A DNA stretch of 64,000 bases. Source: Clostridia bacterium. GTDB lineage: Bacteria; Bacillota; Clostridia; Christensenellales; Borkfalkiaceae. The stretch is taken from positions 56,959 through 120,958 of the forward strand of contig JAFTKC010000002.1 of the NCBI GenBank assembly GCA_017456055.1, in the 5' to 3' direction. The notes beneath the pieces are model-generated. The model was not told the origin of the DNA and ran no database searches. It saw only the letters and a program-made list of their open reading frames with translations. Numbering within the stretch: the stretch's first letter is position 1; each line of letters starts with the position of its first letter. Below are positions 1 through 64,000 of the stretch, one piece after another. The translations under genes and the position numbers were made by a program.

Positions 1-667
1 GCTTTTGGGTTGGGTGAGCAGTATTTTCTGCCATAGACCAATAAGGAACGGAGATATCTCCCCAAAAATTTGATGGACAAGTATATCTAAACTTTCCGTC
101 TTCCGTTTGCTCCCAATCCTTTGGCTTTCCGTTTTCTTTATAAGGCGCAATTACTTTTTTTCTTTGCTTTACTTGCTCTAAATTAAAGGTAAAGTTTTTG
201 CCAACTGTACAATAGAAAATATCTTCCATTGAATTCTTCCAATTATCTTTTGCCCCTCTGCCTTTTTCTCTTTCCCAAGTAATTCTATTTCTAATCGTAA
301 AATGCTTTTCTAATACGACGCCAAGTGGAATAGCCGTTTTCCAATCACAGCAAACGTAAACACTTGCCGTTTCCTTTAGTTTGGGCTTAACCTTTTCTAT
401 CCAACTTTCTAGATAAGAAATATACTCTTCGGTATTAGTTTCCTTAAATTCGTTGCCGTGAAAATCTTTAGTTAAATTATAAGGTGGATCAACGATTAGT
501 AAATCTATCGATTTATCTAAAATATTTTCAATAGCCTCAAAAAAATCGCCTAAAACGGTCACACAATTTTGCCCTTTTTTTAGGTCTTTAGCCTTTACGC
601 ACCTACTTAAATACTCAGGAGAATCTTCAATTTGAAAATCAATTGTTTTATTTCTTTTCGCTTTCAT
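1..667 (-). CDS. Site-specific DNA adenine methyltransferase (3' end cut off by window edge)
   Basis: The gene reads leftward off the window, so its C-terminus is missing. About 222 codons are visible. Near residue 60 is a DPPYNL motif, the catalytic motif IV of N6-adenine or N4-cytosine methyltransferases. The last visible codons read HPTQKP, typical of the motif just before the AdoMet-binding FxGxG motif in beta-class enzymes. The motif IV-first order therefore fits a beta-type enzyme. The ATG lies 2 bases after the rho stop, so it is probably co-transcribed with rho. No restriction endonuclease is visible; one could lie beyond the window, or the enzyme could be a solitary regulatory methylase. 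The family is clear and the target sequence is unknown. Confidence 0.85.
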   Translation of the reverse strand, partial: MKAKRNKTIDFQIEDSPEYLSRCVKAKDLKKGQNCVTVLGDFFEAIENILDKSIDLLIVDPPYNLTKDFHGNEFKETNTEEYISYLESWIEKVKPKLKETASVYVCCDWKTAIPLGVVLEKHFTIRNRITWEREKGRGAKDNWKNSMEDIFYCTVGKNFTFNLEQVKQRKKVIAPYKENGKPKDWEQTEDGKFRYTCPSNFWGDISVPYWSMAENTAHPTQK

Positions 668-669
668 AG

Positions 670-2136
670 TTATTTATCTAAAAGTTTTGTCCAAGCTTCC
701 GATTTGGATAAAAGTTCGCTATTGTCCTTAGTTTTTTTAAGCATTTCAAGTAGAGCGCTAGTTTGATCAGCACTACCACCCAATAATTTTCTTATTCTAT
801 AAACGGCGTCTAATTCTTCTTCACTAAGCAACAATTCTTCGTTTCTCGTTCCTGTCTTTTTTAGATCGATTGCAGGAAATATTCTTCTCTCGCTTAATTC
901 TCTAGACAAGTGAATTTCCATATTCCCCGTACTCTTAAACTCTTCGTATATAACGTCGTCCATCTTACTACCCGTATCGACCATTGCAGTTGCTAAAATA
1001 GTGATATTTCCGTTGCCTTTAGTATTTCTCGCCGAACCAAATAACTTTTTAGCCATTTGTAATGCAACGGGATCAATACCACCGGTTAACGTTTTTCCCG
1101 AAGATTCTATCGTATTGTTATAAGCCTTTGTCAATCTCGTAATAGAATCTAGCAATATTACTACGCTTGCCCCAAATTCAGCCATACGCTTTGCTCTCTC
1201 TATCACTAGTTCTGCAGCCCTAATATGATGTTCGGGCTTTTGGTCAAAGGTAGAATATACAACCTCTGCGTCTACGTTTTCAATAATATCAGTCACTTCT
1301 TCAGGACGCTCGTCAATAAGCAAGACGAATAGATTTACTTCTGGATTTTTCTTTTCAATACACTTAGCGAGTTTTTTAACAAGGGTAGTTTTACCAGCCT
1401 TTGGAGGAGCGACGATAAGACCACGTTGTCCCTTTCCAATAGGCGCAAAAAGGTCAATACAACGAAGTGATAAATCTTCAGACAAGCCAAAGTTAAATCT
1501 ACGCTTTGGATAGCAAGGAATTAAAGAGTCAAAATCGTCCCTACCTAAAATATAATCTGGAAAAGCGTCGTTTATCTCAGTGACAACAAACGCTGACGGT
1601 GCGCTACCTTCTTTTATAACTTTAGCCCTTGCCTTAACTTTATCGCCACTTTTTAATTGATATTTTTTTATAACGTGTCCCGAAACGTGAACGTCGTTTG
1701 ATGACATTTCGTAATTTTTTGTTCGAATAAAGCCGTAGCCTGCTTCTAATTGTTCAAAAATACCTTCAACGGGAAACAATACTTGAGAATCTCTAAAAAC
1801 GTACTCGGAAGAGCCAAAGTTTTTGACGTATTCCGAATATGGAATTTTATCAGGATCAATAGGCTTATCTTCTTTCTTCTCTTCATTAGCCTTACTTTCA
1901 TCTTCTTCGTCGTCTACTATGAACGCAGATAAATTGATTTTAGTTTTTACACGCGCACCCTTAGTGCCCCAAACGGGAGCAACCTTATTTTGCTGAACAT
2001 CCATAATGGCTTCAATAAGTTCTTCTTTATTTTGAGTACTAGGCGACTTAACGCCAATTACTCTGCCAATTTCTCTAAGCGTACCAATTACTTGCTCGCT
2101 TAGAATTTCTTTAGTAAAAGTAATAAATTTTGCCAT
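670..2136 (-). CDS. rho: Transcription termination factor Rho
   Basis: Hexameric RNA-dependent ATPase that releases RNA polymerase. Visible parts are an N-terminal Rho helix-extended-loop region (first 50 residues), a cold-shock-like RNA-binding fold (about residues 122-175), Walker A APPKAGKT (about 243-250) and the Walker B/switch segment [12 protein letters not shown] start it at the ATG encoding MAKFIT because a GGGAG ribosome site stands just before it; an upstream in-frame start would run into the flavoprotein gene. At about 488 aa it is longer than the usual 420. The excess is a Lys/Glu/Asp-rich insertion at about residues 70-100, between the N-terminal region and the RNA-binding fold. 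Such insertions are known in several Rho lineages. Confidence 0.97.
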
Positions 2137-2137
2137 A

Positions 2138-3334
2138 TTATTCTCCCTTTTTTTCTTTAATGCTTCTAGCGGATAAAATTCCACTAACAAATGCAAAAGT
2201 TAAATTGAATCCACCACAATCTCCGTCAACGTCAAGAAGTTCGCCCGTTAAGTAGAGATTTTTCACCAATTTACTTTGCATTGTGAACGGATTTACGTTA
2301 TTAGTATCAATTCCACCCTTTGTCACTTGAGCGTAATTAAATCCAAGATTTCCCGTCACCTTAAACTCTAGATTTTTAACTGCAAACGCAATATCTTCTT
2401 CTCTAAAATATTTTTTACAAATTATTCTACCTAATTGCTTATTAACTATACCGAGAAGCAAGTCTTCATTAGGAAATATCTTGAGTTCTTTTCTAGTCTT
2501 AATTATATTTAACAATTCTTCTAATGATAACCAAGGCAAAAGTTCTACTCTAACCTTTGGATTTTTTGCATTTTGTAGTCCTACCAACTTAAAAATTGAA
2601 GAGCCCGATAGCCCGTATTCAGTAAAGAGCAAATCACCTTCAACGTTTGATAAAACTTGCTCGCCGTCTAATGCATATACTTTGGCTTTTTCCTTAACTC
2701 CCTTTAGCCCCTTATACTCTTTTAATTCTGCTTTAATTTGAACGAGTGCAGGCGAAAGATTAGTTAATTTGTGCCCAAAATTTTCTAATAGACGATACGA
2801 CGAGCCGTCCGTTCCATATTGTTTTCCCGCCGAACCACCAAACGCACACACTACGTATTTTGCCTTTACAACCTTATTTTCACTATATATTAAAAAGCAA
2901 TCGTCCTTTTTTTCAACTATGTCTACGTAAAAATTAGTTTGAAGTTGGCATTTTTTAGCATCTAAAAAATATCTTAAATTGTCCAAAACTGAATTTGCCT
3001 GCAGAGAAATAGGAAAAATTTTGCCGTCTTCTTGAACAAAAGTAAAAATTCCTAACTTTTCTAGATATTTTCTAATATCAATTTCATTTAAAAGGGGAAA
3101 AAAGGCAGTAATAAAGCCCTTGTTGCCGTGATAATTTTCTCTAGAAATTTGCTCGTTAGTCAAATTTCCTTGCCCATTACCCGTAGCAACAAGTTTTTTA
3201 CCTACCCTATCGTTTCGCTCAAGAATAACTACTTCTTCACCTGATAAGGCATTATTACCAGAAAGCAACTCCACGGCACTAAGTAGCCCAGAAGCACCTC
3301 CGCCAATAATGGCAACTTGATAAATCTTATTCAA
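2138..3334 (-). CDS. HI0933-family FAD-dependent flavoprotein (YhiN-like)
   Basis: 398 aa. The N-terminus has a Rossmann dinucleotide-binding motif GGGASGL after a hydrophobic strand, followed by ERNDRVGKKLVATGNGQGNLTN, a segment typical of the HI0933/YhiN flavoproteins. The C-terminus has the family's second nucleotide-contacting block (KGGIDTNNVNP, then LTGELLDVDGDCGGFNLTFAF). The start is TTG, chosen because AAGGAG lies 6 bases upstream. The stop is 1 base from the rho ATG, so the rho ribosome site lies inside this gene. The biochemical role of the family is poorly defined; it is annotated generally as an NAD(P)/FAD-dependent oxidoreductase. Confidence 0.9.
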   Translation of the reverse strand: MNKIYQVAIIGGGASGLLSAVELLSGNNALSGEEVVILERNDRVGKKLVATGNGQGNLTNEQISRENYHGNKGFITAFFPLLNEIDIRKYLEKLGIFTFVQEDGKIFPISLQANSVLDNLRYFLDAKKCQLQTNFYVDIVEKKDDCFLIYSENKVVKAKYVVCAFGGSAGKQYGTDGSSYRLLENFGHKLTNLSPALVQIKAELKEYKGLKGVKEKAKVYALDGEQVLSNVEGDLLFTEYGLSGSSIFKLVGLQNAKNPKVRVELLPWLSLEELLNIIKTRKELKIFPNEDLLLGIVNKQLGRIICKKYFREEDIAFAVKNLEFKVTGNLGFNYAQVTKGGIDTNNVNPFTMQSKLVKNLYLTGELLDVDGDCGGFNLTFAFVSGILSARSIKEKKGE

Positions 3335-3419
3335 TTTTTACTCCTTAAAAACGTGGGAATCCACAAAAATTTGAATTTACAAAATATTAACTTTTGTAAT
3401 TAAAAACTACAACCCGATT

Positions 3420-4067
3420 TTATTTGATTAAATCTAAAAGGTCGTTTGGGCTACAAGCAAACACTTTCGCCCCGAAAGATTGTAAAAATTCTTTATCTCT
3501 ATAACCCCACAATACCGAAATTGACTTAACGCCTGCGTTTTTAGCCGTCAAACAGTCGGTTTCTCCGTCACCTATAAAATAGGTTTCCTCTATCGTGGAA
3601 TTTAATTTACTTATGATATTTAACGTTTCCGTTTTATCTGGCTTACGCTTTCTACCCTCGGCGTAGCCCACCACCATATCAAACTCAACGTCGCCAAAAT
3701 AATTTTGCATAACGTTATCGGTAGTTTCTTGTGGTTTATTAGTTAAAACGGCTATCTTAAAGCCCTTTCCCTTTAGAGTATATAGGAGTTCTTTCACTCC
3801 GTCGTATACTTTAGTTCTTGGACTGCCTGAACTTGTGTAGACTCTATTATAATAAGCAAGCCTTTCGTCCAAAAGTTCACTTGAAATTTCTTCGCCAATA
3901 CAATCTTTTACAAGATTTCTAGCGCCGTTTCCAATAAACTTTCTAACGTCACTATAACTTCTTTTTTTATAGCCGAATTTTTCTAAAGTTTGGTTGACGT
4001 AATACTCAATATCTGGAAGTGAATCAATAAGCGTTCCGTCTAAGTCGAATATAGCAAGTTTGCCCAT
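3420..4067 (-). CDS. gph: HAD-superfamily phosphatase, phosphoglycolate phosphatase-like
   Basis: 215 aa. HAD motif I FDLDGTLIDS with the nucleophilic Asp is at residues 7-16. Motif II (VLTNKP), the motif III lysine (KPDK) and motif IV (IGDGETDC) follow in order. An alpha-helical cap (about residues 15-85) makes it subclass I, like Gph/PpaX. The ATG overlaps the argS stop by one base (TAATG), so translation is probably coupled. The exact substrate cannot be read from sequence; phosphoglycolate and pyrophosphate (PpaX) are both possible. The 85 bases after it hold only a small GTGG/CCAC hairpin. Confidence 0.8.
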   Translation of the reverse strand: MGKLAIFDLDGTLIDSLPDIEYYVNQTLEKFGYKKRSYSDVRKFIGNGARNLVKDCIGEEISSELLDERLAYYNRVYTSSGSPRTKVYDGVKELLYTLKGKGFKIAVLTNKPQETTDNVMQNYFGDVEFDMVVGYAEGRKRKPDKTETLNIISKLNSTIEETYFIGDGETDCLTAKNAGVKSISVLWGYRDKEFLQSFGAKVFACSPNDLLDLIK

Positions 4068-5749
4068 TACATTTCCTCTACGGTTTCAATTCCTAAAAGA
4101 TTTAACGCGTTAGTTAGGGTGATTTTTACACTCTTTGTTAACGCAAGTCTTAGGTTTTTAGCATTATCGTCATCACAAGCAATCTTGCAATTCATATAGA
4201 ATTTGTTAAATACACCCGAAAGTTCTAGTGCGTATCTCGTAATTAAAGACGGCTCGTAATTTTTTGATGCAGATTGAACGATTTCACCAAATTTAGATAA
4301 GGTTGATACTACGTCGTACTCTTCTTCAGCAAGTTCACTTATAGTATATTGACTAGGCTCACCAACTTTATTCAATACGCTATTGCAACGTGCAACCGTA
4401 TATTGAACGTAGGGGCAAGTTTCCCCCTCAAAACTCAATACTCTATCATAACTAAAAACGATATCCTTTATTTTATTGTTGCAAAGAGCACCGAAAATTA
4501 CTGCGCCCGTTCCAACTGCTTTTGCCGTGTGGTCTTTATCTTTTATGTTAGGATTCTTTTCTTCAATGACTTTATAAGCCTTTTCTATGGTTTTATTTAT
4601 AACGTCTTCAAGTAATACGACGTTTCCAGATCTAGTACTCATTGAGCCCGACTCTAGTGAAACCATACCATACGCTACGTGAACTAAGTCTTTCGCCCAC
4701 TCTCTACCCATTAGTTCCACAACCTTGAAGAATTGCTTAAAGTGTAGATTTTGTTGATAAGCAACTACGTATAAGCACTTATCAAAATCGTAGGTTTTCT
4801 TTCTATACATTGCAGCGGCAATATCACGAGTTGCATATAACGTTGAGCCATCTGACTTCAAGATTAAGCAAGGTGGCATTCCGTACTCTTCTAAATCTAC
4901 GATTGACGCTCCGTCCGAAATCTTAATTAATCCCTTTTCTTTTAATTCTTCAACTACGGGAGCCATTTTGTCGTTATAAAAACTCTCGCCAGCATACGAA
5001 TCAAAAGATACGTTTAGTAGTTTATAAATTTTATCAACTTCTTCTAATGTGATTTCTTTAAAAAGATTAAAGAGTTTATTGCTTTCTTCGTCACCATCTT
5101 CTATCAACTTAAAATAACGTCTCGCCTCGTCGTCTAAAGATGGATTTAACTTAGCCTCGTCGTGAAATTTAACGTAAATTCTAGTTAGTTCTTTGAGCCT
5201 ACCTTCTTTTACAGCCTCAAAACTACTCCACTTTTTAAACGCAACTATAAGTTTACCAAATTGCGTTCCGTAATCTCCAAGGTGATTTATACCTACTACT
5301 TCATAACCCAAAAATTTAAAAATTTTACAAAGAGCGCTACCTATAACGGTGGTGCTTAAATGTCCGATATGAAATGGCTTTGCAATATTTATCGACGAAT
5401 AGTCAATACAAATAGTCTTTCCCTTACCAATGGTTGAACTTCCGTAGTTCTCTTTTTCGTTTAGAACTTTTGAAAGTACTTCGTTCGCAAGCGAAATTCT
5501 ATTAACCTTAAAATTAAGGTAGCCGTTAACTGCGCTACACTCCGAAATATATTCGTCTAAAACAAAACCTGCCTTTAGGTCTTCAGCAATCTTAATTGGT
5601 GATGAACGCAAAATCTTAGAAAGCTTAAAGCAAGGCAATGCGTAGTCCCCCATTTCTAGATTAGGTGGAATTTCAATATAACTTTCTAAAGTAGGCGTGT
5701 CAACCGAGTCGATATTTAATTTTTTTGCAATGTGATTCTTGTAATTCAT
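4067..5749 (-). CDS. argS: Arginyl-tRNA synthetase
   Basis: Class I synthetase of 560 aa, normal for the family. The N-terminal Add1 domain that reads the tRNA D-loop occupies about residues 1-90. The ATP-binding signature HIGH follows in the segment KPFHIGHLS (about residues 125-132). ArgRS usually lacks a canonical KMSKS loop, and here the place is taken by MSTRSGN. The C-terminal DALR anticodon-binding helices end the protein. It starts at ATG behind AAAAGGAAAAG. It heads the run argS-gph-HI0933-rho-methyltransferase, all on the minus strand with short or no gaps. Confidence 0.97.
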   Translation of the reverse strand: MNYKNHIAKKLNIDSVDTPTLESYIEIPPNLEMGDYALPCFKLSKILRSSPIKIAEDLKAGFVLDEYISECSAVNGYLNFKVNRISLANEVLSKVLNEKENYGSSTIGKGKTICIDYSSINIAKPFHIGHLSTTVIGSALCKIFKFLGYEVVGINHLGDYGTQFGKLIVAFKKWSSFEAVKEGRLKELTRIYVKFHDEAKLNPSLDDEARRYFKLIEDGDEESNKLFNLFKEITLEEVDKIYKLLNVSFDSYAGESFYNDKMAPVVEELKEKGLIKISDGASIVDLEEYGMPPCLILKSDGSTLYATRDIAAAMYRKKTYDFDKCLYVVAYQQNLHFKQFFKVVELMGREWAKDLVHVAYGMVSLESGSMSTRSGNVVLLEDVINKTIEKAYKVIEEKNPNIKDKDHTAKAVGTGAVIFGALCNNKIKDIVFSYDRVLSFEGETCPYVQYTVARCNSVLNKVGEPSQYTISELAEEEYDVVSTLSKFGEIVQSASKNYEPSLITRYALELSGVFNKFYMNCKIACDDDNAKNLRLALTKSVKITLTNALNLLGIETVEEM

Positions 5750-5811
5750 AATCTTTTCCTTTTATTTTAATTATAATAACATAAAATTTATTAAAAATGC
5801 AACATAAAAAG

Positions 5812-5840
5812 TTGTAATTTTATTTTTTTTAATTTATAAT
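5812..5840 (+). promoter_or_regulatory. Sigma-A-type promoter of ychF
   Basis: The -35 is TTGTAA (5812-5817) and the -10 is TATAAT (5835-5840), with a 17-base spacer. Transcription would begin about 30 bases before the ychF ATG, which has its own GAGAGGA ribosome site. The 125-base gap is shared with the divergent argS, whose promoter is less clear: TTGCAT is present but the TATAAT lies at a non-standard distance. Confidence 0.7.
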
Positions 5841-5874
5841 TATATATACTTAAACAATTCGAGAGGAAATTTTA

Positions 5875-6972
5875 ATGAAACTTGGAGTCGTAGGCTTACC
5901 TAACGTAGGAAAATCAACTTTATTTAACGCAATAACAAAAGCAGGCGCTGAGTGCGCTAACTACCCTTTCTGCACTATCGAACCAAACGTTGGCGTCGTA
6001 GCCGTTCCAGACGAACGCTTAAACGTTCTAGCAAAAATGTATAATACAAAAAAAATTACTCCTGCGGTAGTTGAATTCGTTGATATTGCAGGCTTAGTTA
6101 AGGGCGCTAGCAAAGGCGAAGGCTTAGGGAATAAATTTTTAGCAAACATTAGAGAAACGGACGCTATAGTTCACGTGGTTAGATGTTTTGAAGATGAAAA
6201 CGTCACCCACGTAGACAATCAAGTAGATCCATTAAGAGATATTGAAACTATCAATATGGAACTAATTTTTGCCGATTTAGAAGCAATTAAAAAGCGTTTT
6301 GATAAAGCCTTCAATATGATTAAAACGGGCGATAAAAAGTATAAAATTGAAGCCGATTTCTTACAAAGGCTTTTAGATCACTTAAACGAGTTTAAGCCGG
6401 CTAGAAGTCTTCCCTGTACTGAAGAAGAAAAAGAATACCTTAAAGACCTATTTTTAATCACTTCTAAACCCGTTATTTACACGGCAAATATTAGTGAAAA
6501 AGATATGGATAAAAATGATGAAGATATCCCACTAGCAAAACTAGTTATCGACTACGCAAAAAAAGAAAACGCCGAATATATGGTGATTTCTGCTAAAACT
6601 GAAGAAGAGTTATCTTCCCTAGAAGACGACGAAAAGCAAATATTCTTAGAAGAACTTGGTATTAAAGAAAGTGGTCTAGATAAATTAGTTAAGGTTTCTT
6701 ATAGAGTTTTAGGGCTTATCAGTTATCTAACTGCCGGCGAAAAAGAAGTTAGAGCGTGGACCATTGAAAACGGCACGAAAGCACCACAAGCAGCAGGTAA
6801 AATTCACTCGGATTTTGAAAAAGGTTTTATTAGAGCCGAAATCGTTGACTACGATATTTTAGTTGAGTTAGGCTCGTTTAACGCTGCGAAAGAAAAAGGT
6901 AAAGTTAGGTCGGAAGGCAAAGAATACGTTATGAAAGATAGCGACGTTGTCTTATTTAGATTTAACGTTTAG
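5875..6972 (+). CDS. ychF: Redox-regulated ATPase/GTPase YchF (OBG family)
   Basis: 365 aa. The N-terminal G domain shows G1 GLPNVGKST (residues 6-14), G2/G3 with DIAGLVKGAS (about residues 69-78), and a helical coiled-coil insertion (about residues 130-200). The C-terminal TGS domain includes RAWTIENGTKAPQAAGKIHSDF, diagnostic of YchF/Ola1. These proteins bind ATP in preference to GTP and associate with the ribosome in stress responses. The gene is monocistronic, with its own promoter and a terminator hairpin shared with the convergent gyrA-type gene. Confidence 0.97.
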   Translation: MKLGVVGLPNVGKSTLFNAITKAGAECANYPFCTIEPNVGVVAVPDERLNVLAKMYNTKKITPAVVEFVDIAGLVKGASKGEGLGNKFLANIRETDAIVHVVRCFEDENVTHVDNQVDPLRDIETINMELIFADLEAIKKRFDKAFNMIKTGDKKYKIEADFLQRLLDHLNEFKPARSLPCTEEEKEYLKDLFLITSKPVIYTANISEKDMDKNDEDIPLAKLVIDYAKKENAEYMVISAKTEEELSSLEDDEKQIFLEELGIKESGLDKLVKVSYRVLGLISYLTAGEKEVRAWTIENGTKAPQAAGKIHSDFEKGFIRAEIVDYDILVELGSFNAAKEKGKVRSEGKEYVMKDSDVVLFRFNV

Positions 6973-6988
6973 AAATTAAAAAAATATG

Positions 6989-7018
6989 AAAAAGGATAGC
7001 ATTTTTGCCATCCTTTTT
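6989..7018. terminator. Bidirectional intrinsic terminator between ychF and gyrA-type gene
   Basis: The arms AAAAAGGATAGC (6989-7000) and GCCATCCTTTTT (7007-7018) pair with one mismatch around a short loop, flanked by A-runs and T-runs on both sides. It can stop transcription from ychF (plus) and from the gyrase operon (minus). Confidence 0.85.
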
Positions 7019-7022
7019 CTTT

Positions 7023-9449
7023 TTAGTAAAGTCTAAACACTTTTTCTGGTAAACGTTTTTTGTTTTCGTTCTTTAAGGTTTTACCCTTTGACGTTCTACT
7101 TTCTATAGAAATATCGTCACTATTTACGGTAAATGCTACGCCAAAGTTATCTATTACGGCTATATTTTCAGGCTCTTTTACTATCTTTGCAAAGACTATT
7201 TTATTAACCTTTCCAAGTTCGCAAATCTTAACGCCCTTTCCGTTTCGACCTTGTGGTTCGATTTCCGAAACGATAACTCTCTTATAGTAGCCTGTATCGG
7301 TCACAAGCAAGAATTCTCCCTCTTCGTCAACTTGAGTTATTAGAATTATCCTGTCGCCCTTATTGAGATTGATGCCCTTTACCCCTCCAGCAACTCTTCC
7401 TTGCAATGGAATATCATCTTTTTTAGCATTAAGCACAGCACCTTTTTCAGTGACGAATACAATTGTCGTTTCACTTAAGTCTTGCTCTACGCTTATTAGT
7501 TCGTCGCCGTCTTTTAGTTTGACCGCTTGATAGTATGGCTTTATTAGATTATATTCTTTCCACTCGGTCTTTTTAATCAAGCCGTCTTTAGTATAGAATA
7601 AAATATTACCCTCAGGAGTAGTCCCTCTCTCTGCCGTGAAGAAAGCAACGGGATATTCGTTTCTTGCGCACTCTAAAGCTATTTCGCTAAACTTAATGCC
7701 CTTATCTCTATATCTGCATTCGGGCATGTCTTCAACGTTAATCCTACAACAATTTCCTAGATTAGTAAACGCATATAGAACGTAATTGCTCTTAGCCTTT
7801 GCACAAACGGAAATAAAGTCTTCAGCAGTTGCGTTATCCTTAACGTTTCTATCGCTATTATTAAAGTTGCGCTCAGGAATCTTCTTAAAGATTTTTCCGT
7901 GCGTAAATATTAGCGTAAAATCTTCAATAGGCTTTAATTCTGCTTCTATATCTTTATCTTCGCTTTCTTGCTCTACACCACCAACGATTATCGTACTTCT
8001 TCTAGCATCTTTGAATTTCTTTTTAACCTCAAGAAGTTCTTTCTTTACGACGTCCATTTGCTTTGCTTTGCTAGCAATTATACTCGTTAAATATTCAATT
8101 TTTTCTTTCAACTCTTTAAGTTCTTGTTCGAGTTTATTTACTTCTAGTTTGGTAAGTCTTGCAAGTCTTAAGTCTAAAATAGCGTTGGCTTGAACTTCGC
8201 TTAAAGTAAATCTTTCTCTTAACTTTTGTCTTGCATCGGCAGTATTTTCCGCATTCTTTATAATCTTAACCACTTCGTCGATATTTTTTACTGCAACGAT
8301 TAAACCTTCAATTATATGAGCTCTTTCCTTTGCTCTTTCTAGTTCAAATTTGCATCTTCTTAAAACCACTTCTCTTTGATAGTTTACATAGTAAGAAATG
8401 ATTTCTAATAGACCTAGTTGGCAAGGTTTTCCATCAGCAATTGCAACCATATTTATACCAAACGAACTCTCTAATGCCGTCGTTTTATATAAATATTTCA
8501 AAATTTTATTCGCATCGGCGTCTTTTCTTAGTTTAATAACGGCTCTCATGCCGTTTCTATCAGACTCGTCAACAACGTCGGCAATTCCACCTAAAATATC
8601 CTTTTTTTCATCTTTTAGGTTAGAAATCTTCATTAGAAGTTCTGCTTTGTTTACTTGGTATGGTAATTCCGAAATAACTAAATTTTGCTTATCTCCTGTG
8701 TCCTTTTCGATAGTGACTCTAGCCTTAATTTTTATTTTGCCTCTACCCGTTTTATATGCCTCGATGAGTTCTTCGCCCGCAATAATATGCCCACCCGTTG
8801 GAAAATCAGGTGCAGGAATATATTTCATCATTTCTTTTAATGAAATCTTAGGGTTATCAATATATGCGATAGTGCCGTTAACCACTTCGCCTAAGTTATG
8901 CGTTGGAATATTGGTCGCTAGACCTACTGCAATACCCGTTGCGCCGTTAACTAGAAGATTTGGGTATCTTCCTGGAAGAGTTTCCGGCTCCATACAAGTA
9001 TCGTCAAAGTTAAGGTTAAAGTTAACCGTATCCTTATCAATATCTCTAAGTAATTCTAGGGCTAGAGAATTTAATCTCGCTTCAGTATATCTATACGCTG
9101 CAGCAGAGTCTCCGTCCACCGTACCAAAGTTTCCGTGTCCGTCGACAAGCGTAGTTCTCATATTAAAATCTTGCGCTAAGTGAACTAACGCACCATATAC
9201 CGAACTATCTCCGTGTGGATGGTATTTACCCAAAACTTCACCGACGATTTTTGCACATTTTTTGTGTGGTTTATCAGGCGTTAGCCCCATTTCGTGCATT
9301 GCGTATAGAATTCTTCTTTGAACGGGTTTTAATCCGTCTTCTACCCTAGGAAGCGCTCTATCAAGAATAACGTTTTCCGCATAGGGAATCATAGAATTTT
9401 TTAGCACTTCGTCAATTGAACTTACGATTACGTTGTTTTCCTTTTCCAT
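7023..9449 (-). CDS. gyrA: Type IIA DNA topoisomerase subunit A (gyrase A / ParC family)
   Basis: 808 aa. The breakage-reunion domain carries the catalytic tyrosine (about Y121) in [10 protein letters not shown], with the upstream winged-helix block [11 protein letters not shown] and [10 protein letters not shown] coiled-coil arm spans about residues 370-490. The C-terminal beta-pinwheel has repeats such as [13 protein letters not shown]. The usual GyrA box (QRRGGRG-like), expected early in the pinwheel, is not seen. That leaves open whether this is true gyrase or a topoisomerase IV-like second enzyme. It follows the B subunit by 8 bases in one operon. The symbol is given by family resemblance only. 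Confidence 0.85.
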
Positions 9450-9457
9450 ACTTCCCT

Positions 9458-11407
9458 CTACCTTTTAATTTTTGCAAAAGTGTCTTCTTTATTAAAGTCT
9501 GCGTGTTCAAATATATATTTCTTTCTTTCGCCAACTTCATCTCCCATCAAGACGGTTATAAGTCTATCTGCCTCGGCTGCGTCGTCGATAGTCACTTGCA
9601 TAAGCGTTCTAGTTTTTGGATTCATAGTGGTTTCCCAAAGTTGTCCTGGATCCATTTCGCCAAGACCTTTATATCTTTGAATTTGATACCCTTTACCCAC
9701 CTTTTCAATCTTTTCTTTTAATTCCTTATCGTCATAGGCGTATTCTTCTACGTTGCCTTTATACACTTTATAAAGTGGTGGAATACCCATATAAACGTGC
9801 CCTGCGTTTATAAGTTCACGCATATACCTAAAGAAAAACGTCAAGAGTATCGCCTTAATGTGCGCTCCATCTTGGTCAGCATCTGATAAAATTATTACTT
9901 TATGAAACTTTAAGCCAGACAAATCGAATTCCGACGCAATGCCCGTTCCTAGAGCGCTTATTATCGTTCTAATTTCGGTGTTTTGCAAGATATGGTCGAG
10001 TTTCTTCTTCTCAACATTCAAAGGTTTACCACGGAGTGGTAATATAGCCTGAAATTGGCGCATTCTAGCTTGCTTAGCACTACCACCTGCAGAATCACCC
10101 TCAACTATAAATAGTTCATTGAGCTCAGCTTTTCTGCCCGAACAAGCGGCAAGTTTACCAACCAAATTTTGAGACTCAATACTCTTTGACGCTCTAGCAA
10201 TTTCTTTAGCCTTTTTTGCAGCCAATCTAACCTTGGCAGCGTTTAAGGCTTTATTTATTATGATTTCAAAAATCTTAACTAACTTTTTGTTATTCATTAA
10301 CGCTGAGAGTTCGTTGACTGTCACGTACTCAACGGCAGGTCTTGCTTCCGGATTGCCGAGTTTAGTTTTTGTTTGACCTTCAAACTGAACGTTTTTCATT
10401 TTGATAGACAAAATAGCCGTCAATCCTTCCTTAAAATCGTCGCCAAGCAAGTTTTCATCTTTATCTTTTAGAATATTTTTAGTTCTCGCAAAGTCGTTTA
10501 ACACTCTTGTGACACCCGAACGGAAGCCCGTTTCGTGCATACCACCTTCGCCAGTAGGAATATTATTTACGTACGAATATATACTCTCAACGTATGCGTC
10601 GGTATGTTGAACGGCAAATTCAACCATAATTCCATCTTTTTCAGTGCAAGCATATAAAGGCTCGTCGTAAAGAGTGGTCTTACCTTCATTTAGGTATTTA
10701 ACGAAGTTTATTAAGCCCCCTTCGTACTTATAAACCCTATGAAAATCGGTGTTTTCGTCGTAAAAATCTATTTCTAAACCTTTATTTAAGAAGGCAATTT
10801 CTCTAAGTCTTTTAAGAATAGTTTCAACTGAGAATTGAGTGGTTTCAAATACTCTTTTATCGGGTAAAAATCTAACGAAAGTACCTTTTTTCTTAGTTTT
10901 CACCTTAGTATCTTTAAGTGGAGCAACGGGAACGCCCGATTTAATTTTGCCACTTTTTTCATCAAGATAACTATGAAACTCCATAGAATAAACGGTGTTT
11001 TTATAAACTTCAACCTTGAGCCACTCGGAAAGAGCGTTGGTGACAGACGCACCAACCCCATGAAGTCCACCCGAAAAATTATAATTTTCCGAGTCGAATT
11101 TACCACCAGCGTGAAGTTGAGTAAATACTACTTGCACACCAGAAACCCCTGCTTTAGAGTGAATGTCGGTTGGAATACCACGTCCGTTATCCTCAACTGA
11201 AGCAGAGCCGTCTTTATAAAGTTTAACTTCTACTCTATTAGCAAAGCCGTTAGACGCTTCGTCCACAGCATTATCAACTATTTCCCATAATATATGATGA
11301 AGACCTTTAACGCTAGTCGTTCCAATATACATACCAGGACGAAGTCTAACCGCGTCAAGCCCTTCTATAATTTTAATATCTTCCGCATTGTAATTAGTTT
11401 TAGCCAT
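9458..11407 (-). CDS. gyrB: Type IIA DNA topoisomerase subunit B (gyrase B type)
   Basis: 649 aa. The GHKL ATPase shows [17 protein letters not shown] and [14 protein letters not shown]. The transducer domain includes [16 protein letters not shown]; the threonine in QTKTKLGN favours GyrB over ParE, which usually has QTKGKLGT. The Toprim domain has [23 protein letters not shown] and DADQDGAHI, and the C-terminal block is RYKGLGEM. The gene starts at ATG behind GGAGGC and is followed directly by the A subunit. The genomic setting (next to copA) is not the usual dnaA-recF-gyrB-gyrA origin cluster, so a second topoisomerase pair elsewhere is possible. Confidence 0.92.
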
Positions 11408-11446
11408 TGTGCCTCCAAAAACCTTAAAAGGTTAACTTACCCATCT

Positions 11447-11475
11447 ATTTTACTATATATTGTGTTTTTTTTCAA
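11447..11475 (-). promoter_or_regulatory. Promoter of the gyrB-gyrA operon
   Basis: Reading the minus strand, the -35 TTGAAA (11470-11475) and -10 TAAAAT (11447-11452) are 17 bases apart, about 40 bases before the gyrB ATG. The -35 sits in the loop of an imperfect hairpin with 9-bp arms ATTGTGTTT (11459-11467) and AAACACAAT (11481-11489). This dyad may be a regulatory site, for example for supercoiling-sensitive control, but no factor can be named. Confidence 0.65.
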
Positions 11476-11515
11476 GCAGTAAACACAATTTTTTTGCTTT
11501 TTTATAAAATAAAAA

Positions 11516-11581
11516 CGCCCTTAAGGTAAAATTTTACAATACTTATTTTTTAAGCATTTTAAAATTTTATTCAAGGACGCG
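11516..11581 (-). terminator. Terminator-like long hairpin downstream of copA
   Basis: A long imperfect hairpin is formed by the CGCCCTT/AAGG-type base and matching TAAAATTTTA segments, followed on the minus strand by TTTTTATTTT. It lies between the copA stop and the gyrB promoter, so it probably ends the copA message. Confidence 0.6.
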
Positions 11582-11601
11582 TAAATTTTGAGAGGCGTAT
11601 T

Positions 11602-11812
11602 CTATTTTACACCGATAAACTTATATCCAGCCTCGTCGATAAGTTTTTTTGCAACTTCAACATCAAACTCTCCTTCAACTATCGCAAGTTTTTTCTTTAA
11701 AAGAATCTCAACACTCTTAACTCCATAAATTGAAGATAAAATTTCTTTCACTCTTCCTGCACAATGATTACACATCATACCTTCTATTTTTAACTTCATA
11801 ATTTCTCCTTTT
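11602..11812 (-). other. Internal ribosome site and ATG that could yield a free 65-aa CopZ-like chaperone
   Basis: Inside copA, and in the same frame, AAAAGGAG (11805-11812) precedes an ATG (11797-11799) by 5 bases. Translation from here would give exactly the C-terminal HMA domain: MKLKIEGMMCNHC at its start, 65 aa, ending at the copA stop. This is either a relic of a recent copA-copZ gene fusion or a working second start giving both pump and chaperone from one gene. The site itself is seen directly; its use is inferred. Confidence 0.55.
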
Positions 11813-13956
11813 CTATAATCAAATTTTTTATAATTTCTAATTCTAAGCGCATTTTGAACGACAAACAATGAAGAAAGACACATGCAAATTGACGCAATAG
11901 TTGGCGTTAAAGTTATATTAACGAAAGACAAAACCCCACCTGCTATTGGAATTGCAAGCAAATTATAAATAAAAGCCCAAAACAAATTGCCCTTAATAAT
12001 GCCGTTCGCCTTTTTACTAATTTTAATAGCGTCAACTATAGAAGAGGGCTTACCGTTAACTAAAACTACGTCTGCACTCTCTATCGCAATATCCGTGCCC
12101 GTACCCATAGCAATACCGACATCTGCCGTTTTTAACGCAGGGCTATCATTTATTCCGTCACCGACGAAAGCCGTTAAATTATCACCTTTGTTATCTAAAA
12201 TAATTTGTGCTTTTTGCTCAGGCAATACTTGAGAAAAATATCCTTTTAAGCATAAATTTTCATATATTTTCTTAGCAGAATTTTCGTTATCTCCAGTAAT
12301 CATATAAGAGTCAACACCAATTGAATTTAACTCATCTATCGCTTTAATACTATCTTCTTTTAAACAATCGAAAATGCCGAAAATTGCTAGCGTTTCGCCC
12401 TTTATGTTAGACATAATAACCATAGTTTTTCCTTGTAAAATACTATCGTTATCAATTTTTACAAAATTACCAAGATAATAAACGGTATCTTTTACTTTTG
12501 CCTTTATACCTTTCCCTATTATATACTCAAACTCATTAACTTCGTAACTTGATTCAATGCAAAATTCCTTTATACAATCGGCAAGTGGATGGTTAGATTT
12601 ACTCTCAAGCGAATATACGATTTTTTTAACTTCTTCGTCGGGAAGTTTTGAGTAGTTTATAAAGTTAACCACTTTGGGTTTCCCCTCGGTTAGCGTTGCC
12701 GTTTTATCTAAAAAAATCTTTTTAACGTTAGATAGTTTTTGCAAACTTTCGGCATCTTTATATAGCACCCCTAACGACGCAGACTTACCCGTAGCCGTCA
12801 TAACGGCAACAGGAGTCGCCAAACCTAGCGCACACGGACAAGATACTACCAAAACACTTATAGCATACTTAAACGCCAAATAAACGTCTTTAGAAATTAA
12901 GATCCAAGCAATAAAAGTTATAATCGCAATAGCCGTCACTACAGGAACAAATATCCCCGAGATTTTATCTGCAAGTTTTTGAGCAGGCGCTTTACTTGAC
13001 TGCGCTTCTTTTACTATTTGAATAATCTTTGAAAAATAAGATTCTATCTTTTCGCTAGTTGCTCTATAGCAAACGTATCCACTCTTTAATATACTACCAG
13101 AAATAATTTTAGAGCCAACAAAAACTTCAATTGGGATACTTTCCCCCGTTATAGCCGATTTATCAAGCGAACCTAACCCCTCTACAACCTCTCCGTCTAC
13201 ACAGGCAAAGTCTCCAACTCTTAAAATAACTATATCGCCCTTTTTAATCTCGCTACTCTTTACTCTTTTTTCCTTTCCATCTACAAGTATTAAAACATCA
13301 TCTGGCAAAAGCGAAGATAACTTTTCTATTTCTTTGCCCGTTTTTCGTTTTGATAGTTCTTCTAGCCATTTTCCCAAAGTCACCAATACTAAAACCATTG
13401 CAGAGGATTCAAAAAACAAATGCCCCGAGTAATTAGAAGTAAAAACTAAAACTGCTTGAACAACACTAAAAGCAAACGCCGAAAAAGAGCCTAAAGAAAC
13501 TAAGGTGTCCATGTTTGGCGATAAATTCTTTAACGCCTTAACACCTACTATATAGAACTTAAAGTTTATTGCTATGATTATTAAAGCGAAAACAAACTGC
13601 AATATTATATTTATTCTAATGGAAAAAACGGGCAACCCGATCATTTCACCCATAGAAAAATACAAAAGTGGAAGCAAAAAGATTAATGATATCAAAAAGC
13701 GTTTTCTTAGTCTATCGCTTTCTGTATTCTCAACCTTTATTTCGCCGTTTGAAACGGTTGCCTTATACCCAATAGAATTAACTGCAAGGCAAATATCTTG
13801 CGAGTTTAAAAGATTTTCGTCAAAAATAACGCGCATACTTTTATCTAATAGAGAAACGCTAACCTTTATAACTCCGTCTAGTTTACCTACTCTCTTTTCG
13901 ATTGCTTGCGAACAAGCGGAACAAGACATACCTTCAATTTGAAAATTTTCTTTCAT
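11602..13956 (-). CDS. copA: Copper-exporting P1B-type ATPase with N- and C-terminal metal-binding domains
   Basis: 784 aa. The N-terminal HMA domain has metal ligands CSAC (C12, C15). Eight membrane helices include the CPC ion-channel motif (C373, C375), which marks Cu+ transport. The actuator has TGES, the P-domain DKTATLT (about 417-423), and the nucleotide domain SNHPLAD. Gly is replaced by Ala in the usually invariant DKTGTLT loop; the phosphorylated Asp is intact. A second HMA domain (CNHC) forms the last 65 residues, like a CopZ chaperone fused to the pump, and keeps its own ribosome site and ATG (separate entry). Whether the preferred ion is Cu+ or Ag+ cannot be distinguished. It has its own promoter and is a single-gene unit. 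Confidence 0.93.
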   Translation of the reverse strand: MKENFQIEGMSCSACSQAIEKRVGKLDGVIKVSVSLLDKSMRVIFDENLLNSQDICLAVNSIGYKATVSNGEIKVENTESDRLRKRFLISLIFLLPLLYFSMGEMIGLPVFSIRINIILQFVFALIIIAINFKFYIVGVKALKNLSPNMDTLVSLGSFSAFAFSVVQAVLVFTSNYSGHLFFESSAMVLVLVTLGKWLEELSKRKTGKEIEKLSSLLPDDVLILVDGKEKRVKSSEIKKGDIVILRVGDFACVDGEVVEGLGSLDKSAITGESIPIEVFVGSKIISGSILKSGYVCYRATSEKIESYFSKIIQIVKEAQSSKAPAQKLADKISGIFVPVVTAIAIITFIAWILISKDVYLAFKYAISVLVVSCPCALGLATPVAVMTATGKSASLGVLYKDAESLQKLSNVKKIFLDKTATLTEGKPKVVNFINYSKLPDEEVKKIVYSLESKSNHPLADCIKEFCIESSYEVNEFEYIIGKGIKAKVKDTVYYLGNFVKIDNDSILQGKTMVIMSNIKGETLAIFGIFDCLKEDSIKAIDELNSIGVDSYMITGDNENSAKKIYENLCLKGYFSQVLPEQKAQIILDNKGDNLTAFVGDGINDSPALKTADVGIAMGTGTDIAIESADVVLVNGKPSSIVDAIKISKKANGIIKGNLFWAFIYNLLAIPIAGGVLSFVNITLTPTIASICMCLSSLFVVQNALRIRNYKKFDYRKGEIMKLKIEGMMCNHCAGRVKEILSSIYGVKSVEILLKKKLAIVEGEFDVEVAKKLIDEAGYKFIGVK

Positions 13957-13971
13957 AATTCACCTTTAATC

Positions 13972-14000
13972 ATTATACCACTCATTTTGATTAAATTCAA
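13972..14000 (-). promoter_or_regulatory. Promoter of copA
   Basis: On the minus strand, TTGAAT (13995-14000) and TATAAT (13972-13977) are separated by 17 bases, about 16 bases before the copA ATG. No CopY or CsoR operator consensus was recognised. Confidence 0.65.
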
Positions 14001-14002
14001 AT

Positions 14003-14038
14003 AAAACTTGCCTCCCATAAAAACGGAAAGCAAGTTTT
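14003..14038 (-). terminator. Intrinsic terminator of the feo operon
   Basis: Nine-bp arms AAAACTTGC (14003-14011) and GCAAGTTTT (14030-14038) are followed on the minus strand by a T-rich run. The hairpin lies 14 bases past the Cys-rich small gene and its loop side borders the copA promoter. Confidence 0.75.
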
Positions 14039-14051
14039 AATGAAAAAATGG

Positions 14052-14219
14052 TTATTTAGTAATATCTTCTTCTTTTTTACTGCCACAATTTGAGCAATAT
14101 TTACAACTACTACAATCCGAGCAACACGATGTTTTGCCCTTTTTCTTATTTATGATAGCCACCACGATTACGGCAACCACAACAAGTCCCACTAATACAC
14201 CAATAATTACGTCTACCAT
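14052..14219 (-). CDS. FeoB-associated Cys-rich membrane protein
   Basis: 55 aa. One N-terminal transmembrane helix (about residues 3-23, rich in Val, Ile, Gly and Leu) is followed by a basic stretch and then a cysteine cluster with C at CC, SDC, SSC, KYC and SNC. This matches the short FeoB-associated Cys-rich membrane proteins encoded just after feoB in many Firmicutes. The ATG follows the feoB stop by 7 bases. The Cys cluster probably binds iron or zinc at the membrane, but its role is unproved. The gene is easily missed because of its length. Confidence 0.85.
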   Translation of the reverse strand: MVDVIIGVLVGLVVVAVIVVAIINKKKGKTSCCSDCSSCKYCSNCGSKKEEDITK

Positions 14220-14226
14220 AATAAAC

Positions 14227-16575
14227 CTATTTACTCTTTAACGGGCGCTTTTCGTTATATGCCCTAATTCCCAATATCGCAAAAACCATCAATGCAATTA
14301 TAACTATTGAAACTATTATCGACCAAGTAGACCAGGTTGCAAACATAGTGCAGAACACGTAAGTAATTGCGCTTGCGATAAATGAAGTTGCTATCCAGAA
14401 AAGCAAAGTCCATTTAATCTTGCCTTTTCCTAATTCGCCCTTAGCAGTTGCAACTGCTGCAAAACATGGAATAGTAGTCATATTAAACACGATAAACGAT
14501 ATTAGACCTGGCCACTCAATACCTGTTGCCGCTATCATTGCCACAACTTCATATCCCTCTTCACCAAACTCTCCAGATGCAATTAAAGCCTCAATTTGAC
14601 TTAGGATTTCAGGACTTAATACGCCCGCATTAACAAGTATATCTGGTTGAACGGTAAACATTGCAAGAATTACCGAAGCGAGAGTTAAAAATCCTGCTAT
14701 AACATTTTCCTTTGCAATTAAGCCTAAAATTGCAGCAACTGCAAACACCCAGCCTAAACCACCTAATTGACTACCAAATCCAAGCGGAGTAAATATAGGT
14801 TGCATAAACTTTCCTACCGACGCTAAAATCGATTCGTTCATTTGACTCGGATCGCTAATCAACGTCCAATCCCAACGGAAGTTAGAAACAAACCAAATAA
14901 TAATGGTTGATGCTAGAATAATAGTAAACACTTTCTTTACGTAGTGCTTTGTTTTATCCCAAAGGTGAATCATTAACCCCTTGAATCCTGGTGCGTGATA
15001 TGCTGGAAGTTCCATAATAAAAGGAGCGATTTCACCACGTTGAGTAGTTCCTCTCATTATTAAAATAGTTATTACGGCAACTGCCATGCCAACTACGTAT
15101 AAAGCATACGTAATAAGATCAGCGCTACCAATATTGAACGCCATAGCCATTGCCCCCGTGACTGCGGCAAGTATAGGCAATTTTGCACCGCAAGTAAAGA
15201 AAGGTATGGCTCTTATAGTAAGAGTTCTTTCTCTCTCGTCGGCAAGAGTTCTAGTATTAACCATTGCGGGAATTGAGCAACCAAAACCCATAATCATAGG
15301 TATAAACGCTCTACCCGAAACGCCAAATCTTCTAAAAATTCTATCAAGAATAAAGGCCACTCTCGCCATATATCCCGTATCTTCTAATATTGAAAGACAA
15401 AGCAATAAGAATATGATTTGTGGAACAAAACTTAGCACCCCACAAAGTCCTGCCAAAATTCCGTCGTTAACAAGTCCTAAAACCCAAGGCGTAGAAGTTA
15501 TTGATTCTAACCCTGCACCAAGCCAACCAGATATCGTAGCCGTTATAACGTCCATCAAATTAAATAATATCACACCTGGCGACGCTAAGCCTTCACCCGA
15601 GCCAAATAGCCCTTCAAAAGCAGTACCAGAAAGAGAAACCCACTCGTCGTTTAATACCCCACCTAAAAACAAGAAGTTTTCCGAGAAAGTCAAGTGGAAT
15701 ATCGCAAATAAAATGGCTAAAAATATTGGAATACCTACCCATTTATTCGTCAACACTTTATCTGCCTTGTCTGACTTCGACAATTTTACGCCTTTATCTT
15801 TTTTACTCATTAAAGGCGAGTAGTATTTTGATATGTATTTATATCTCGCATCTGCAACTAAAGCCTCGAAGTCCGTGCCAAAAAGTTCATTTTCAAAAGT
15901 CTTTTTGAACTCTTCCACCATTTTTATGGTGTTTTGATGCATAGCCACTTCAATTTCGTCGTTTTCTACGAGCTTAATTGCGTGAAAGAGTGGATTTTCT
16001 ATGTCTTGACCATCAAGAGCAATTCTTACGTCGTTAATTAAGTGCCAAATTTCGCAACCTTCTAAAACCGTTTTACCCTTTCTAATCTCGTTGCTACTTT
16101 CTATCGCTTTTTCCATAAGCTCTTGAATACCCGTTCCCTTTAATGCGGAAATCTTTACTACGGGAACACCCAAGCGCTTAGTTAATTCCTTTTCGTCTAT
16201 TTTATCCCCTTGTTTTTCAAGAGCATCCATCATATTTAGAGCGATTACTATTGGAACGTCCATCTCCATCACTTGAGTAGTGAGATATAAATTACGTTCT
16301 AAATTGGTTGCGTCTACAATATTGATAACACAATCGGGCTTCTCATCTAATATGTAGTTTCTAGATACAACTTCTTCCGGCGTGTATGGAGAAAGTGAAT
16401 AAATACCAGGAAGGTCAATTATAGAAATTGGCTCGCTTCCCTTTTTATAAACGCCCTCTTTCTTATCAACCGTCACTCCCGGCCAGTTTCCAACATGAGC
16501 CGTTGAACCGGTTAACGCGTTAAAAAGAGTGGTTTTTCCACAGTTTGGATTTCCCGCTAAAGCAAATCTTTTCAT
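14227..16575 (-). CDS. feoB: Ferrous iron transport protein B (FeoB)
   Basis: The cytosolic G domain opens the protein (G1 GNPNCGKTT about residues 8-16, G3 DLPG, G4 NMMD). A helical GDI region and a polytopic membrane domain follow, with two Gate segments (GCSIPAM and the mirrored one near FITLAS). It imports Fe2+. I start at MKRFALAG because GGAGGT stands 9 bases upstream and the ATG overlaps the feoA stop (TAATG); a longer frame starting 9 codons earlier has no ribosome site. About 782 aa, normal for the family. The operon order is feoA-feoA-feoB-Cys-rich protein. Confidence 0.96.
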   Translation of the reverse strand: MKRFALAGNPNCGKTTLFNALTGSTAHVGNWPGVTVDKKEGVYKKGSEPISIIDLPGIYSLSPYTPEEVVSRNYILDEKPDCVINIVDATNLERNLYLTTQVMEMDVPIVIALNMMDALEKQGDKIDEKELTKRLGVPVVKISALKGTGIQELMEKAIESSNEIRKGKTVLEGCEIWHLINDVRIALDGQDIENPLFHAIKLVENDEIEVAMHQNTIKMVEEFKKTFENELFGTDFEALVADARYKYISKYYSPLMSKKDKGVKLSKSDKADKVLTNKWVGIPIFLAILFAIFHLTFSENFLFLGGVLNDEWVSLSGTAFEGLFGSGEGLASPGVILFNLMDVITATISGWLGAGLESITSTPWVLGLVNDGILAGLCGVLSFVPQIIFLLLCLSILEDTGYMARVAFILDRIFRRFGVSGRAFIPMIMGFGCSIPAMVNTRTLADERERTLTIRAIPFFTCGAKLPILAAVTGAMAMAFNIGSADLITYALYVVGMAVAVITILIMRGTTQRGEIAPFIMELPAYHAPGFKGLMIHLWDKTKHYVKKVFTIILASTIIIWFVSNFRWDWTLISDPSQMNESILASVGKFMQPIFTPLGFGSQLGGLGWVFAVAAILGLIAKENVIAGFLTLASVILAMFTVQPDILVNAGVLSPEILSQIEALIASGEFGEEGYEVVAMIAATGIEWPGLISFIVFNMTTIPCFAAVATAKGELGKGKIKWTLLFWIATSFIASAITYVFCTMFATWSTWSIIVSIVIIALMVFAILGIRAYNEKRPLKSK

Positions 16576-16805
16576 TAATCTTTTACCTCCAAATTTACGC
16601 ATTCTGCTTCAGTTTTACGAAGCGTTAATTCGTACCCTCTAATAGTCACTTCTATAGGATCGCCTAAAGGGGCTTTTTTGCGCAAGTACACTTCTGCACC
16701 AGGCGTCACACCCATATCGAAAAGACGTCTTTTAATACGCCCCTCACACACTATGCTTTTTATAACGCCACTTTCACCTATAGAAAATTCGCTCAATTTC
16801 TTCAT
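16575..16805 (-). CDS. feoA: FeoA domain protein (second copy)
   Basis: 76 aa SH3-like FeoA protein. It shows KRRLFDMGVTPGAEVYL and DPIEVTIRGYELTLRKTEA, the two conserved blocks of the family. FeoA binds the cytosolic side of FeoB and is needed for full transport activity. Its stop overlaps the feoB ATG. This is the more canonical of the two FeoA copies and is more likely to be the direct FeoB partner. Confidence 0.92.
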   Translation of the reverse strand: MKKLSEFSIGESGVIKSIVCEGRIKRRLFDMGVTPGAEVYLRKKAPLGDPIEVTIRGYELTLRKTEAECVNLEVKD

Positions 16806-16826
16806 TACTATGTCTCCTTTTTTATT

Positions 16827-17039
16827 TTATGCAACTAAAATCTTCATAGAAAGATTACCGTCTAACGCTAACCTTGAGTTTTTAACTAAACATATACTCG
16901 TTCTGCCACTTCTAGATATAACTTGAATTTCCGAATTAACGGTTATCCCAATATCTTCAAGGTGTCTCTTAGTATTTTCATCTGCAGTCACTTTTAATAC
17001 TTTTAAGGTTTGCCCTACGGGCGCTAATGCTATCGGCAT
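16827..17039 (-). CDS. feoA: FeoA domain protein (first copy)
   Basis: 70 aa. The FeoA fold is recognised from KRHLEDIGITVNSEIQVISR and the final LVKNSRLALDGNLSMKILV. It lacks the DP.....RG block that is usual in FeoA and present in the neighbour, so it is a diverged copy. It is the first gene of the operon, preceded by GAAGGAG. Tandem feoA genes are common in Clostridia; division of labour between them is not settled. Confidence 0.85.
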   Translation of the reverse strand: MPIALAPVGQTLKVLKVTADENTKRHLEDIGITVNSEIQVISRSGRTSICLVKNSRLALDGNLSMKILVA

Positions 17040-17055
17040 AACTTCTCCTTCTAAA

Positions 17056-17075
17056 ATGTGAAACTTGTTTCATAT
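17056..17075. promoter_or_regulatory. Operator-like dyad O1 in the feo/tetR intergenic region
   Basis: TGAAAC and GTTTCA flank a central TT (17059-17072), with near-symmetric ATRT/AYAT edges. It covers the start point expected from the feo promoter, so a protein bound here would block feo transcription. Confidence 0.65.
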
Positions 17076-17084
17076 TCTAGAACA

Positions 17085-17113
17085 ATATTACCACCATTTT
17101 ATTTCCTTGTCAA
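17085..17113 (-). promoter_or_regulatory. Promoter of the feo operon
   Basis: Perfect TTGACA (17108-17113) and TAATAT (17085-17090), 17 bases apart, reading toward feoA. It is held between dyads O1 (downstream) and O2 (touching the upstream edge of the -35). Confidence 0.8.
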
Positions 17114-17115
17114 GC

Positions 17116-17141
17116 AAAATATGAAACTTTTTTCATATTTT
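17116..17141. promoter_or_regulatory. Operator-like dyad O2
   Basis: Perfect 11-bp arms AAAATATGAAA (17116-17126) and TTTCATATTTT (17131-17141) around CTTT. It shares the ATGAAA/TTTCAT half-site with O1. It lies between the two divergent promoters, as expected for the site of the adjacent TetR-family protein. Confidence 0.7.
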
Positions 17142-17166
17142 TTAATTTTTTTACGAATTTTTTCTC

Positions 17167-17195
17167 TTGATTTTTAATTGAGTTTGTTATATAAT
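17167..17195 (+). promoter_or_regulatory. Promoter of tetR-araC, giving a nearly leaderless message
   Basis: TTGATT (17167-17172) and TATAAT (17190-17195) with a 17-base spacer. The start point would fall at about 17202, while the ATG that best fits the TetR family is at 17205. There is no Shine-Dalgarno sequence before it, so the message may be leaderless. Confidence 0.6.
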
Positions 17196-17204
17196 GTTTA
17201 TAAT

Positions 17205-17804
17205 ATGAAAAACGAAGTTAGACAACCTCGACAAGAGCGTTCAATTGAAAAGAAAAATAAAATAATAGAGGCGGGATACCAACTCTTTTCCGAAGTGGGA
17301 TATTACGGCACAAACACTAAAGAGATTGCTAAACGTGCAGGCGTATCCACGGGAATCGTTTACGGATATTTCCAAGACAAAAGAGATATTTTAATTTGCG
17401 TTTTGGAAATTTACATCAACAAGGCTTTCGACCCGTTTTTTAAGATTTTTGACAAACTAACTGAGCCTATTGACTTTGACACAGTTATACCAAAAATCAT
17501 CAATCAAGCGATTTCTACACATAAAAATAATCGTAAAATTCACGAGGCTTTGCATTCTCTCGCTAGTTCAGACGAGGCCGTTAGCGCTCAGTTTATCGCC
17601 TTAGAAGACGATATTACACTTAAAATCGCCGAAAAGTTTACTCACCTTGGAGTTAACGTTGAAAATGCCGTGGAAAAAATTCATTTTGCTATGGATATAA
17701 TTCAATCTTTTTCCCACGAATACGTTTTCGATAAACACGAATACATTGACTATATCGTTATGAAGGATATGGTTATTAAAATTATTAAAGATTTATTCAA
17801 TTAA
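17205..17804 (+). CDS. TetR-family transcriptional regulator
   Basis: About 199 aa. The N-terminal helix-turn-helix shows KIIEAGYQLFSEVGYYGTNTKEIAKRAGVSTGIVYGYFQDKRDIL, textbook TetR. The helical C-terminal ligand domain is not recognisable. I start at MKNEVRQPR; a frame extending 9 codons upstream would begin inside the promoter. It is divergent from the feo operon, with paired dyads ATGAAA/TTTCAT in between. It probably represses feo and perhaps itself. The signal it senses is unknown. Confidence 0.9.
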   Translation: MKNEVRQPRQERSIEKKNKIIEAGYQLFSEVGYYGTNTKEIAKRAGVSTGIVYGYFQDKRDILICVLEIYINKAFDPFFKIFDKLTEPIDFDTVIPKIINQAISTHKNNRKIHEALHSLASSDEAVSAQFIALEDDITLKIAEKFTHLGVNVENAVEKIHFAMDIIQSFSHEYVFDKHEYIDYIVMKDMVIKIIKDLFN

Positions 17805-17805
17805 T

Positions 17806-18564
17806 ATGAAAGGCTATTTTGAACTTCAACAAGATTATAATAAAAAAGTGGCAATTTCTTCTGGACCTGAATTTTTTATCCTTCCCCATTTCCATCAAAA
17901 AATAGAGATTTTTATGCTTGTTGAAGGCACTTATACCGTGACGAGAAACGGTGTTTCTTATAACCTAAATAGTGGAGATATTATAATTTTTGATTGCTAC
18001 GATATTCACTCGTACGAACATAAAAACGGCGACGTTAAAGGTATTGCTATAATTATTCCACCTAAGGTAGCGCCCGAGTTTTTTTCGAGAAAAGATGGAA
18101 AGCAGTTAGCATCTCCCATTATCTCTAATCCAGAACTTTGTCAAAAACTCTACGATATCGTAGTAAATTTCGTCAAGCCAAAAGAAAACGGCGCCAACCT
18201 AAAAGCATCGGCAGGTGCGCTAGCCTTATATTTACTTGAACCCTACTTAACATACGTAGATAGTGGAACAAATGACGAAACCGCACTCGCTAAACAATTG
18301 TTAATATACGTTAACGAGAATTTTAAGACGGATATTAACTTAAAAATGCTAGCAAAAAAGTTCGGCTATTCCGTTGAACACTTATCGAGAGTTTTTAATA
18401 GGTACGTAAAGTCTAGTTTACCCAACTACGTTAATGGATTAAGACACGATTATATAAACGAAGAATTGAAAAAAAATCCTAAACAGAATATCACTACTCT
18501 TTTATTCTCGGCAGGATTTAAGAGCGTTCAAACATACTACCGAACAAAACCTAAAAAAAATTAA
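17806..18564 (+). CDS. AraC-family transcriptional regulator with cupin sensor
   Basis: 252 aa. The N-terminal cupin (about residues 20-100) shows PHFHQKIEIFMLVEGTYTV and a GDIIIFDCYDIHSY block. The C-terminal AraC double helix-turn-helix (about residues 165-250) includes LAKKFGYSVEHLSRVFNRYV and LLFSAGFKSVQTYYR. The second HTH is slightly shorter than usual. The ATG follows the tetR stop by 1 base with no clear ribosome site of its own, so translation is likely coupled. The target genes are unknown; joint expression with the TetR gene suggests a common physiological signal. Confidence 0.9.
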   Translation: MKGYFELQQDYNKKVAISSGPEFFILPHFHQKIEIFMLVEGTYTVTRNGVSYNLNSGDIIIFDCYDIHSYEHKNGDVKGIAIIIPPKVAPEFFSRKDGKQLASPIISNPELCQKLYDIVVNFVKPKENGANLKASAGALALYLLEPYLTYVDSGTNDETALAKQLLIYVNENFKTDINLKMLAKKFGYSVEHLSRVFNRYVKSSLPNYVNGLRHDYINEELKKNPKQNITTLLFSAGFKSVQTYYRTKPKKN

Positions 18565-18590
18565 AAACCATTGGAAATTCCAATGGTTTT
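18564..18590. terminator. Bidirectional terminator between araC and trhP
   Basis: A perfect 13-bp inverted repeat, AAAACCATTGGAA (18564-18576) and TTCCAATGGTTTT (18578-18590), is flanked by A- and T-runs. It serves the two convergent transcription units. Confidence 0.9.
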
Positions 18591-18603
18591 TTATATTGTA
18601 TTT

Positions 18604-19821
18604 TTACACTTTGGCTCTTAATATATCGCCTTTTTTAAGTGGCAATTTAGTAAACAACTTAATTTTTTGTTGAACTATCTTAGCATCTTCGATTTCATTT
18701 CCCTTTTCATCAAGCATCTTTTCTACCTTGATATCCTTATTGAAGGTTTCAAAAGGTGATAAAACTTGAAGAGTGTCGCCTTTTTTGAAGCGATTTCTCA
18801 TTTCAATTAAAATACTTTCTCCGTCACTATCCTCAAGAACGTTTGCAATAAATTTATACGTACCCTTACTTTGACTATCATCAAAGTTTTCCGTTCTATC
18901 GTTTTCACCTAAAAGATACGCAGTGGTAAATTCTCTATGCGCCGTCTTTTCAAGTTCTTCACTATACTCGGCGTTTTCTTTATACTTTTTACCCACTCTA
19001 TAATACTCGTCGATTGCACGCCTATACGCATTTACTACCGTCGCTAAATAGTATTCGCTCTTCATTCTTCCCTCTATCTTAAAAGAACACACGCCCGCAT
19101 CTACGAGTTCGCCTATATAGTCTATTAAATTAAGGTCTTTACTATTTAAGATATACGTCCCACGCTCGTCTTCTTGCATTTCCATATAAGCGCCGTCGCT
19201 ACCTTTTTCTCTTATCTCAAAATTCCATCTACACGCTTGAACGCAAGCGCCACGATTACTACTTCTACCCGTTTTATAATCAGACAGCAAGCATCTTCCA
19301 CTATAAGATATACACATAGCGCCGTGAATAAAGGTTTCAATTTCAATTTCTGGCACTTTATCTTTAATCTCGGCTATTTCGTCTAACGACAATTCTCTTG
19401 CCAAAATAACCCTTTTTACGCCGTAATTTTTCCAAAATTCTACGGCTTTATAATTTAGAGTGTTCGCCTGTGTGGAAATATTTATTTTTAAGTTTGGTGC
19501 AACTTCTCTTGCTAGAGAAATTAATCCTACGTCCGAAATTATAGCACCGTCCACGTTGACGCTTTCTAAAAATTTAAGGTATTCTCTAGCAATATTTAGG
19601 TCGTAATTTCTCGCAAGAATATTTACCGTCACGTATACTTTTTTCCCTAAAGCGTGAGAATATTTTACAGCCTCTATAATTTCTTCATCCGAAAAATTGC
19701 CTGCTAAGGCACGCAAACTTAAACTTTTACCACCTATATATACGGCGTCCGCCCCATAATAAAATGCAGTTTTTAATTTATTCATATCGCCTGCAGGCGA
19801 CAATAATTCAACTTTATTCAT
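18604..19821 (-). CDS. trhP: Peptidase U32-family tRNA uridine hydroxylase (TrhP type)
   Basis: 405 aa. The U32 signature is visible: ELLSPAGDMNKLKTAFYYGADAVYIGG at the N-terminus, and the cysteine-rich core with ETFIHGAMCISYSGRCLLSDY, then GACVQACRWNF. Despite the peptidase name, members next to a TrmR methyltransferase (as in Bacillus yrrM-yrrN-yrrO) hydroxylate the wobble uridine of tRNA to ho5U, using an iron-sulfur cluster held by these cysteines. It overlaps the upstream trmR by 8 bases. One U32 gene is present here, whereas Bacillus has two in tandem. Confidence 0.85.
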   Translation of the reverse strand: MNKVELLSPAGDMNKLKTAFYYGADAVYIGGKSLSLRALAGNFSDEEIIEAVKYSHALGKKVYVTVNILARNYDLNIAREYLKFLESVNVDGAIISDVGLISLAREVAPNLKINISTQANTLNYKAVEFWKNYGVKRVILARELSLDEIAEIKDKVPEIEIETFIHGAMCISYSGRCLLSDYKTGRSSNRGACVQACRWNFEIREKGSDGAYMEMQEDERGTYILNSKDLNLIDYIGELVDAGVCSFKIEGRMKSEYYLATVVNAYRRAIDEYYRVGKKYKENAEYSEELEKTAHREFTTAYLLGENDRTENFDDSQSKGTYKFIANVLEDSDGESILIEMRNRFKKGDTLQVLSPFETFNKDIKVEKMLDEKGNEIEDAKIVQQKIKLFTKLPLKKGDILRAKV

Positions 19822-20404
19822 AGAGTTTTTCGGTTATACTAACCCCGTCCTCCAAATCGTGTATTTCAGTTTTTAGGTTATCTTTCGTAGTAATGTATTC
19901 TAAAAAGTTTTCCATGCTATGTTTAGTAGTGTTAAATCGACGTGGTGTTTTTACTCTTCCATCAACGTAGCCCCTAAACAAAACGTTATCTGCAAACAGC
20001 ACCCCACCTTTATTTAATAGTGGAATAAGGTTTTGCACAAATTCATAGTAGTGCCCTTTTGGACCATCTAAAAATATAAAATCATATTTTCCCGATAGTA
20101 TGGGGATTATTTCTCCCGCATCGCCTAAAAATATCTTAGCCCTTTCTTCCACTCCAAAAAACTTATAGTTTTCTTTTGCAAGTTTTGCTTTTTCCTCGTC
20201 AATCTCTATACCAGATAGACTGGCTTTTTTTAATTTAAGCAACATTGCTATCCCCGAAAGCCCAAGATTTACACCTATCTCAAGTATACTTTTAGGTTGC
20301 CTTTTTTCTATTACGGAAAGCAAAAGTTCAAATGATTTATCTCTAAGTATAGGCTCTCCTTGAAGTTTTGCCTCTTCTCTTCTTCTTATGATTTCTTCTA
20401 ACAC
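19814..20404 (-). CDS. trmR: tRNA 5-hydroxyuridine methyltransferase (TrmR, O-methyltransferase family 3)
   Basis: 196 aa. An AdoMet-dependent O-methyltransferase of the YrrM type: SILEIGVNLGLSGIAML (motif I), GIEIDEEKAKLAKENY (post-I) and FIFLDGPKGHY (the metal-site motif). In Bacillus the family member TrmR converts ho5U34 to mo5U34. The direct coupling to trhP here supports the same job. The start is GTG, overlapping the RNase J stop (TAGTG). Confidence 0.85.
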   Translation of the reverse strand: MLEEIIRRREEAKLQGEPILRDKSFELLLSVIEKRQPKSILEIGVNLGLSGIAMLLKLKKASLSGIEIDEEKAKLAKENYKFFGVEERAKIFLGDAGEIIPILSGKYDFIFLDGPKGHYYEFVQNLIPLLNKGGVLFADNVLFRGYVDGRVKTPRRFNTTKHSMENFLEYITTKDNLKTEIHDLEDGVSITEKLYE

Positions 20405-22245
20405 TAGATTTCCACCACCATTGGTATTATCATTGGATTCTTCTTTAAGGCCTTGCTAAGGTGATTTTTAAGCGCCCTACTAATATAGTTTGAAAGTTCA
20501 CCTTGCCCCTCCACCTTTCTTAAATCAATTTGGTCTAAAAGGTGGGCTAAATTCTTTTTAGTTTCAATAATCATTGCGTCAGATAATACTAGCCCTTTAG
20601 TTAAAATCTCTATAGACTTAACTTGTCCACTTCTAGCAGAAATACCTACGCTTGCAACAATCAATCCGTCTTCTGCTAAATGTATTCTATCTCTAATAAC
20701 CAAACTATCAGTATCGTCAATTCCCATGCCGTCAACAAACCTTGAGCCTGCTGGGAATTTTTCACCAAACTTAATAGAGTTAGACGTTAATTCTATAGTA
20801 TCGCCAATATCGGCAATGAGTATATTTCCACTTCTCATACCAAGGCTTTCTGCTAGCTTTTGATGTTTTTTAAGGTGTCTATACTCGCCGTGCACGGGAA
20901 CGAAGAATTTTGGCTTAACTAGAGAGTGCAAAACTTTTAACTCGTCCCTACAAGCGTGCCCTGAAACGTGAATCGGCTCTAACGAAGAATAAATTACTTC
21001 CGCTCCTAGCCTATACAAATTGTTGATAACACTATAAATCATTCTCTCGTTGCCAGGAATTACCGAAGCACTAATAACAACCGTATCGTTTTCACCTATT
21101 TTTACTCTATTAAACTCTCCACTCGCCATACGAGTTAGCGCACTCATTGGCTCGCCTTGAGTACCCGTAGAAACTATAATTATCTCATTATCACGATAAT
21201 TTTTTATCTTATCTATATCTACGATAAGTCCACTTTTAACGGTGAGTTCACCGATTTTAGAAGCAGATTCGGCAATGTTTATCATACTTCTACCCGAAAA
21301 AGCAACCTTCCTTTTATGCTTTTCGGCTAAATCTAAAATTTGTTGTAATCTATGAACGTTAGACGCAAACGTTGCAATAATTAGTCTTCTTTTTTCATTG
21401 TCGCTAAAAACGTGGTCTAAGGTATCTTTAACCACCGATTCACTCATAGTAGTTCCGTCGATTTCAATATTGGTCGAGTCTGCCATCAATAGTAGCACGC
21501 CTTCTTTACCTAATTCCGAAATTCTAGGTAAATCCATTGTTTCACCATTAACGGGAGAAAAATCTATCTTAAAGTCGCCAGAGTGAAAAACTGTGCCGAT
21601 TGGAGTTTTTATAGCAAGCCCAACTGCCCCTGCAATAGAGTGATTCACGTTGATAAATTCTATCGAAAAGCCACCTAGTTTAATAGTTGAACTAGGCTTT
21701 ACGCAATTCAATATAGCATTATTTATTTTATGCTCTTTAATTTTATTTTCAATTAAAGTTAAAGTTAGTTTTGTGCCGTATATAGGAACGTTTAATGTCT
21801 TTAATAAATACGGAACACTGCCGATATGATCTTCGTGTCCGTGAGTGATTACTAGACCTCTAATTTTGGTTTTATTTTTCTCTAAAAACGAAAAGTCTGG
21901 AATTACTAGATCTACCCCCGGCATACTATCGCTAGGAAAGGTTATGCCCGCGTCGATTACAATTATATCCTTGCCGTACTCAAGCACGGTCATATTTTTT
22001 CCAATCTCACCGACACCACCTAAAAATCTTACCTTTAAGGTTTTGATATCTTTGGGGGTTTTCACCTTTTTTATTTCAGTTGATTTTACTTTAACACTTT
22101 GTTGTCTATTATTTACGCTTTTTGCCTTTTTATTTTTCTTAGTGGAAACTTTTTTTACTTTTACTTCCTTTGGTTTAATATCCTTTCCCATCTTTACCGA
22201 TTTCTTCTTTCCACCAGTAGTTTTTTTGTTTTTATTATCTTTCAA
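20404..22245 (-). CDS. rnj: Ribonuclease J
   Basis: 613 aa. A metallo-beta-lactamase fold with GHEDHIGSVPYLL, then a beta-CASP domain (GTQGEP, SGHACRDEL, HGEYRHL), and a C-terminal dimerisation part. It is the 5'-3' exo/endonuclease of Gram-positive mRNA decay. The start is TTG, supported by AAGGAG 6 bases upstream. The first 67 residues are an unusually lysine-rich, low-complexity tail that is not part of the standard enzyme (normal length about 555). The tail may add RNA or ribosome contacts. It heads the rnj-trmR-trhP operon. Confidence 0.95.
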   Translation of the reverse strand: MKDNKNKKTTGGKKKSVKMGKDIKPKEVKVKKVSTKKNKKAKSVNNRQQSVKVKSTEIKKVKTPKDIKTLKVRFLGGVGEIGKNMTVLEYGKDIIVIDAGITFPSDSMPGVDLVIPDFSFLEKNKTKIRGLVITHGHEDHIGSVPYLLKTLNVPIYGTKLTLTLIENKIKEHKINNAILNCVKPSSTIKLGGFSIEFINVNHSIAGAVGLAIKTPIGTVFHSGDFKIDFSPVNGETMDLPRISELGKEGVLLLMADSTNIEIDGTTMSESVVKDTLDHVFSDNEKRRLIIATFASNVHRLQQILDLAEKHKRKVAFSGRSMINIAESASKIGELTVKSGLIVDIDKIKNYRDNEIIIVSTGTQGEPMSALTRMASGEFNRVKIGENDTVVISASVIPGNERMIYSVINNLYRLGAEVIYSSLEPIHVSGHACRDELKVLHSLVKPKFFVPVHGEYRHLKKHQKLAESLGMRSGNILIADIGDTIELTSNSIKFGEKFPAGSRFVDGMGIDDTDSLVIRDRIHLAEDGLIVASVGISARSGQVKSIEILTKGLVLSDAMIIETKKNLAHLLDQIDLRKVEGQGELSNYISRALKNHLSKALKKNPMIIPMVVEI

Positions 22246-22260
22246 TATATACTCCTTGAA

Positions 22261-22325
22261 ATCACTAAAAGTGATAAATTTTCATTTCTTATTACAATTA
22301 TACACTTTTTAGAAAAAAAAGTAAA
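22261..22325 (-). promoter_or_regulatory. rnj promoter and 5'-UTR hairpin
   Basis: TTTACT (22320-22325) and TATAAT (22297-22302) are 17 bases apart. In the 5' leader, ATCACT/AGTGAT (22261-22275, 3-base loop) forms a hairpin ending a few bases before the ribosome site. RNase J messages are often autoregulated, and this hairpin could be such a site (inference). Confidence 0.6.
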
Positions 22326-22374
22326 CGAAATAAATATTCGCAATAAATATTTTGACTTAAAGGGGTTAATTTAC

Positions 22375-22403
22375 TTGAAAAAAAAGTCGTAAAAGGGTAT
22401 AAT
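22375..22403 (+). promoter_or_regulatory. Promoter of serC-serA
   Basis: TTGAAA (22375-22380) and TATAAT (22398-22403), spacer 17 bases, lie about 40 bases before the serC ATG. The ribosome site is AGAGGAG. No T-box or riboswitch is visible in the short leader. Confidence 0.7.
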
Positions 22404-22444
22404 TAAAACTAATATTTCGTAAAAAATTTTAGAGGAGTATATTT

Positions 22445-23518
22445 ATGCGCGTGTTTAACTTTGCAGCAGGTCCTTCAACCCTTCCAGTTCCGGTTTTAGA
22501 AATTACACAAAAGGAATTACTTGATTATCAAGGAACAGGTATGTCGATTACCGAAATGAGCCATCGTGGTAAACCTTTTATGGCTGTAAACGATGAGGCT
22601 AACGCCCTTCTTCGTGAACTCATGAATATCCCTGAAGACTATTCAGTTTTATTCGTTCAAGGGGGCGCATCCCAACAATTCGCAGCCGTTCCACTAAACC
22701 TATTACAAAAAGGAAAAGCCGATTATATTTTAACTGGCAACTTCGCTCAAAAAGCATATGAAGAAGGCTTAAAATACGGCGATATGGCTGTTGCAGCATC
22801 TTCTAAGGACGCTAAATACACCTTTATTCCAGACGTAAACGATATGAAATTTAGAGACAATATCGACTACGTTCACATGACTTATAACAACACTATTTTT
22901 GGTTCTAGATTTACTGAACTTCCTAAAACCGACGCAACTCTTGTCACCGATATGAGTTCAAATATTTTAAGTGAAGTAGTTGACGTGAAAAAGTTTGGTT
23001 TAATCTACGCAGGTGCTCAAAAGAATATCGCTCCTGCCGGCGTGACTATCGTTATCGTGAAAAAAGATTTACTTGGCAAGGCTTCTCCTATTTGCCCTAC
23101 CATGCTTAACTACGCTATTCAAGATAAAAACGATAGTTTATACAACACCCCTCCTTGCTTCTCTATCTACGTTGCAATGCTCGTATTTAGATGGCTAAAG
23201 GAACTAGGCGGTGTTCCCGCAATGCAAAAAATTAACGAAGAAAAGGCTAAAATCCTTTACGATTTTATCGATAACTCTTCCTTCTACAAGAACAACGTTA
23301 ATAAAAAAGATCGTTCTCTCATGAACGTTCCGTTCGTTTCACCAAGCGAAGAACTAGACGCTAAATTTATAAAAGAAGCGGCTGCAAACGGATTAGTTTC
23401 TCTAAAGGGACATAGAATCGTTGGCGGTATGAGAGCGTCCATTTATAATGCGATGCCGATAGAAGGCGTTAAAAAATTAGTTGAATTTATGAAAAAATTC
23501 GAAATGGAGAATAAATAA
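22445..23518 (+). CDS. serC: Phosphoserine aminotransferase
   Basis: 357 aa class V PLP aminotransferase that turns 3-phosphohydroxypyruvate into 3-phosphoserine. Visible motifs are FAAGPSTLP at the N-terminus, FVQGGASQQF, and the PLP lysine region IYAGAQKNIAPAGV. The C-terminus has the family's GGMRASIYNA block. Its stop overlaps the serA ATG (TAATG). The product of SerA feeds it directly. No serB is visible nearby. Confidence 0.96.
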   Translation: MRVFNFAAGPSTLPVPVLEITQKELLDYQGTGMSITEMSHRGKPFMAVNDEANALLRELMNIPEDYSVLFVQGGASQQFAAVPLNLLQKGKADYILTGNFAQKAYEEGLKYGDMAVAASSKDAKYTFIPDVNDMKFRDNIDYVHMTYNNTIFGSRFTELPKTDATLVTDMSSNILSEVVDVKKFGLIYAGAQKNIAPAGVTIVIVKKDLLGKASPICPTMLNYAIQDKNDSLYNTPPCFSIYVAMLVFRWLKELGGVPAMQKINEEKAKILYDFIDNSSFYKNNVNKKDRSLMNVPFVSPSEELDAKFIKEAAANGLVSLKGHRIVGGMRASIYNAMPIEGVKKLVEFMKKFEMENK

Positions 23519-24684
23519 TGAAAAATATTCTTACCCTAAATTCCATAAGCAGAAAGATTGACGACGTATTTAATAATACTTACAATATAGGCAATGACGT
23601 TGAAAAGCCAGTTGGTATTTTACTTCGCTCTTTTAAAATGCACGATTACGATTTAGCAGAAGAAACAATCGCTATTGCAAGAGCAGGTGCGGGTGTTAAT
23701 AATATTCCTATTGACAAATATGCAAAACAAGGCGTGGTAGTATTTAATACACCTGGCGCAAACGCCAACGCCGTTAAGGAACTCGTTCTAAGTGCTCTTC
23801 TCATTTCGTCTAGACATATTATGGCTGCAAACGACTGGGTAAAAACTCTTAAAGGAAAAGGCGACGAAGTTGCTAAACTCGTTGAAAAAGGCAAATCAAA
23901 CTTTGCAGGAGTTGAAATTAAAGGAAAAACTTTAGGCGTTATCGGTTTGGGTGCTATCGGTGCTTTAGTCGCTAACTCGGCAATCGATTTAGGTATGAAC
24001 GTCGTTGGATATGATCCGTTCTTATCAGTTAACAACGCACTAAAACTATCTTCACAAATTAAAATCGTTAACGAATTAAACGATTTATGCAAAAAGAGTG
24101 ATTACATCACTATTCATATTCCATATATCGAAAGTGAAAACAAAGGCTTAATTAACGCAGGTCTAATTAGAAAAATGAAAGACAACGTGGTATTAATTAA
24201 CTGCGCTAGAGGTGAAATCGTTAACAATCAAGACGTTATTAAGGCTGTTGAATCTGGCAAAATTAAAAAGTATTTCGTTGACTTCCCTGCAGACGAACTA
24301 ATTGACCAAAAGAATATTATTTGTATACCACACTTAGGAGCGTCTACTGAAGAAGCCGAAGATAACTGCGCTATTATGGCGTCTAAACAATTAATTGAAT
24401 ACATTGAAAATGGAAATATCGTTAACTCCGTTAACTACCCTAACTGCTCAATGCCAAGATCAACTGCCGTTAGATTAGTTATATTACACAAAAACGTTAA
24501 CAATATTCTTGCTCAAATCACCACGACTATTGGAAACGACGGAATAAATATTTCTAACCTTGCAAACAAGAGTAAAGGCGAATACGCAGTCACTATCGTA
24601 GACGTTGACTCAGATGTTTCAGACAAGGCAATTGAACACATTAATAAGGTTGAAGACATCATTAAAGTTAGAGTAATTAAGTAA
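23518..24684 (+). CDS. serA: D-3-phosphoglycerate dehydrogenase
   Basis: 388 aa. First step of serine synthesis. The substrate domain shows ARAGAGVNNI; the NAD domain shows VIGLGAIGALVANSA; catalytic residues lie in CARGEIVN (Arg), around DFPADE (Glu) and IPHLGASTEEAE (His). A C-terminal ACT domain (about residues 315-388) probably gives serine feedback control. The absence of the extra intervening domain makes it the short clostridial form. The terminator follows 15 bases after the stop. Confidence 0.95.
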   Translation: MKNILTLNSISRKIDDVFNNTYNIGNDVEKPVGILLRSFKMHDYDLAEETIAIARAGAGVNNIPIDKYAKQGVVVFNTPGANANAVKELVLSALLISSRHIMAANDWVKTLKGKGDEVAKLVEKGKSNFAGVEIKGKTLGVIGLGAIGALVANSAIDLGMNVVGYDPFLSVNNALKLSSQIKIVNELNDLCKKSDYITIHIPYIESENKGLINAGLIRKMKDNVVLINCARGEIVNNQDVIKAVESGKIKKYFVDFPADELIDQKNIICIPHLGASTEEAEDNCAIMASKQLIEYIENGNIVNSVNYPNCSMPRSTAVRLVILHKNVNNILAQITTTIGNDGINISNLANKSKGEYAVTIVDVDSDVSDKAIEHINKVEDIIKVRVIK

Positions 24685-24698
24685 ATATTTAAAACATT

Positions 24699-24728
24699 AA
24701 AGCCTTGAAACTTCTGTTTCAAGGCTTT
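24699..24728. terminator. Bidirectional terminator between serA and lipoprotein gene
   Basis: Perfect 13-bp arms AAAGCCTTGAAAC (24699-24711) and GTTTCAAGGCTTT (24716-24728), loop TTCT, then a T-run. It serves the convergent serCA and lipoprotein genes. Confidence 0.9.
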
Positions 24729-24731
24729 TTT

Positions 24732-26591
24732 CTACTTCATAAATTCAATTTTATTGCCGAAAATATCCATTCCCTCTGCAACTTCTAGATAACCCCCGTA
24801 GTAATTTTGCCAATCGTATTTATCTAAAAGCCTATTCAAAAACGCCTCTTTAACCGTCGAATTCGGCACGTACTTAAAACAATCGTATATGGTATTAAAC
24901 TCAATGAATATCGGTTCGTTAGTGACGTCGTCATACCCAAAAATCTTCCTACCATAATACCATCTATCATCGTATTTTCCACCCTCAAAATATTCAGGAC
25001 TCTTTCTATAAGTTAAATTCTTTGCCGATAAATATATCCTTCTTGCATCGTAAACATTTTCAAAGAGAGATGGATAATACGCGTCAAGCCCATAAAAGCT
25101 ACCACTTGAAAGGTAGTAATCTAAGTCCTTAAAATATCCCGTTTGTTGAGTGTAATAAGTGCACCCCTCTTCGCTAGATATATAATTTAGAAAATCTCTA
25201 CACGCCTCGGCAACGTCCGGTTCTTTCCATAGTTTGTTTGCTAGGACAAAATAGGACGGATTTACTTGTAGTAATGCTCTTTCCTTACTCTCTCTTTCCC
25301 CGTTAAACGAGTTCGGCAGAGCCATCCACAAAAGTTTACGCTCGTTTTGACCATCGTAATTATATTGCTTATTGTATCTATCTAAGATAACCGTATCTTC
25401 TAATTCTCTATACCAAGAAGAAGTATCTATAAGCATTGCCGATTGTTGAATTCCGTTAACATCGTACCCTGAAAAAACAAAATCCCACATAGCGTCTACT
25501 TGGTCTTTGTTCGGGCTATTAGTTATATCTGCCCACCAATCCAATTTTACCGAAATATCCATAAATACTTCTGCGTAATATTTTGCAAGCGACCAAGAAG
25601 TATAATAACCCGTTTCTTCAGTTATGTTAACTTTCGTCGTCTTAGGCTTATAAATATCAACTAGATTTAACTCATTTCCACTAAATAAAGGCTCGTTCGT
25701 AAATCCCGTGACAATTTCCATTTCGCCGTACATATCCATATATGCTCTCGCTTGGTCATACCCCAAAAGCGAAGTCATAAGAACTTGAGCAAGATAATCG
25801 GCTTTATAAGTTTCACTACCTGCCACCATAAATGGATAAATATCGTGCTCTTTAATATATTCGCACATCGCTATAAACTCGCATAAAGTTTTAGGAAGTC
25901 CATCATCGGCAGTATTATAAATCCCGTCAAGCCCCGCAGATTTATTTTCAGTTTCAATATTATTTGCGCCAGTAGGTTTAGTAAAATAATAGGTTTCGCC
26001 CGTAATTTTAGACACAAAACTAACGGCATCTAAAGTATCTTTTGCAAAATAAAATCCATTGTTATTAAAGGAATTTCCATCATAACTTATTCCAAGAATC
26101 TCCGAAGTGTGTGGAAGAGCAAAATATTCAAGGTTGTCCCCCTTATATCCTTCTAAAGCATACTCGTCGAGCCTATCCTCAAAAGTGCGTTCTATTCCGT
26201 ACTCGTCGGTTGTTTTAGAATAAAACAAGTCGTCCATACTAAGTAGCCAACCCCTGTTAGCCCATTTATACATATGATGCCCTATGGTTTGGTTGGTTAG
26301 ATATATATCGTACTCTTCATACTCTTGAAAATCGAGCATAAAATCGCGTTTTGAAACTAAACAAATATCTACATATACGCCCTTTTTTTGATAGGAATAT
26401 TGTTTTTGCGAATATTTTTCAGCAAATTCGTACGCGACGTCATTGAGGTACAATATATCATAACTGTCCTCTTGCACTGCAATATTTATTGAAACGTTTT
26501 CTGTTTGAGCCTCTTCTTCACCACACGCCGTAGCAAATAAAAAGGTAAACGAAAACATTATTACAAGCATTGTCGCTACTATTCTTTTCAT
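24732..26591 (-). CDS. Extracellular solute-binding lipoprotein (orphan)
   Basis: About 619 aa. A type II signal peptide with a hydrophobic core ends at Cys in ATAC (about residue 23); the -3 position is Ala, a weak lipobox. The rest resembles large family 1 ABC binding proteins of Clostridia: the hinge region, aromatic-rich C-terminal half and YDRYNKQYNY-like segments fit a sugar or peptide binder, but the ligand cannot be read. No ABC permease or ATPase is adjacent, so its transporter, if any, lies elsewhere. I start at the ATG following AAGGG; a TTG directly before it is less likely. Confidence 0.7.
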   Translation of the reverse strand: MKRIVATMLVIMFSFTFLFATACGEEEAQTENVSINIAVQEDSYDILYLNDVAYEFAEKYSQKQYSYQKKGVYVDICLVSKRDFMLDFQEYEEYDIYLTNQTIGHHMYKWANRGWLLSMDDLFYSKTTDEYGIERTFEDRLDEYALEGYKGDNLEYFALPHTSEILGISYDGNSFNNNGFYFAKDTLDAVSFVSKITGETYYFTKPTGANNIETENKSAGLDGIYNTADDGLPKTLCEFIAMCEYIKEHDIYPFMVAGSETYKADYLAQVLMTSLLGYDQARAYMDMYGEMEIVTGFTNEPLFSGNELNLVDIYKPKTTKVNITEETGYYTSWSLAKYYAEVFMDISVKLDWWADITNSPNKDQVDAMWDFVFSGYDVNGIQQSAMLIDTSSWYRELEDTVILDRYNKQYNYDGQNERKLLWMALPNSFNGERESKERALLQVNPSYFVLANKLWKEPDVAEACRDFLNYISSEEGCTYYTQQTGYFKDLDYYLSSGSFYGLDAYYPSLFENVYDARRIYLSAKNLTYRKSPEYFEGGKYDDRWYYGRKIFGYDDVTNEPIFIEFNTIYDCFKYVPNSTVKEAFLNRLLDKYDWQNYYGGYLEVAEGMDIFGNKIEFMK

Positions 26592-26622
26592 CAATATTCC
26601 CTTGAAATTTTTTAGTTATTTT

Positions 26623-26652
26623 ATTATATCATTTATTCCCATATCATGTCAA
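26623..26652 (-). promoter_or_regulatory. Promoter of the orphan lipoprotein gene
   Basis: TTGACA (26647-26652) and TATAAT (26623-26628) with an 18-base spacer, reading toward the lipoprotein gene, about 32 bases before its ATG. Confidence 0.7.
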
Positions 26653-26686
26653 TATAGAGTTGTAATTTCCAAAAATTTAAAATAGA

Positions 26687-26712
26687 AAAACCCAAACTTA
26701 AGTTTGGGTTTT
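26687..26712 (-). terminator. Terminator of gdhA
   Basis: A 26-base perfect palindrome with arms AAAACCCAAACTT (26687-26699) and its complement up to 26712, followed on the minus strand by a short T-containing run. It lies 7 bases past the gdhA stop. Confidence 0.85.
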
Positions 26713-26719
26713 CATCTTA

Positions 26720-28093
<1,374 letters not shown>

Positions 28094-28164
28094 TTATTTT
28101 ATCACATAACGTAAAAATTAAAAAATATTTTTTATAAAAATTCTAACTTTTTTGAAATTTTTTC

Positions 28165-29280
28165 TTAGAAACAATGATTTAAATCTACTATAATCGCAAA
28201 TAAGAAGATAACGACTAGTCCAACGGTATGAATAATTCCCTCTAGTCTTCTATTAAGCGGTTTTGTTCTAATCCATTCAATTAACGTAAAGATTACTCTT
28301 GAGCCATCCAAAGCGGGTATTGGCAACAAATTAAACACGGCAAGGTTTACGCCTATAAATGAAGTTATATTTAGAAAACTCCAAAAACCACCCGTTTTTA
28401 CGGCTTGAGCCGTCACCGATATCGTGGTAATCGTTCCACCAACCGAATTTATTCCTAAACTTCCGTTAAATAATTGACCAAGCACGGTAAATATCGAGCC
28501 TGCAACTCTAAAAGAATATTCAAAAGTTCTTCCTACCGTAGAAAAGAATCCTAATTTTACTCCCGTGGTTCTAAACCCTGTGCTTACTAGTTCGCCCGTT
28601 TCCAAATTCTTCTCGTAGCGAACGCCTATAACTTTACATAATTGTTCCACGTCTTCCACGTTAGAAAAATCGGCGTCTTCTTTTAGTATAACGGATAGAT
28701 TTTCCACCTTTCTATTGCGAATTATCGTAAACTCTACGCTATCTCCTTTATTTTTGCCGTTGATCGCATCCATAACGTCGGTTATTAAATAGACGTTTTT
28801 CCCCTCTGCCTTTATAATTATATCTCTTTCGCTAAATTCAAAAGTTGATTGTATTTCACTAGGGGATTGAAGTTCGTAAGTCATTACGGCAGAGTGTCCG
28901 TAGCAAGTAAACATAAGTCCTATTACTAGCAAAGATAAAATATAATTCATCAAAGCGCCCGAAACGAGCACGATTATTCTCTGCCAAGGCTTTTTATTGT
29001 TAAACGCTTTTGGATCGTCGTCATCGGTATCTTCACCCTTAAACGAGCAAAAGCCACCTAATGGTAAAAGACGAACGGAAAAAACTTCCCCGTCCTTCTT
29101 CTTTCTACTAAATATCTTAGGTCCAAAACCTATTGAAAACTCTTCTATCCCAAAACCAAATATCTTGCCTGCTATATAGTGCCCTAACTCGTGCACCATA
29201 ATCATCACAAGCAGTATTAGTAAGGCTATTAGAATATAAAAAATGTAATTGGTAATTTCACCAAATGATGAAAGGAGCAA
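28165..29280 (-). CDS. rseP: Site-2 intramembrane zinc metalloprotease RseP/RasP
   Basis: 371 aa. Zinc motif HELGH in the first transmembrane helix (about residues 30-34), one PDZ domain in the middle (about residues 115-230), and the second zinc-site motif NLLPIPALDG near residue 315. It cuts transmembrane helices of anti-sigma factors and remnant signal peptides. The start is TTG with GGAGG 6 bases before it, and that site lies over the dxr stop. Last gene of the conserved run frr-uppS-cdsA-dxr-rseP. Confidence 0.95.
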   Translation of the reverse strand: MLLSSFGEITNYIFYILIALLILLVMIMVHELGHYIAGKIFGFGIEEFSIGFGPKIFSRKKKDGEVFSVRLLPLGGFCSFKGEDTDDDDPKAFNNKKPWQRIIVLVSGALMNYILSLLVIGLMFTCYGHSAVMTYELQSPSEIQSTFEFSERDIIIKAEGKNVYLITDVMDAINGKNKGDSVEFTIIRNRKVENLSVILKEDADFSNVEDVEQLCKVIGVRYEKNLETGELVSTGFRTTGVKLGFFSTVGRTFEYSFRVAGSIFTVLGQLFNGSLGINSVGGTITTISVTAQAVKTGGFWSFLNITSFIGVNLAVFNLLPIPALDGSRVIFTLIEWIRTKPLNRRLEGIIHTVGLVVIFLFAIIVDLNHCF

Positions 29281-29282
29281 TT

Positions 29283-30419
29283 TTAACCTCCAAAACGTTG
29301 TTTTATATATTCTACTGCGAATTTATTGGCGTTATCTAAACTCTCAAAGTCGCCCCTATATTCGCCCTTAAATGCGTTTACGCACTCTAATATTCCTTTG
29401 TACATATCGGTGAACGCAATTTTATCCTTCAAAAATAAATCAACTAAACAATCGTTAGCACCGTTTACTACGGCAGGATAACAGCCACCCCTTTTACAAG
29501 ATTCCACCACTAGATTAAAACAAGGAAATCTATCTTCATCTAACTTTGAAAAAGATAAATTATTAAGCAAACTAAAATCAATAGACGGCTTATCAAATGG
29601 AACTCTTTCCGGATATAAAAGGGCTAATTGAATAGGTAATTCCATAGTTGGATAACTCAATTGAGCCATCGTAGAACCATCACAATACTCTACCATAGAG
29701 TGTATGATACTTTCTTTATGAATTATTACGTCAATTTTATCAAAAGTGGTATTATAAAGCCATTTTGCTTCTATTACTTCAAAGGCTTTATTTACTAATG
29801 TTGCGCAATCTACCGTGATTTTATTCCCCATGCTCCAGTTAGGGTGCTTTAACGCGTCCTTTGCCTTTACAGACTTTAATTGCTCAATGCTAAAATCTCT
29901 AAACGCTCCCCCACTTGCCGTTAAAATTATTCTCTTAAAATCTCTATCAAAATCAAAGCTAAGCGCTTGCCAAATTGCTGAGTGTTCACTATCTACGGGG
30001 TAAATTTTTACGCCCTTTTCTCTTGCTTTTTTTATAACGATATCGCCACCGACAACTAGACTTTCTTTATTTGCAAGAGCAATATCTACGCCTTTTCCCA
30101 CACAGTCTAAAACAGCTAAAATCCCTTTGTAGCCAACTAGTGATACTAGCGCCATATCTAAAAAATCGCCTATGGCATTAGTAAAGGCGTTTTCTCCAAA
30201 ATAAAAGTCAACCCCCTTATATTGCTCTCTATTTATCTCAATTTCCTTAGATAAGGTTGCAATTTGAGGCTTAAACTCTCTAACTTGCTCTAAAAATAGT
30301 TGCGAGTTATTTCCTGCGGACAAAGCCACAACTTTAAGTTTGTCAGGATATCGACGAACGACTTCTAATGCTTGTCTGCCAATAGAACCCGTACTGCCGA
30401 TTATTGCTATCTTCTTCAT
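29283..30419 (-). CDS. dxr: 1-deoxy-D-xylulose 5-phosphate reductoisomerase
   Basis: 378 aa. Second step of the MEP isoprenoid pathway. N-terminal NADPH motif GSTGSIGRQAL, the signature ALANKESLVVGG, metal and substrate site PVDSEHSAIWQAL, and the flexible loop with NPNWSMG-like HPNWSMG. The C-terminal helical domain is complete. It shares its operon with uppS, which uses the downstream isoprenoids. Confidence 0.96.
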   Translation of the reverse strand: MKKIAIIGSTGSIGRQALEVVRRYPDKLKVVALSAGNNSQLFLEQVREFKPQIATLSKEIEINREQYKGVDFYFGENAFTNAIGDFLDMALVSLVGYKGILAVLDCVGKGVDIALANKESLVVGGDIVIKKAREKGVKIYPVDSEHSAIWQALSFDFDRDFKRIILTASGGAFRDFSIEQLKSVKAKDALKHPNWSMGNKITVDCATLVNKAFEVIEAKWLYNTTFDKIDVIIHKESIIHSMVEYCDGSTMAQLSYPTMELPIQLALLYPERVPFDKPSIDFSLLNNLSFSKLDEDRFPCFNLVVESCKRGGCYPAVVNGANDCLVDLFLKDKIAFTDMYKGILECVNAFKGEYRGDFESLDNANKFAVEYIKQRFGG

Positions 30420-30425
30420 ACTATA

Positions 30426-31274
30426 TTAAATAAATGCAAAAACTGCGTAAATAAATGCGCCAGCAAAAGTTATTCCGTCAATTCTATCCATAACTCCGCC
30501 GTGACCAGGCATAATCTTGCCCATATCCTTTATACCCACGCTACGCTTAACAAAACTTTCAAACAAATCGCCAAGTTGAGAAATTATACTTCCTAAAACG
30601 CAAATTATAATAAAGAATACTAAGCCGTTCTTAAGTTTTAACGTTGCAACTTTATTAGTGAAAATAAAGTAAACGAGTATTCCACCCACAACTCCACCGA
30701 TAAGACCTCCAATTGCACCTGCAATAGTCTTTTTAGGGCTAAGGTTTGGGCAAAGTTTTTTTGCTTTTCCCTTTCTTATTTTATTGTATATAAAGCCAAC
30801 GAAATACGCAAACGTATCAGTTAATGGTGAAAGTACGAATATTAAAAGTAAGGCTATAAACCCTTTTTCCACCATAAAAGAGTTGCACTCCAATATAAAA
30901 AACAATAAAATTGACGGATAGAAAAATCCTAATAAATTAACGTCTTTCTTCTTAGAAAATATTAAAACCAACAATATTGTTAAAACTACGAACGCCACTG
31001 AAAAAGTAATAGTTAGTGGAAGAGAAAATCTATATTCGAAAACGTATTTGCTAACGGCGTAAAAAGGAACGGCTAAAACACCGAATATTAAATTTAATAC
31101 CCTTTCAATTTTACAAGTTCTATTTTTATACGCCCTAACCACTTCAAAAGTTCCAACGGCGCAAAAAAAACATATTAAAAGGGCAAAAATTCTATAGTCT
31201 ACAAACTCTCTTAGTAAAAAGAAAGCCACCATTATAGCAGTAAACACTGCTCCACTTATAACTCTCGTTAACAT
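30426..31274 (-). CDS. cdsA: Phosphatidate cytidylyltransferase
   Basis: 282 aa integral membrane enzyme making CDP-diacylglycerol. Several hydrophobic helices; the C-terminal CDP-alcohol signature is visible as SQLGDLFESFVKRSVGIKDMG followed by PGHGGVMDRIDG. The ATG follows the uppS stop directly. Confidence 0.94.
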   Translation of the reverse strand: MLTRVISGAVFTAIMVAFFLLREFVDYRIFALLICFFCAVGTFEVVRAYKNRTCKIERVLNLIFGVLAVPFYAVSKYVFEYRFSLPLTITFSVAFVVLTILLVLIFSKKKDVNLLGFFYPSILLFFILECNSFMVEKGFIALLLIFVLSPLTDTFAYFVGFIYNKIRKGKAKKLCPNLSPKKTIAGAIGGLIGGVVGGILVYFIFTNKVATLKLKNGLVFFIIICVLGSIISQLGDLFESFVKRSVGIKDMGKIMPGHGGVMDRIDGITFAGAFIYAVFAFI

Positions 31275-31964
31275 CTATTCTTCCTCTAATGCTCCAAATC
31301 TTCTTTTCCTTTTAGAAAAACTCTCTAACGCCTTATCAAGTTCCACTTCATCAAAATCCGGCCACAAAACGTCGGTAAAATAAAGTTCGCTATACGCACC
31401 TTGATATAGCATAAAGTTAGAAAGCCTCAACTCTCCACCCGTTCTTATAATCAAGTCAGGCTCGCCGAAAGGCGCAGTATATAGATTTTCTAAAATACTC
31501 TGTTCGGTTATTTCTTTATTCTCTTTTATAAGTTTTTTAACTGCCGTGACTATTTCTTTTCTAGCCCCGTAATTTAAGCCTATATTTAATACGTGCGACG
31601 TGTTGTTTTTACTCTTTTCCATCGCATCTATTATTATCTTTTGAAGTTTACTTGATAACGCCGAAATATCGCCCATAACGAAAAGCCTGATATCGTTTTT
31701 AAGAACTTTTTTCAAAAACTTCTTAAAATAGACCTCAAGCAATCTCATAAGTTCATCTACTTCCTCTTTAGGTCTCGCCCAATTTTCCGAAGAAAACGCG
31801 TAAAGAGAAAGAGTTCTTACGCCTTTACTAAAAGCGTAAGAAACTACTCTATCTACGTTATCCGAACCAGCTTTATGCCCAAAAGAACGAATCTTTCCTC
31901 GTTGTTTTGCCCATCTGCCGTTTCCATCCATTATTATTCCAATATGATTTGGCGTTTTTTCCAT
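31275..31964 (-). CDS. uppS: Undecaprenyl (isoprenyl) diphosphate synthase
   Basis: 229 aa cis-prenyltransferase. N-terminal IIMDGNGRWAKQRG holds the catalytic Asp, then FGHKAGSD. The C-terminal signature reads EPDLIIRTGGELRLSNFMLYQGAYSELYF. The enzyme makes the lipid carrier for wall synthesis. The start overlaps the frr stop (TAATG). Confidence 0.95.
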   Translation of the reverse strand: MEKTPNHIGIIMDGNGRWAKQRGKIRSFGHKAGSDNVDRVVSYAFSKGVRTLSLYAFSSENWARPKEEVDELMRLLEVYFKKFLKKVLKNDIRLFVMGDISALSSKLQKIIIDAMEKSKNNTSHVLNIGLNYGARKEIVTAVKKLIKENKEITEQSILENLYTAPFGEPDLIIRTGGELRLSNFMLYQGAYSELYFTDVLWPDFDEVELDKALESFSKRKRRFGALEEE

Positions 31965-32539
31965 TAAACCGACATTATATCCTTTTCTTTTTCTACCGAT
32001 AGTTTTTCGATTTTATCGATTGCTTCGGCAATTATTTTATCAACTTCCTTTTCACAAGTTGCGTGCTCGTCTTCAGACAATTCTTTGTTGTTTTTCATCT
32101 TTTTTAACGCGTCCATTGCGTCACGACGGATATTTCTAACTGCAACTTTAGAATCTTCTGCCATCTTCTTAACTTGCTTAGACAATTCTTTTCTTCTCTC
32201 TTCGGTTAGCGCTGGGAATACTAAACGAATAACTTTGCCGTCGTTAGAAGGCGTAATTCCAATATTATCGGCAAGTAATTGTTTTTCTATAACCTTGAGC
32301 ATACTAGCGTCCCAAGGGGCGATAACTAGGCATCTACCCTCTGAAACGGAAATATTTCCCACTTGATTGATTGGCGTAGGCGTCCCATAATAATCTACTA
32401 ATACTTTGTCTAAAATATGTGGGTTTGCTCTACCTGCTCTAATAGTCACGTATTCACTATTTAATACCGAAACGGTTTTGTCCGTTCTTTCAATAGTTTC
32501 CATCATTAACATTTCAAATTGTTCGTTTTCTATAGCCAT
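31964..32539 (-). CDS. frr: Ribosome recycling factor
   Basis: About 191 aa with the two-domain RRF pattern: RAGRANPHILDKVLVDYYGTPTPINQVGNI, then the long helical tail with AEDSKVAVRNIRRDAMDALKKM. It splits post-termination ribosomes with EF-G. I start at the ATG of MAIENEQ, which follows AAGGAG; the TTG two codons upstream is less well placed. Confidence 0.96.
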   Translation of the reverse strand: MAIENEQFEMLMMETIERTDKTVSVLNSEYVTIRAGRANPHILDKVLVDYYGTPTPINQVGNISVSEGRCLVIAPWDASMLKVIEKQLLADNIGITPSNDGKVIRLVFPALTEERRKELSKQVKKMAEDSKVAVRNIRRDAMDALKKMKNNKELSEDEHATCEKEVDKIIAEAIDKIEKLSVEKEKDIMSV

Positions 32540-32561
32540 AATCAATTCTCCTTTATTTACT

Positions 32562-33269
32562 TTATTTAATAAGCGTTCCTATTCTTTCGCCTGAAACTGC
32601 GCGAACTAATGCATCTTCTTCAAACAATCCGAAAGCCAAAACTTTTATGTCGTTTTCTTTACACAAAGTAATAGCCGTCGTATCCATTGCCTTTAGTTCT
32701 TTATCAATATATTCTTTATAAGTGACAACGTCAAGTTTCTTAGCATCTGGATTTACTCTTGGATCAGAATCATAAATTCCATCTACGTTTTTAGCAAGCA
32801 ATAAAACTTCTGCGTTTATATCCGCCGCACGAAGTGCTGCCGCCGTATCGGTAGTAAAGTGTGGGTTGCCCGTTCCACAAGCAAATATTACCACTCTACC
32901 CTTATCTAAATGCGACAAAGCCTTTCTAATAATGTAGGGCTCGGCAACTTTTATTATGTCTATCGCCGTTTGAACTCTCGTTATAACGCCTTTTCTTTCC
33001 AAAGCATCTTGAATTGCAAGCGCGTTTATTACCGTTGCAAGCATTCCCATATGGTCAGCAGTACTACTATTCATCTCTTTTCCTTGTCTACCACGCCAGA
33101 AATTGCCCCCTCCAACGACTATACCAATTTCAACGCCTAAATCCTTAACGGCTTTAATTTGGTTGGTTATTTCGCCCAAAATCTTTTCGTCGATACCATT
33201 GCCTTTTTCCCCCGCAAGCGCTTCGCCCGAGAGTTTTATTATTACCCTTTTGTAAACTGACTTTGCCAT
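32562..33269 (-). CDS. pyrH: UMP kinase
   Basis: 235 aa amino-acid-kinase family enzyme turning UMP into [15 protein letters not shown] at the N-terminus, [28 protein letters not shown] and the C-terminal metal and nucleotide region with GIYDSDPR. It has its own promoter after the rpsB-tsf terminator. Confidence 0.97.
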
Positions 33270-33299
33270 TTTATTTCTCCAATTATCAAATTTACTAGT

Positions 33300-33328
33300 A
33301 TTATAACATAGTTTGTATTCTTTTTCAA
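33300..33328 (-). promoter_or_regulatory. Promoter of pyrH-frr-uppS-cdsA-dxr-rseP
   Basis: TTGAAA (33323-33328) and TATAAT (33300-33305), spacer 17 bases, 31 bases before the pyrH ATG. It makes the pyrH operon separately transcribed from rpsB-tsf. Confidence 0.8.
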
Positions 33329-33364
33329 CAAGTAAATAAAGAATTTTTTCTTAAAGCATAAAAA

Positions 33365-33390
33365 ACACCGTTAAGAAAACTCAACGGTGT
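33365..33390 (-). terminator. Intrinsic terminator after tsf
   Basis: Arms ACACCGTT (33365-33372) and AACGGTGT (33383-33390), followed on the minus strand by TTTTTT. Readthrough into pyrH is possible, as in other bacteria. Confidence 0.85.
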
Positions 33391-33404
33391 ATTTTTTATT
33401 TTAA

Positions 33405-34298
33405 TTATTTGCCCATTTGAGCAGCAACTTCTGCAGCAAAGTCGTCGTTTCTCTTTTCTAGACCTTCGCCCATTTCAAAACGTACGAAACGCTTAACGTA
33501 TAAATCTCTGCCCATTTTTGCAGATGCGTCTGCGATAACCTTTTCAATCTTTAAAGATGGGTCTTTAACAAATGCTTGGTTTAATAAGCAGTTCTCTTCG
33601 TAATACTTACCGATTCTACCTTCAACCATCTTTGCTTTAACCATATCTGGTTTGCTCTTAAGTTTTTCATCGTTTTCGATTTGAGCAAGTAAAATTTCCT
33701 TTTCTTTTTCGATTACTTCTGCAGGAACTTCACTTGAATTTAGATATAAAGGCTTGCTTGCTGCAATTTGAAGAGCAACGTCGTGTGCAAGTTCTTTTGC
33801 ACCGTCGCAAGTGCATCCTTCAAGTTCAACTAAAACGCCTACCTTACCACCCATGTGAATATAACTGGTGACAACACCCGTTTCGGTAGTAAATTTTGCA
33901 AATCTACGAATAGAAATCTTTTCGCCGATTTTTGCAGTTGCATTGATAGTAGCTTCGTTCTTTTCTGCTACTAATTGGTCGATATCTTTTACGTCGTTAG
34001 CGTATACGTAATCTGCAACTTCTTTAACGAAGTCTAAATACATATCGCCCTTAGCAACGAAGTCGGTTTCACAGTTTACTTCTACTAATACGCCGGTATT
34101 TCCTTCAACCTTTGCTAATACTACGCCTTCTGCAGCAATTCTAGATGCCTTCTTTGCTGCGGTTGCAATACCTTTTTCTCTTAAAAAGTCAACTGCCTTA
34201 TCCATATCACCGTCAGTTTGCTTTAATGCCTTTTGGCAATCTGCAACGCCTGCACCGGTCTTTTTACGAAGTTCCATTACGTCTTTACTTGTAAACAT
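33405..34298 (-). CDS. tsf: Elongation factor Ts
   Basis: 297 aa. The N-terminal UBA-like domain has VMELRKKTGAGVADCQKALKQTDGDMDKAVDFLREKG, and the core has VEVNCETDFVAKGD, the Asp-Phe motif that enters the EF-Tu magnesium site. It recycles EF-Tu-GDP. It follows rpsB by 20 bases. Confidence 0.97.
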   Translation of the reverse strand: MFTSKDVMELRKKTGAGVADCQKALKQTDGDMDKAVDFLREKGIATAAKKASRIAAEGVVLAKVEGNTGVLVEVNCETDFVAKGDMYLDFVKEVADYVYANDVKDIDQLVAEKNEATINATAKIGEKISIRRFAKFTTETGVVTSYIHMGGKVGVLVELEGCTCDGAKELAHDVALQIAASKPLYLNSSEVPAEVIEKEKEILLAQIENDEKLKSKPDMVKAKMVEGRIGKYYEENCLLNQAFVKDPSLKIEKVIADASAKMGRDLYVKRFVRFEMGEGLEKRNDDFAAEVAAQMGK

Positions 34299-34318
34299 AT
34301 CTTCTCTCCTTTTATATA

Positions 34319-35059
34319 TTATTCAGCAGTAGATTCTTCAGCAGGTGCTTCTTCAACTGCAACTTCCATTTGTTCGCCTTGGTTTGCTTCGATAACCGCG
34401 TCTGCAATTACTGATGCGATAAGTTTAACTGCACGAATTGCGTCGTCATTACCAGGGATAACGTAATCAACTAAATCAGGATCACAATTGGTATCCGTAA
34501 TAGCGATAATAGGAATGTTGAGTTTTCTTGCTTCTAATACTGCGATATCTTCTTGATCTGGGTCAACGATAAACATTACGCCAGGAAGACTTCTCATATC
34601 CTTAATTCCACCAAGAGTGGTTTCAAGTTTGTCTCTTTCTGCTTTTAAGCCGATAACTTCTTTCTTTGGAAGTAAATCGAACTCACCCATTTTTTCCATA
34701 TTGTTGAGTCTGTTTAATCTGTCAACTCTAGTTCTAATGGTTTTGAAGTTGGTGAGCATACCGCCGAGCCATCTTGAGTTTACGTAGAATTGTCCGCATC
34801 TTTCTGCTTCTTCTTTAACAGCGTCTTGTGCTTGCTTTTTAGTTCCTACGAACAAAATGCTCTTGCCTTGTTTAGCCTGTTCAACTACGAAAGGATAAAC
34901 CTCGTTTTCAATGATTTCTACGGTCTGTTCAAGGTTAATAATGTGAATACCGTTTCTTTCACCGAAAATGTACTTCTTCATCTTTGGATTCCAACGTCTA
35001 GTTTGGTGACCAAAGTGTACTCCCGTTTCAAGGAGTTGCTTCATTGTGATAACTGCCAT
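34319..35059 (-). CDS. rpsB: 30S ribosomal protein S2
   Basis: About 246 aa. [27 protein letters not shown] at the N-terminus and [29 protein letters not shown](T)DTNCDPD toward the end are characteristic. I start at MAVITMKQ with GGAGGAATATTTTT upstream; the reading frame is open for 32 more codons upstream but that part is leader. An acidic, Glu/Ala-rich C-terminal tail follows the fold. Confidence 0.97.
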
Positions 35060-35172
35060 AAAAATATTCCTCCGTTTCTCCTCCCTGCCTAAATTTTTTA
35101 GGACAACATTGTAAAATTGAAAAATTTTTCTACAACACGAAAGTCCCTTTAGCACAGGTGTGAATTTTTTAA
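35060..35172 (-). promoter_or_regulatory. Structured 5' leader of rpsB
   Basis: About 113 untranslated bases contain several possible hairpins. One is CCTAAA/TTTAGG (35088-35102) just before the ribosome site. Another is a TTGTA/TACAA stem enclosing GAAAAATTTTTC. Leaders of rpsB-tsf are autoregulated by S2 in many bacteria, and this one may be too. I could not match it to a known consensus. Confidence 0.45.
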
Positions 35173-35179
35173 CCTGTTT

Positions 35180-35208
35180 ATTTTAGCATAAATATTTATT
35201 TATTGCAA
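35180..35208 (-). promoter_or_regulatory. Promoter of rpsB-tsf
   Basis: TTGCAA (35203-35208) and TAAAAT (35180-35185) with a 17-base spacer. It lies only 47 bases from the left end of the mobile element, so it was spared by the insertion. Confidence 0.7.
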
Positions 35209-35254
35209 GATTTTTAAGGGGTATTTTGATAGATTTTTACTTTTTTGCATAAAA

Positions 35255-35293
35255 AAACCTCTCGATTTACCGTAATAGTCATAGGGATTTTTA
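35255..35293 (+). repeat. Left terminal inverted repeat of the element (att half-site)
   Basis: 39 bases matching 46210-46248 in inverted orientation with 8 mismatches. A second, nested dyad TTTACCGTAA (35266-35275) / TTACGGTAAA (35291-35300) is perfect over 10 bp and is found only at this end. Both are probable recombinase-binding sequence. Confidence 0.75.
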
Positions 35294-35325
35294 CGGTAAA
35301 CCGCAGGGTTTAAAATTAACAAGTT

Positions 35326-35350
35326 AAGGCGTGGCGTGATGCCACGCCTT
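35326..35350. terminator. Hairpin downstream of the serine recombinase
   Basis: Perfect 10-bp arms AAGGCGTGGC (35326-35335) and GCCACGCCTT (35341-35350), loop GTGAT, 16 bases past the recombinase stop. The T-run is on the plus-strand side (TTTTCTCG); on the minus strand the tail is only moderately T-rich. It may terminate the recombinase message and shield the rpsB promoter. Confidence 0.6.
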
Positions 35351-35365
35351 TTCTCGTATTCAGTT

Positions 35366-37027
35366 TTAATCATCAAATTTGTCCCAACTATCAAAGTCAG
35401 GTAGTTCAATCGCTTCAACAAAGTTGTAAACGATTTCTATTGTATGCCTTATACGTCCATTTACCTTTTGCTTTTCGTAGATAATTATCTTATCCACGAA
35501 CGCTCGTAAGATTTCGGGCGTTAGTTCTTCAAAGTCACTATATCTTTTCACGATAGCCATAAACTTTTGTATGTTGTCATACTTGGTTTGGGCTTTTTCT
35601 ATTTCAGCCTTTAAGGTTTTAACTTTTTCGGTTAATTCCTTTTGCTCAGCTTCGTAGTTATCGCTCATTTTAATATAGCGTTCTTCGGAGAGTTTACCCG
35701 ACACTTTATCTTCGTAAAGGCTTTGGATAATCTTATCAAGTGCTACAATACGTTTTTCTGCTACTTCTTTTTCTTCGATAGCAGAAGCAAGTTCACGTTT
35801 GTTCTTCGCTTCGGTACGCTCTTTTAGAATACTCATAAAAGTTTCTTTGTTATCGTTTGCAAATTGAATGGTATAGCGCAAGTCGTTTTTAACCATCGCC
35901 ATAACAGCGTGTGCCGTTATTTGATGCGACGTGCAATACTTCTTCTTTTTCTTACGATAGGTAGAACAGTTGAAATATTCCGCTTGTTTCATCGTGGTGC
36001 ATCTACAAAGATACATCTTCTCGCCACAATCAGCACAATAGAGCATCCCCGAAAGAATATGTGGTGTTCCCATATCGGAAATTCTCCTTTTGGCTTTGCG
36101 AAGGTTTTGCACAATATCAAAAGTTTCTTGGTCGATTATTGCTTCTTGCGTATTTTCTACGATAACCCAATTTTCTCTTGGGTTAGTATAAAACTTCTTT
36201 GACTTGTATGACTTTCTATACGTCTTAAAGTTTATCGTATGCCCAAGATATTCTTCGTTTTCGAGAATATGTGCAACTGATTGCATTGCCCAAATATCTG
36301 AATCTTGCTTTATCTTGCCGGGAGTAGGTATGCCTTTACGATGGAAATACATTGTTGGTGTTTCTATTCCACGTTCAGTAAGTATTCGTGCTATTTGAGA
36401 CGGACCGTAACCTTTAACGCAAAGGTTAAAGATTTCTTTAACGATTAAAGCGGCTTCTTCGTCAACAATCCATTTTTCTTTATCTTCAGGACTTTTGATA
36501 TACCCTAAAGGCGGAAAAGATGAGATATGTTTACCCGAATTACCTTTTGCTTTCACAACGGCTTTAATCTTACGGCTACAATCTTTTGCGTACATTTCGT
36601 TTAGAATATTCTTAAACGGGATAATGTCGTCATCGGGGTTTGTTTCCGTATCCATTTGGTCGTAGATTGCTATAAATCTTACGTCCGCATCGGGGAAATA
36701 ATACTTGGTGTAATATCCCACGAGGATATGGTCACGCCCAAATCTTGACATATCTTTTACGATTACGGTAGATATTTCGCCGTTTTCCACGTCATTGAGT
36801 AAACGCTTAAACGCAGGGCGTTCAAAATTACTACCACTATAACCGTCGTCTATGTAAAAACGAATATTCCTAAACTTGTTTTCTTTCGCATAGTCCGAAA
36901 GCAATAATTTTTGGTTTTTGATACTGTTGCTATCGCCCTCAAGGTCATCGTCAGAACTTAAACGACAATAAAGGGCTGTGTACTGCTGTTCTAAATGTTT
37001 TATTTTTCTATTCGATTGCAAATTCAT
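35366..37027 (-). CDS. Large serine recombinase (integrase/transposase of TnpX/TndX type)
   Basis: 553 aa. The N-terminal resolvase domain has the catalytic serine in YCRLSSDDD (about residue 24), IDDGYSGSNFERPAF and the conserved VKDMSRFGRD. A Recombinase domain follows (PPLGYIKSPEDKEKW, GPSQIARILTERGI), then a zinc ribbon (LYCADCG and later CSTYRKKKKKYC) and a coiled-coil segment (about residues 400-480). This architecture integrates and excises elements without replication. It starts at ATG after GGGAGGT and overlaps the TnpW-like stop by 4 bases (ATGA). It is the mobility gene of the 11-kb element. Confidence 0.95.
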   Translation of the reverse strand: MNLQSNRKIKHLEQQYTALYCRLSSDDDLEGDSNSIKNQKLLLSDYAKENKFRNIRFYIDDGYSGSNFERPAFKRLLNDVENGEISTVIVKDMSRFGRDHILVGYYTKYYFPDADVRFIAIYDQMDTETNPDDDIIPFKNILNEMYAKDCSRKIKAVVKAKGNSGKHISSFPPLGYIKSPEDKEKWIVDEEAALIVKEIFNLCVKGYGPSQIARILTERGIETPTMYFHRKGIPTPGKIKQDSDIWAMQSVAHILENEEYLGHTINFKTYRKSYKSKKFYTNPRENWVIVENTQEAIIDQETFDIVQNLRKAKRRISDMGTPHILSGMLYCADCGEKMYLCRCTTMKQAEYFNCSTYRKKKKKYCTSHQITAHAVMAMVKNDLRYTIQFANDNKETFMSILKERTEAKNKRELASAIEEKEVAEKRIVALDKIIQSLYEDKVSGKLSEERYIKMSDNYEAEQKELTEKVKTLKAEIEKAQTKYDNIQKFMAIVKRYSDFEELTPEILRAFVDKIIIYEKQKVNGRIRHTIEIVYNFVEAIELPDFDSWDKFDD

Positions 37028-37221
37028 TGTTTTTTACCTCCCGAATTGCAATCTTCAAGCGATTCTGTTGTTGTCGGCTCATCAATCAAACTTTCCGCTT
37101 GATTTGTGATAAGCCTTTTTGCTATATCAAACGCCGAACTCTTGGCGCTTGGTTTTTGACTTGAAATAATGCAGTAAGTCGTATTCCCGATTTTAATCTC
37201 ACGGGTTCTTACGCAATTCAA
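37024..37221 (-). CDS. TnpW-like small transposon protein, possibly with a non-standard start upstream
   Basis: 65 aa from a TTG start. The segment REIKIGNTTYCIISSQKPSAKSSAFDIAKRLI resembles TnpW, a small protein found beside serine recombinases of clostridial elements; its function is unknown. The TTG has no ribosome site. A very strong AAGGAGG (about 37303-37309) lies farther upstream, and the frame stays open to it, adding about 25 codons. The candidate starts there are ATT, ATT or ATA (37294-37302), so either a rare start codon is used or an ATG has mutated to ATA. Overlaps the recombinase gene by 4 bases. Confidence 0.6.
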   Translation of the reverse strand: MNCVRTREIKIGNTTYCIISSQKPSAKSSAFDIAKRLITNQAESLIDEPTTTESLEDCNSGGKKQ

Positions 37222-37319
37222 GTATTTATCGCAATGGTGATAAACTCTACCCGTTGCGAATTGTAATTCATCGTTGTTCTTTCTTTTTTCTTCTATAATA
37301 ATCCTCCTTATATGAAAGT

Positions 37320-37347
37320 CGAGTAGCCTTTCGGTTATTGATACTCG
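37320..37347. promoter_or_regulatory. Hairpin dyad before the TnpW-like gene
   Basis: CGAGTA (37320-37325) and TACTCG (37342-37347) enclose 16 bases, immediately upstream of the AAGGAGG site of the TnpW-like/recombinase unit. It could be a translational or transcriptional control site, or a weak terminator for the upstream small gene. Confidence 0.35.
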
Positions 37348-37376
37348 TCCTATAAGGAAGAAAGGGTTAGAGAACT

Positions 37377-37643
37377 TTATTTCTTTTCGCTCTCAAAAAA
37401 GTCGTCGTAGCCGTCCATAATCTTCGCTAAACCTAAATCGTGTTCAGCGGCTTCGTCAAGCAATGCTTTATATCCTGCTTCGATTAACTGTACTTTTGTA
37501 AAACCGTATTGAGAGAGAAACTCATTGATTTCTTCCGCAAACTGTCTCGGAACACTCGTTCCCCAAACCAAGCTCTTTGCTTTTCTTTCTTCCTTATGTT
37601 TCTCTTCATACCTTTTGTCTGTTACCGCTCTCGGTTGTCTCAT
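37377..37643 (-). CDS. Small ribbon-helix-helix-like protein of the element
   Basis: 88 aa. A basic N-terminus (about residues 1-22) is followed by SLVWGTSVPRQFAEEINEFLSQYGFTKVQLIEAGYKALLDE, which has the beta-strand/two-helix spacing of ribbon-helix-helix DNA-binding proteins, and an acidic tail. It is probably a regulator or accessory factor of recombination. The start is ATG after AAAGGAG, with its own strong promoter. The family was not identified with certainty. Confidence 0.6.
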   Translation of the reverse strand: MRQPRAVTDKRYEEKHKEERKAKSLVWGTSVPRQFAEEINEFLSQYGFTKVQLIEAGYKALLDEAAEHDLGLAKIMDGYDDFFESEKK

Positions 37644-37675
37644 TTGCTTGTTCTCCTTTATACGTTAGTAAAAAT

Positions 37676-37704
37676 ATTTTATCGTATTAACACGGATTTG
37701 TCAA
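37676..37704 (-). promoter_or_regulatory. Promoter of the RHH-like gene
   Basis: TTGACA (37699-37704) and TAAAAT (37676-37681), 17-base spacer, about 33 bases before the ATG. This probably drives the RHH-like gene, the TnpW-like gene and the recombinase. Confidence 0.75.
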
Positions 37705-37948
37705 GCTTTTTTTGAGATGAATTTTTAATTTCGGTAGAAGAATAAAATCGGGTTTCCCGATTGTTTAAGTAAGTCAAAATCGCCAATATTGGCAATTTCC
37801 TTTACCTGCTTGCAAAAAGCGGGAAATTGTCATTTGGTGCGGTTTTCTTAACCTGCTTAGGATTTTTGAGATTGCGCACCGCACCGAGTGGTTAAATTTA
37901 GCTTCGCAGAACCCACCACTTTCACAAGAAAGTGTAGTAGGCTACACT
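37705..37948 (-). other. Non-coding stretch with two perfect dyads between the leader ORF and the RHH-like promoter
   Basis: No gene is supported in this stretch. It holds AATCGGG-TTT-CCCGATT (37746-37762) and the 12-bp palindrome GCCAATATTGGC (37782-37793). A short frame after the 10-codon ORF, offset from it, reads through residues CSLLHFLVKVVGSAKLNL and stops near 37886, but it has no start with a ribosome site. It could be a decayed gene linked to the leader ORF. Confidence 0.4.
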
Positions 37949-37981
37949 TTACAATAAAGGTTTGTCTCTTGTTCTATTCAT
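37949..37981 (-). CDS. 10-codon leader peptide ORF (MNRTRDKPLL)
   Basis: ATG at 37979-37981 with AAGGAG (37988-37993) at ideal 6-base spacing, ten sense codons, then TAA. It lies directly after the terminator of the structured RNA, so it is translated only if that terminator is read through. Such tiny ORFs after conditional terminators are typical of attenuation leaders. No larger ORF follows in the same strand before the RHH-like gene, so the controlled gene is either that one or has been lost. Confidence 0.45.
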   Translation of the reverse strand: MNRTRDKPLL

Positions 37982-38017
37982 AATCTTCTCCTTGTAGTTA
38001 TTTCGGGCGCAGGGGAT

Positions 38018-38070
38018 AAAAAAAAGGCGAGCAGATAAAACCCACCTTAAGTGAGTAACACCTGCTCGCC
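38018..38070 (-). terminator. Strong intrinsic terminator of the structured RNA
   Basis: Nine-bp GC-rich arms GGCGAGCAG (38026-38034) and CTGCTCGCC (38062-38070) with an inner ACCCAC/GTGAGT stem, followed on the minus strand by eight T residues (38018-38025). Confidence 0.9.
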
Positions 38071-38236
38071 GAATTCTTAATGATTCGCAGTTTCGTATAA
38101 ACGTCTTTATACGGCTTCAGTCAAATTCAACTCTTTAGCGAACGTAAGCATTGGCGTTCAACGGAACCCTTTGCCCGATATTTTATTAAAGCAAACTTCT
38201 TATTGACAGTAAAATAAGAACATATGTTCGCTTTAT
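38018..38236 (-). ncRNA. Structured small RNA or leader RNA (about 220 nt) with its own promoter and terminator
   Basis: It is bounded by a perfect-spacing promoter and a strong terminator, and has no ORF of note. Predicted stems on the minus strand: AAGCGAAC with GTTTGCTT near the 5' end, enclosing TTCTTAT/ATAAGAA; GAACG/CGTTC; and CGTATAAA/TTTATACG closing a GACG tetraloop. Nothing matched an RNA family I know (not 6S, tmRNA, SRP or a T-box). It could be a trans-acting sRNA, an antisense control RNA or an attenuator leader for the following 10-codon ORF. It is part of the mobile element. Confidence 0.6.
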
Positions 38237-38242
38237 GGCACT

Positions 38243-38271
38243 ATTATACTATATCTTTTTGGTAAAGTCAA
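38243..38271 (-). promoter_or_regulatory. Strong promoter of the structured RNA
   Basis: TTGACT (38266-38271) and TATAAT (38243-38248) with a 17-base spacer. The -35 box overlaps by one base the foot of the hairpin that ends the preceding operon. Confidence 0.8.
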
Positions 38272-38306
38272 CGCCGACCTGTCCAAAAGTTGGGACATGT
38301 CGGCGT
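38271..38306. terminator. Hairpin ending the helicase operon
   Basis: Arms ACGCCGAC (38271-38278) and GTCGGCGT (38299-38306) continue as TGTCC/GGACA after one mismatch; the loop is 8 bases. It lies 14 bases past the stop of the 480-codon gene. The T-run is better on the plus side; on the minus strand the tail is the -35 region of the RNA promoter. Confidence 0.65.
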
Positions 38307-38320
38307 TTTTATAATGTTTT

Positions 38321-39745
38321 TTAATTGTTTTCTAATTTTCTTTGTATCAATATACTGATTTCTTTAAGTTCTAACGCATCCTTATGCCATTGTTCTAATG
38401 TTGTAAGCGATACATCATCTAATCCTTCGTTAACGTGACCTATTAGACGGTTACAAAGTTTAGAAAACTTTTTAGTTATTTCGTCAGACTCTAATGCTTT
38501 TGCTTTTTCACGTAAACCTTTAGTTGTAATATCGCCTGTAATCTCACGAATTGTTTTCCTTTTTGCTTCTAAATCTTCGTTATATTTCTTTACTTGCATT
38601 TTATGTTCAAACTGCAACAAGTCCGCATCGATTTGAATTAACTGTTCTATTGTGTAGTTTAATTCAGCGTTTGCTTGATATATCAAATTTAGTTGATATC
38701 CGCTTGCGTACTTTAAGAATGTTTTAGTAACAGTAACAAGCCAACCGTTAACAAGTCCACGCTCCATTAAATCCAATCCGTAAAGCGCAATTTCTTTTTC
38801 TTCTTTTTTGAGAAGTAAACTGTTTACAACTTTTTGAGCTTTTTTATTGGATACATACTTTAGCATAAACAATATCGACTTTGGTTTGAATTCTCCAATA
38901 GTTTTGTTCTCTAAAAGAAAATCAATAACCTTATCGCAAAGAATCGCATTCCCTTGATATGAAAGGATATCTTCTTTATATATGTATAATCCGTGAACTT
39001 TAGAAATAATGGTCTTTCTAACGCTATCATTTCTTATGAAGAAATGGTCTCCATTATCATAATAATAGTTGCGATTAGAAAAAAGATTACTAAGCGCAGA
39101 ATTGTTAAGAACTCTCCATCCATTTCCATCTACGTTGTCGTGAATTTTGCCTTGATAAGAATTTATATTGCCCAAATCTAAGCATAAAGATTCTTCAAAA
39201 ATTTCATTATCAATAGGTAAATAATCATTCAATAATCTAACCTTAATGTTTTCTTTTTCGTCAAAAGTTACCGAATATTGCTCAGGCTTAGTATCGTCTT
39301 TAACCGTTTCGATGCTCATATCAATGATTTCTTCATTAATCATAATGATTTGTGGGAGATTATTATATGTACCTAAATCACCTTGATAAATCTTTTTGTT
39401 ATATACCGATACGTTTAATTGCGGATAATACTCATAACGATTTTTTTCATCGATTTTAAGCGTCGGAATCATAGAGTTCGCCATAATCATAGAAAGTTGT
39501 TCTGCCGAAAAAGTTTTCACTCTTGCATAAATATTTCTAAAATGTTTGTTAAGGCTACCTTCTCCCGTAACATCGTCAATATAGTCAAACACGGTTTTTT
39601 CTTGATTCTTATCGTTTGCGGTTCTCAAAGCAAGACTGCAAATTAAATATTCGTCATACGTCGCTTTTTCAAAGGTATTATATTTGACTTTAATTTTCTT
39701 TATTTGTTTAGATAATTTTAATTTTAGGCTTACTTGTAAACTCAT
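38321..39745 (-). CDS. Unknown 475-aa protein coupled to the helicase
   Basis: I do not recognise the family. The protein is soluble-looking, with a beta-rich first half (about residues 75-260, many Tyr, Asn and Asp) and an alpha-helical second half. A charged coiled-coil-like stretch spans about residues 395-440. No enzyme motif is visible. The start is the ATG that follows GGAGGTATTGATT, inside the helicase gene, giving a 38-base overlap and probable translational coupling. The fixed pairing suggests that it works with the helicase, perhaps as an effector or adaptor. Confidence 0.75.
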   Translation of the reverse strand: MSLQVSLKLKLSKQIKKIKVKYNTFEKATYDEYLICSLALRTANDKNQEKTVFDYIDDVTGEGSLNKHFRNIYARVKTFSAEQLSMIMANSMIPTLKIDEKNRYEYYPQLNVSVYNKKIYQGDLGTYNNLPQIIMINEEIIDMSIETVKDDTKPEQYSVTFDEKENIKVRLLNDYLPIDNEIFEESLCLDLGNINSYQGKIHDNVDGNGWRVLNNSALSNLFSNRNYYYDNGDHFFIRNDSVRKTIISKVHGLYIYKEDILSYQGNAILCDKVIDFLLENKTIGEFKPKSILFMLKYVSNKKAQKVVNSLLLKKEEKEIALYGLDLMERGLVNGWLVTVTKTFLKYASGYQLNLIYQANAELNYTIEQLIQIDADLLQFEHKMQVKKYNEDLEAKRKTIREITGDITTKGLREKAKALESDEITKKFSKLCNRLIGHVNEGLDDVSLTTLEQWHKDALELKEISILIQRKLENN

Positions 39746-42218
39746 AATCAATACCTCCATCAAACGTTATACTTTGTCCAAATCTCTTAATATCGTCAAT
39801 AATATCTGCGAAATACCTTCTTTTCCCACCCGTAGATACCTTCATATCGATATTGGAAAGAGTAGTAGGATTGCCGAAGATAAAAAGCTTGTCGCGCGCT
39901 CTACTCATAGAAACGTTAATTCTTCTAAAATCGTTTAAGAAATTTCCTCTTGACATATCGGTTACAACCGTATTAACTAAAACGATATCAGTTTCTCTGC
40001 CTTGGAAAGCGTCAACAGTATCAATTTCAAAACTCTTAAACGTTTTTCTTGCCGTATTAATAAGCTCTCTATTTTCTCTTTGGAATTTGTCGATTTGTGC
40101 GCCATAAGGGAAAATTGCTGATACGGAAACCTTTTCAGGATTCAACGTGTTTTCTAAAAGCATTTGTAGAATTTCTCTCGTTGCTCTTAATTCTTCAACG
40201 TTATAACGTGATGTTCCTTCGGTTGCTTCTTTACCGTTTTTAACGTCTACAAAGAAAACGTCTTTATCATTAAATATTTGATATTTATTACTAAACTGAA
40301 CTTTGCTAGGCTTTACTTTTTCACGCATACCGATAAGTTCCCTGTTGTAGAAGATGTTATAAGCGTTAAGCACGGGAGCAACCGAACGATAATTAACGTT
40401 AAGAGTAACGAGTCTGCCAACTTTCTTTGCTTTTTCAAGCGTTTTAGCAAATACTGACTCTTCGTATGTCTTCTTTAATTTCTCGAACATATCCTCGTTA
40501 TATGCAGTAAGTTCTTCAACTTCTTCTTTTTGGAATTCAAGAAGAGGAGCAAGTTGGTAATCATCGCCAACCATAATAATTTTGCTAACATAAGGAAGAT
40601 ATCTTAAAACTTCGGTTATCGGACATTTAGAAACTTCGTCAATAATAAGCCAATCATAACCTTCAAAAAGTTCTAATCCTTTTTTACCACCGATAGCACT
40701 AGTTGTTGTGGTTGCTCCAATTACGGAATAATCAGACATTTCTACGCTTTCAGAAAATCTAAATTTCTTTTCTCCACTAAAGTTAGCCATATCTTGCAAG
40801 ACTTGACTTGCTAAACTTCCATTTCTAGCGCGTCTATTATGCTCGTTAAACTTCTTCGCCCACGTTTTATAAATAGTCGTATCAATCTCTTGACCAGAAT
40901 ATTTATTGCGTCGATTCGTAATACGATTAGGAATAATGGAGTCATAGTTTTCCATTATTTCGTCTAATACGTTATCAATCGCAACGTGCGTTTGAGAAGA
41001 AATTACAACTTTTTGCTTTAATTCTTTGGTTATATACTGCACAATAGCGTTAATAACGTAGGTTTTTCCTGTTCCGGGAGGACCTTTTATAAGACTTACA
41101 GGCGAGCCATCGGTTGCCATTAAAAATGCTTGTTTTTGAGACTCATCTAAATGTTCAATATACTTGTCTTTTTTATCGTTAAATGTTCTTCTTGAACAAT
41201 TAGACGGCATTTGTTTATCACCGATTATGTATTCTAAAAGTTCAGCCGCAGCACCCGAAGCTCCTTGATTAATAAGACGAAGAGAATTGTCAATCGATTC
41301 TAATTTCACCTTTTGCCCCATATCGTAAAGGTGTAAATATTTTGAACTACTTACAATCGTTTTCGCTTCACCCGACAAAATCAAAAAATCTTCTTCAGTG
41401 TAAACATTTTTCAAATCAAAGCTGTTAAGATTTCTATCGTTTTTCTCGTTGATTTCGCTTTCGTCACTTAAATAAAGGTTATCTGAAAATCCTCTTATTT
41501 TCTTAATGTCTTTAATGCCGGCTTTAATTTTTACGTCAATAAGCCTTAAAACGCAATCTTGCAAATCGTTGGAAAGATTTTCAAATTTATAATCTTCTAA
41601 TTTGTAGCCGATTACGATACCGTTTTGGTTTTTAATAGCGTATTCTTCTTCAACCTCAATATCTTTTTGGTCAATAGGGACAAAATAATAAGGTCTTGAT
41701 ATGCTTTCAATAGGGTAATGAGCATTGTTGTTTAATTCACTTGACAAAGCCTTATAGAATTCAAATATTTCCATAAACTCATCAAACTGTGAAAGGTTAA
41801 AAACAAGATTAGGACTTTGAGATAGAGCAGAAAGAGTAAGTTGCATTCGTTCTATTGACATAGGATAATTTGTAAATAGGATTTCTGCATCTACTCCGTT
41901 TATATCCTTAAAATTAGAGCCCGCCTCATGAACGACTTTCTTTACATAAAATTCTCCACCAAATGGCGCTCTAAAAGAACAACCAAGATTACCTATTAAA
42001 ATAATACAGCCACCGCCAGGAATTTCATAAACTACTTTCACCCCGTTAATAGATACAAGTTGCCTTTGGTCTTTTCTATCATATCGTGTATCTAGGATAT
42101 TGGTTGTTAGTTTTACAAAATGACTTTTACCATCATCAATGACACCTAAAATTTCTTTTTCAAATTCTCTTTCTGGTTCATTAAAATAATTTGCTTTGGT
42201 TAATTTAAGTTCCAGCAT
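39708..42218 (-). CDS. SF1 (UPF1/DNA2-like) helicase of the mobile element
   Basis: About 836 aa. The first ~360 residues are an unrecognised, mixed region. The helicase core shows Walker A GPPGTGKT (about residues 379-386), motif Ia SSQTHVAIDNVLDE, Walker B LIIDEVSKCP, motif III VGDDYQLAPL, motif IV NVNYRS, SAIFPYGAQ, motif V DTVDAFQGRETDIVLV and motif VI VSMSRARDKLFI. This is the AAA_11/AAA_12 pattern of UPF1-like helicases, common in phage-defence cargo. I choose the second ATG (GGAGAAGAG before it) rather than the one 4 codons upstream. An element-specific promoter motif precedes it. Confidence 0.9.
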   Translation of the reverse strand: MLELKLTKANYFNEPEREFEKEILGVIDDGKSHFVKLTTNILDTRYDRKDQRQLVSINGVKVVYEIPGGGCIILIGNLGCSFRAPFGGEFYVKKVVHEAGSNFKDINGVDAEILFTNYPMSIERMQLTLSALSQSPNLVFNLSQFDEFMEIFEFYKALSSELNNNAHYPIESISRPYYFVPIDQKDIEVEEEYAIKNQNGIVIGYKLEDYKFENLSNDLQDCVLRLIDVKIKAGIKDIKKIRGFSDNLYLSDESEINEKNDRNLNSFDLKNVYTEEDFLILSGEAKTIVSSSKYLHLYDMGQKVKLESIDNSLRLINQGASGAAAELLEYIIGDKQMPSNCSRRTFNDKKDKYIEHLDESQKQAFLMATDGSPVSLIKGPPGTGKTYVINAIVQYITKELKQKVVISSQTHVAIDNVLDEIMENYDSIIPNRITNRRNKYSGQEIDTTIYKTWAKKFNEHNRRARNGSLASQVLQDMANFSGEKKFRFSESVEMSDYSVIGATTTTSAIGGKKGLELFEGYDWLIIDEVSKCPITEVLRYLPYVSKIIMVGDDYQLAPLLEFQKEEVEELTAYNEDMFEKLKKTYEESVFAKTLEKAKKVGRLVTLNVNYRSVAPVLNAYNIFYNRELIGMREKVKPSKVQFSNKYQIFNDKDVFFVDVKNGKEATEGTSRYNVEELRATREILQMLLENTLNPEKVSVSAIFPYGAQIDKFQRENRELINTARKTFKSFEIDTVDAFQGRETDIVLVNTVVTDMSRGNFLNDFRRINVSMSRARDKLFIFGNPTTLSNIDMKVSTGGKRRYFADIIDDIKRFGQSITFDGGIDYEFTSKPKIKII

Positions 42219-42260
42219 TCTCTTCTCCATTAATTTTATTGAAACGTTTCGTTCTTGGTA

Positions 42261-42292
42261 TTATATAGAAGCGATTTTTCGTAGACTTAACA
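42261..42292 (-). promoter_or_regulatory. Element-specific promoter motif P3 (helicase unit)
   Basis: On the minus strand TGTTAAGT (42285-42292), 16 bases, CTATATAA (42261-42268). It sits between the sigma-like gene and the helicase and repeats the motif found twice at 44694-44804 with exactly the same spacing. Transcription would start about 25-35 bases before the helicase ATG. Confidence 0.75.
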
Positions 42293-42294
42293 TT

Positions 42295-43173
42295 TTATTT
42301 CAATTTTTCTTTGAAATTTTTGTAAGTTCTACTTAAACTTTGTTCAGATACTCCACACAACACACCAATTTGCTTTGCGGTTGGCAATTCCCCGTTTTTT
42401 ACGTAATAATCAAAGGCTTCTTCGTTAAACAGTTTTTTATTCTCTAAAACTTGTCTTGCTTTATCTAAATCTTCATCACAAGCCTTGATAACTTCTACCG
42501 TTAAAAGCATTGAAAGTAATTTCTTTTGCCGTTCTTGAACGGATGCAAATACAACATCAATTCTTTCTACAAGCGCTGCAAAGGCTGATTCCTCAGCCAT
42601 TTTATCTTCCGCAGTTTTTTCGTGGCTTACTTGTAAATCAAACAATTCTATCTCGTCGCCGTCTTCGTTAGTAACGGTGCTTGATACAACAATAGCGTCG
42701 TTGTTTATACGAAGCAACTCTTGTAATCTAGTAAATTCAATATTAAGCGCTTTTGAAATTTTTTCTTGAACGGTGGAGTCGTTAATATCTAAGCCTTTGC
42801 TATTTGCAAGTGCAACAATTTTACGGATTAGCTTGTCATCCTCGCTTGCGACTCTAATACCTTGTCTCTTTTCTTCTATAATTTCTTTGGCTTTTGCAAT
42901 ATGTAAATCACGTTTCATAGAACTATTAAACAAATGCAAAAACTCGCCTTTACTTTTGTTGTAGTATTTTATACACTCAATAGCCGTTTCCATAAGAGTC
43001 ATACTATACGAATCTAACGGCTTATTGGGATAAATATATAAGCGGTAGTAATCCGTAAGAATTGTTAAAAAGTTATATCTTTCCGTCTTGTAGAGTGCAG
43101 GCGAACTCTCCTTGTCGATTTCAAAGAGAGGAGAATTATTTATTAAGTTTTCATATTCTTCTCTCGTAAACAT
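42295..43173 (-). CDS. Sigma-70-like factor of the mobile element
   Basis: 292 aa. A segment at about residues 52-92 (DSYSMTLMETAIECIKYYNKSKGEFLHLFNSSMKRDL) has the spacing of sigma region 2, where a helix, a K.YN..KG-type turn and an aromatic/basic helix contact core polymerase and the -10. The C-terminal helix-turn-helix PTAKQIGVLCGVSEQSLSRTYKNFKEKL (about residues 262-290) looks like region 4.2. The middle is acidic and helical. The similarity is remote, so it could instead be a generic HTH regulator. It lies between the CARF-like gene and the helicase, and a conserved promoter motif precedes both units. ATG after AGAGGTG. Confidence 0.65.
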   Translation of the reverse strand: MFTREEYENLINNSPLFEIDKESSPALYKTERYNFLTILTDYYRLYIYPNKPLDSYSMTLMETAIECIKYYNKSKGEFLHLFNSSMKRDLHIAKAKEIIEEKRQGIRVASEDDKLIRKIVALANSKGLDINDSTVQEKISKALNIEFTRLQELLRINNDAIVVSSTVTNEDGDEIELFDLQVSHEKTAEDKMAEESAFAALVERIDVVFASVQERQKKLLSMLLTVEVIKACDEDLDKARQVLENKKLFNEEAFDYYVKNGELPTAKQIGVLCGVSEQSLSRTYKNFKEKLK

Positions 43174-43183
43174 TCTTCACCTC

Positions 43184-43819
43184 TTATAAATCAAGCAAGG
43201 TGTCTAATGCTTTTACTGCGTCATCGGAAGATTTATACTCCATAGAATTAGTAACGCTGTTAAGATAGTAAAGAGGGGTCAAGTCATAAAGAACAGGGTT
43301 TACAGGCTTGGTTTTACCCATACCGCTACCGTCATCAACAAAATCTACTTTACCATAAACAATGTTTTTGATTTTTGCCTTAAAGAATTTTTCAGCAAAG
43401 TTCATAACGGCAAACATAATGATAGGAAGTGGCTTTGGTCCATAAGTAACGTCGCCAATAATTTCAGCGTTCTCTTCAAGCTTTGCCACCATATCACGAA
43501 GCAACGTTTCGTGCACGTCACGAGTTTCTTCAAAAGGTGTTGCAAGTGTGATATATTCGATATCAGCGCCGATAGAACGATTAATATCATTGAGTTCTTT
43601 TTGGAACTTGCCGGCATTGATTGCGCTATTGCCTTCAATATCTACTTTTGAAAGGAGAACGACTTTAACTTTTTCACCTTTCTTCATTGTTTTCGCAAGC
43701 ACCGAGTTAACGGGGAAAATAGTTTCGCCGTCATACTCAATCGTTACGTTGCCATCTACTTTATGCTTAAAACCGTGTAATTCCTTCTTCATAGGAAGGT
43801 CACTAAATACTATCTTCAT
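43184..43819 (-). CDS. CARF-like (TM1812-type) nucleotide-sensor protein outside a CRISPR locus
   Basis: 211 aa. The second half has the pattern of the TM1812/Csx CARF family: an ITLATPFEE strand/turn (about 90-98), DVTYGPKPLP (123-132) in place of the D[IV]THGFR ligand loop, a hydrophobic helix, IVYGKVDF (153-160) and LYDLTPLYYL (177-186) in place of the family's DLTPF block. CARF domains bind cyclic oligoadenylates made by type III CRISPR systems or related signals. No effector domain (HEPN, nuclease, HTH) is fused. No cas gene or CRISPR array is in the window. It probably senses a nucleotide and acts through the sigma-like neighbour, but this is inference. Confidence 0.6.
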   Translation of the reverse strand: MKIVFSDLPMKKELHGFKHKVDGNVTIEYDGETIFPVNSVLAKTMKKGEKVKVVLLSKVDIEGNSAINAGKFQKELNDINRSIGADIEYITLATPFEETRDVHETLLRDMVAKLEENAEIIGDVTYGPKPLPIIMFAVMNFAEKFFKAKIKNIVYGKVDFVDDGSGMGKTKPVNPVLYDLTPLYYLNSVTNSMEYKSSDDAVKALDTLLDL

Positions 43820-43822
43820 TTT

Positions 43823-44320
43823 TTATTTATTCTCCTTCTTTATTCTTTCCTTAAATATCTTTTCGCATTCTTCGTTTGATTTTGCATTATATAACGCTAA
43901 TACAATTTGCTCAAACTCTGAAACGGTAATTTTACTGCTGTCAATCTTCTTTTTTACTAACTCACAAATTCTAATATATCGACTTTCGTCTTTAAGCATT
44001 TCATAGAGTTTCTCTTTATTATTCTTGAGCTCTCTTTGAATGTCTGCATATTGTCGAATCGTAATCGTATCACGATTATAGTTTCTAAAAATATAATGAT
44101 TACGAATTTTGGACCAAAGTTCCTCTTTTTCGCATTCTATCATTTCATCAATGTTAGTTTCTTGAATATCAATATCATATTCTTTCGGAAGCTCATAATC
44201 TTTTGCAATTTGAGGTATGCGTTCTTCTGCTTCCTGACGACTATTAACGTTTACGTATTCTTCAACCCAAGCACATCCGTCTCCATCGTGGTCAAAACTG
44301 ATTCTAATATTATAATACAT
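43823..44320 (-). CDS. Unknown 165-aa protein of the CARF operon
   Basis: Unrecognised. The N-terminal 50 residues (MYYNIRISFDHDGDG....WVEEYVNVNSRQEAEERIPQIAKDY) look like a small alpha-beta domain, and the rest is charged and helical with many Lys and Glu. No catalytic motif is visible. I start at the ATG with GGAGGTGGCGTA before it, which overlaps the stop of the 114-aa gene (TAATG); an earlier in-frame start would lie inside that gene. Stop is 3 bases from the CARF-like ATG. Confidence 0.7.
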   Translation of the reverse strand: MYYNIRISFDHDGDGCAWVEEYVNVNSRQEAEERIPQIAKDYELPKEYDIDIQETNIDEMIECEKEELWSKIRNHYIFRNYNRDTITIRQYADIQRELKNNKEKLYEMLKDESRYIRICELVKKKIDSSKITVSEFEQIVLALYNAKSNEECEKIFKERIKKENK

Positions 44321-44664
44321 TACGCCACCTCCCAAGCATAATCTCGCCATCTAAAGGTGTTGCGTTTATAAGGATTTTTCTTTTTAGTTTCTAACTTCTT
44401 CTTGGTCTTTTCGTAGATAGCTACGTCGTATTCTTTTTCAATATAACGAATATAAGAAGGAAGTTTGTCTAAAGTCTTTTTTACTGCCGTGCTATGTACG
44501 CTCGAATAATTATTGATAGCGTGCACGCCTACGCCATTACGGAAAAATTCTTTGTTGCTTTTTCTAAAGTCTTGTTGGAAAAGGAAATATTCTTTTCCTC
44601 CTACTTTTACGAAAAACGATTGGGTTGCTTTTGCCGTTGTCTTACAAAATACTGTTGCTTGCAT
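44320..44664 (-). CDS. Unknown 114-aa first gene of the CARF operon
   Basis: Unrecognised basic protein. The conserved-looking part is FFVKVGGKEYFLFQQDFRKSNKEFFRNGVGVHAI, suggesting a small beta domain, followed by a helical stretch and a Lys/Arg-rich tail (KKKLETKKKNPYKRNTFRW) that could bind nucleic acid. It is the gene nearest the tandem motif promoters P1 and P2, with AGGAG 7 bases before the ATG. Confidence 0.7.
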   Translation of the reverse strand: MQATVFCKTTAKATQSFFVKVGGKEYFLFQQDFRKSNKEFFRNGVGVHAINNYSSVHSTAVKKTLDKLPSYIRYIEKEYDVAIYEKTKKKLETKKKNPYKRNTFRWRDYAWEVA

Positions 44665-44693
44665 TTTTATTCTCCTATTTTTGTTTTGTACCT

Positions 44694-44725
44694 TTATATA
44701 GAAACCTTATTTTTTGAACTTAACA
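44694..44725 (-). promoter_or_regulatory. Element-specific promoter motif P2 (CARF operon, proximal)
   Basis: On the minus strand TGTTAAGT (44718-44725), 16 bases, CTATATAA (44694-44701). The expected start point is about 23 bases before the ATG of the 114-aa gene. Confidence 0.75.
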
Positions 44726-44772
44726 CTTTTTTGAAAAGTTTTTATAAAATTTCTGTTTAGGTCCTTGTGTCA

Positions 44773-44804
44773 TTATATAGGAGCGTAAAAAACAAGACTT
44801 AACA
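44773..44804 (-). promoter_or_regulatory. Element-specific promoter motif P1 (CARF operon, distal)
   Basis: On the minus strand TGTTAAGT (44797-44804), 16 bases, CTATATAA (44773-44780). It is a tandem copy 79 bases upstream of P2. It lies just past the fic stop, so it starts a new unit. Confidence 0.75.
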
Positions 44805-44814
44805 GTTTTAGAAA

Positions 44815-45864
44815 TTAAATTTTATCAATTTTAACGTAATAAGTTGCACGGCTTGCACCTTTCTTTTCTATAAAGCCTTCTTTAGCGAGTTTTTTAAGCG
44901 AACTTTCGACAGAACTATTACTAAGCGACGGACACATAGCAACGATATCCATTTTGGTAAACTTACCGATTTTATTAGCAACTGCTTTTCTAACCATATC
45001 AAGTGCAGAATCGCTTTCACTTACAAGTTCCATTCTATCTTCAAAATCTCTATATGCTGCAATAATAGTGCTAAGCAAATACTTGATAAAAGGAACAACG
45101 TCTTCGTTTCCTTCATCCCAACCAGCTTGTGCTTTTTCTAATGCGTCGTAATATGCGTTCTTGTTCTTCGCAATTTTACTTTCAAGTGAGATGTACTTAC
45201 CAACCATATATCCATTTCTATATAAAAGTAGCGTTGTGAGTAATCTGCTCACTCTACCATTTCCATCTGAAAATGGATGTATGCACAAAAAATCGTGAAT
45301 AAAAATAGGTATTAAAATAAGTGGGTCAACTTCACACTTTGAAATAGCGATATTAAACTCATTGCAAATCTTATCTATTGCTACAGGGGTTTCGTAGGGC
45401 GCAGGGGGAGTAAAGAGAATACTTTCCTTTCCATTTTCAGTTAAGGTGATATAATTTTGCACGTTCTTGAATTTACCACCGATACTTTTTCCTGAGTGAC
45501 TATACAAAATCTTATGAAGTTGCAAAATATAGTTTGTGGTCATAGGAATATACTCAAAACTTTCGTGAATAACGTTAAGTACGTCTCTATAACCTGCAAT
45601 TTCTTCTTCATCACGATTTTTAGGCATAGTCTTATCCGACAAGAGTTGCTTTAATCTTGTATTCGTTGTTCTTATGCCTTCAATATCATTTGACGATTCC
45701 GTACTTTGGACTTTTGCAATTTCCACAAGTTTATTAAGTTTTTCGGGTTGTTGCTTTAAGTAAAGCTCTTGCTTTCCTTTTGCTTCGTGAATAGCCGTAA
45801 GATAACTTACTATTTCGGAATCCCATTTTAAGTCTTTTAGTAAGGAGTAATTAAAATCTCTCAT
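44815..45864 (-). CDS. Fic-domain protein with N-terminal inhibitory helix and winged-helix tail
   Basis: About 349 aa. Fic motif HPFSDGNGRVSR (about residues 196-207), with the catalytic His, the Asp/Asn for metal and phosphate contact, and Arg. An N-terminal inhibition helix SNDIEG (about 58-63) fits the [ST]xxxE[GN] autoinhibitory motif of class II Fic proteins. The C-terminal part (about 290-349) looks like a winged helix, as in Fic regulators that repress their own gene. Such enzymes AMPylate a target protein using ATP. I start at the ATG preceded by AGAGGTG; the GTG 3 codons upstream is less likely. It is a separate unit with its own promoter. Confidence 0.92.
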   Translation of the reverse strand: MRDFNYSLLKDLKWDSEIVSYLTAIHEAKGKQELYLKQQPEKLNKLVEIAKVQSTESSNDIEGIRTTNTRLKQLLSDKTMPKNRDEEEIAGYRDVLNVIHESFEYIPMTTNYILQLHKILYSHSGKSIGGKFKNVQNYITLTENGKESILFTPPAPYETPVAIDKICNEFNIAISKCEVDPLILIPIFIHDFLCIHPFSDGNGRVSRLLTTLLLYRNGYMVGKYISLESKIAKNKNAYYDALEKAQAGWDEGNEDVVPFIKYLLSTIIAAYRDFEDRMELVSESDSALDMVRKAVANKIGKFTKMDIVAMCPSLSNSSVESSLKKLAKEGFIEKKGASRATYYVKIDKI

Positions 45865-45896
45865 TAGATACACCTCTTTATTTTTATTTCTCCTAA

Positions 45897-45984
45897 ATTA
45901 TAATTCTTTTTACGAGAAAAGTCAATAGGTTTATGCTTAAAACGCAAAAGTTTCTCGCAAATAGTTTTGTTTTTTACGAGAAAC
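45897..45984 (-). promoter_or_regulatory. fic promoter with three TTTCTCG operator-like repeats
   Basis: TTGACT (45920-45925) and TATAAT (45897-45902), spacer 17 bases. TTTCTCGTA occurs inside the spacer (complement at 45911-45919) and again at 45975-45984; an inverted TTTCTCGCA is at 45951-45959. The copy in the spacer would block polymerase, as expected if the Fic protein's winged helix or another repressor binds. Confidence 0.6.
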
Positions 45985-46127
45985 TTGTCTTATTTTGTGA
46001 TTAATTTTAATACTAAAAGTGCCACAAAACGGGGTGAAACCGAAGCAGGTAAAGAAAAGTGCCACAACTGACACTTTTGACTTTATGCATATGGGAAACC
46101 CATATCATATTTTTGGTAAAGAAAAAA

Positions 46128-46153
46128 GAACTTAGATTTTTACGTCTAAGTTC
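46128..46153. terminator. Terminator carried by the element, now ending the tubulin/vWA operon
   Basis: Nine-bp arms GAACTTAGA (46128-46136) and TCTAAGTTC (46145-46153) with T-rich flanks on both sides. On the minus strand it follows the transglutaminase gene; it also lies just inside the element end. Confidence 0.85.
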
Positions 46154-46209
46154 CTGTTTTCTTTTTAACCGCTTGAAAACTGCAATATACTTATTTGTTT
46201 AATTGTTTT

Positions 46210-46248
46210 TAAAAATCCCTATGTCTATTGCAGGTTCTCGAAAGGTTT
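46210..46248 (-). repeat. Right terminal inverted repeat of the element (att half-site)
   Basis: Inverted partner of 35255-35293. Its outer end is 15 bases from the transglutaminase stop codon. Confidence 0.75.
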
Positions 46249-46263
46249 AATTTTTTATAACTA

Positions 46264-47460
46264 TTACTTAAAACATACGTAAAAGGTTGCCGACGTAGAT
46301 GGTTCTATACCAGCGAAGTCTTTTTCTAAGTATTTTACCGCCGAACGCTTTTTCTTTCTTACGATTTCCTTGGCCTTTTTAATAATTCTATAATAGTTGG
46401 TATCAATACAAATTTGACTTACGATATATTTTGCAAGTTCTTGATTATAGCATCTAAAACCAACCGTGAAAGAGCCCATCTCCTTAGGATCGTAATTGAT
46501 TGCCGTTTGAGCAAAAACGTTTACTATTTGCTCTTCGTCGTATCTTAATAAATACGCCTTTCTAAAACGGAAATATTCGTGGTTAGTGGAAGTAAATTCC
46601 TCTAAGTCAGGATAGAACTTTTCGTTTGGCGTATGGTAAGGCACTTGCGATTGATCGGTTAACTGAAATTCCTTTAGTGGAACGCAACAGAAATCGTATC
46701 TAATATCGTTTTTACCCGTTTCACCCGTATTAGTGTTAGACCTATCTCCCCAAGTGGCGTCTAGATAGTAGCAATATTTACCTATTTTTAAGGCATTGAA
46801 AGCGTGTCCGCCCCCGGCAACTCTATTACTCGAAACGTATCCACAACTTATACCTACCGATTGAAGTAAATATTGCATTGCCGCAGCGTATCCTGCGCAA
46901 ACAACTTTATGTTCTACTATTGCGCTGTAAAGAGAGCGCAATCTATCGTCTTTAGTCGTGTCGCTATCTACGTGTGACGCAAGCCCTTTTCCGTCGTAAT
47001 CTAGAGTTAAAATTAGTCTACGATAGATTGTAATTAACGCATCGTAAGGCTTAGTTCTTTTAGTTATGCCACGAGTGAAAAACTTAGCGTGTTTTTTTAG
47101 TTCTTGTCTTTTTCTCTCAATTTGCTTAACGTCTAAAACTCCGTTTTCATCAACGCACCTATAGGAAAACTTAACTTGATCACCTGTCCAAGAATACCCG
47201 TTAATCCAGAAGATTTCAGGATAATCGTTTAGTACGTAGTTGAATATTCTTTCCAAATCGTCGTCGTTATTAACACCGTATCTTGGGAAAAATTCCGTTT
47301 CGTACGTCATTGCTCTTCTAACCATTTCGTTATAGAGTTTAATTTTTGGATTAGTATCTTCGTCTTCTTCTTTAGGCAATATTTCATACCTTTCTTTTTC
47401 GATTAAAGAAGCATCGGATTCATTGTCTTTTTTTCTAAAATTACTTTTAATTTTTCCCAC
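46264..47460 (-). CDS. Transglutaminase-like cysteine protein, last gene of the tubulin/vWA operon
   Basis: 398 aa, cytosolic. The transglutaminase-like core has Cys188 in VVCAGYAAAMQYLLQ, His219 in GGHAFNALKI and Asp234 in YYLDATWGD, an intact Cys-His-Asp triad. The N-terminal 45 residues are highly charged; the C-terminus (about 330-398) is a separate alpha/beta segment. There is no signal peptide, unlike many extracellular bacterial members. It may crosslink or cleave proteins, perhaps those of the same operon (inference). GTG start, chosen because GGAGG lies 8 bases upstream. 13 bases after the 1,416-aa gene. Confidence 0.85.
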   Translation of the reverse strand: MGKIKSNFRKKDNESDASLIEKERYEILPKEEDEDTNPKIKLYNEMVRRAMTYETEFFPRYGVNNDDDLERIFNYVLNDYPEIFWINGYSWTGDQVKFSYRCVDENGVLDVKQIERKRQELKKHAKFFTRGITKRTKPYDALITIYRRLILTLDYDGKGLASHVDSDTTKDDRLRSLYSAIVEHKVVCAGYAAAMQYLLQSVGISCGYVSSNRVAGGGHAFNALKIGKYCYYLDATWGDRSNTNTGETGKNDIRYDFCCVPLKEFQLTDQSQVPYHTPNEKFYPDLEEFTSTNHEYFRFRKAYLLRYDEEQIVNVFAQTAINYDPKEMGSFTVGFRCYNQELAKYIVSQICIDTNYYRIIKKAKEIVRKKKRSAVKYLEKDFAGIEPSTSATFYVCFK

Positions 47461-47473
47461 AATCCTTACCTCC

Positions 47474-50400
47474 TTAATCTAAATTTTCAGGTTCTTCAGT
47501 CGAAGCAACTTCTTCTACAGACTCTACTGGATCTTCTTCAGTTCTCTCGTCGGTAGATAATTTATCCTCACCTTCAGTCACCGATTGACCTCTTAAGTAT
47601 CTCTTCCAGAATCTTGGAATCTTGTTTGGATCATATAACTCTACGGGATCAGTTCCGTCGCTTGGATCTTCAGGTTCGCCTTGAGAAGACATACCGGCAA
47701 AGGTACTTCTCATAAACTCGAAACTAGTTGCCTTTCCGTCCGCTCCTTCACCAACGAACGCTCTAATTCCATTGATATCGGCGATTACGTAGCCCTCAAG
47801 TTTAGATTCAACCTCTGTTGCCTTTTCAGTATATCCAACGTGATTTAAGTATTTTAATTCTTCGTACTCAACTTGTGCTTCGGCAAGTGCAATCAAGAGT
47901 TCGTTATCGTTTTGCCACAACTCTATTGTCGCTCTAATAACCGCCCTTTCAATGCTCTTTGCAGGAGTTTCTCGTTGTACGTAGATAACTCTATTGTCAA
48001 CGTCTACTCTATACGCTACACCCGACTTACTGAAGTCTTGATTACTGAATTTTCCATCCAAAAACTTAACTTCTGCCACGCCGAATAAAATTTCAGGATA
48101 CTTTTCAGTTAAATATGCTCTTGCAGTACTTGCTGCTGCATCTAATTCTTCTTGAGTTCTAACACTAGTTTTATCACACTCTGCGCAGACTAATCTACCG
48201 TCTTCAAACTTAACGTATCTTCCACTCTCTAGTATCTTTCCACAGAACGAACAACGTTTAGGTTCTTCATTTGCAATCTCACTACCTGCAGTTTCATAGT
48301 CTTGAACACCGTCTTCACTTAAGATAATGTTGTAATCTTCTAGTAATTTACAGCAATTCTCAACGTCGAAACATTCAGGCAATTTATCATCGCCAAAATA
48401 TATATAGTGTTTTAGGTTTGGACGAAGTTTTAACCAGTTTAAGTAAGAGTAAATGTTTGCCAAGAATTCGTGCATATAGTGGCCCAATCTGTCGTAGAAC
48501 CAATCTAAAGCACCTACGTCTTCGATACAATCGTTAAAGAATATGAATTGCATCTTCTTTTCGTCGGTTTCTTTTTCACTTTCATCCATTAGATATGGAT
48601 ATAGCGCTTTTACTCTTTCAATGTAGTTTGAAGGCTCTTTTTTATCGTTAAATTCTAACGGCTTTTCTAAAACAGGACAAATTGCTATTTGACGATATGC
48701 TTTTGGGAACACCGTGCGAATAAATTCGTTAAATACGGCGCTTAACAACAATCTCATATTGTCGTTGCACTTCATACGAGTAGACAAGGTCACTCTTAAA
48801 ATCTTGCCGTTTTTAACGTTTCTTGCATTTTCTTCAACCACGCTCTTAGATAAGTGTGGATTACCTACTGCCCCTTTAACGAAATCTAAGGTTTGACAAT
48901 TAGATAGCAAGGTGTAGAATCCATATGTTTCACCACGGAAATCTGCACTTCTCATGCTAACCCTGATTTCTTCGAGCATACCGTGTGTCTTATTAAACAC
49001 ACCGTCTTCGCCAACGACTTTCTCGTCGTTAACCTTATACCTACGCAAGAAAATCGTGTCAAGACAATTTTTGAAAGTCACGTTTTCGTGTCTTAAGAAT
49101 ATAATCTTTCTATCTTCCGAAATATGCCCGATTTCGTATTCTGTATTATTAAATAATATGCTTTGTCCTACCACGTATTCAAGATTTACTCTTGATGGGA
49201 AGGTATCTAATTCTCCAATAATTTCGTCGTTAATGCAAAGTTTTACCCTTTCGTTGCACTCGAATACGTTATCGAATACTTCCTTAACTCGCTTAAAGGT
49301 TATTCTCTTTTCTCTAACCATAGTAAAGCCGTCTTGCTCTGCAGAATCTACGATTAGATAATAATCTTTTACGTTCTTAGCAATACTCTTTGAAATTGGA
49401 GTATCGTATTTATCGCATAACGCAGCGAGCAAGTATCCCGCTAAAATCTCTACGTTAATTTCAGAGAATTCGCCTAGTTTAACTCCCTTCGCACAATATG
49501 GGCATAGTGGAGCGTCCCCACGCTTTTCAGCAACCGAAATAACCGTTTTCATTCTATCTTCAAATTCGAAGATGCTCATTCCGTCGCCCGAAGTAGCGTC
49601 ACAGAAAATTCTTAAGAAACTTAGTTTTGATCTTTCTGCATGCTCGGTGACTCTAGGTTGAATAAACGCCGAACGGTTGATATATTCTTCCGAAAGCATT
49701 CTATCCATAAAGTATTCGCGCAACAAATATGGATGACTAATTATGTGCACGATTGACTTCTTAGAGCCTCTAAATCTAGTGCTAGTATATAAAGCAGCAG
49801 CCAAGTTACACTTTTCGTCCGAATAAATCATGTAGTTTATTTCGGGAGTTGGCTTATAGAATTGGTTTATTTCTATATTATGCTCGGTCAATATATCCTT
49901 ATCGGCTCTATCTAGTGGTGATGAAGTTAATACTCTAACACCGTCTACCCCGTGTACTACCGCTTGTTCTGCGATAATGGTTTCTAAGCCGGTTAAGGTT
50001 TGTCCGTGCTTATTGTATACTACGTTTCTCTTGCTTTCCTTGTTCCACAAGGTAAATTCAACTGCTTCGTTTTCATTTGCGCTTGAATAACTCAAAACTT
50101 CGTCTACACAGAAGAATCTTGGTAAACTTGCAGATGCAAAACCACGAAGTACGGCTTGTGATAAGAATATAAAGCGCACCCTTTCAGAAGTTGCCTTTTG
50201 TAATCTTATAGCCATTACGGGACATAGATAACTTTCAAGTTCTACTATTCTATCAGCGTCGATAAATACTGCGTTGCATACCTCTTCAAAGAAAGAAGGA
50301 TAATTCTCTACGATATTATCGTCTTTGAAATCTTCTGGGGTTGCAATTAAAACATCTGCTTGGTCTAAACGCTCGTCGCTAGTATATACACGCCAAGTAC

Positions 50401-51724
50401 AATCTTCACTTGCTCCCGTGAGTTTTATCAAAGCGTCGCCAATATATTTTCTTAATGCAACCATTCTGCTACGGTCTGATAAAATAAATATCATTCTAGA
50501 ACCCGATAGCAATCTAGTATAAGTATAGTGAATTAAGTATTCGCCTAATTCCGAATAGAAAGACGCGCAGAAATACACGTGATTATTGTTATACGCAGCG
50601 TCTAGGCACTCCATATAACTTTGAACGATTCTTCCCGACTTTTCTTTCATTTTATTTTGAATATAGTCGAGCGAACTTGCATACGGACGATTGCTACATA
50701 CGTATTCTATATCCGCATCTTTTCCCGCTTCAGGATAATAACGAAGATTGTGGTCTGCGTCAAAACGTCTTTGAAGTTCTAAGTGGAGAGCACGAAGTTT
50801 GTCATCTCTCTCTTTAGCCTCTTCCTCTTCTGTCTTTTCTTCAGGCTTAACTTCCCTTTCTTCGTCCTTTTTAACTTTGGTATGTAATACGTTGCAAATT
50901 TCTTGCAAGAATATAAGCGAAATAAACGGATAAATATACCACTCTTGCACCTTAAATACGTTTAGCAGTATATTGTACATCCACTCTGGAGCAGTAAAGA
51001 ATATTGCGTATAGTAAAACTATAAAGAGCAAGGTGTAGAGAATCTCTACAAGGTAAATAAAGCATTGCAATACTCTTTCAACACGCATTGCCCAGCCCTT
51101 TGCATACTCTAGGTTTGGACCATCAAAGAAAATTGACCAAAATCCGTTGGTTGCGGCTTCCTTAACCGTTTTAATTTGGTCGTCGCTCTCTTCTTTTTCT
51201 TCCTTGCCTTCTTCCTTAACTAAAACTCTCTTATCTTCTTCAGGTTCAGGTTGTTCGATAGGCTCTTCGGGCTTTTCTTCGCCCTTTTTATTCTTTTTGT
51301 TTTTTCTTTTCTTTCTCTTTTGTTTTTTGGTAAATCCGTACGCTGGGTCAAGAATACATTTTTTCAATAACCCCTTTAAGATTGCGTATGAATAAATAAT
51401 CAATACGTTTGCAATTACGGCTAAAATTACGAAAGAAACGAAGTCAAAAGTACCGGAAGTATCAACCTTGCCAACCAAGTTGCTAATAAATTCGATTGAT
51501 AAAACCCAATCTACTAAACTACTAGTTGCGCTAGTTAATCCAATCATTAAAACGCACTCTAAAACGGCAAGGATTATATACCAAGCGTTCTTTCTGTTGT
51601 GCGGTTCGTCGTATCTTAACGCATGTATGGTTGAAACTTTTCTTGCCCTTGCAGCAAAAGGCATCATTGGGAAAAGTAATATAAAGGTTATCAATAAAAT
51701 CAATAAGAATTTTAGTGCATCCAT
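47474..51724 (-). CDS. 1,416-aa membrane protein with degenerate helicase-like domain, zinc finger and peptidase-like tail
   Basis: Membrane segments fill the first ~290 residues (around 3-22, 48-70, 90-118, 215-250 and 265-285), broken by a Lys/Glu-rich loop. A middle region (about 360-560) resembles a SF2 helicase fold: RMIFILSDRSRMVALRKYI, ADVLIATPEDF, VFIDADRIVELESYL near 485, then RFIFLSQ. There is no Walker A lysine, so it is probably inactive. CPYC and CSFC/CAEC pairs (the latter at C1158/C1161 and about 1179/1182) form a zinc finger. After it, a segment like the DA1-type zinc peptidase has lost its HExxH (RATIELWQ). Acidic C-terminus. Large scaffold, role unknown. It starts 1 base after the previous stop. 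Confidence 0.7.
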   Translation of the reverse strand: MDALKFLLILLITFILLFPMMPFAARARKVSTIHALRYDEPHNRKNAWYIILAVLECVLMIGLTSATSSLVDWVLSIEFISNLVGKVDTSGTFDFVSFVILAVIANVLIIYSYAILKGLLKKCILDPAYGFTKKQKRKKRKNKKNKKGEEKPEEPIEQPEPEEDKRVLVKEEGKEEKEESDDQIKTVKEAATNGFWSIFFDGPNLEYAKGWAMRVERVLQCFIYLVEILYTLLFIVLLYAIFFTAPEWMYNILLNVFKVQEWYIYPFISLIFLQEICNVLHTKVKKDEEREVKPEEKTEEEEAKERDDKLRALHLELQRRFDADHNLRYYPEAGKDADIEYVCSNRPYASSLDYIQNKMKEKSGRIVQSYMECLDAAYNNNHVYFCASFYSELGEYLIHYTYTRLLSGSRMIFILSDRSRMVALRKYIGDALIKLTGASEDCTWRVYTSDERLDQADVLIATPEDFKDDNIVENYPSFFEEVCNAVFIDADRIVELESYLCPVMAIRLQKATSERVRFIFLSQAVLRGFASASLPRFFCVDEVLSYSSANENEAVEFTLWNKESKRNVVYNKHGQTLTGLETIIAEQAVVHGVDGVRVLTSSPLDRADKDILTEHNIEINQFYKPTPEINYMIYSDEKCNLAAALYTSTRFRGSKKSIVHIISHPYLLREYFMDRMLSEEYINRSAFIQPRVTEHAERSKLSFLRIFCDATSGDGMSIFEFEDRMKTVISVAEKRGDAPLCPYCAKGVKLGEFSEINVEILAGYLLAALCDKYDTPISKSIAKNVKDYYLIVDSAEQDGFTMVREKRITFKRVKEVFDNVFECNERVKLCINDEIIGELDTFPSRVNLEYVVGQSILFNNTEYEIGHISEDRKIIFLRHENVTFKNCLDTIFLRRYKVNDEKVVGEDGVFNKTHGMLEEIRVSMRSADFRGETYGFYTLLSNCQTLDFVKGAVGNPHLSKSVVEENARNVKNGKILRVTLSTRMKCNDNMRLLLSAVFNEFIRTVFPKAYRQIAICPVLEKPLEFNDKKEPSNYIERVKALYPYLMDESEKETDEKKMQFIFFNDCIEDVGALDWFYDRLGHYMHEFLANIYSYLNWLKLRPNLKHYIYFGDDKLPECFDVENCCKLLEDYNIILSEDGVQDYETAGSEIANEEPKRCSFCGKILESGRYVKFEDGRLVCAECDKTSVRTQEELDAAASTARAYLTEKYPEILFGVAEVKFLDGKFSNQDFSKSGVAYRVDVDNRVIYVQRETPAKSIERAVIRATIELWQNDNELLIALAEAQVEYEELKYLNHVGYTEKATEVESKLEGYVIADINGIRAFVGEGADGKATSFEFMRSTFAGMSSQGEPEDPSDGTDPVELYDPNKIPRFWKRYLRGQSVTEGEDKLSTDERTEEDPVESVEEVASTEEPENLD

Positions 51725-51725
51725 A

Positions 51726-53894
51726 TTATTCTCCTCCTCTACCTTTTCCTACGAGCACAGACTCGATTGCATCAAGTGAAAAAATCTTATAAACTTTGTT
51801 CTCAGGCGAACGAATAGACCTTAGAAGGTTAAATTCTCCGTCTACGCTAGTCGAATCGTCGATAGTTGGGTGAATTCCAAGATTGTTTAGAATTCCGCTC
51901 AAGCAGTTCTCTACGTCTTCTAGAATAACTCTATGCTTGTTAACGTTTTTATCTTTTAGAAGATTTGCTTGATATAATAAGGTGATTTGTCTTATCTCGT
52001 ATCTAAATTCTTCTATGTTGATTAAATCTACTTCGTATCTTTTCTTGAGTTGCTTTAGAGCAACCTTTTTCTTCGCTAGACAATCTTTATAACACTCTAG
52101 CATATCGTTTTTGGCTTTATTTAGTTTCCTTATCGTTGGAAGCAACGTAAAGAATAGTGAAAATAAGAATAATCCTGCAAAGATTGCCGACGCCAACACG
52201 TACACCATTATCGTGCCGAAGTTGTATTCACTAACCGATTTTAAGATTATGAAAGGAACTATCATTATAGCAACCGTTATTAGCAAGAAAATGATATCCC
52301 CTGCGATATTTCTATTGAGTATTTTCTTTGCCTTTAGGTAGTTTTCATAATACTTATCTGCTTTCTTTTGCTCTTCTTCAAAGTTATTAACTACGTATTC
52401 TGCCTTTAAGGTTTCACCCATAAGTTTAGAAATTTCGTCGTACTTTTCGTTAATTACGAAATCGTACTCTTGCTTTGAAGGGCACATATTAGTAGTCGCA
52501 AGCGAATCAGAACGGATAAGTTCGTCAAATCTATCGTCAACGTCTTTTTCGTTCATTTGGTCACGCTTAAATAAGTATTCGCTTAAAATACGGTCGAATT
52601 CTTCTTTATCTTCGTCGATAAATTCGCCCTCTCCTTGTTTACCCATCTTCATTATGAGTTTATATTGATCTTCAATAGAATTTCTTAGTTTAGAATCCTT
52701 AACTACTACTGCAGTTCTTTCTTTTTTGAAGTCTTCTTCAGGAGTGGATTGCTTTTTAACGTCAATCTTAATTTCTTTTTCAGAAATTTGCTTTAACGAG
52801 TAATATAAAGATTTATTTTCTTTAGCCAAAGTTCTTGCGCAAACTATTTTATTCCAAGCCGTTATTAGAAGGTTTTTCAAAGAGTCTGGATCAACTCCAC
52901 TAATTTCAATATCACCCTCTTCTCTAATACTATCTTCTCTCTCGTAAAGTCTAATTAAATGGAGAGAAAGCGCTAGATTATCAAAAGCCGCTCTCGCTAC
53001 GCTTCCACCAACGCTCGTATGATAAAAGTGACGACGAATTTTTCTCGTTTTGCCTGCTCTTTCACAAAATGCTCTAAAGAAGGTGCTTTGAGATGCTCCC
53101 TCGCCCTCGTTTTCTTCAACTCCGTACGGGAAATCTTTCACTCTATATTCTAGTGAAAGTTGTCTCGTACAGTATAAACTGAAAGCAGTGTAGGCGTCTT
53201 CCTCCACCATCTTTCTAACCATTTTTTTGCTTGGACGCACGTTGTCCACAAAATCCATTTTTGCTTGGATTTTTTCCACTAATTCGGCTTTGCCTTTCTT
53301 AGTTTCCGTTTCTGCTAATAGATCGTTTAATTCTTCTATTTCTTTTTTAGCCTTTAAGTATACTTCTTCAGCGTATACTTTTCCGTCGCTATCTATGTAA
53401 ACGTCTACTTCTTCACTTACGTAAGTCTTCTTTTTACCAACTAAAGACGATTCTACCGGTGAAATTATTTGATTTACTTGATCTTCAAGGTTGTCTATGT
53501 TGTCGATTACTTCAAAGTCGCCACTTTTAATATAGAAAACGTCGCACTCGGCAGCGTAATATTCTTGCTTTTCTAAAACGTAAAGCAAGTTGTCTTTAAG
53601 GTACGCTTCAATATATGGCAAATAAAGGCTACATTCAACACCTTCGTCCTTGCCATAGCCGTGTCTACCATAAGGCGCGCGAATACGATTAAATCCGTAA
53701 AAGTCAATTAAAACGGCAAGTCTAAACTCTTCCGCTTCAATTGCACCTTGTTTATTCTTAATAAAATCTACACAATCTTCAACTCTATCTAGACTGCAGT
53801 TTAACCATTGAATTTTGTTGTATCCAACTAATCTAAACAATTGGTCGCTGTCAAACGTTTTGTTTTCAGACGTGTTTATTACGTAAGTTACCAT
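51726..53894 (-). CDS. 722-aa membrane protein of the tubulin/vWA operon
   Basis: Unrecognised. The N-terminal 320 residues are soluble, partly coiled-coil (about 175-215). The centre is charged (about 325-500) and helical. Two hydrophobic helices (about residues 531-552 and 562-585) form the only membrane anchor, and the last ~130 residues are basic and helical. Both ends would face the same side of the membrane. It ends GKGRGGE, and its stop shares the region that holds the ribosome site of the 1,416-aa gene, so the two are coupled. It may link the tubulin-like polymers to the membrane. Confidence 0.75.
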   Translation of the reverse strand: MVTYVINTSENKTFDSDQLFRLVGYNKIQWLNCSLDRVEDCVDFIKNKQGAIEAEEFRLAVLIDFYGFNRIRAPYGRHGYGKDEGVECSLYLPYIEAYLKDNLLYVLEKQEYYAAECDVFYIKSGDFEVIDNIDNLEDQVNQIISPVESSLVGKKKTYVSEEVDVYIDSDGKVYAEEVYLKAKKEIEELNDLLAETETKKGKAELVEKIQAKMDFVDNVRPSKKMVRKMVEEDAYTAFSLYCTRQLSLEYRVKDFPYGVEENEGEGASQSTFFRAFCERAGKTRKIRRHFYHTSVGGSVARAAFDNLALSLHLIRLYEREDSIREEGDIEISGVDPDSLKNLLITAWNKIVCARTLAKENKSLYYSLKQISEKEIKIDVKKQSTPEEDFKKERTAVVVKDSKLRNSIEDQYKLIMKMGKQGEGEFIDEDKEEFDRILSEYLFKRDQMNEKDVDDRFDELIRSDSLATTNMCPSKQEYDFVINEKYDEISKLMGETLKAEYVVNNFEEEQKKADKYYENYLKAKKILNRNIAGDIIFLLITVAIMIVPFIILKSVSEYNFGTIMVYVLASAIFAGLFLFSLFFTLLPTIRKLNKAKNDMLECYKDCLAKKKVALKQLKKRYEVDLINIEEFRYEIRQITLLYQANLLKDKNVNKHRVILEDVENCLSGILNNLGIHPTIDDSTSVDGEFNLLRSIRSPENKVYKIFSLDAIESVLVGKGRGGE

Positions 53895-53945
53895 GCTTTT
53901 CCCTTTATTTTATCGATTGTTTTTCTATAATAATATATTATATCA

Positions 53946-56678
53946 TTACAACCTAATTAAGTCAATACCATTTCTTAAATCAAATAGATGTGGATTCCAC
54001 ATTTGCGTAGAATACTTTTCTATGTTATCTATCGACTTTTCGTACTCGTTTTTATAAACTGAAACGAATTTTTCTCCGTTAGCCTTGCTTATGCTTTCAA
54101 ACGTTATTCCGTTTTTCTCCGAAACCACGTACGCTTTTCTATCCGAAAGCCCATCTACAAACTCTATTTCCGTTTCATATTCGCCAAGGTTAACAATAAA
54201 CTCGTCGAGAGCGTCTTTACTCTCGGTTGCTCTAACGAATAATTCCTTTTTATGTTCTAGAATATATTCAGCAATTTTTGGCGAGACGAACAAGGTTTTT
54301 CTTTGGCTTTGTTCTTGTGGATTTTCAGTTAAGAAATTATCCTTTAACATCAAAGCGGTTTTGAGATAATTTTTTTCAGGTTTCTTATCAAAAGGCTCGA
54401 TTACCGCAGAAAAAACGTTTTTAGTACTAATTTTTGCGTAGTAATCGCTTGCTTTGATTTTAGTTAGGGTTTCGTTAACCAACGAGTTTATAAAACTCTC
54501 TATCGGTTTTAACGAATCGGTATACGGCTTTTTAGATTGCTCTAGAGAATACTCAAAGGCAAGTTTGCCCATAAAGTTATCTTCGTAGTTAAATCCACCT
54601 AGCCTTGCTTCAGCAAAGTATTCTTTTACGGCGTTTTCTCTATCTTTTTTAGAAGTGTTAACTCCGTAATAAACGCCTTGTGAAATTCTTTCTTTTTCAG
54701 CGGCCTCTACTTCGCAACCAAATTGATAAGAATATAGAGAAACGTCCTTTATCATCTTTTTGTATGAATTTATTAGCGTTTCAACTAGCGAGATAAGTTT
54801 TTTAACGTATAAACCCCTAAAGTTTAGCACTATTTCTTCTAAAATCGAATTAAAATCTGCAAGCACGAACTTTTCGTCCACGCTAGGATTTTTAAGCGCA
54901 TATCTCTTTTTGTCTTTTAGATACGCTCTCTTTTCAAAGAATTTTAAGGATTTTACGTCTACTTTCTTTTCGATTTTTGCAACTATTCTCTTAAATCTAT
55001 CTTCCTTTAGACTTCCGTAGCCTTTATGTCCCCTAATTGGCGCGGATAAAAGCAAAAGTTTTTCAGGAAGTTTGTTTTCTTTTTGACTCTTTTCTAGTTC
55101 TTCTTCCGTTAACGAGCAATATCTTTTTGCTCTCTTAACTAGTTTAACGTAAAGACTAGTTAATCTAACTAGCGCTAGCGTTGGATGAATAAATTCATTT
55201 CCGTCTTTTAAAGCGTGAGTTATTAACGAGAACAAATCTTTTTCAGTGGATAAAAACAAACTCTCGTCGTCAAACGAATAGGTTTTTTGTAAGGTTTCTA
55301 AATAGAAGTTAGTTAAATCTATATAAAGTGAATCCACCTTTTCACTAAAGTCTGCAAGACTAATTTTTTCTTTTTTATTCTCTTCATTATACTTAAACTT
55401 TTGGCTTAAATCTAAATAACTTTCATCTTGAAGTTTTTCGATTATTCCGTTAGATAAGTCAATCAAGTATTTATCTAGCCAAGACTCGTCGTCTATAGTA
55501 GATTCAAGTTCTACCGCGTCTAGTCTATCTAATGCGTAAGCTGTTTTTTCACCCCTACCAATATCTAGCGTTTCAAAGAAACTTTGAATCTTATTTGCAT
55601 ACTCTTCTATTTCACTTGAAGCAACTTTTGACTTTGGACTTAAACTTTTAGTCGTTTGGTAATTCTCCACTTCATTATAGAACTTTAACCACTCTTTTTT
55701 TAGAGAGTTATTAACTCTATATTTAGCGATATAATCAATGATGTTATCTACAGAATAGTCTAGTTCTGCAACAGAATAGGACTTAAATATTCCTTGACTA
55801 TTAAACTTTTCTTTCTCTTCTTTCGCCGTCAATCCTTGCGAATAGAAATTTACGTAATCGGCAAGTAAATTCAAGTGGAAATCAGTGGAAAAAATGCCTG
55901 GCATTCTATCAAACATAACCACTTTTTCAAACGGCAAATACTTTTTAGAGTGACACTCTGGATTTTCTCCGTCGAACAAAACACCAAAGGCTTTTTCTTC
56001 ATCAAATCCAATATTAAAACTCGACTTTCCTCTTCTTAAAGCAACGGTGTTTACTGTGTTTAGTTCAAGTAATGATGCGTAAGCGTTGGCGTATGACTTA
56101 GATTTCAACTCTGCGTTCATGCCTTCAACAAATACGTCTGGACAAGCCGAAAAATATATAAATTTAGTTTTTTCTAAACCTTTTTCTCTCAAATACTTTT
56201 TGATGTATAAGGTTATTGGAAGGGTTAAAGCACTACCCGTTCCGCCCGCTAGTGAACTCATTACGTAAAAGACGTGTTCAGTATCGAGTTCCAAGGCGAT
56301 TTCGTCTAAAATTTTGTCGAACTTTTCCTTGTTTTCCCTGTCGCTCATATAGGCAATAAAGGATACCATTGCCTTTATGCGCCACAAGTTTGCGCCTTTA
56401 TCCATTGGAAGTGTTAATACGTATCCCAAATCGGAAATCTCTTCTTCCGAAAATATCCTTATTCCCTTTTCGTTTAAGCAATCTAAAATACTGCCTAACT
56501 TATCGGGATATGACATATCAACGATATGATTGCAATCTGCGTCTTTTATTTCAAAGTGATCGGTATCAATGGCAAGCGAAATAACAGAAGACTTACCATC
56601 TCTCATTTTACGAGAAGTTTCTTCTGCTAATTTTATACCAAATCCACCTATTCCTATTGTATAAAAATTGCGTTTCAT
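53946..56678 (-). CDS. 910-aa tubulin/FtsZ-like GTPase (paralogue B)
   Basis: The N-terminus has the tubulin/FtsZ nucleotide fold: IGIGGFGIKLAEE (T1), SLAIDTD (T2/T3) and the signature SSLAGGTGSAL (about 142-151), where FtsZ has GGGTGTG. Helices with NAYASLLELN (about 195-210) follow, as in the larger neighbour. The middle (about 330-800) is long, helical and unlike FtsZ. The C-terminus ends with a block containing MWNPHL (893-898) that is shared with the 1,315-aa gene. The family resembles Tubulin_2-type or FtsZ-like proteins rather than cell-division FtsZ. It probably polymerises with its partner. Confidence 0.85.
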   Translation of the reverse strand: MKRNFYTIGIGGFGIKLAEETSRKMRDGKSSVISLAIDTDHFEIKDADCNHIVDMSYPDKLGSILDCLNEKGIRIFSEEEISDLGYVLTLPMDKGANLWRIKAMVSFIAYMSDRENKEKFDKILDEIALELDTEHVFYVMSSLAGGTGSALTLPITLYIKKYLREKGLEKTKFIYFSACPDVFVEGMNAELKSKSYANAYASLLELNTVNTVALRRGKSSFNIGFDEEKAFGVLFDGENPECHSKKYLPFEKVVMFDRMPGIFSTDFHLNLLADYVNFYSQGLTAKEEKEKFNSQGIFKSYSVAELDYSVDNIIDYIAKYRVNNSLKKEWLKFYNEVENYQTTKSLSPKSKVASSEIEEYANKIQSFFETLDIGRGEKTAYALDRLDAVELESTIDDESWLDKYLIDLSNGIIEKLQDESYLDLSQKFKYNEENKKEKISLADFSEKVDSLYIDLTNFYLETLQKTYSFDDESLFLSTEKDLFSLITHALKDGNEFIHPTLALVRLTSLYVKLVKRAKRYCSLTEEELEKSQKENKLPEKLLLLSAPIRGHKGYGSLKEDRFKRIVAKIEKKVDVKSLKFFEKRAYLKDKKRYALKNPSVDEKFVLADFNSILEEIVLNFRGLYVKKLISLVETLINSYKKMIKDVSLYSYQFGCEVEAAEKERISQGVYYGVNTSKKDRENAVKEYFAEARLGGFNYEDNFMGKLAFEYSLEQSKKPYTDSLKPIESFINSLVNETLTKIKASDYYAKISTKNVFSAVIEPFDKKPEKNYLKTALMLKDNFLTENPQEQSQRKTLFVSPKIAEYILEHKKELFVRATESKDALDEFIVNLGEYETEIEFVDGLSDRKAYVVSEKNGITFESISKANGEKFVSVYKNEYEKSIDNIEKYSTQMWNPHLFDLRNGIDLIRL

Positions 56679-56694
56679 ATCTTTTCCCTTTTTT

Positions 56695-56738
56695 AAGTTC
56701 TCTTCCCCCCTTGCCGATTAAGGCAAGGGGTTGAACTT
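56695..56738 (-). promoter_or_regulatory. Intercistronic hairpin between the two tubulin-like genes
   Basis: CCCCTTGCC (56707-56715) and GGCAAGGGG (56722-56730) around GATTAA, with outer arms AAGTTC (56695-56700) and GAACTT (56733-56738). No T-run follows on the minus strand, so it is not a simple terminator. It could protect or process the message and set the ratio of the two GTPases. Confidence 0.6.
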
Positions 56739-56772
56739 AATTATTTTTTAATCAATAATCTTTTATTATAGA

Positions 56773-59700
56773 TTAAGATTTTTTAGGTCTACCTCTACCC
56801 TTTTTTGGTTCTTGGGTAGGTTCTTCACCTTCTTGAGTCCCTTCGCTAACGTCTTCAGTTGCAGCCACTTCTTCAACTGGAGCAACTTCTTCAGCGGCAA
56901 CCAGAGTTGCAACTTCAGGTGCAGCAGCAGTAGTAGGTGCTTTTACAGGAGCCATCTTATTGATAATTGCCATAACGTTTTGTGCGTCTTCATAATTGAA
57001 TTTATCGCTAATATTTAACGTTCCATCTTCATTTAACGGCTTAGCGTCTGAGATATCTTGGAACACCTTAGAACTATTGAACCATGAAGCGAATTGGTCA
57101 ACGTATGCCTTGCAACCTGCTGGATCACTTAGAACCATCTTAGTAGTTAAAACGCCTTCAAACACTTTGCTTAATTCCCATCTGTAAATCTTGATAAATC
57201 TATCTAAGAATAATTCAGGATTTGCACGGAAGGTACAAATATCTAGGAAGATATCGTATGCTACAGAGATAATTCTTTCTGCGTCGTCACAGTCACGGAG
57301 CGATTCTTCACTCGTCTTAACGAGATATGCAAACTCGATAATGCTTGGTCCTTTCTTCTTTGCAGGAACGTTTGCCATCTTGCCTTCAGCAATGTAGGTG
57401 TCTTCCTTGAATAAGGTCATATTGAGTAAATCCATAAATTCGCATGCAGTAATCTTTTGTTCAAGTTTGCCGTATTGTGAATCACTTGGAATATTTGGAA
57501 GCGCATTCTTTAACGCGTTGATTTCGTCGTCGAATTTAGCGCTCCATTCAGCAATTAAATCGTCTTGGTTTCTTAACCACTTGATAAGTTGAGCGGCATT
57601 TTCAAGATTGATATCCATTCCGTCTGGAGTTTTGATTGCATTTCTTCTTCCTTCACCGTCAATGTGATAGAATACGTTTTTAGTAGTGTTTCTACCAATT
57701 CTCTTTGACGCTACGATTTGGTTGAACCAGAATCCGTAGAACAACGCCTTAACCATCTTATCGTCTTCGATTTTTTCCATCTTTTCGTTCATATATGGTA
57801 AGAATCCGCGTAAGTGGAAGTTGTTGCCAAGGTGTGGGTTCCACATTTCAGTTTCATAGTGCTTCCAGTTGTAGATAGCCTTTTGATAGTGAGTGAAGTA
57901 TAGATTGTCCTCGCCAAGCTCGTTAAATTTAGCAACTCTTAGTGGTGAAATATCCATAATTTCGCCCGTGCAGTACAATACGTTATCAGGCATTGAAGAA
58001 ACTACTGCTACTCTTGCGGTATCGTCGCCAGAATATGCTCTAATAAATTGTTCTGCGCACGCTTCGATTATCTTGCCTTCTTTGCTTTGATCAGCAGGAA
58101 GAGTAATGTCGAATACGTCTGCGTGTCTCTTAATGTATCTACCGGTGTTTGCACTCATCATGAATACGGTCACGTTTGATGGAGCAACTACGTCGCCTAA
58201 ATCTTCTCTATTGTCAATTTTGATTGAAGGTTTAGCAGTTTCACAAGCAGTTGCAAAGAAGTTCTTTAACTTATCAATGAGTTTTGCTTGGTTATCGCCA
58301 CAAGAAGCCTTGATTGCTTCTACTACGTTGTAGTTGTTGATTTCTGCAAAACCGTCGCTTGCTTTTACGCTTGCTTTGTAAGCGTTAATCATATTGTCGA
58401 ACAACGAACGAATTGCGCCTGCGTCTTTATCGTTGAATTCTTGTCCTTGATTTACTTCTGCGCATGCTGATGCGAACACGTTTGCAAATACGCCCTTACC
58501 TACTACGTCGTCGGTTTCTGCGATTTCCTTAGGAGTTGATGGGCCAGATGCTTCTAATACTTCTTGTAAAATCTTATCCTTTTCTGCAGGAGTTGAGTAA
58601 ATGTTGATTACGCTATCAATTATTCCACTATCTCTACGTAAAACGTCTTTGGTTGTTTCTTCAAGATTTACCTTTTCTTTACCGAATCTTACGAAGAATG
58701 CACGATATTTAGCAATTAGAATATCGAGTACTCTTGACAAATTGGTATAAATCATAAATCTTAATTGTTTTACTGCTTCTCTCTTAATGTTGTCAAGAAT
58801 AGTCATTGCGTCCGTTCTCAATGCGTAGCAATCTGCTGCAGTATCAGTCTTCTTACTTGCCTTATATGCCTCAGAATCGGTGGTGATTTTGATAAATCTC
58901 TCGTCCTTTTCTTCTACGTTGTTAACATATGCACTTTTCTTTAGGTTAATCTTTTTCTTGCCTTTTTCTGCTTGGCCTGCGCCAATCTTAGCGTCTACCT
59001 TTAAGAATGAATCAGGAATATCAACGATTTCACGAGCCTTAACCATTCTAGAGAACTCTTCGTTTTCCTTCTTGATTGCGCCTGCAACTCTTATCTTTAA
59101 TCTACAAAGTTGAGCCATTGCTGCTACTGGGTGGATATACTTACCTTTATCCATTAAGATAGCGTTTACCATCGACATTTCTTTGTTAGCAGTAAAGTCT
59201 TTTCTTCTATCTAAACTAATGATTGAATCACTTAAAGAAGTTTTCATTCTCTTAATTGATTCTGCACATTCGATAAAGTATTCAAGAATTTGTGCTCTAG
59301 TTTCAGAAGCACACTCGATTACCGTGTCAGCCGTTGCTTTTGCACCTGCTTTTTCATTAATAGAAGTGATGATGGTTTCTTGCTTTTGGCTATTTGAAGG
59401 TATCTTTTTAGCAAGAATTTTATCAATCTTATCAAAATAGGTTTCTGCAGTATTAGTTGAAGTATCTTTTACGCCGTCTTCGTCATAAATACTAGTTCCT
59501 CTGTCTACGATATCGTTAATCTTGCTGTCGTTGTTTTCAACGTCATTTTCAAGTTCTTCCATAACGATTTTTGCGTAGCCTGTGTCACCCATTACGTATG
59601 CTCTACCCATTTCTTTTGCTTGAATTTCGTTTTGTTTAATGGTTTCTTCTACTGCGTTATGTAAGGTTAACCATTCGCCGTCACAAGCCATAAGGGTTTT

Positions 59701-60720
59701 CTTATGAGCAATATAGTCTAATACGGTTTCTTTAGGGAATCTAATTTCAGAAGTTGAAATACCTGCGTAGATTGCTCCACTACCATTGTTTTGTGAGTGT
59801 AGTAATTCGTGGTTAGAAATTTCACTATCGAACTTATCGCCGATATCAGTACAAATTAAACTATATAATGAGTTAGCAAGTACTATGTTGTGAGCGGTGA
59901 CTGAAGTCACTCCTGGGATTTTGTCAAGTACGAATACTTGGGTGAAAGGCGCTGCTTCTGGAGTCCAGAAAGACTTATCCATTGAATCGAATAATACGCC
60001 AACGTTTGGTTCGTCGTTATTACCAATTTTTAGTTTAATTGGACTCTTTTTCTTTAACTGTTCACCCTTATTATATCCACGAGAAACGAGGTTGATTGCG
60101 TTTAATTCTCTGAAAATTGCGTATGCGTTTGCATAAATCTTAGTGTTATTTTCAGGGGTTTGACTTTCTGAATAGATGTCAGGAAGAGCGATCATTGCGT
60201 TGATTATTGGGCTCTTGCCTAAGTTTTTACGTAAATATCTCTTTGCAAATAATGCGATTGGAATAAATGAACCAGAACCGGTACCACCTGCTACTGAAGA
60301 AATAATGTATACTTCACATGGAGCGCTTGGGTCTAAGGTCATTTTTTCCAAAGTGCTGATGAACGCTGAACGATATTTTGGCTTATTCATTAAGTTCAAG
60401 AATGCTAAGTATGATTTTTTACGCCATTGAGAAGCGCCTCTAAACATTTCTTGTGAACGAATTGCCTTATCTCCACAAGGGAACCATTCTTTAATGTGTT
60501 CAGTACCGATTCTATCACAAATAGTACCTACGCTTGCGTTGTCCGCCATTGGAATTGGGGTTGCGCTTTCAATCTTCTTAATATCGCCTGCGTCAGTATC
60601 GAATACTATTGCAGAAATGTTATTGTCGTTTTGACGACCTAATTCTTTTACTTTTTGGAACAAGGTATCTACAGTTTTACTACCAGTTCCACCTACACCT
60701 ATCAATAAAATGTTTTTCAT
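56773..60720 (-). CDS. 1,315-aa tubulin/FtsZ-like GTPase with C-terminal AT-hook (paralogue A)
   Basis: N-terminal GTPase: LIGVGGTGSKTVDTL (T1), IVFDTDAGD (T2/T3), SSVAGGTGSGS (142-152). The signature sits at the same residue number as in the 910-aa paralogue. Helical middle region, then MWNPHL at 959-964 as in the paralogue. The last ~340 residues are an extra domain. The tail is an acidic Ala/Glu/Val-rich linker ending in KKGRGRPKKS, a classic AT-hook that binds the minor groove of AT-rich DNA. The AT-hook hints at a DNA link, as in TubZ-like segregation systems, but no centromere-like repeat was seen. ATG after AAGGAG. Confidence 0.85.
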   Translation of the reverse strand: MKNILLIGVGGTGSKTVDTLFQKVKELGRQNDNNISAIVFDTDAGDIKKIESATPIPMADNASVGTICDRIGTEHIKEWFPCGDKAIRSQEMFRGASQWRKKSYLAFLNLMNKPKYRSAFISTLEKMTLDPSAPCEVYIISSVAGGTGSGSFIPIALFAKRYLRKNLGKSPIINAMIALPDIYSESQTPENNTKIYANAYAIFRELNAINLVSRGYNKGEQLKKKSPIKLKIGNNDEPNVGVLFDSMDKSFWTPEAAPFTQVFVLDKIPGVTSVTAHNIVLANSLYSLICTDIGDKFDSEISNHELLHSQNNGSGAIYAGISTSEIRFPKETVLDYIAHKKTLMACDGEWLTLHNAVEETIKQNEIQAKEMGRAYVMGDTGYAKIVMEELENDVENNDSKINDIVDRGTSIYDEDGVKDTSTNTAETYFDKIDKILAKKIPSNSQKQETIITSINEKAGAKATADTVIECASETRAQILEYFIECAESIKRMKTSLSDSIISLDRRKDFTANKEMSMVNAILMDKGKYIHPVAAMAQLCRLKIRVAGAIKKENEEFSRMVKAREIVDIPDSFLKVDAKIGAGQAEKGKKKINLKKSAYVNNVEEKDERFIKITTDSEAYKASKKTDTAADCYALRTDAMTILDNIKREAVKQLRFMIYTNLSRVLDILIAKYRAFFVRFGKEKVNLEETTKDVLRRDSGIIDSVINIYSTPAEKDKILQEVLEASGPSTPKEIAETDDVVGKGVFANVFASACAEVNQGQEFNDKDAGAIRSLFDNMINAYKASVKASDGFAEINNYNVVEAIKASCGDNQAKLIDKLKNFFATACETAKPSIKIDNREDLGDVVAPSNVTVFMMSANTGRYIKRHADVFDITLPADQSKEGKIIEACAEQFIRAYSGDDTARVAVVSSMPDNVLYCTGEIMDISPLRVAKFNELGEDNLYFTHYQKAIYNWKHYETEMWNPHLGNNFHLRGFLPYMNEKMEKIEDDKMVKALFYGFWFNQIVASKRIGRNTTKNVFYHIDGEGRRNAIKTPDGMDINLENAAQLIKWLRNQDDLIAEWSAKFDDEINALKNALPNIPSDSQYGKLEQKITACEFMDLLNMTLFKEDTYIAEGKMANVPAKKKGPSIIEFAYLVKTSEESLRDCDDAERIISVAYDIFLDICTFRANPELFLDRFIKIYRWELSKVFEGVLTTKMVLSDPAGCKAYVDQFASWFNSSKVFQDISDAKPLNEDGTLNISDKFNYEDAQNVMAIINKMAPVKAPTTAAAPEVATLVAAEEVAPVEEVAATEDVSEGTQEGEEPTQEPKKGRGRPKKS

Positions 60721-60740
60721 ATCTCTTTTCTCCTTTTTTA

Positions 60741-63704
60741 CTAATCAATATACTTAAAAAATACTATCGAATCTATTTTGCCCTTTGCGTTTTTAGTTGC
60801 ATAATAGTTTTCGCTTAATCCAACGATCGTGCCCGCTTGTATCTCTTTATCCGTATCGTCTATTAAAGAGTTAAGTTGCTTGGTCGTTATTTTTAAGGAC
60901 GGCTTTGCCGCACCTTGATATCCTTGCCAATTTCTCTTCCACTTTCTTATTGCTTCAGACGCCTCGTCGTCGTCTAGGTCAAGTTTAATGGCTACTCTCT
61001 TTTTATTGTTTAGCATTACGCTATCTCTATCTTCAGAAACTTGTAATACTACTCCGTATTCGCCAATCGAATCTTGATTTCTAAACTCCTTAAACGGTAT
61101 ATACCGCTTTAAGTGCCAAATAATTATGGCTTTTTTATCTACGTTTATAAGTTTACTGCTTACGTTTACGTTAGTCTTTATGAAGTTTTGATTCAATTTT
61201 ATTTGAATAATCGCGCCCTTAGGCAAGCCTTTCGCTATAACGAATCCTAAAATCCATAAAACCGTATGCACTATTATATAAACGGTGATAATTATTACTA
61301 TCCAGCGCCATAACCTAGAAACGAAGCCTACGTCATTTAAGGTTATTATTCCATTGCCGTAGCTATCGCCACAATTAAGCGTCAAAGTCTTTTCACCCGT
61401 AAAGATAAATGATGCGAAGAGTGAATCTAATGGAGTAAACCACCCCGTTCCTACCGAACAACACACCATTGCGTCGCCGTTTATCTCTACGATTTCCGTG
61501 CTAACTTTTGTTGGAAGTAAGAAAATCCAGCCAAACGGATGAGTGTCTAATCTTATCGTTCCGTCTGCCATACACTCTGCAAGTTCTTCTTTCGTTAACC
61601 AATTTCCGTCTATACTTACCTTAAAGTAGGTCTTTGCCGTACTATTTTTTAGGTCGTATATGTCAACCGTCGTATTCTCTCCGTCAATTACCTGAACTAC
61701 GTACGTCGGTTTTATTACGTTTAATTTTAACGTCTCACTCGCTCTTATCGTGGAATCTTGCATTGACCACACTTCTAAAACTACCTTTCTGTTGGCTACG
61801 TTTTGAAGTTGCCCAGTCATACTCACGTCGTCCGGGATAAAAGTCAACTTGTTTTGCTCTATCGTTGCTTTTCCCGTCACGTCGATTCCATCGATCTTTA
61901 AAGTGTACCCTACTACTCCCGAATTGAAACTTACCGGATATCCGTTTGCCGTTATCGTGAACTCAAAGTTGTTCGTGTTTTTCTTTAGTTCACTAGACGA
62001 CAAGGTTATTTCCTTTGTATCGCCCGATTCAATCGATATGGTCGACGGGTAATACTTTAAGTCCACCGTGCTCGTTCTAAATCTTCTATTGTCTAAGCGT
62101 ACCACTTTTAGTTTTGCTAGGTACGCTCCGTACTCACCCGGTTTAGTTCTAAACACTACCGATATTGTTCCATCATCGTTTACTTCGGCGCTCTCAGGCG
62201 TCACTTGGTTTCCTGCAGGGTCTGTTAGTTCGGTTAACTCCCAAGAGAGTGTCGCGCTACTTCCCGTTAGGTCGCTTTTGCTAACCTTCACGTCGTCGTA
62301 ATATATAGTGTAGTCGATTTTGATTTTCTCTTTGATTCCGCCCACCCCTTCAGTCATATTAGATATGATTCTAAAGTTTTGTGGGTTTTCATCTATGTCA
62401 CATAGCCACGAATTATATAAGGTGTATTTTGATCCGCTTATGTTTACGATTACCGATAACGCTACTTCTTTCTTCCCGAGTTCAAGTTTGAAACTTTCGT
62501 CGTAGCCTAGAATCTTTCCGTTATACGATACCGTCGCGTTAACGTCAGTCAATATGGAAGTCAAGTCTTTGTTTGTGTTAGAGTCAAGTAGTCTATATCT
62601 CGCTCTAAGTTCGGCTCCCTTCTTAAGTGAAGTGTTTACGTCCTCTACCGTCGTGTCCACCCAATCCGTTCCATTATAATATTGTAGGGTGGAATCGAGT
62701 TTGATCGCCGGCTCTAACATAATCGATACGCTGGTCGGCTCGGTTTCAAATATCAACCTTATCTTGTCTCCGTTCAAGTAGCCTTGGTCGGTCTTTGGTG
62801 ATAGCATTACCGAATAGCCGTACATTCCAACGTTTGGAGATTTTAATTCACACTCTCTTATTTTATTGAGTTCCGTGGTTGCACATTGTACGTCGCTTAA
62901 TTTAACGCTACTGTTTTCCCCTTGCGCTAGGACTGATACGCTGACTACCGAGAATCCACAAGTGCTTAGGTCTACGTCTACTACGTTTCCGTTTGCACTC
63001 ACGCCCGTCGTCATCTTATAACGCCCCGTCGTCTTGTTGGTGATCTCCTGCATTGAATCAACTATGTCTTCTGCGTCGTCCGTATAATATGCTGACACGG
63101 CTGAGTTCTCGCTCACAAGTTTATCAATCTTAACTATGTCTGCCTTCGTATCGTCAAGACAAATTCCAAAGTATGCAGTTTGAAGACCAACGTATCCAGA
63201 GATTTGGTTTCCAATAAGTTCTGAGGTTTTACCACCTCCTGTGAACTCACCATCGGAAACAACTATCAACCAATACTCTTTGCCTTCGACCATCTCGTAC
63301 TTGTTAAGGCCTTGAGAACTCGACAACCAGTTGATTGCTGTGGCTAGTTTGTTTGGTGGTGTTCCACCGCTAGCCTTCAACTTGGTGATCTTGTCTGCTA
63401 TCTCACTATTACGGTCACTCGCCGATAAGTCAACTTCAAAGTCGGCGGCGTTTAGTGGGAACACTTTAAGTACGTCTTTGTAGTCTAACGTTGCCATTAA
63501 AACTTGCATCGCGTATTTTGCGTAGTCCACTCTCGAACCCGTCGTCATTGAACCCGAGTCGTCGTAAACGACTGCAATGACTTTTTGGTTGTACCCGTTC
63601 GATTCAGCCTTAACGATATTATTCGATAACGGACTCATCAAACAAGTGAGTAGCAGAAGAGGAATCACGAACAGCGAAATTAAGAACCTATTACGCCATT
63701 TCAT
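60741..63704 (-). CDS. 987-aa secreted, membrane-anchored von Willebrand factor A protein
   Basis: Signal peptide at residues 1-33 (hydrophobic core, AEA-like cleavage near KAES). The vWA domain (about 41-225) has MIDAS DDSGSM (D48-S50-S52), a conserved Thr in GGTPPNKL and Asp in VVSDGEF, so metal binding is probably intact. Several Ig-like beta domains follow (about 230-800). One transmembrane helix (about 800-825, WIVIIITVYIIVHTVLWILGF) leaves a cytosolic C-terminal domain of ~160 residues. It could report an external cue to the tubulin-like proteins inside. First gene of the operon, SD AAAGGAAAAGGA. Its codons use more GC-ending triplets than its neighbours. Confidence 0.85.
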   Translation of the reverse strand: MKWRNRFLISLFVIPLLLLTCLMSPLSNNIVKAESNGYNQKVIAVVYDDSGSMTTGSRVDYAKYAMQVLMATLDYKDVLKVFPLNAADFEVDLSASDRNSEIADKITKLKASGGTPPNKLATAINWLSSSQGLNKYEMVEGKEYWLIVVSDGEFTGGGKTSELIGNQISGYVGLQTAYFGICLDDTKADIVKIDKLVSENSAVSAYYTDDAEDIVDSMQEITNKTTGRYKMTTGVSANGNVVDVDLSTCGFSVVSVSVLAQGENSSVKLSDVQCATTELNKIRECELKSPNVGMYGYSVMLSPKTDQGYLNGDKIRLIFETEPTSVSIMLEPAIKLDSTLQYYNGTDWVDTTVEDVNTSLKKGAELRARYRLLDSNTNKDLTSILTDVNATVSYNGKILGYDESFKLELGKKEVALSVIVNISGSKYTLYNSWLCDIDENPQNFRIISNMTEGVGGIKEKIKIDYTIYYDDVKVSKSDLTGSSATLSWELTELTDPAGNQVTPESAEVNDDGTISVVFRTKPGEYGAYLAKLKVVRLDNRRFRTSTVDLKYYPSTISIESGDTKEITLSSSELKKNTNNFEFTITANGYPVSFNSGVVGYTLKIDGIDVTGKATIEQNKLTFIPDDVSMTGQLQNVANRKVVLEVWSMQDSTIRASETLKLNVIKPTYVVQVIDGENTTVDIYDLKNSTAKTYFKVSIDGNWLTKEELAECMADGTIRLDTHPFGWIFLLPTKVSTEIVEINGDAMVCCSVGTGWFTPLDSLFASFIFTGEKTLTLNCGDSYGNGIITLNDVGFVSRLWRWIVIIITVYIIVHTVLWILGFVIAKGLPKGAIIQIKLNQNFIKTNVNVSSKLINVDKKAIIIWHLKRYIPFKEFRNQDSIGEYGVVLQVSEDRDSVMLNNKKRVAIKLDLDDDEASEAIRKWKRNWQGYQGAAKPSLKITTKQLNSLIDDTDKEIQAGTIVGLSENYYATKNAKGKIDSIVFFKYID

Positions 63705-63871
63705 TTTGTTCCTTTTCCTTTATTAAATTTTTTCAAAAAATGCTAAAAAATAATTTTTTTATTTTCCAAAATTTTCAATCAATTTTTCGTTTAGGTCTTA
63801 AATTTAAGTTGATTAATTTTCGCGTCGAAAAATTAAAAAATAAATTAAAACATTTTTTCAATTGGGAACAA
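63705..63871 (-). promoter_or_regulatory. AT-rich 5' leader of the vWA/tubulin operon with two dyads
   Basis: About 160 untranslated bases from the expected start near 63865 to the vWA ATG. It contains the 12-bp palindrome CTTAAATTTAAG (63797-63808) and an imperfect dyad TTAATTTTCG/CGAAAAATTAA (63813-63836). Both could bind a regulator. No ORF is supported. Confidence 0.45.
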
Positions 63872-63900
63872 AGTATAATACAATATTTTCCATTTGTCAA
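63872..63900 (-). promoter_or_regulatory. Promoter of the vWA/tubulin operon
   Basis: TTGACA (63895-63900) and TATACT (63872-63877) with a 17-base spacer. It is the only strong promoter found for the six-gene run. The remaining bases to 64000 are very AT-rich and hold nothing else I can support. Confidence 0.8.
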
Positions 63901-64000
63901 CAAAATTTTAAAAGTTTTTTTCACGATTTAAAAAATTTTTTGAGGTAATTTTTTTGAATTTTTTAATAAATTTTTTGAATTAAATTTTTAATTTCCAAAA

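Follow-up and report, generated by a model that had tools for sequence, protein, structure and literature searches.

As far as the available excerpts of the literature describe them, sigma-based immune responses belong to type III CRISPR systems and rely on a sigma factor that a protease sets free. In CalpL-CalpT-CalpS, a SAVED-Lon protease releases a sigma factor (PMC11229360 and PMC12751052, in part), and in the type III-E system CASP-sigma/Csx30/Csx29 an ECF-like sigma is freed by a protease upon RNA recognition (PMC10028731, in part). RtcR-type CARF regulators, encoded 5' of CoCoNuT defence operons, are proposed transcription activators in the part of the source available (PMC11090510). 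The locus described here recalls each of these. As in the excerpts on Calp, a cyclic-nucleotide sensing domain would be tied to a dedicated sigma and a transcriptional antiviral response (PMC11229360, PMC12751052), but the sensor is a CARF without a protease and no Cas10 was found in the host. With CASP-sigma it shares a dedicated sigma whose own locus contains a handful of predicted promoters, which suggests that defence genes are positively autoregulated (PMC10028731); whereas CASP-sigma resembles the ECF type, the protein here has region-3 similarity and lies beside a CARF. As with RtcR, a CARF would head a defence operon (compare our reading of locus L025 below; PMC11090510, in part), yet RtcR is a CARF-ATPase-HTH coactivator of sigma-54, and here a CARF is combined with a sigma-70 relative and private promoters.

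We analysed a 64,000-nucleotide stretch of DNA from a Clostridia bacterium, hereafter the window. It carries a mobile element of a gut bacterium that appears to combine its own RNA-polymerase specificity factor, matching promoters and, probably, a paired second-messenger sensor. The relevant features, P1 to P3 being candidate promoters, are as follows.

35366..37027, minus strand: large serine recombinase, edge of the proposed mobile element
38321..39763, minus strand: 474/480-aa protein assigned to no family, neighbour of the helicase
39708..42230, minus strand: SF1 (AAA_11/AAA_12) helicase, MkoA-like in its helicase part
42261..42292, minus strand: P3, promoter of the helicase unit; exact motif, predicted +1 A at 42256
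42295..43173, minus strand: 292-aa sigma-70 family protein (profile searches), proposed reader of P1-P3
43184..43819, minus strand: 211-aa stand-alone CARF protein, TM1812/CARF2 type (PADLOC CARF2--CARF)
43823..44320, minus strand: 165-aa gene, no family
44320..44664, minus strand: 114-aa gene, first in the operon, no family over cut-off
44694..44725, minus strand: P2, exact motif; proximal of the two CARF-sigma operon promoters, +1 predicted at the A of 44689
44773..44804, minus strand: P1, exact motif preceded by AAA at 44806-44808; distal of the two CARF-sigma operon promoters, +1 predicted at the A of 44768
44815..45873, minus strand: Fic protein (SoFic-like), upstream neighbour

The layout is that given in the earlier note: P1 and P2 stand in tandem before an operon of 114-aa, 165-aa, CARF and sigma genes, and P3 precedes the helicase unit. 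P2 lies 29 nt upstream of the start codon of the 114-aa gene, and P3 starts 2 nt past the sigma stop codon. The helicase start codon, with its Shine-Dalgarno sequence, is probably located about 12 nt inside the ORF, and the Fic protein probably falls outside the regulon. The 165-aa gene is present as previously described, although its ORF is open to 175 aa. We consider, with a probability of about 0.78, that the motif repeated at P1-P3 serves the 292-aa protein, a dedicated sigma-70 factor, as its core promoter, forming a self-amplifying and likely CARF-gated circuit within the same element.

Library and profile searches uphold the CARF, sigma and helicase labels of the earlier note. The 292-aa protein is a sigma-70 relative: its profile aligns with that of 19 SigA proteins (hhalign, probability 93.7, E = 1.9e-7, residues 67-280), over what we take to be regions 2.3-4.2 of SigA on this alignment. 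These 19 were picked by signature from 19 loci of an unguided, six-frame search with the sigma profile, which gave matches in 154 of 299 genomes (one being the query's own); apart from that one, the 19 top-ranking matches come from SigA-like ORFs 363-424 aa long. The sigma matches of the protein in Pfam and NCBIfam are all below cut-off. Region 4.2 is its best-conserved part (88% vs. 69% overall).

Three exact copies of TGTTAAGT-N16-CTATATAA are indeed present at 42261-42292, 44694-44725 and 44773-44804, all on the minus strand. The 1.385-Mb genome contains no further exact copy, and all three lie inside the element; no copy was found with one mismatch, and three more with two. At zero mismatches and spacers of 15-18, the window gives 3 matches for 0.017 expected, a number reached in 0 of 60 shuffles. 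That the motif is a chance pattern or a copied DNA stretch is hardly credible. Shuffles do give similar numbers once three mismatches are allowed, and the loose motif is unremarkable in the window (N16: 5 matches vs. 1.94 expected, at least 5 in 6 of 100 shuffles). However, the exact copies stand far above shuffles, and a chance origin was ruled out by these together with 398 genomes of the family. Duplicated DNA was ruled out because the spacers of P1, P2 and P3, already noticed to differ, are unrelated, as are their flanks.

Of the 398 family genomes, three contain exact motifs with a spacer of N16 or N17; each of the three carries CARF and sigma, and every copy is inside the element. The fourth of the four family carriers, G622, has a one-mismatch and a two-mismatch copy at the two expected places. 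In these genomes the exact motif is thus confined to carriers and is absent from housekeeping genes, where its occurrence would have spoken against the earlier proposal. As the motif lies beside the sigma gene, co-inheritance accounts for part of this co-occurrence. Exact motifs were also found in 49 viral stretches, which we assumed to be background; viral_contigs contains no relative of the sigma or the CARF, and a phage origin was rejected.

Seven carrier loci contain 14 counted copies: nine exact, four with one mismatch and one with two. This count drops 2 of 16 sites found, both two-mismatch sites that fit badly, at window position 12758 (N17) and at L009 13685 (N16, inside a HamB-like ORF). 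All 14 lie shortly 5' of gene starts, the gene-nearest copy being 14-42 nt from the start codon. The spacing of 16 proposed earlier holds in five of the seven loci, but is 17 in the other two. The interpretation in the earlier note is supported by the second of its own checks as well, conservation beside homologues of the 292-aa gene: the motif is kept at 57-87% identity to the window's sigma and is recognisable at 33%, but not at 23%; among the seven loci, where identity falls to 57%, it is still conserved. Positive feedback of the sigma on its own operon, suggested in the earlier note, is supported at the level of position, a copy preceding the CARF-sigma operon in all six close loci whose sequence covers that region. 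A broad regulon was rejected: a looser pattern found 18 sites in the seven carrier genomes (two for the reversed control), 14 of which are the element promoters. Of the four elsewhere, one falls within a fabG-like ORF, another lies between ORFs in G202 and two near-identical sites are in G203. G904 was left out of the counts, since its contig number equals that of G203 and its coordinates fit, so that the two appear to be a single genome.

The alignment of 11 copies reads AAA-N-TGTTAAGT-N16/17-CTATATAA-N3-Y-A, with constant boxes and most spacer positions free. Both 8-mers originally noticed are therefore constant, but the conserved unit is larger, extended by AAA upstream and Y-A downstream. 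The final Y-A looks like a -1/+1 initiator and, judged by sequence, the AAA block, the two boxes and Y-A together show the anatomy of a core promoter. The A-block and the initiator, like the likely CARF-ligand gate and the defence context of relatives, go beyond the earlier note.

An alternative that we hold to be improbable is that P1-P3 are housekeeping sigma A promoters, the constant bases outside the hexamers being an operator for the CARF or the 114-aa protein. Cut as TTAAGT-N17-TATATA, the window motif does have sigma-A-like spacing, with 3/6 and 4/6 hexamer matches, and in L009, L010 and L112 the CARF is more conserved than the sigma (82-88% vs. 57-63% identity to the window's). Yet in a sigma-70 consensus scan of the region, requiring at least 4/6 per hexamer and at least 9/12 in all, none of the 11 sites called (10.2 in shuffles) uses the P1-P3 hexamers, although one of them, at 42303-42274 and likewise on the minus strand, overlaps P3; on this ground we rejected the sigma A promoter. 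The joint conservation of both boxes, the AAA block and the Y-A start, as in a core promoter, and the sigma-70 relative encoded in the same operon also argue against it. The pairing of the 292-aa sigma with this promoter is strongly supported by sequence comparison, through the conservation of the motif with the sigma and the sigma-70 homology, and we infer that this protein is the reader. Region 4 of the sigma would read TGTTAAGT as a -35 box and region 2 CTATATAA as a -10 box, with transcription predicted to start at the conserved A five bases past the -10 box. P1 and P2 would render the sigma operon self-amplifying, and P3 would switch on the helicase unit, which is probably a defence effector.

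The CARF matches PADLOC CARF2--CARF (PDLC01820) over residues 1-210 of 211 (E = 5.2e-77), practically its full length. It matches TIGR02221 below that model's cut-off (E = 1.6e-8) and has no Pfam match. D-x-T-[YF]-G-x-K is found in 7/8 aligned CARFs and T-x-G-x-K in 8/8. Stand-alone CARFs of this kind also occur in type III CRISPR clusters. Since the sigma gene follows a stand-alone CARF gene of this cyclic-oligonucleotide-binding kind, known from type III CRISPR immunity, ligand binding is the likeliest gate: the CARF would bind its ligand and free or activate the sigma. There are also ring nucleases among CARF proteins, such as Crn1. The 292-aa sigma could read the sites while the CARF is a ring nuclease or an unrelated sensor sharing the operon without gating, which we judge unlikely; the available part of PMC12409355 describes Crn1-3 as ring nucleases of type III CRISPR that stand alone. 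In nine carrier genomes or records (incomplete genomes, L024 and L025 being single records), the Cas10 palm is never over cut-off: PF22335 has no match in eight and one below cut-off in G202, and TIGR02578, searched in eight, gave short sub-cut-off matches in G044 (one) and G202 (six) and none in G000. A SMODS match was found in one of the nine (G202). Three CARFs of other genomes also have no clear sigma neighbour. Among these type III partners, the gene next to the CARF of L106 gives a weak alignment to the sigma profile (E = 1.6e-4, probability 50.6), its counterpart in L108 does not align with the profile and has one NCBIfam sigma match (E = 0.051), and its counterpart in L107 has no Pfam or NCBIfam match. 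Against this, CARF and sigma adjoin in 9/9 loci with both (seven close carriers, L024 and L025) while the other operon genes change, consistent with CARF gating of the sigma. Points against our best explanation include the lack of a Cas10 match in the host, the spacing of 16 or 17, the sub-threshold Pfam and NCBIfam sigma matches, the share of co-inheritance, the two badly fitting sites and the distant loci in which the motif does not exceed chance (below).

The variable genes include those heading the operon. A homologue of the 114-aa gene occupies the same place in L007, L010, L112 and L025, and other genes are there in L018 and L009. The 165-aa gene has a homologue in L007; in L009, L010, L018 and L112 its place is taken by a different gene or by none. 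No SAVED-Lon or other protease was matched by the operon ORFs in three libraries (the 165-aa protein being absent from the PADLOC search). One of these two proteins without a family may be a CalpT-like inhibitor.

Six close loci have an intact helicase, and in each of them the 474/480-aa protein adjoins it; in L010 this protein is split over two frames. Mokosh type I consists of MkoA with a kinase domain and of MkoB. The window helicase is MkoA-like (E = 2.7e-78, residues 255-818), but has no kinase domain match, and the 474-aa partner has no PADLOC match and does not resemble the L025 protein that is weakly MkoB-like. A role as MkoB therefore found no support on comparison, and the unit, with the helicase part of MkoA only, is not assigned to Mokosh type I.

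In more distant loci, the 25-position matrix trained on the 11 copies gave two strong outlier sites in the L025 scaffold, where sigma identity is 33%; one of them occupies the corresponding genomic position. Scores as high were reached in 0/150 and 1/150 shuffles, and in 0/150 for both together. In our reading, L025 looks like a CoCoNuT-type operon headed by CARF and sigma. In L024 (Treponema, sigma 23% identical), L106 and L108 the motif does not exceed chance, nor does it near the weak sigma matches of G048, G052, G059 and G139; a single isolated site was seen in L107. Repeated two-box motifs, sought in L025 and L024, were mostly 15-of-16 pairs. The one 16-of-16 pair, which in L024 precedes both the CARF gene and a leucine-rich-repeat gene (0/100 shuffles), was rejected as a promoter, being part of a longer repeat present at six places on its plasmid and three on a second.

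The best reading of the whole is a sigma switch that is gated by a ligand, is autocatalytic and controls exchangeable defence genes. Through this private circuit the element could probably turn on its own expression together with that of a gene unit likely to defend against phages. The genes proposed under the CARF-sigma head are the helicase unit, an ADP-ribosylglycohydrolase, a ThiC-like radical-SAM enzyme and a CoCoNuT-like cluster. We see an even chance that this is a portable, CRISPR-free immune transcription circuit, in which a mobile head of CARF and cognate sigma carries unrelated defence genes behind a private promoter, an orthogonal self-amplifying regulon working in new hosts without host promoters. 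If so, sigma-based immunity would gain a further design, in which CARF and sigma are paired outside CRISPR and use a promoter that is defined to the base and has been conserved across distant hosts. It would offer an orthogonal sigma-promoter pair, make ligand sensing by the CARF testable with a simple reporter and provide, in the promoter, a DNA handle for finding the defence genes of such circuits.

The earlier note had placed in the window three copies of a putative promoter motif, two 8-mer boxes (proposed −35 and −10) separated by 16 bases. All three were recovered at these positions, every one on the minus strand.

44773..44804, minus strand: motif copy P1, before the CARF-sigma operon (114-aa, 165-aa, CARF and sigma genes)
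44694..44725, minus strand: motif copy P2, before the same operon
43184..43819, minus strand: CARF protein, 211 aa
42295..43173, minus strand: sigma-70 relative (sigma), 292 aa, proposed reader of P1-P3
42261..42292, minus strand: motif copy P3, before the helicase unit (helicase and 474-aa protein)

Throughout the genome (1,385,150 bases in 26 contigs, 93.74% complete), these are the sole exact copies, as expected of a motif read by a special factor; none was found with one mismatch and three more with two. Dinucleotide shuffles of the window contain on average 0.017 exact copies (spacers 15–18), and none of 60 contained at least three. With three mismatches allowed, the motif occurs five times in the window, a number attained by 6 of 100 shuffles and thus not unusual, so that the evidential weight rests on exactness. 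Of 398 family genomes, three contain the motif in exact form (N16 or N17): G000 (the window's genome, three copies), G158 (two), and G044 (three), which agrees with the specificity proposed earlier. A CARF profile search of 398 family genomes identified four carriers, the same three and G622, which has two motif copies, one with one mismatch and the other with two. Part of this co-occurrence is due to co-inheritance, as the motif is located next to the gene. The boxes, however, are kept while most of the spacer and flanks vary, and inside a single element they recur at three sites that are unrelated in other respects.

Six close relatives of the locus carry a CARF of 209–211 aa preceding a sigma homologue. 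The genome of one of them, L009, is titled as a Gastranaerophilales bin.

Close loci: counted motif copies and sigma identity to the 292-aa protein
Window: 3 copies
L007 (record of G044): 3 copies, 87%
L008 (in G201): 1 copy, 83%
L018 (G158): 2 copies, 76%
L009 (in G202): 1 copy, 63%
L010 (in G203): 2 copies, 59%
L112 (G622): 2 copies, 57%

Sixteen sites with at most two mismatches and spacers of 15–18 were found in the seven close loci, and 14 of them were counted: nine exact, four with one mismatch, and one with two. The two sites left out, with two mismatches each, are at 12758 in the window and at 13685 in L009, inside a HamB-like ORF. Spacers are 17 bases long in L009 and L010 and 16 in the other five loci. 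The motif had been predicted to accompany sigma homologues, and a counted copy indeed precedes the CARF-sigma operon in all six loci holding this region (L008 begins within the operon). The next unit after sigma is preceded by a counted copy in six of the seven loci; in L009, the seventh, the helicase lies 28 bp after sigma with no copy in between. The second copy of L018 precedes an ADP-ribosylglycohydrolase gene, the helicase there being reduced to a piece. The gene-nearest copy ends 14–42 nt upstream of the start codon, the shortest distance being to a TTG in L018; an ATG slightly further on would fit there too.

Eleven copies were aligned, excluding the three of L007 as near duplicates of the window's and deleting one spacer base from N17 copies. 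All 11 share AAA (4–2 bases upstream of the −35 box), GTTAAG, CTATA-A, and, five bases past the −10 box, an A that in every case follows C or T. Some positions in the spacer favour A or T. The Y-A looks like a transcription start, and an operator alone would have no need of it.

A matrix trained on these 11 copies, none from L025, was scanned over L025 and eight other loci, with 150 shuffles. The lowest left-out score among training copies was 19.8 (L010, copy before the helicase). L025, an unannotated scaffold from faeces that is filed as phage, carries a distant CARF-sigma pair (38% and 33% identical, respectively). Its two top sites score 23.6 and 21.7, attained by 0 and 1 of 150 shuffles, and its third 10.4; no shuffle contained two such sites. 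The site scoring 21.7 (12955) lies before a gene homologous to the 114-aa one (43% identity across 60 residues), followed by CARF and then sigma, which is the position of P1. The reading frame of this homologue (L025:13026-13349) contains a TAG at codon 62. The 23.6 site (27312) precedes a 109-aa ORF, with a LexA-like gene (peptidase S24 match) further along. No above-chance site was found in L024, L106, L108, L019, L020, L021, or L022, at least 14 of 150 shuffles attaining the best score, and L107 has a single isolated site scoring 17.5 (1 of 150). The motif is thus recognisable with a sigma 33% identical but not with one 23% identical, as in L024, a Treponema saccharophilum plasmid with a distant pair (CARF 50% identical). 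There, both the CARF-sigma pair and a leucine-rich-repeat gene have a dispersed repeat upstream (L024:14879-14912 and 30396-30429); it occurs at six places on one T. saccharophilum plasmid and three on another.

The CARF and sigma genes are neighbours in each of the nine loci: the window, its six close relatives, L024, and L025. Searched against Pfam and NCBIfam, the 292-aa protein gave below-cut-off matches alone. A profile of eight homologues matched 154 of 299 genomes of the phylum, the query's own included. Leaving that one aside, the top 19 matches are ORFs of 363–424 aa, and lower ones, among the matches listed, include ORFs of about 260–290 aa. Aligned with the ORFs chosen from these 19 loci for their SigA signature, the profile matched over residues 67–280 (probability 93.7, E 1.9e-7). 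A search of PDB with this profile gave 22 matches with E no higher than 1; 15 of these are named sigma factors (best E 3.6e-4), and the rest are the repeat protein 8vd6, whose score is marginally better, TFIIB, and designed helical proteins. Conservation among six homologues peaks in the region 4.2 helix-turn-helix, with a mean pairwise identity of 88% against 69% for the whole protein and 39% for the linker; this would be expected were −35 recognition kept constant.

Over its whole length, the window's CARF matches the stand-alone CARF2 model of PADLOC (E 5.2e-77); its match to TIGR02221 is below cut-off. CARF matches were found in 25 of 398 genomes of the phylum sample, the window's included, and the best three others, in ORFs of 211–226 aa, are therefore stand-alone. 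Two of these (L106 and L107) share a cluster with a Cas10-like gene; the third genome (G599, of L108) has a Cas10 palm match on a different contig. In the stretches L106:8257-9941 and L108:7081-8588, each a CARF with its next gene, that next gene is weakly sigma-like in L106 (E 1.6e-4) and has no support as such in L108. G000, G158, G044, G622, G201, G203, and the L024 and L025 records gave no Cas10 palm match, which is no proof of absence because G158, G044, and G622 are 77–84% complete and L024 and L025 each consist of a single record. G202 has a Cas10 palm match below cut-off and the sole SMODS match among the nine searched. The Csm1 model gave short below-cut-off matches in G044 and G202, none in G000.

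The helicase behind P3 is MkoA-like (PADLOC E 2.7e-78) and is followed by the 474-aa protein, which has no known family; in L010 (10133-11577) its homologue is split across two frames. Clusters of relatives also contain an exonuclease-like gene (L007) and the ADP-ribosylglycohydrolase of L018. In two distant loci, the CARF-sigma-helicase cluster includes a ThiC-like radical-SAM protein and a 185-aa partner (L008:2482-4196, Pfam E 3.1e-98; L009:10778-12477, assigned through similarity only). A vitamin-synthesis enzyme is unexpected inside a probable defence operon. Behind its first promoter, L025 encodes a weakly TerY-like VWA protein, a kinase, an MkoA-like helicase, a weak MkoB match, and a match to PDC-M26A (candidate defence), with BrxL upstream of that promoter; in our reading it resembles the CoCoNuT superoperons as presented in parts of PMC11090510. 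The defence role is inferred from these relatives. Near the element, L009 also encodes a helicase resembling HamB of Hachiman (PADLOC E 4.8e-55), partnered by a 234-aa protein (13609-16630). Immediately upstream of P1, the window encodes a Fic protein (44815-45873; strong SoFic match, PADLOC E 9.9e-44), and L007 likewise has a Fic homologue upstream of the operon. Past the Fic gene, a separate large cluster (46264-56678) encodes, all in one direction, a transglutaminase-like protein along with three proteins of very large size (722, 910, and 1416 aa).

On sigma factors with CARF, cyclic oligoadenylate, or defence, the literature matches offer the Calp and CASP-sigma systems (portions of PMC11229360, PMC12751052, and PMC10028731), and RtcR also surfaces (portions of PMC11090510). 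No CARF-sigma-70 pair is among the matches listed; a CARF classification or type III accessory-gene survey may mention one earlier. The CARF may merely destroy the signal, with no gating of sigma. In the mechanism that we propose, of which only DNA anatomy and homologies have been shown, the CARF would instead bind a ligand and, once bound, free or assist sigma. Sigma would then fire P1/P2, yielding more CARF and sigma, and P3, yielding the effector.
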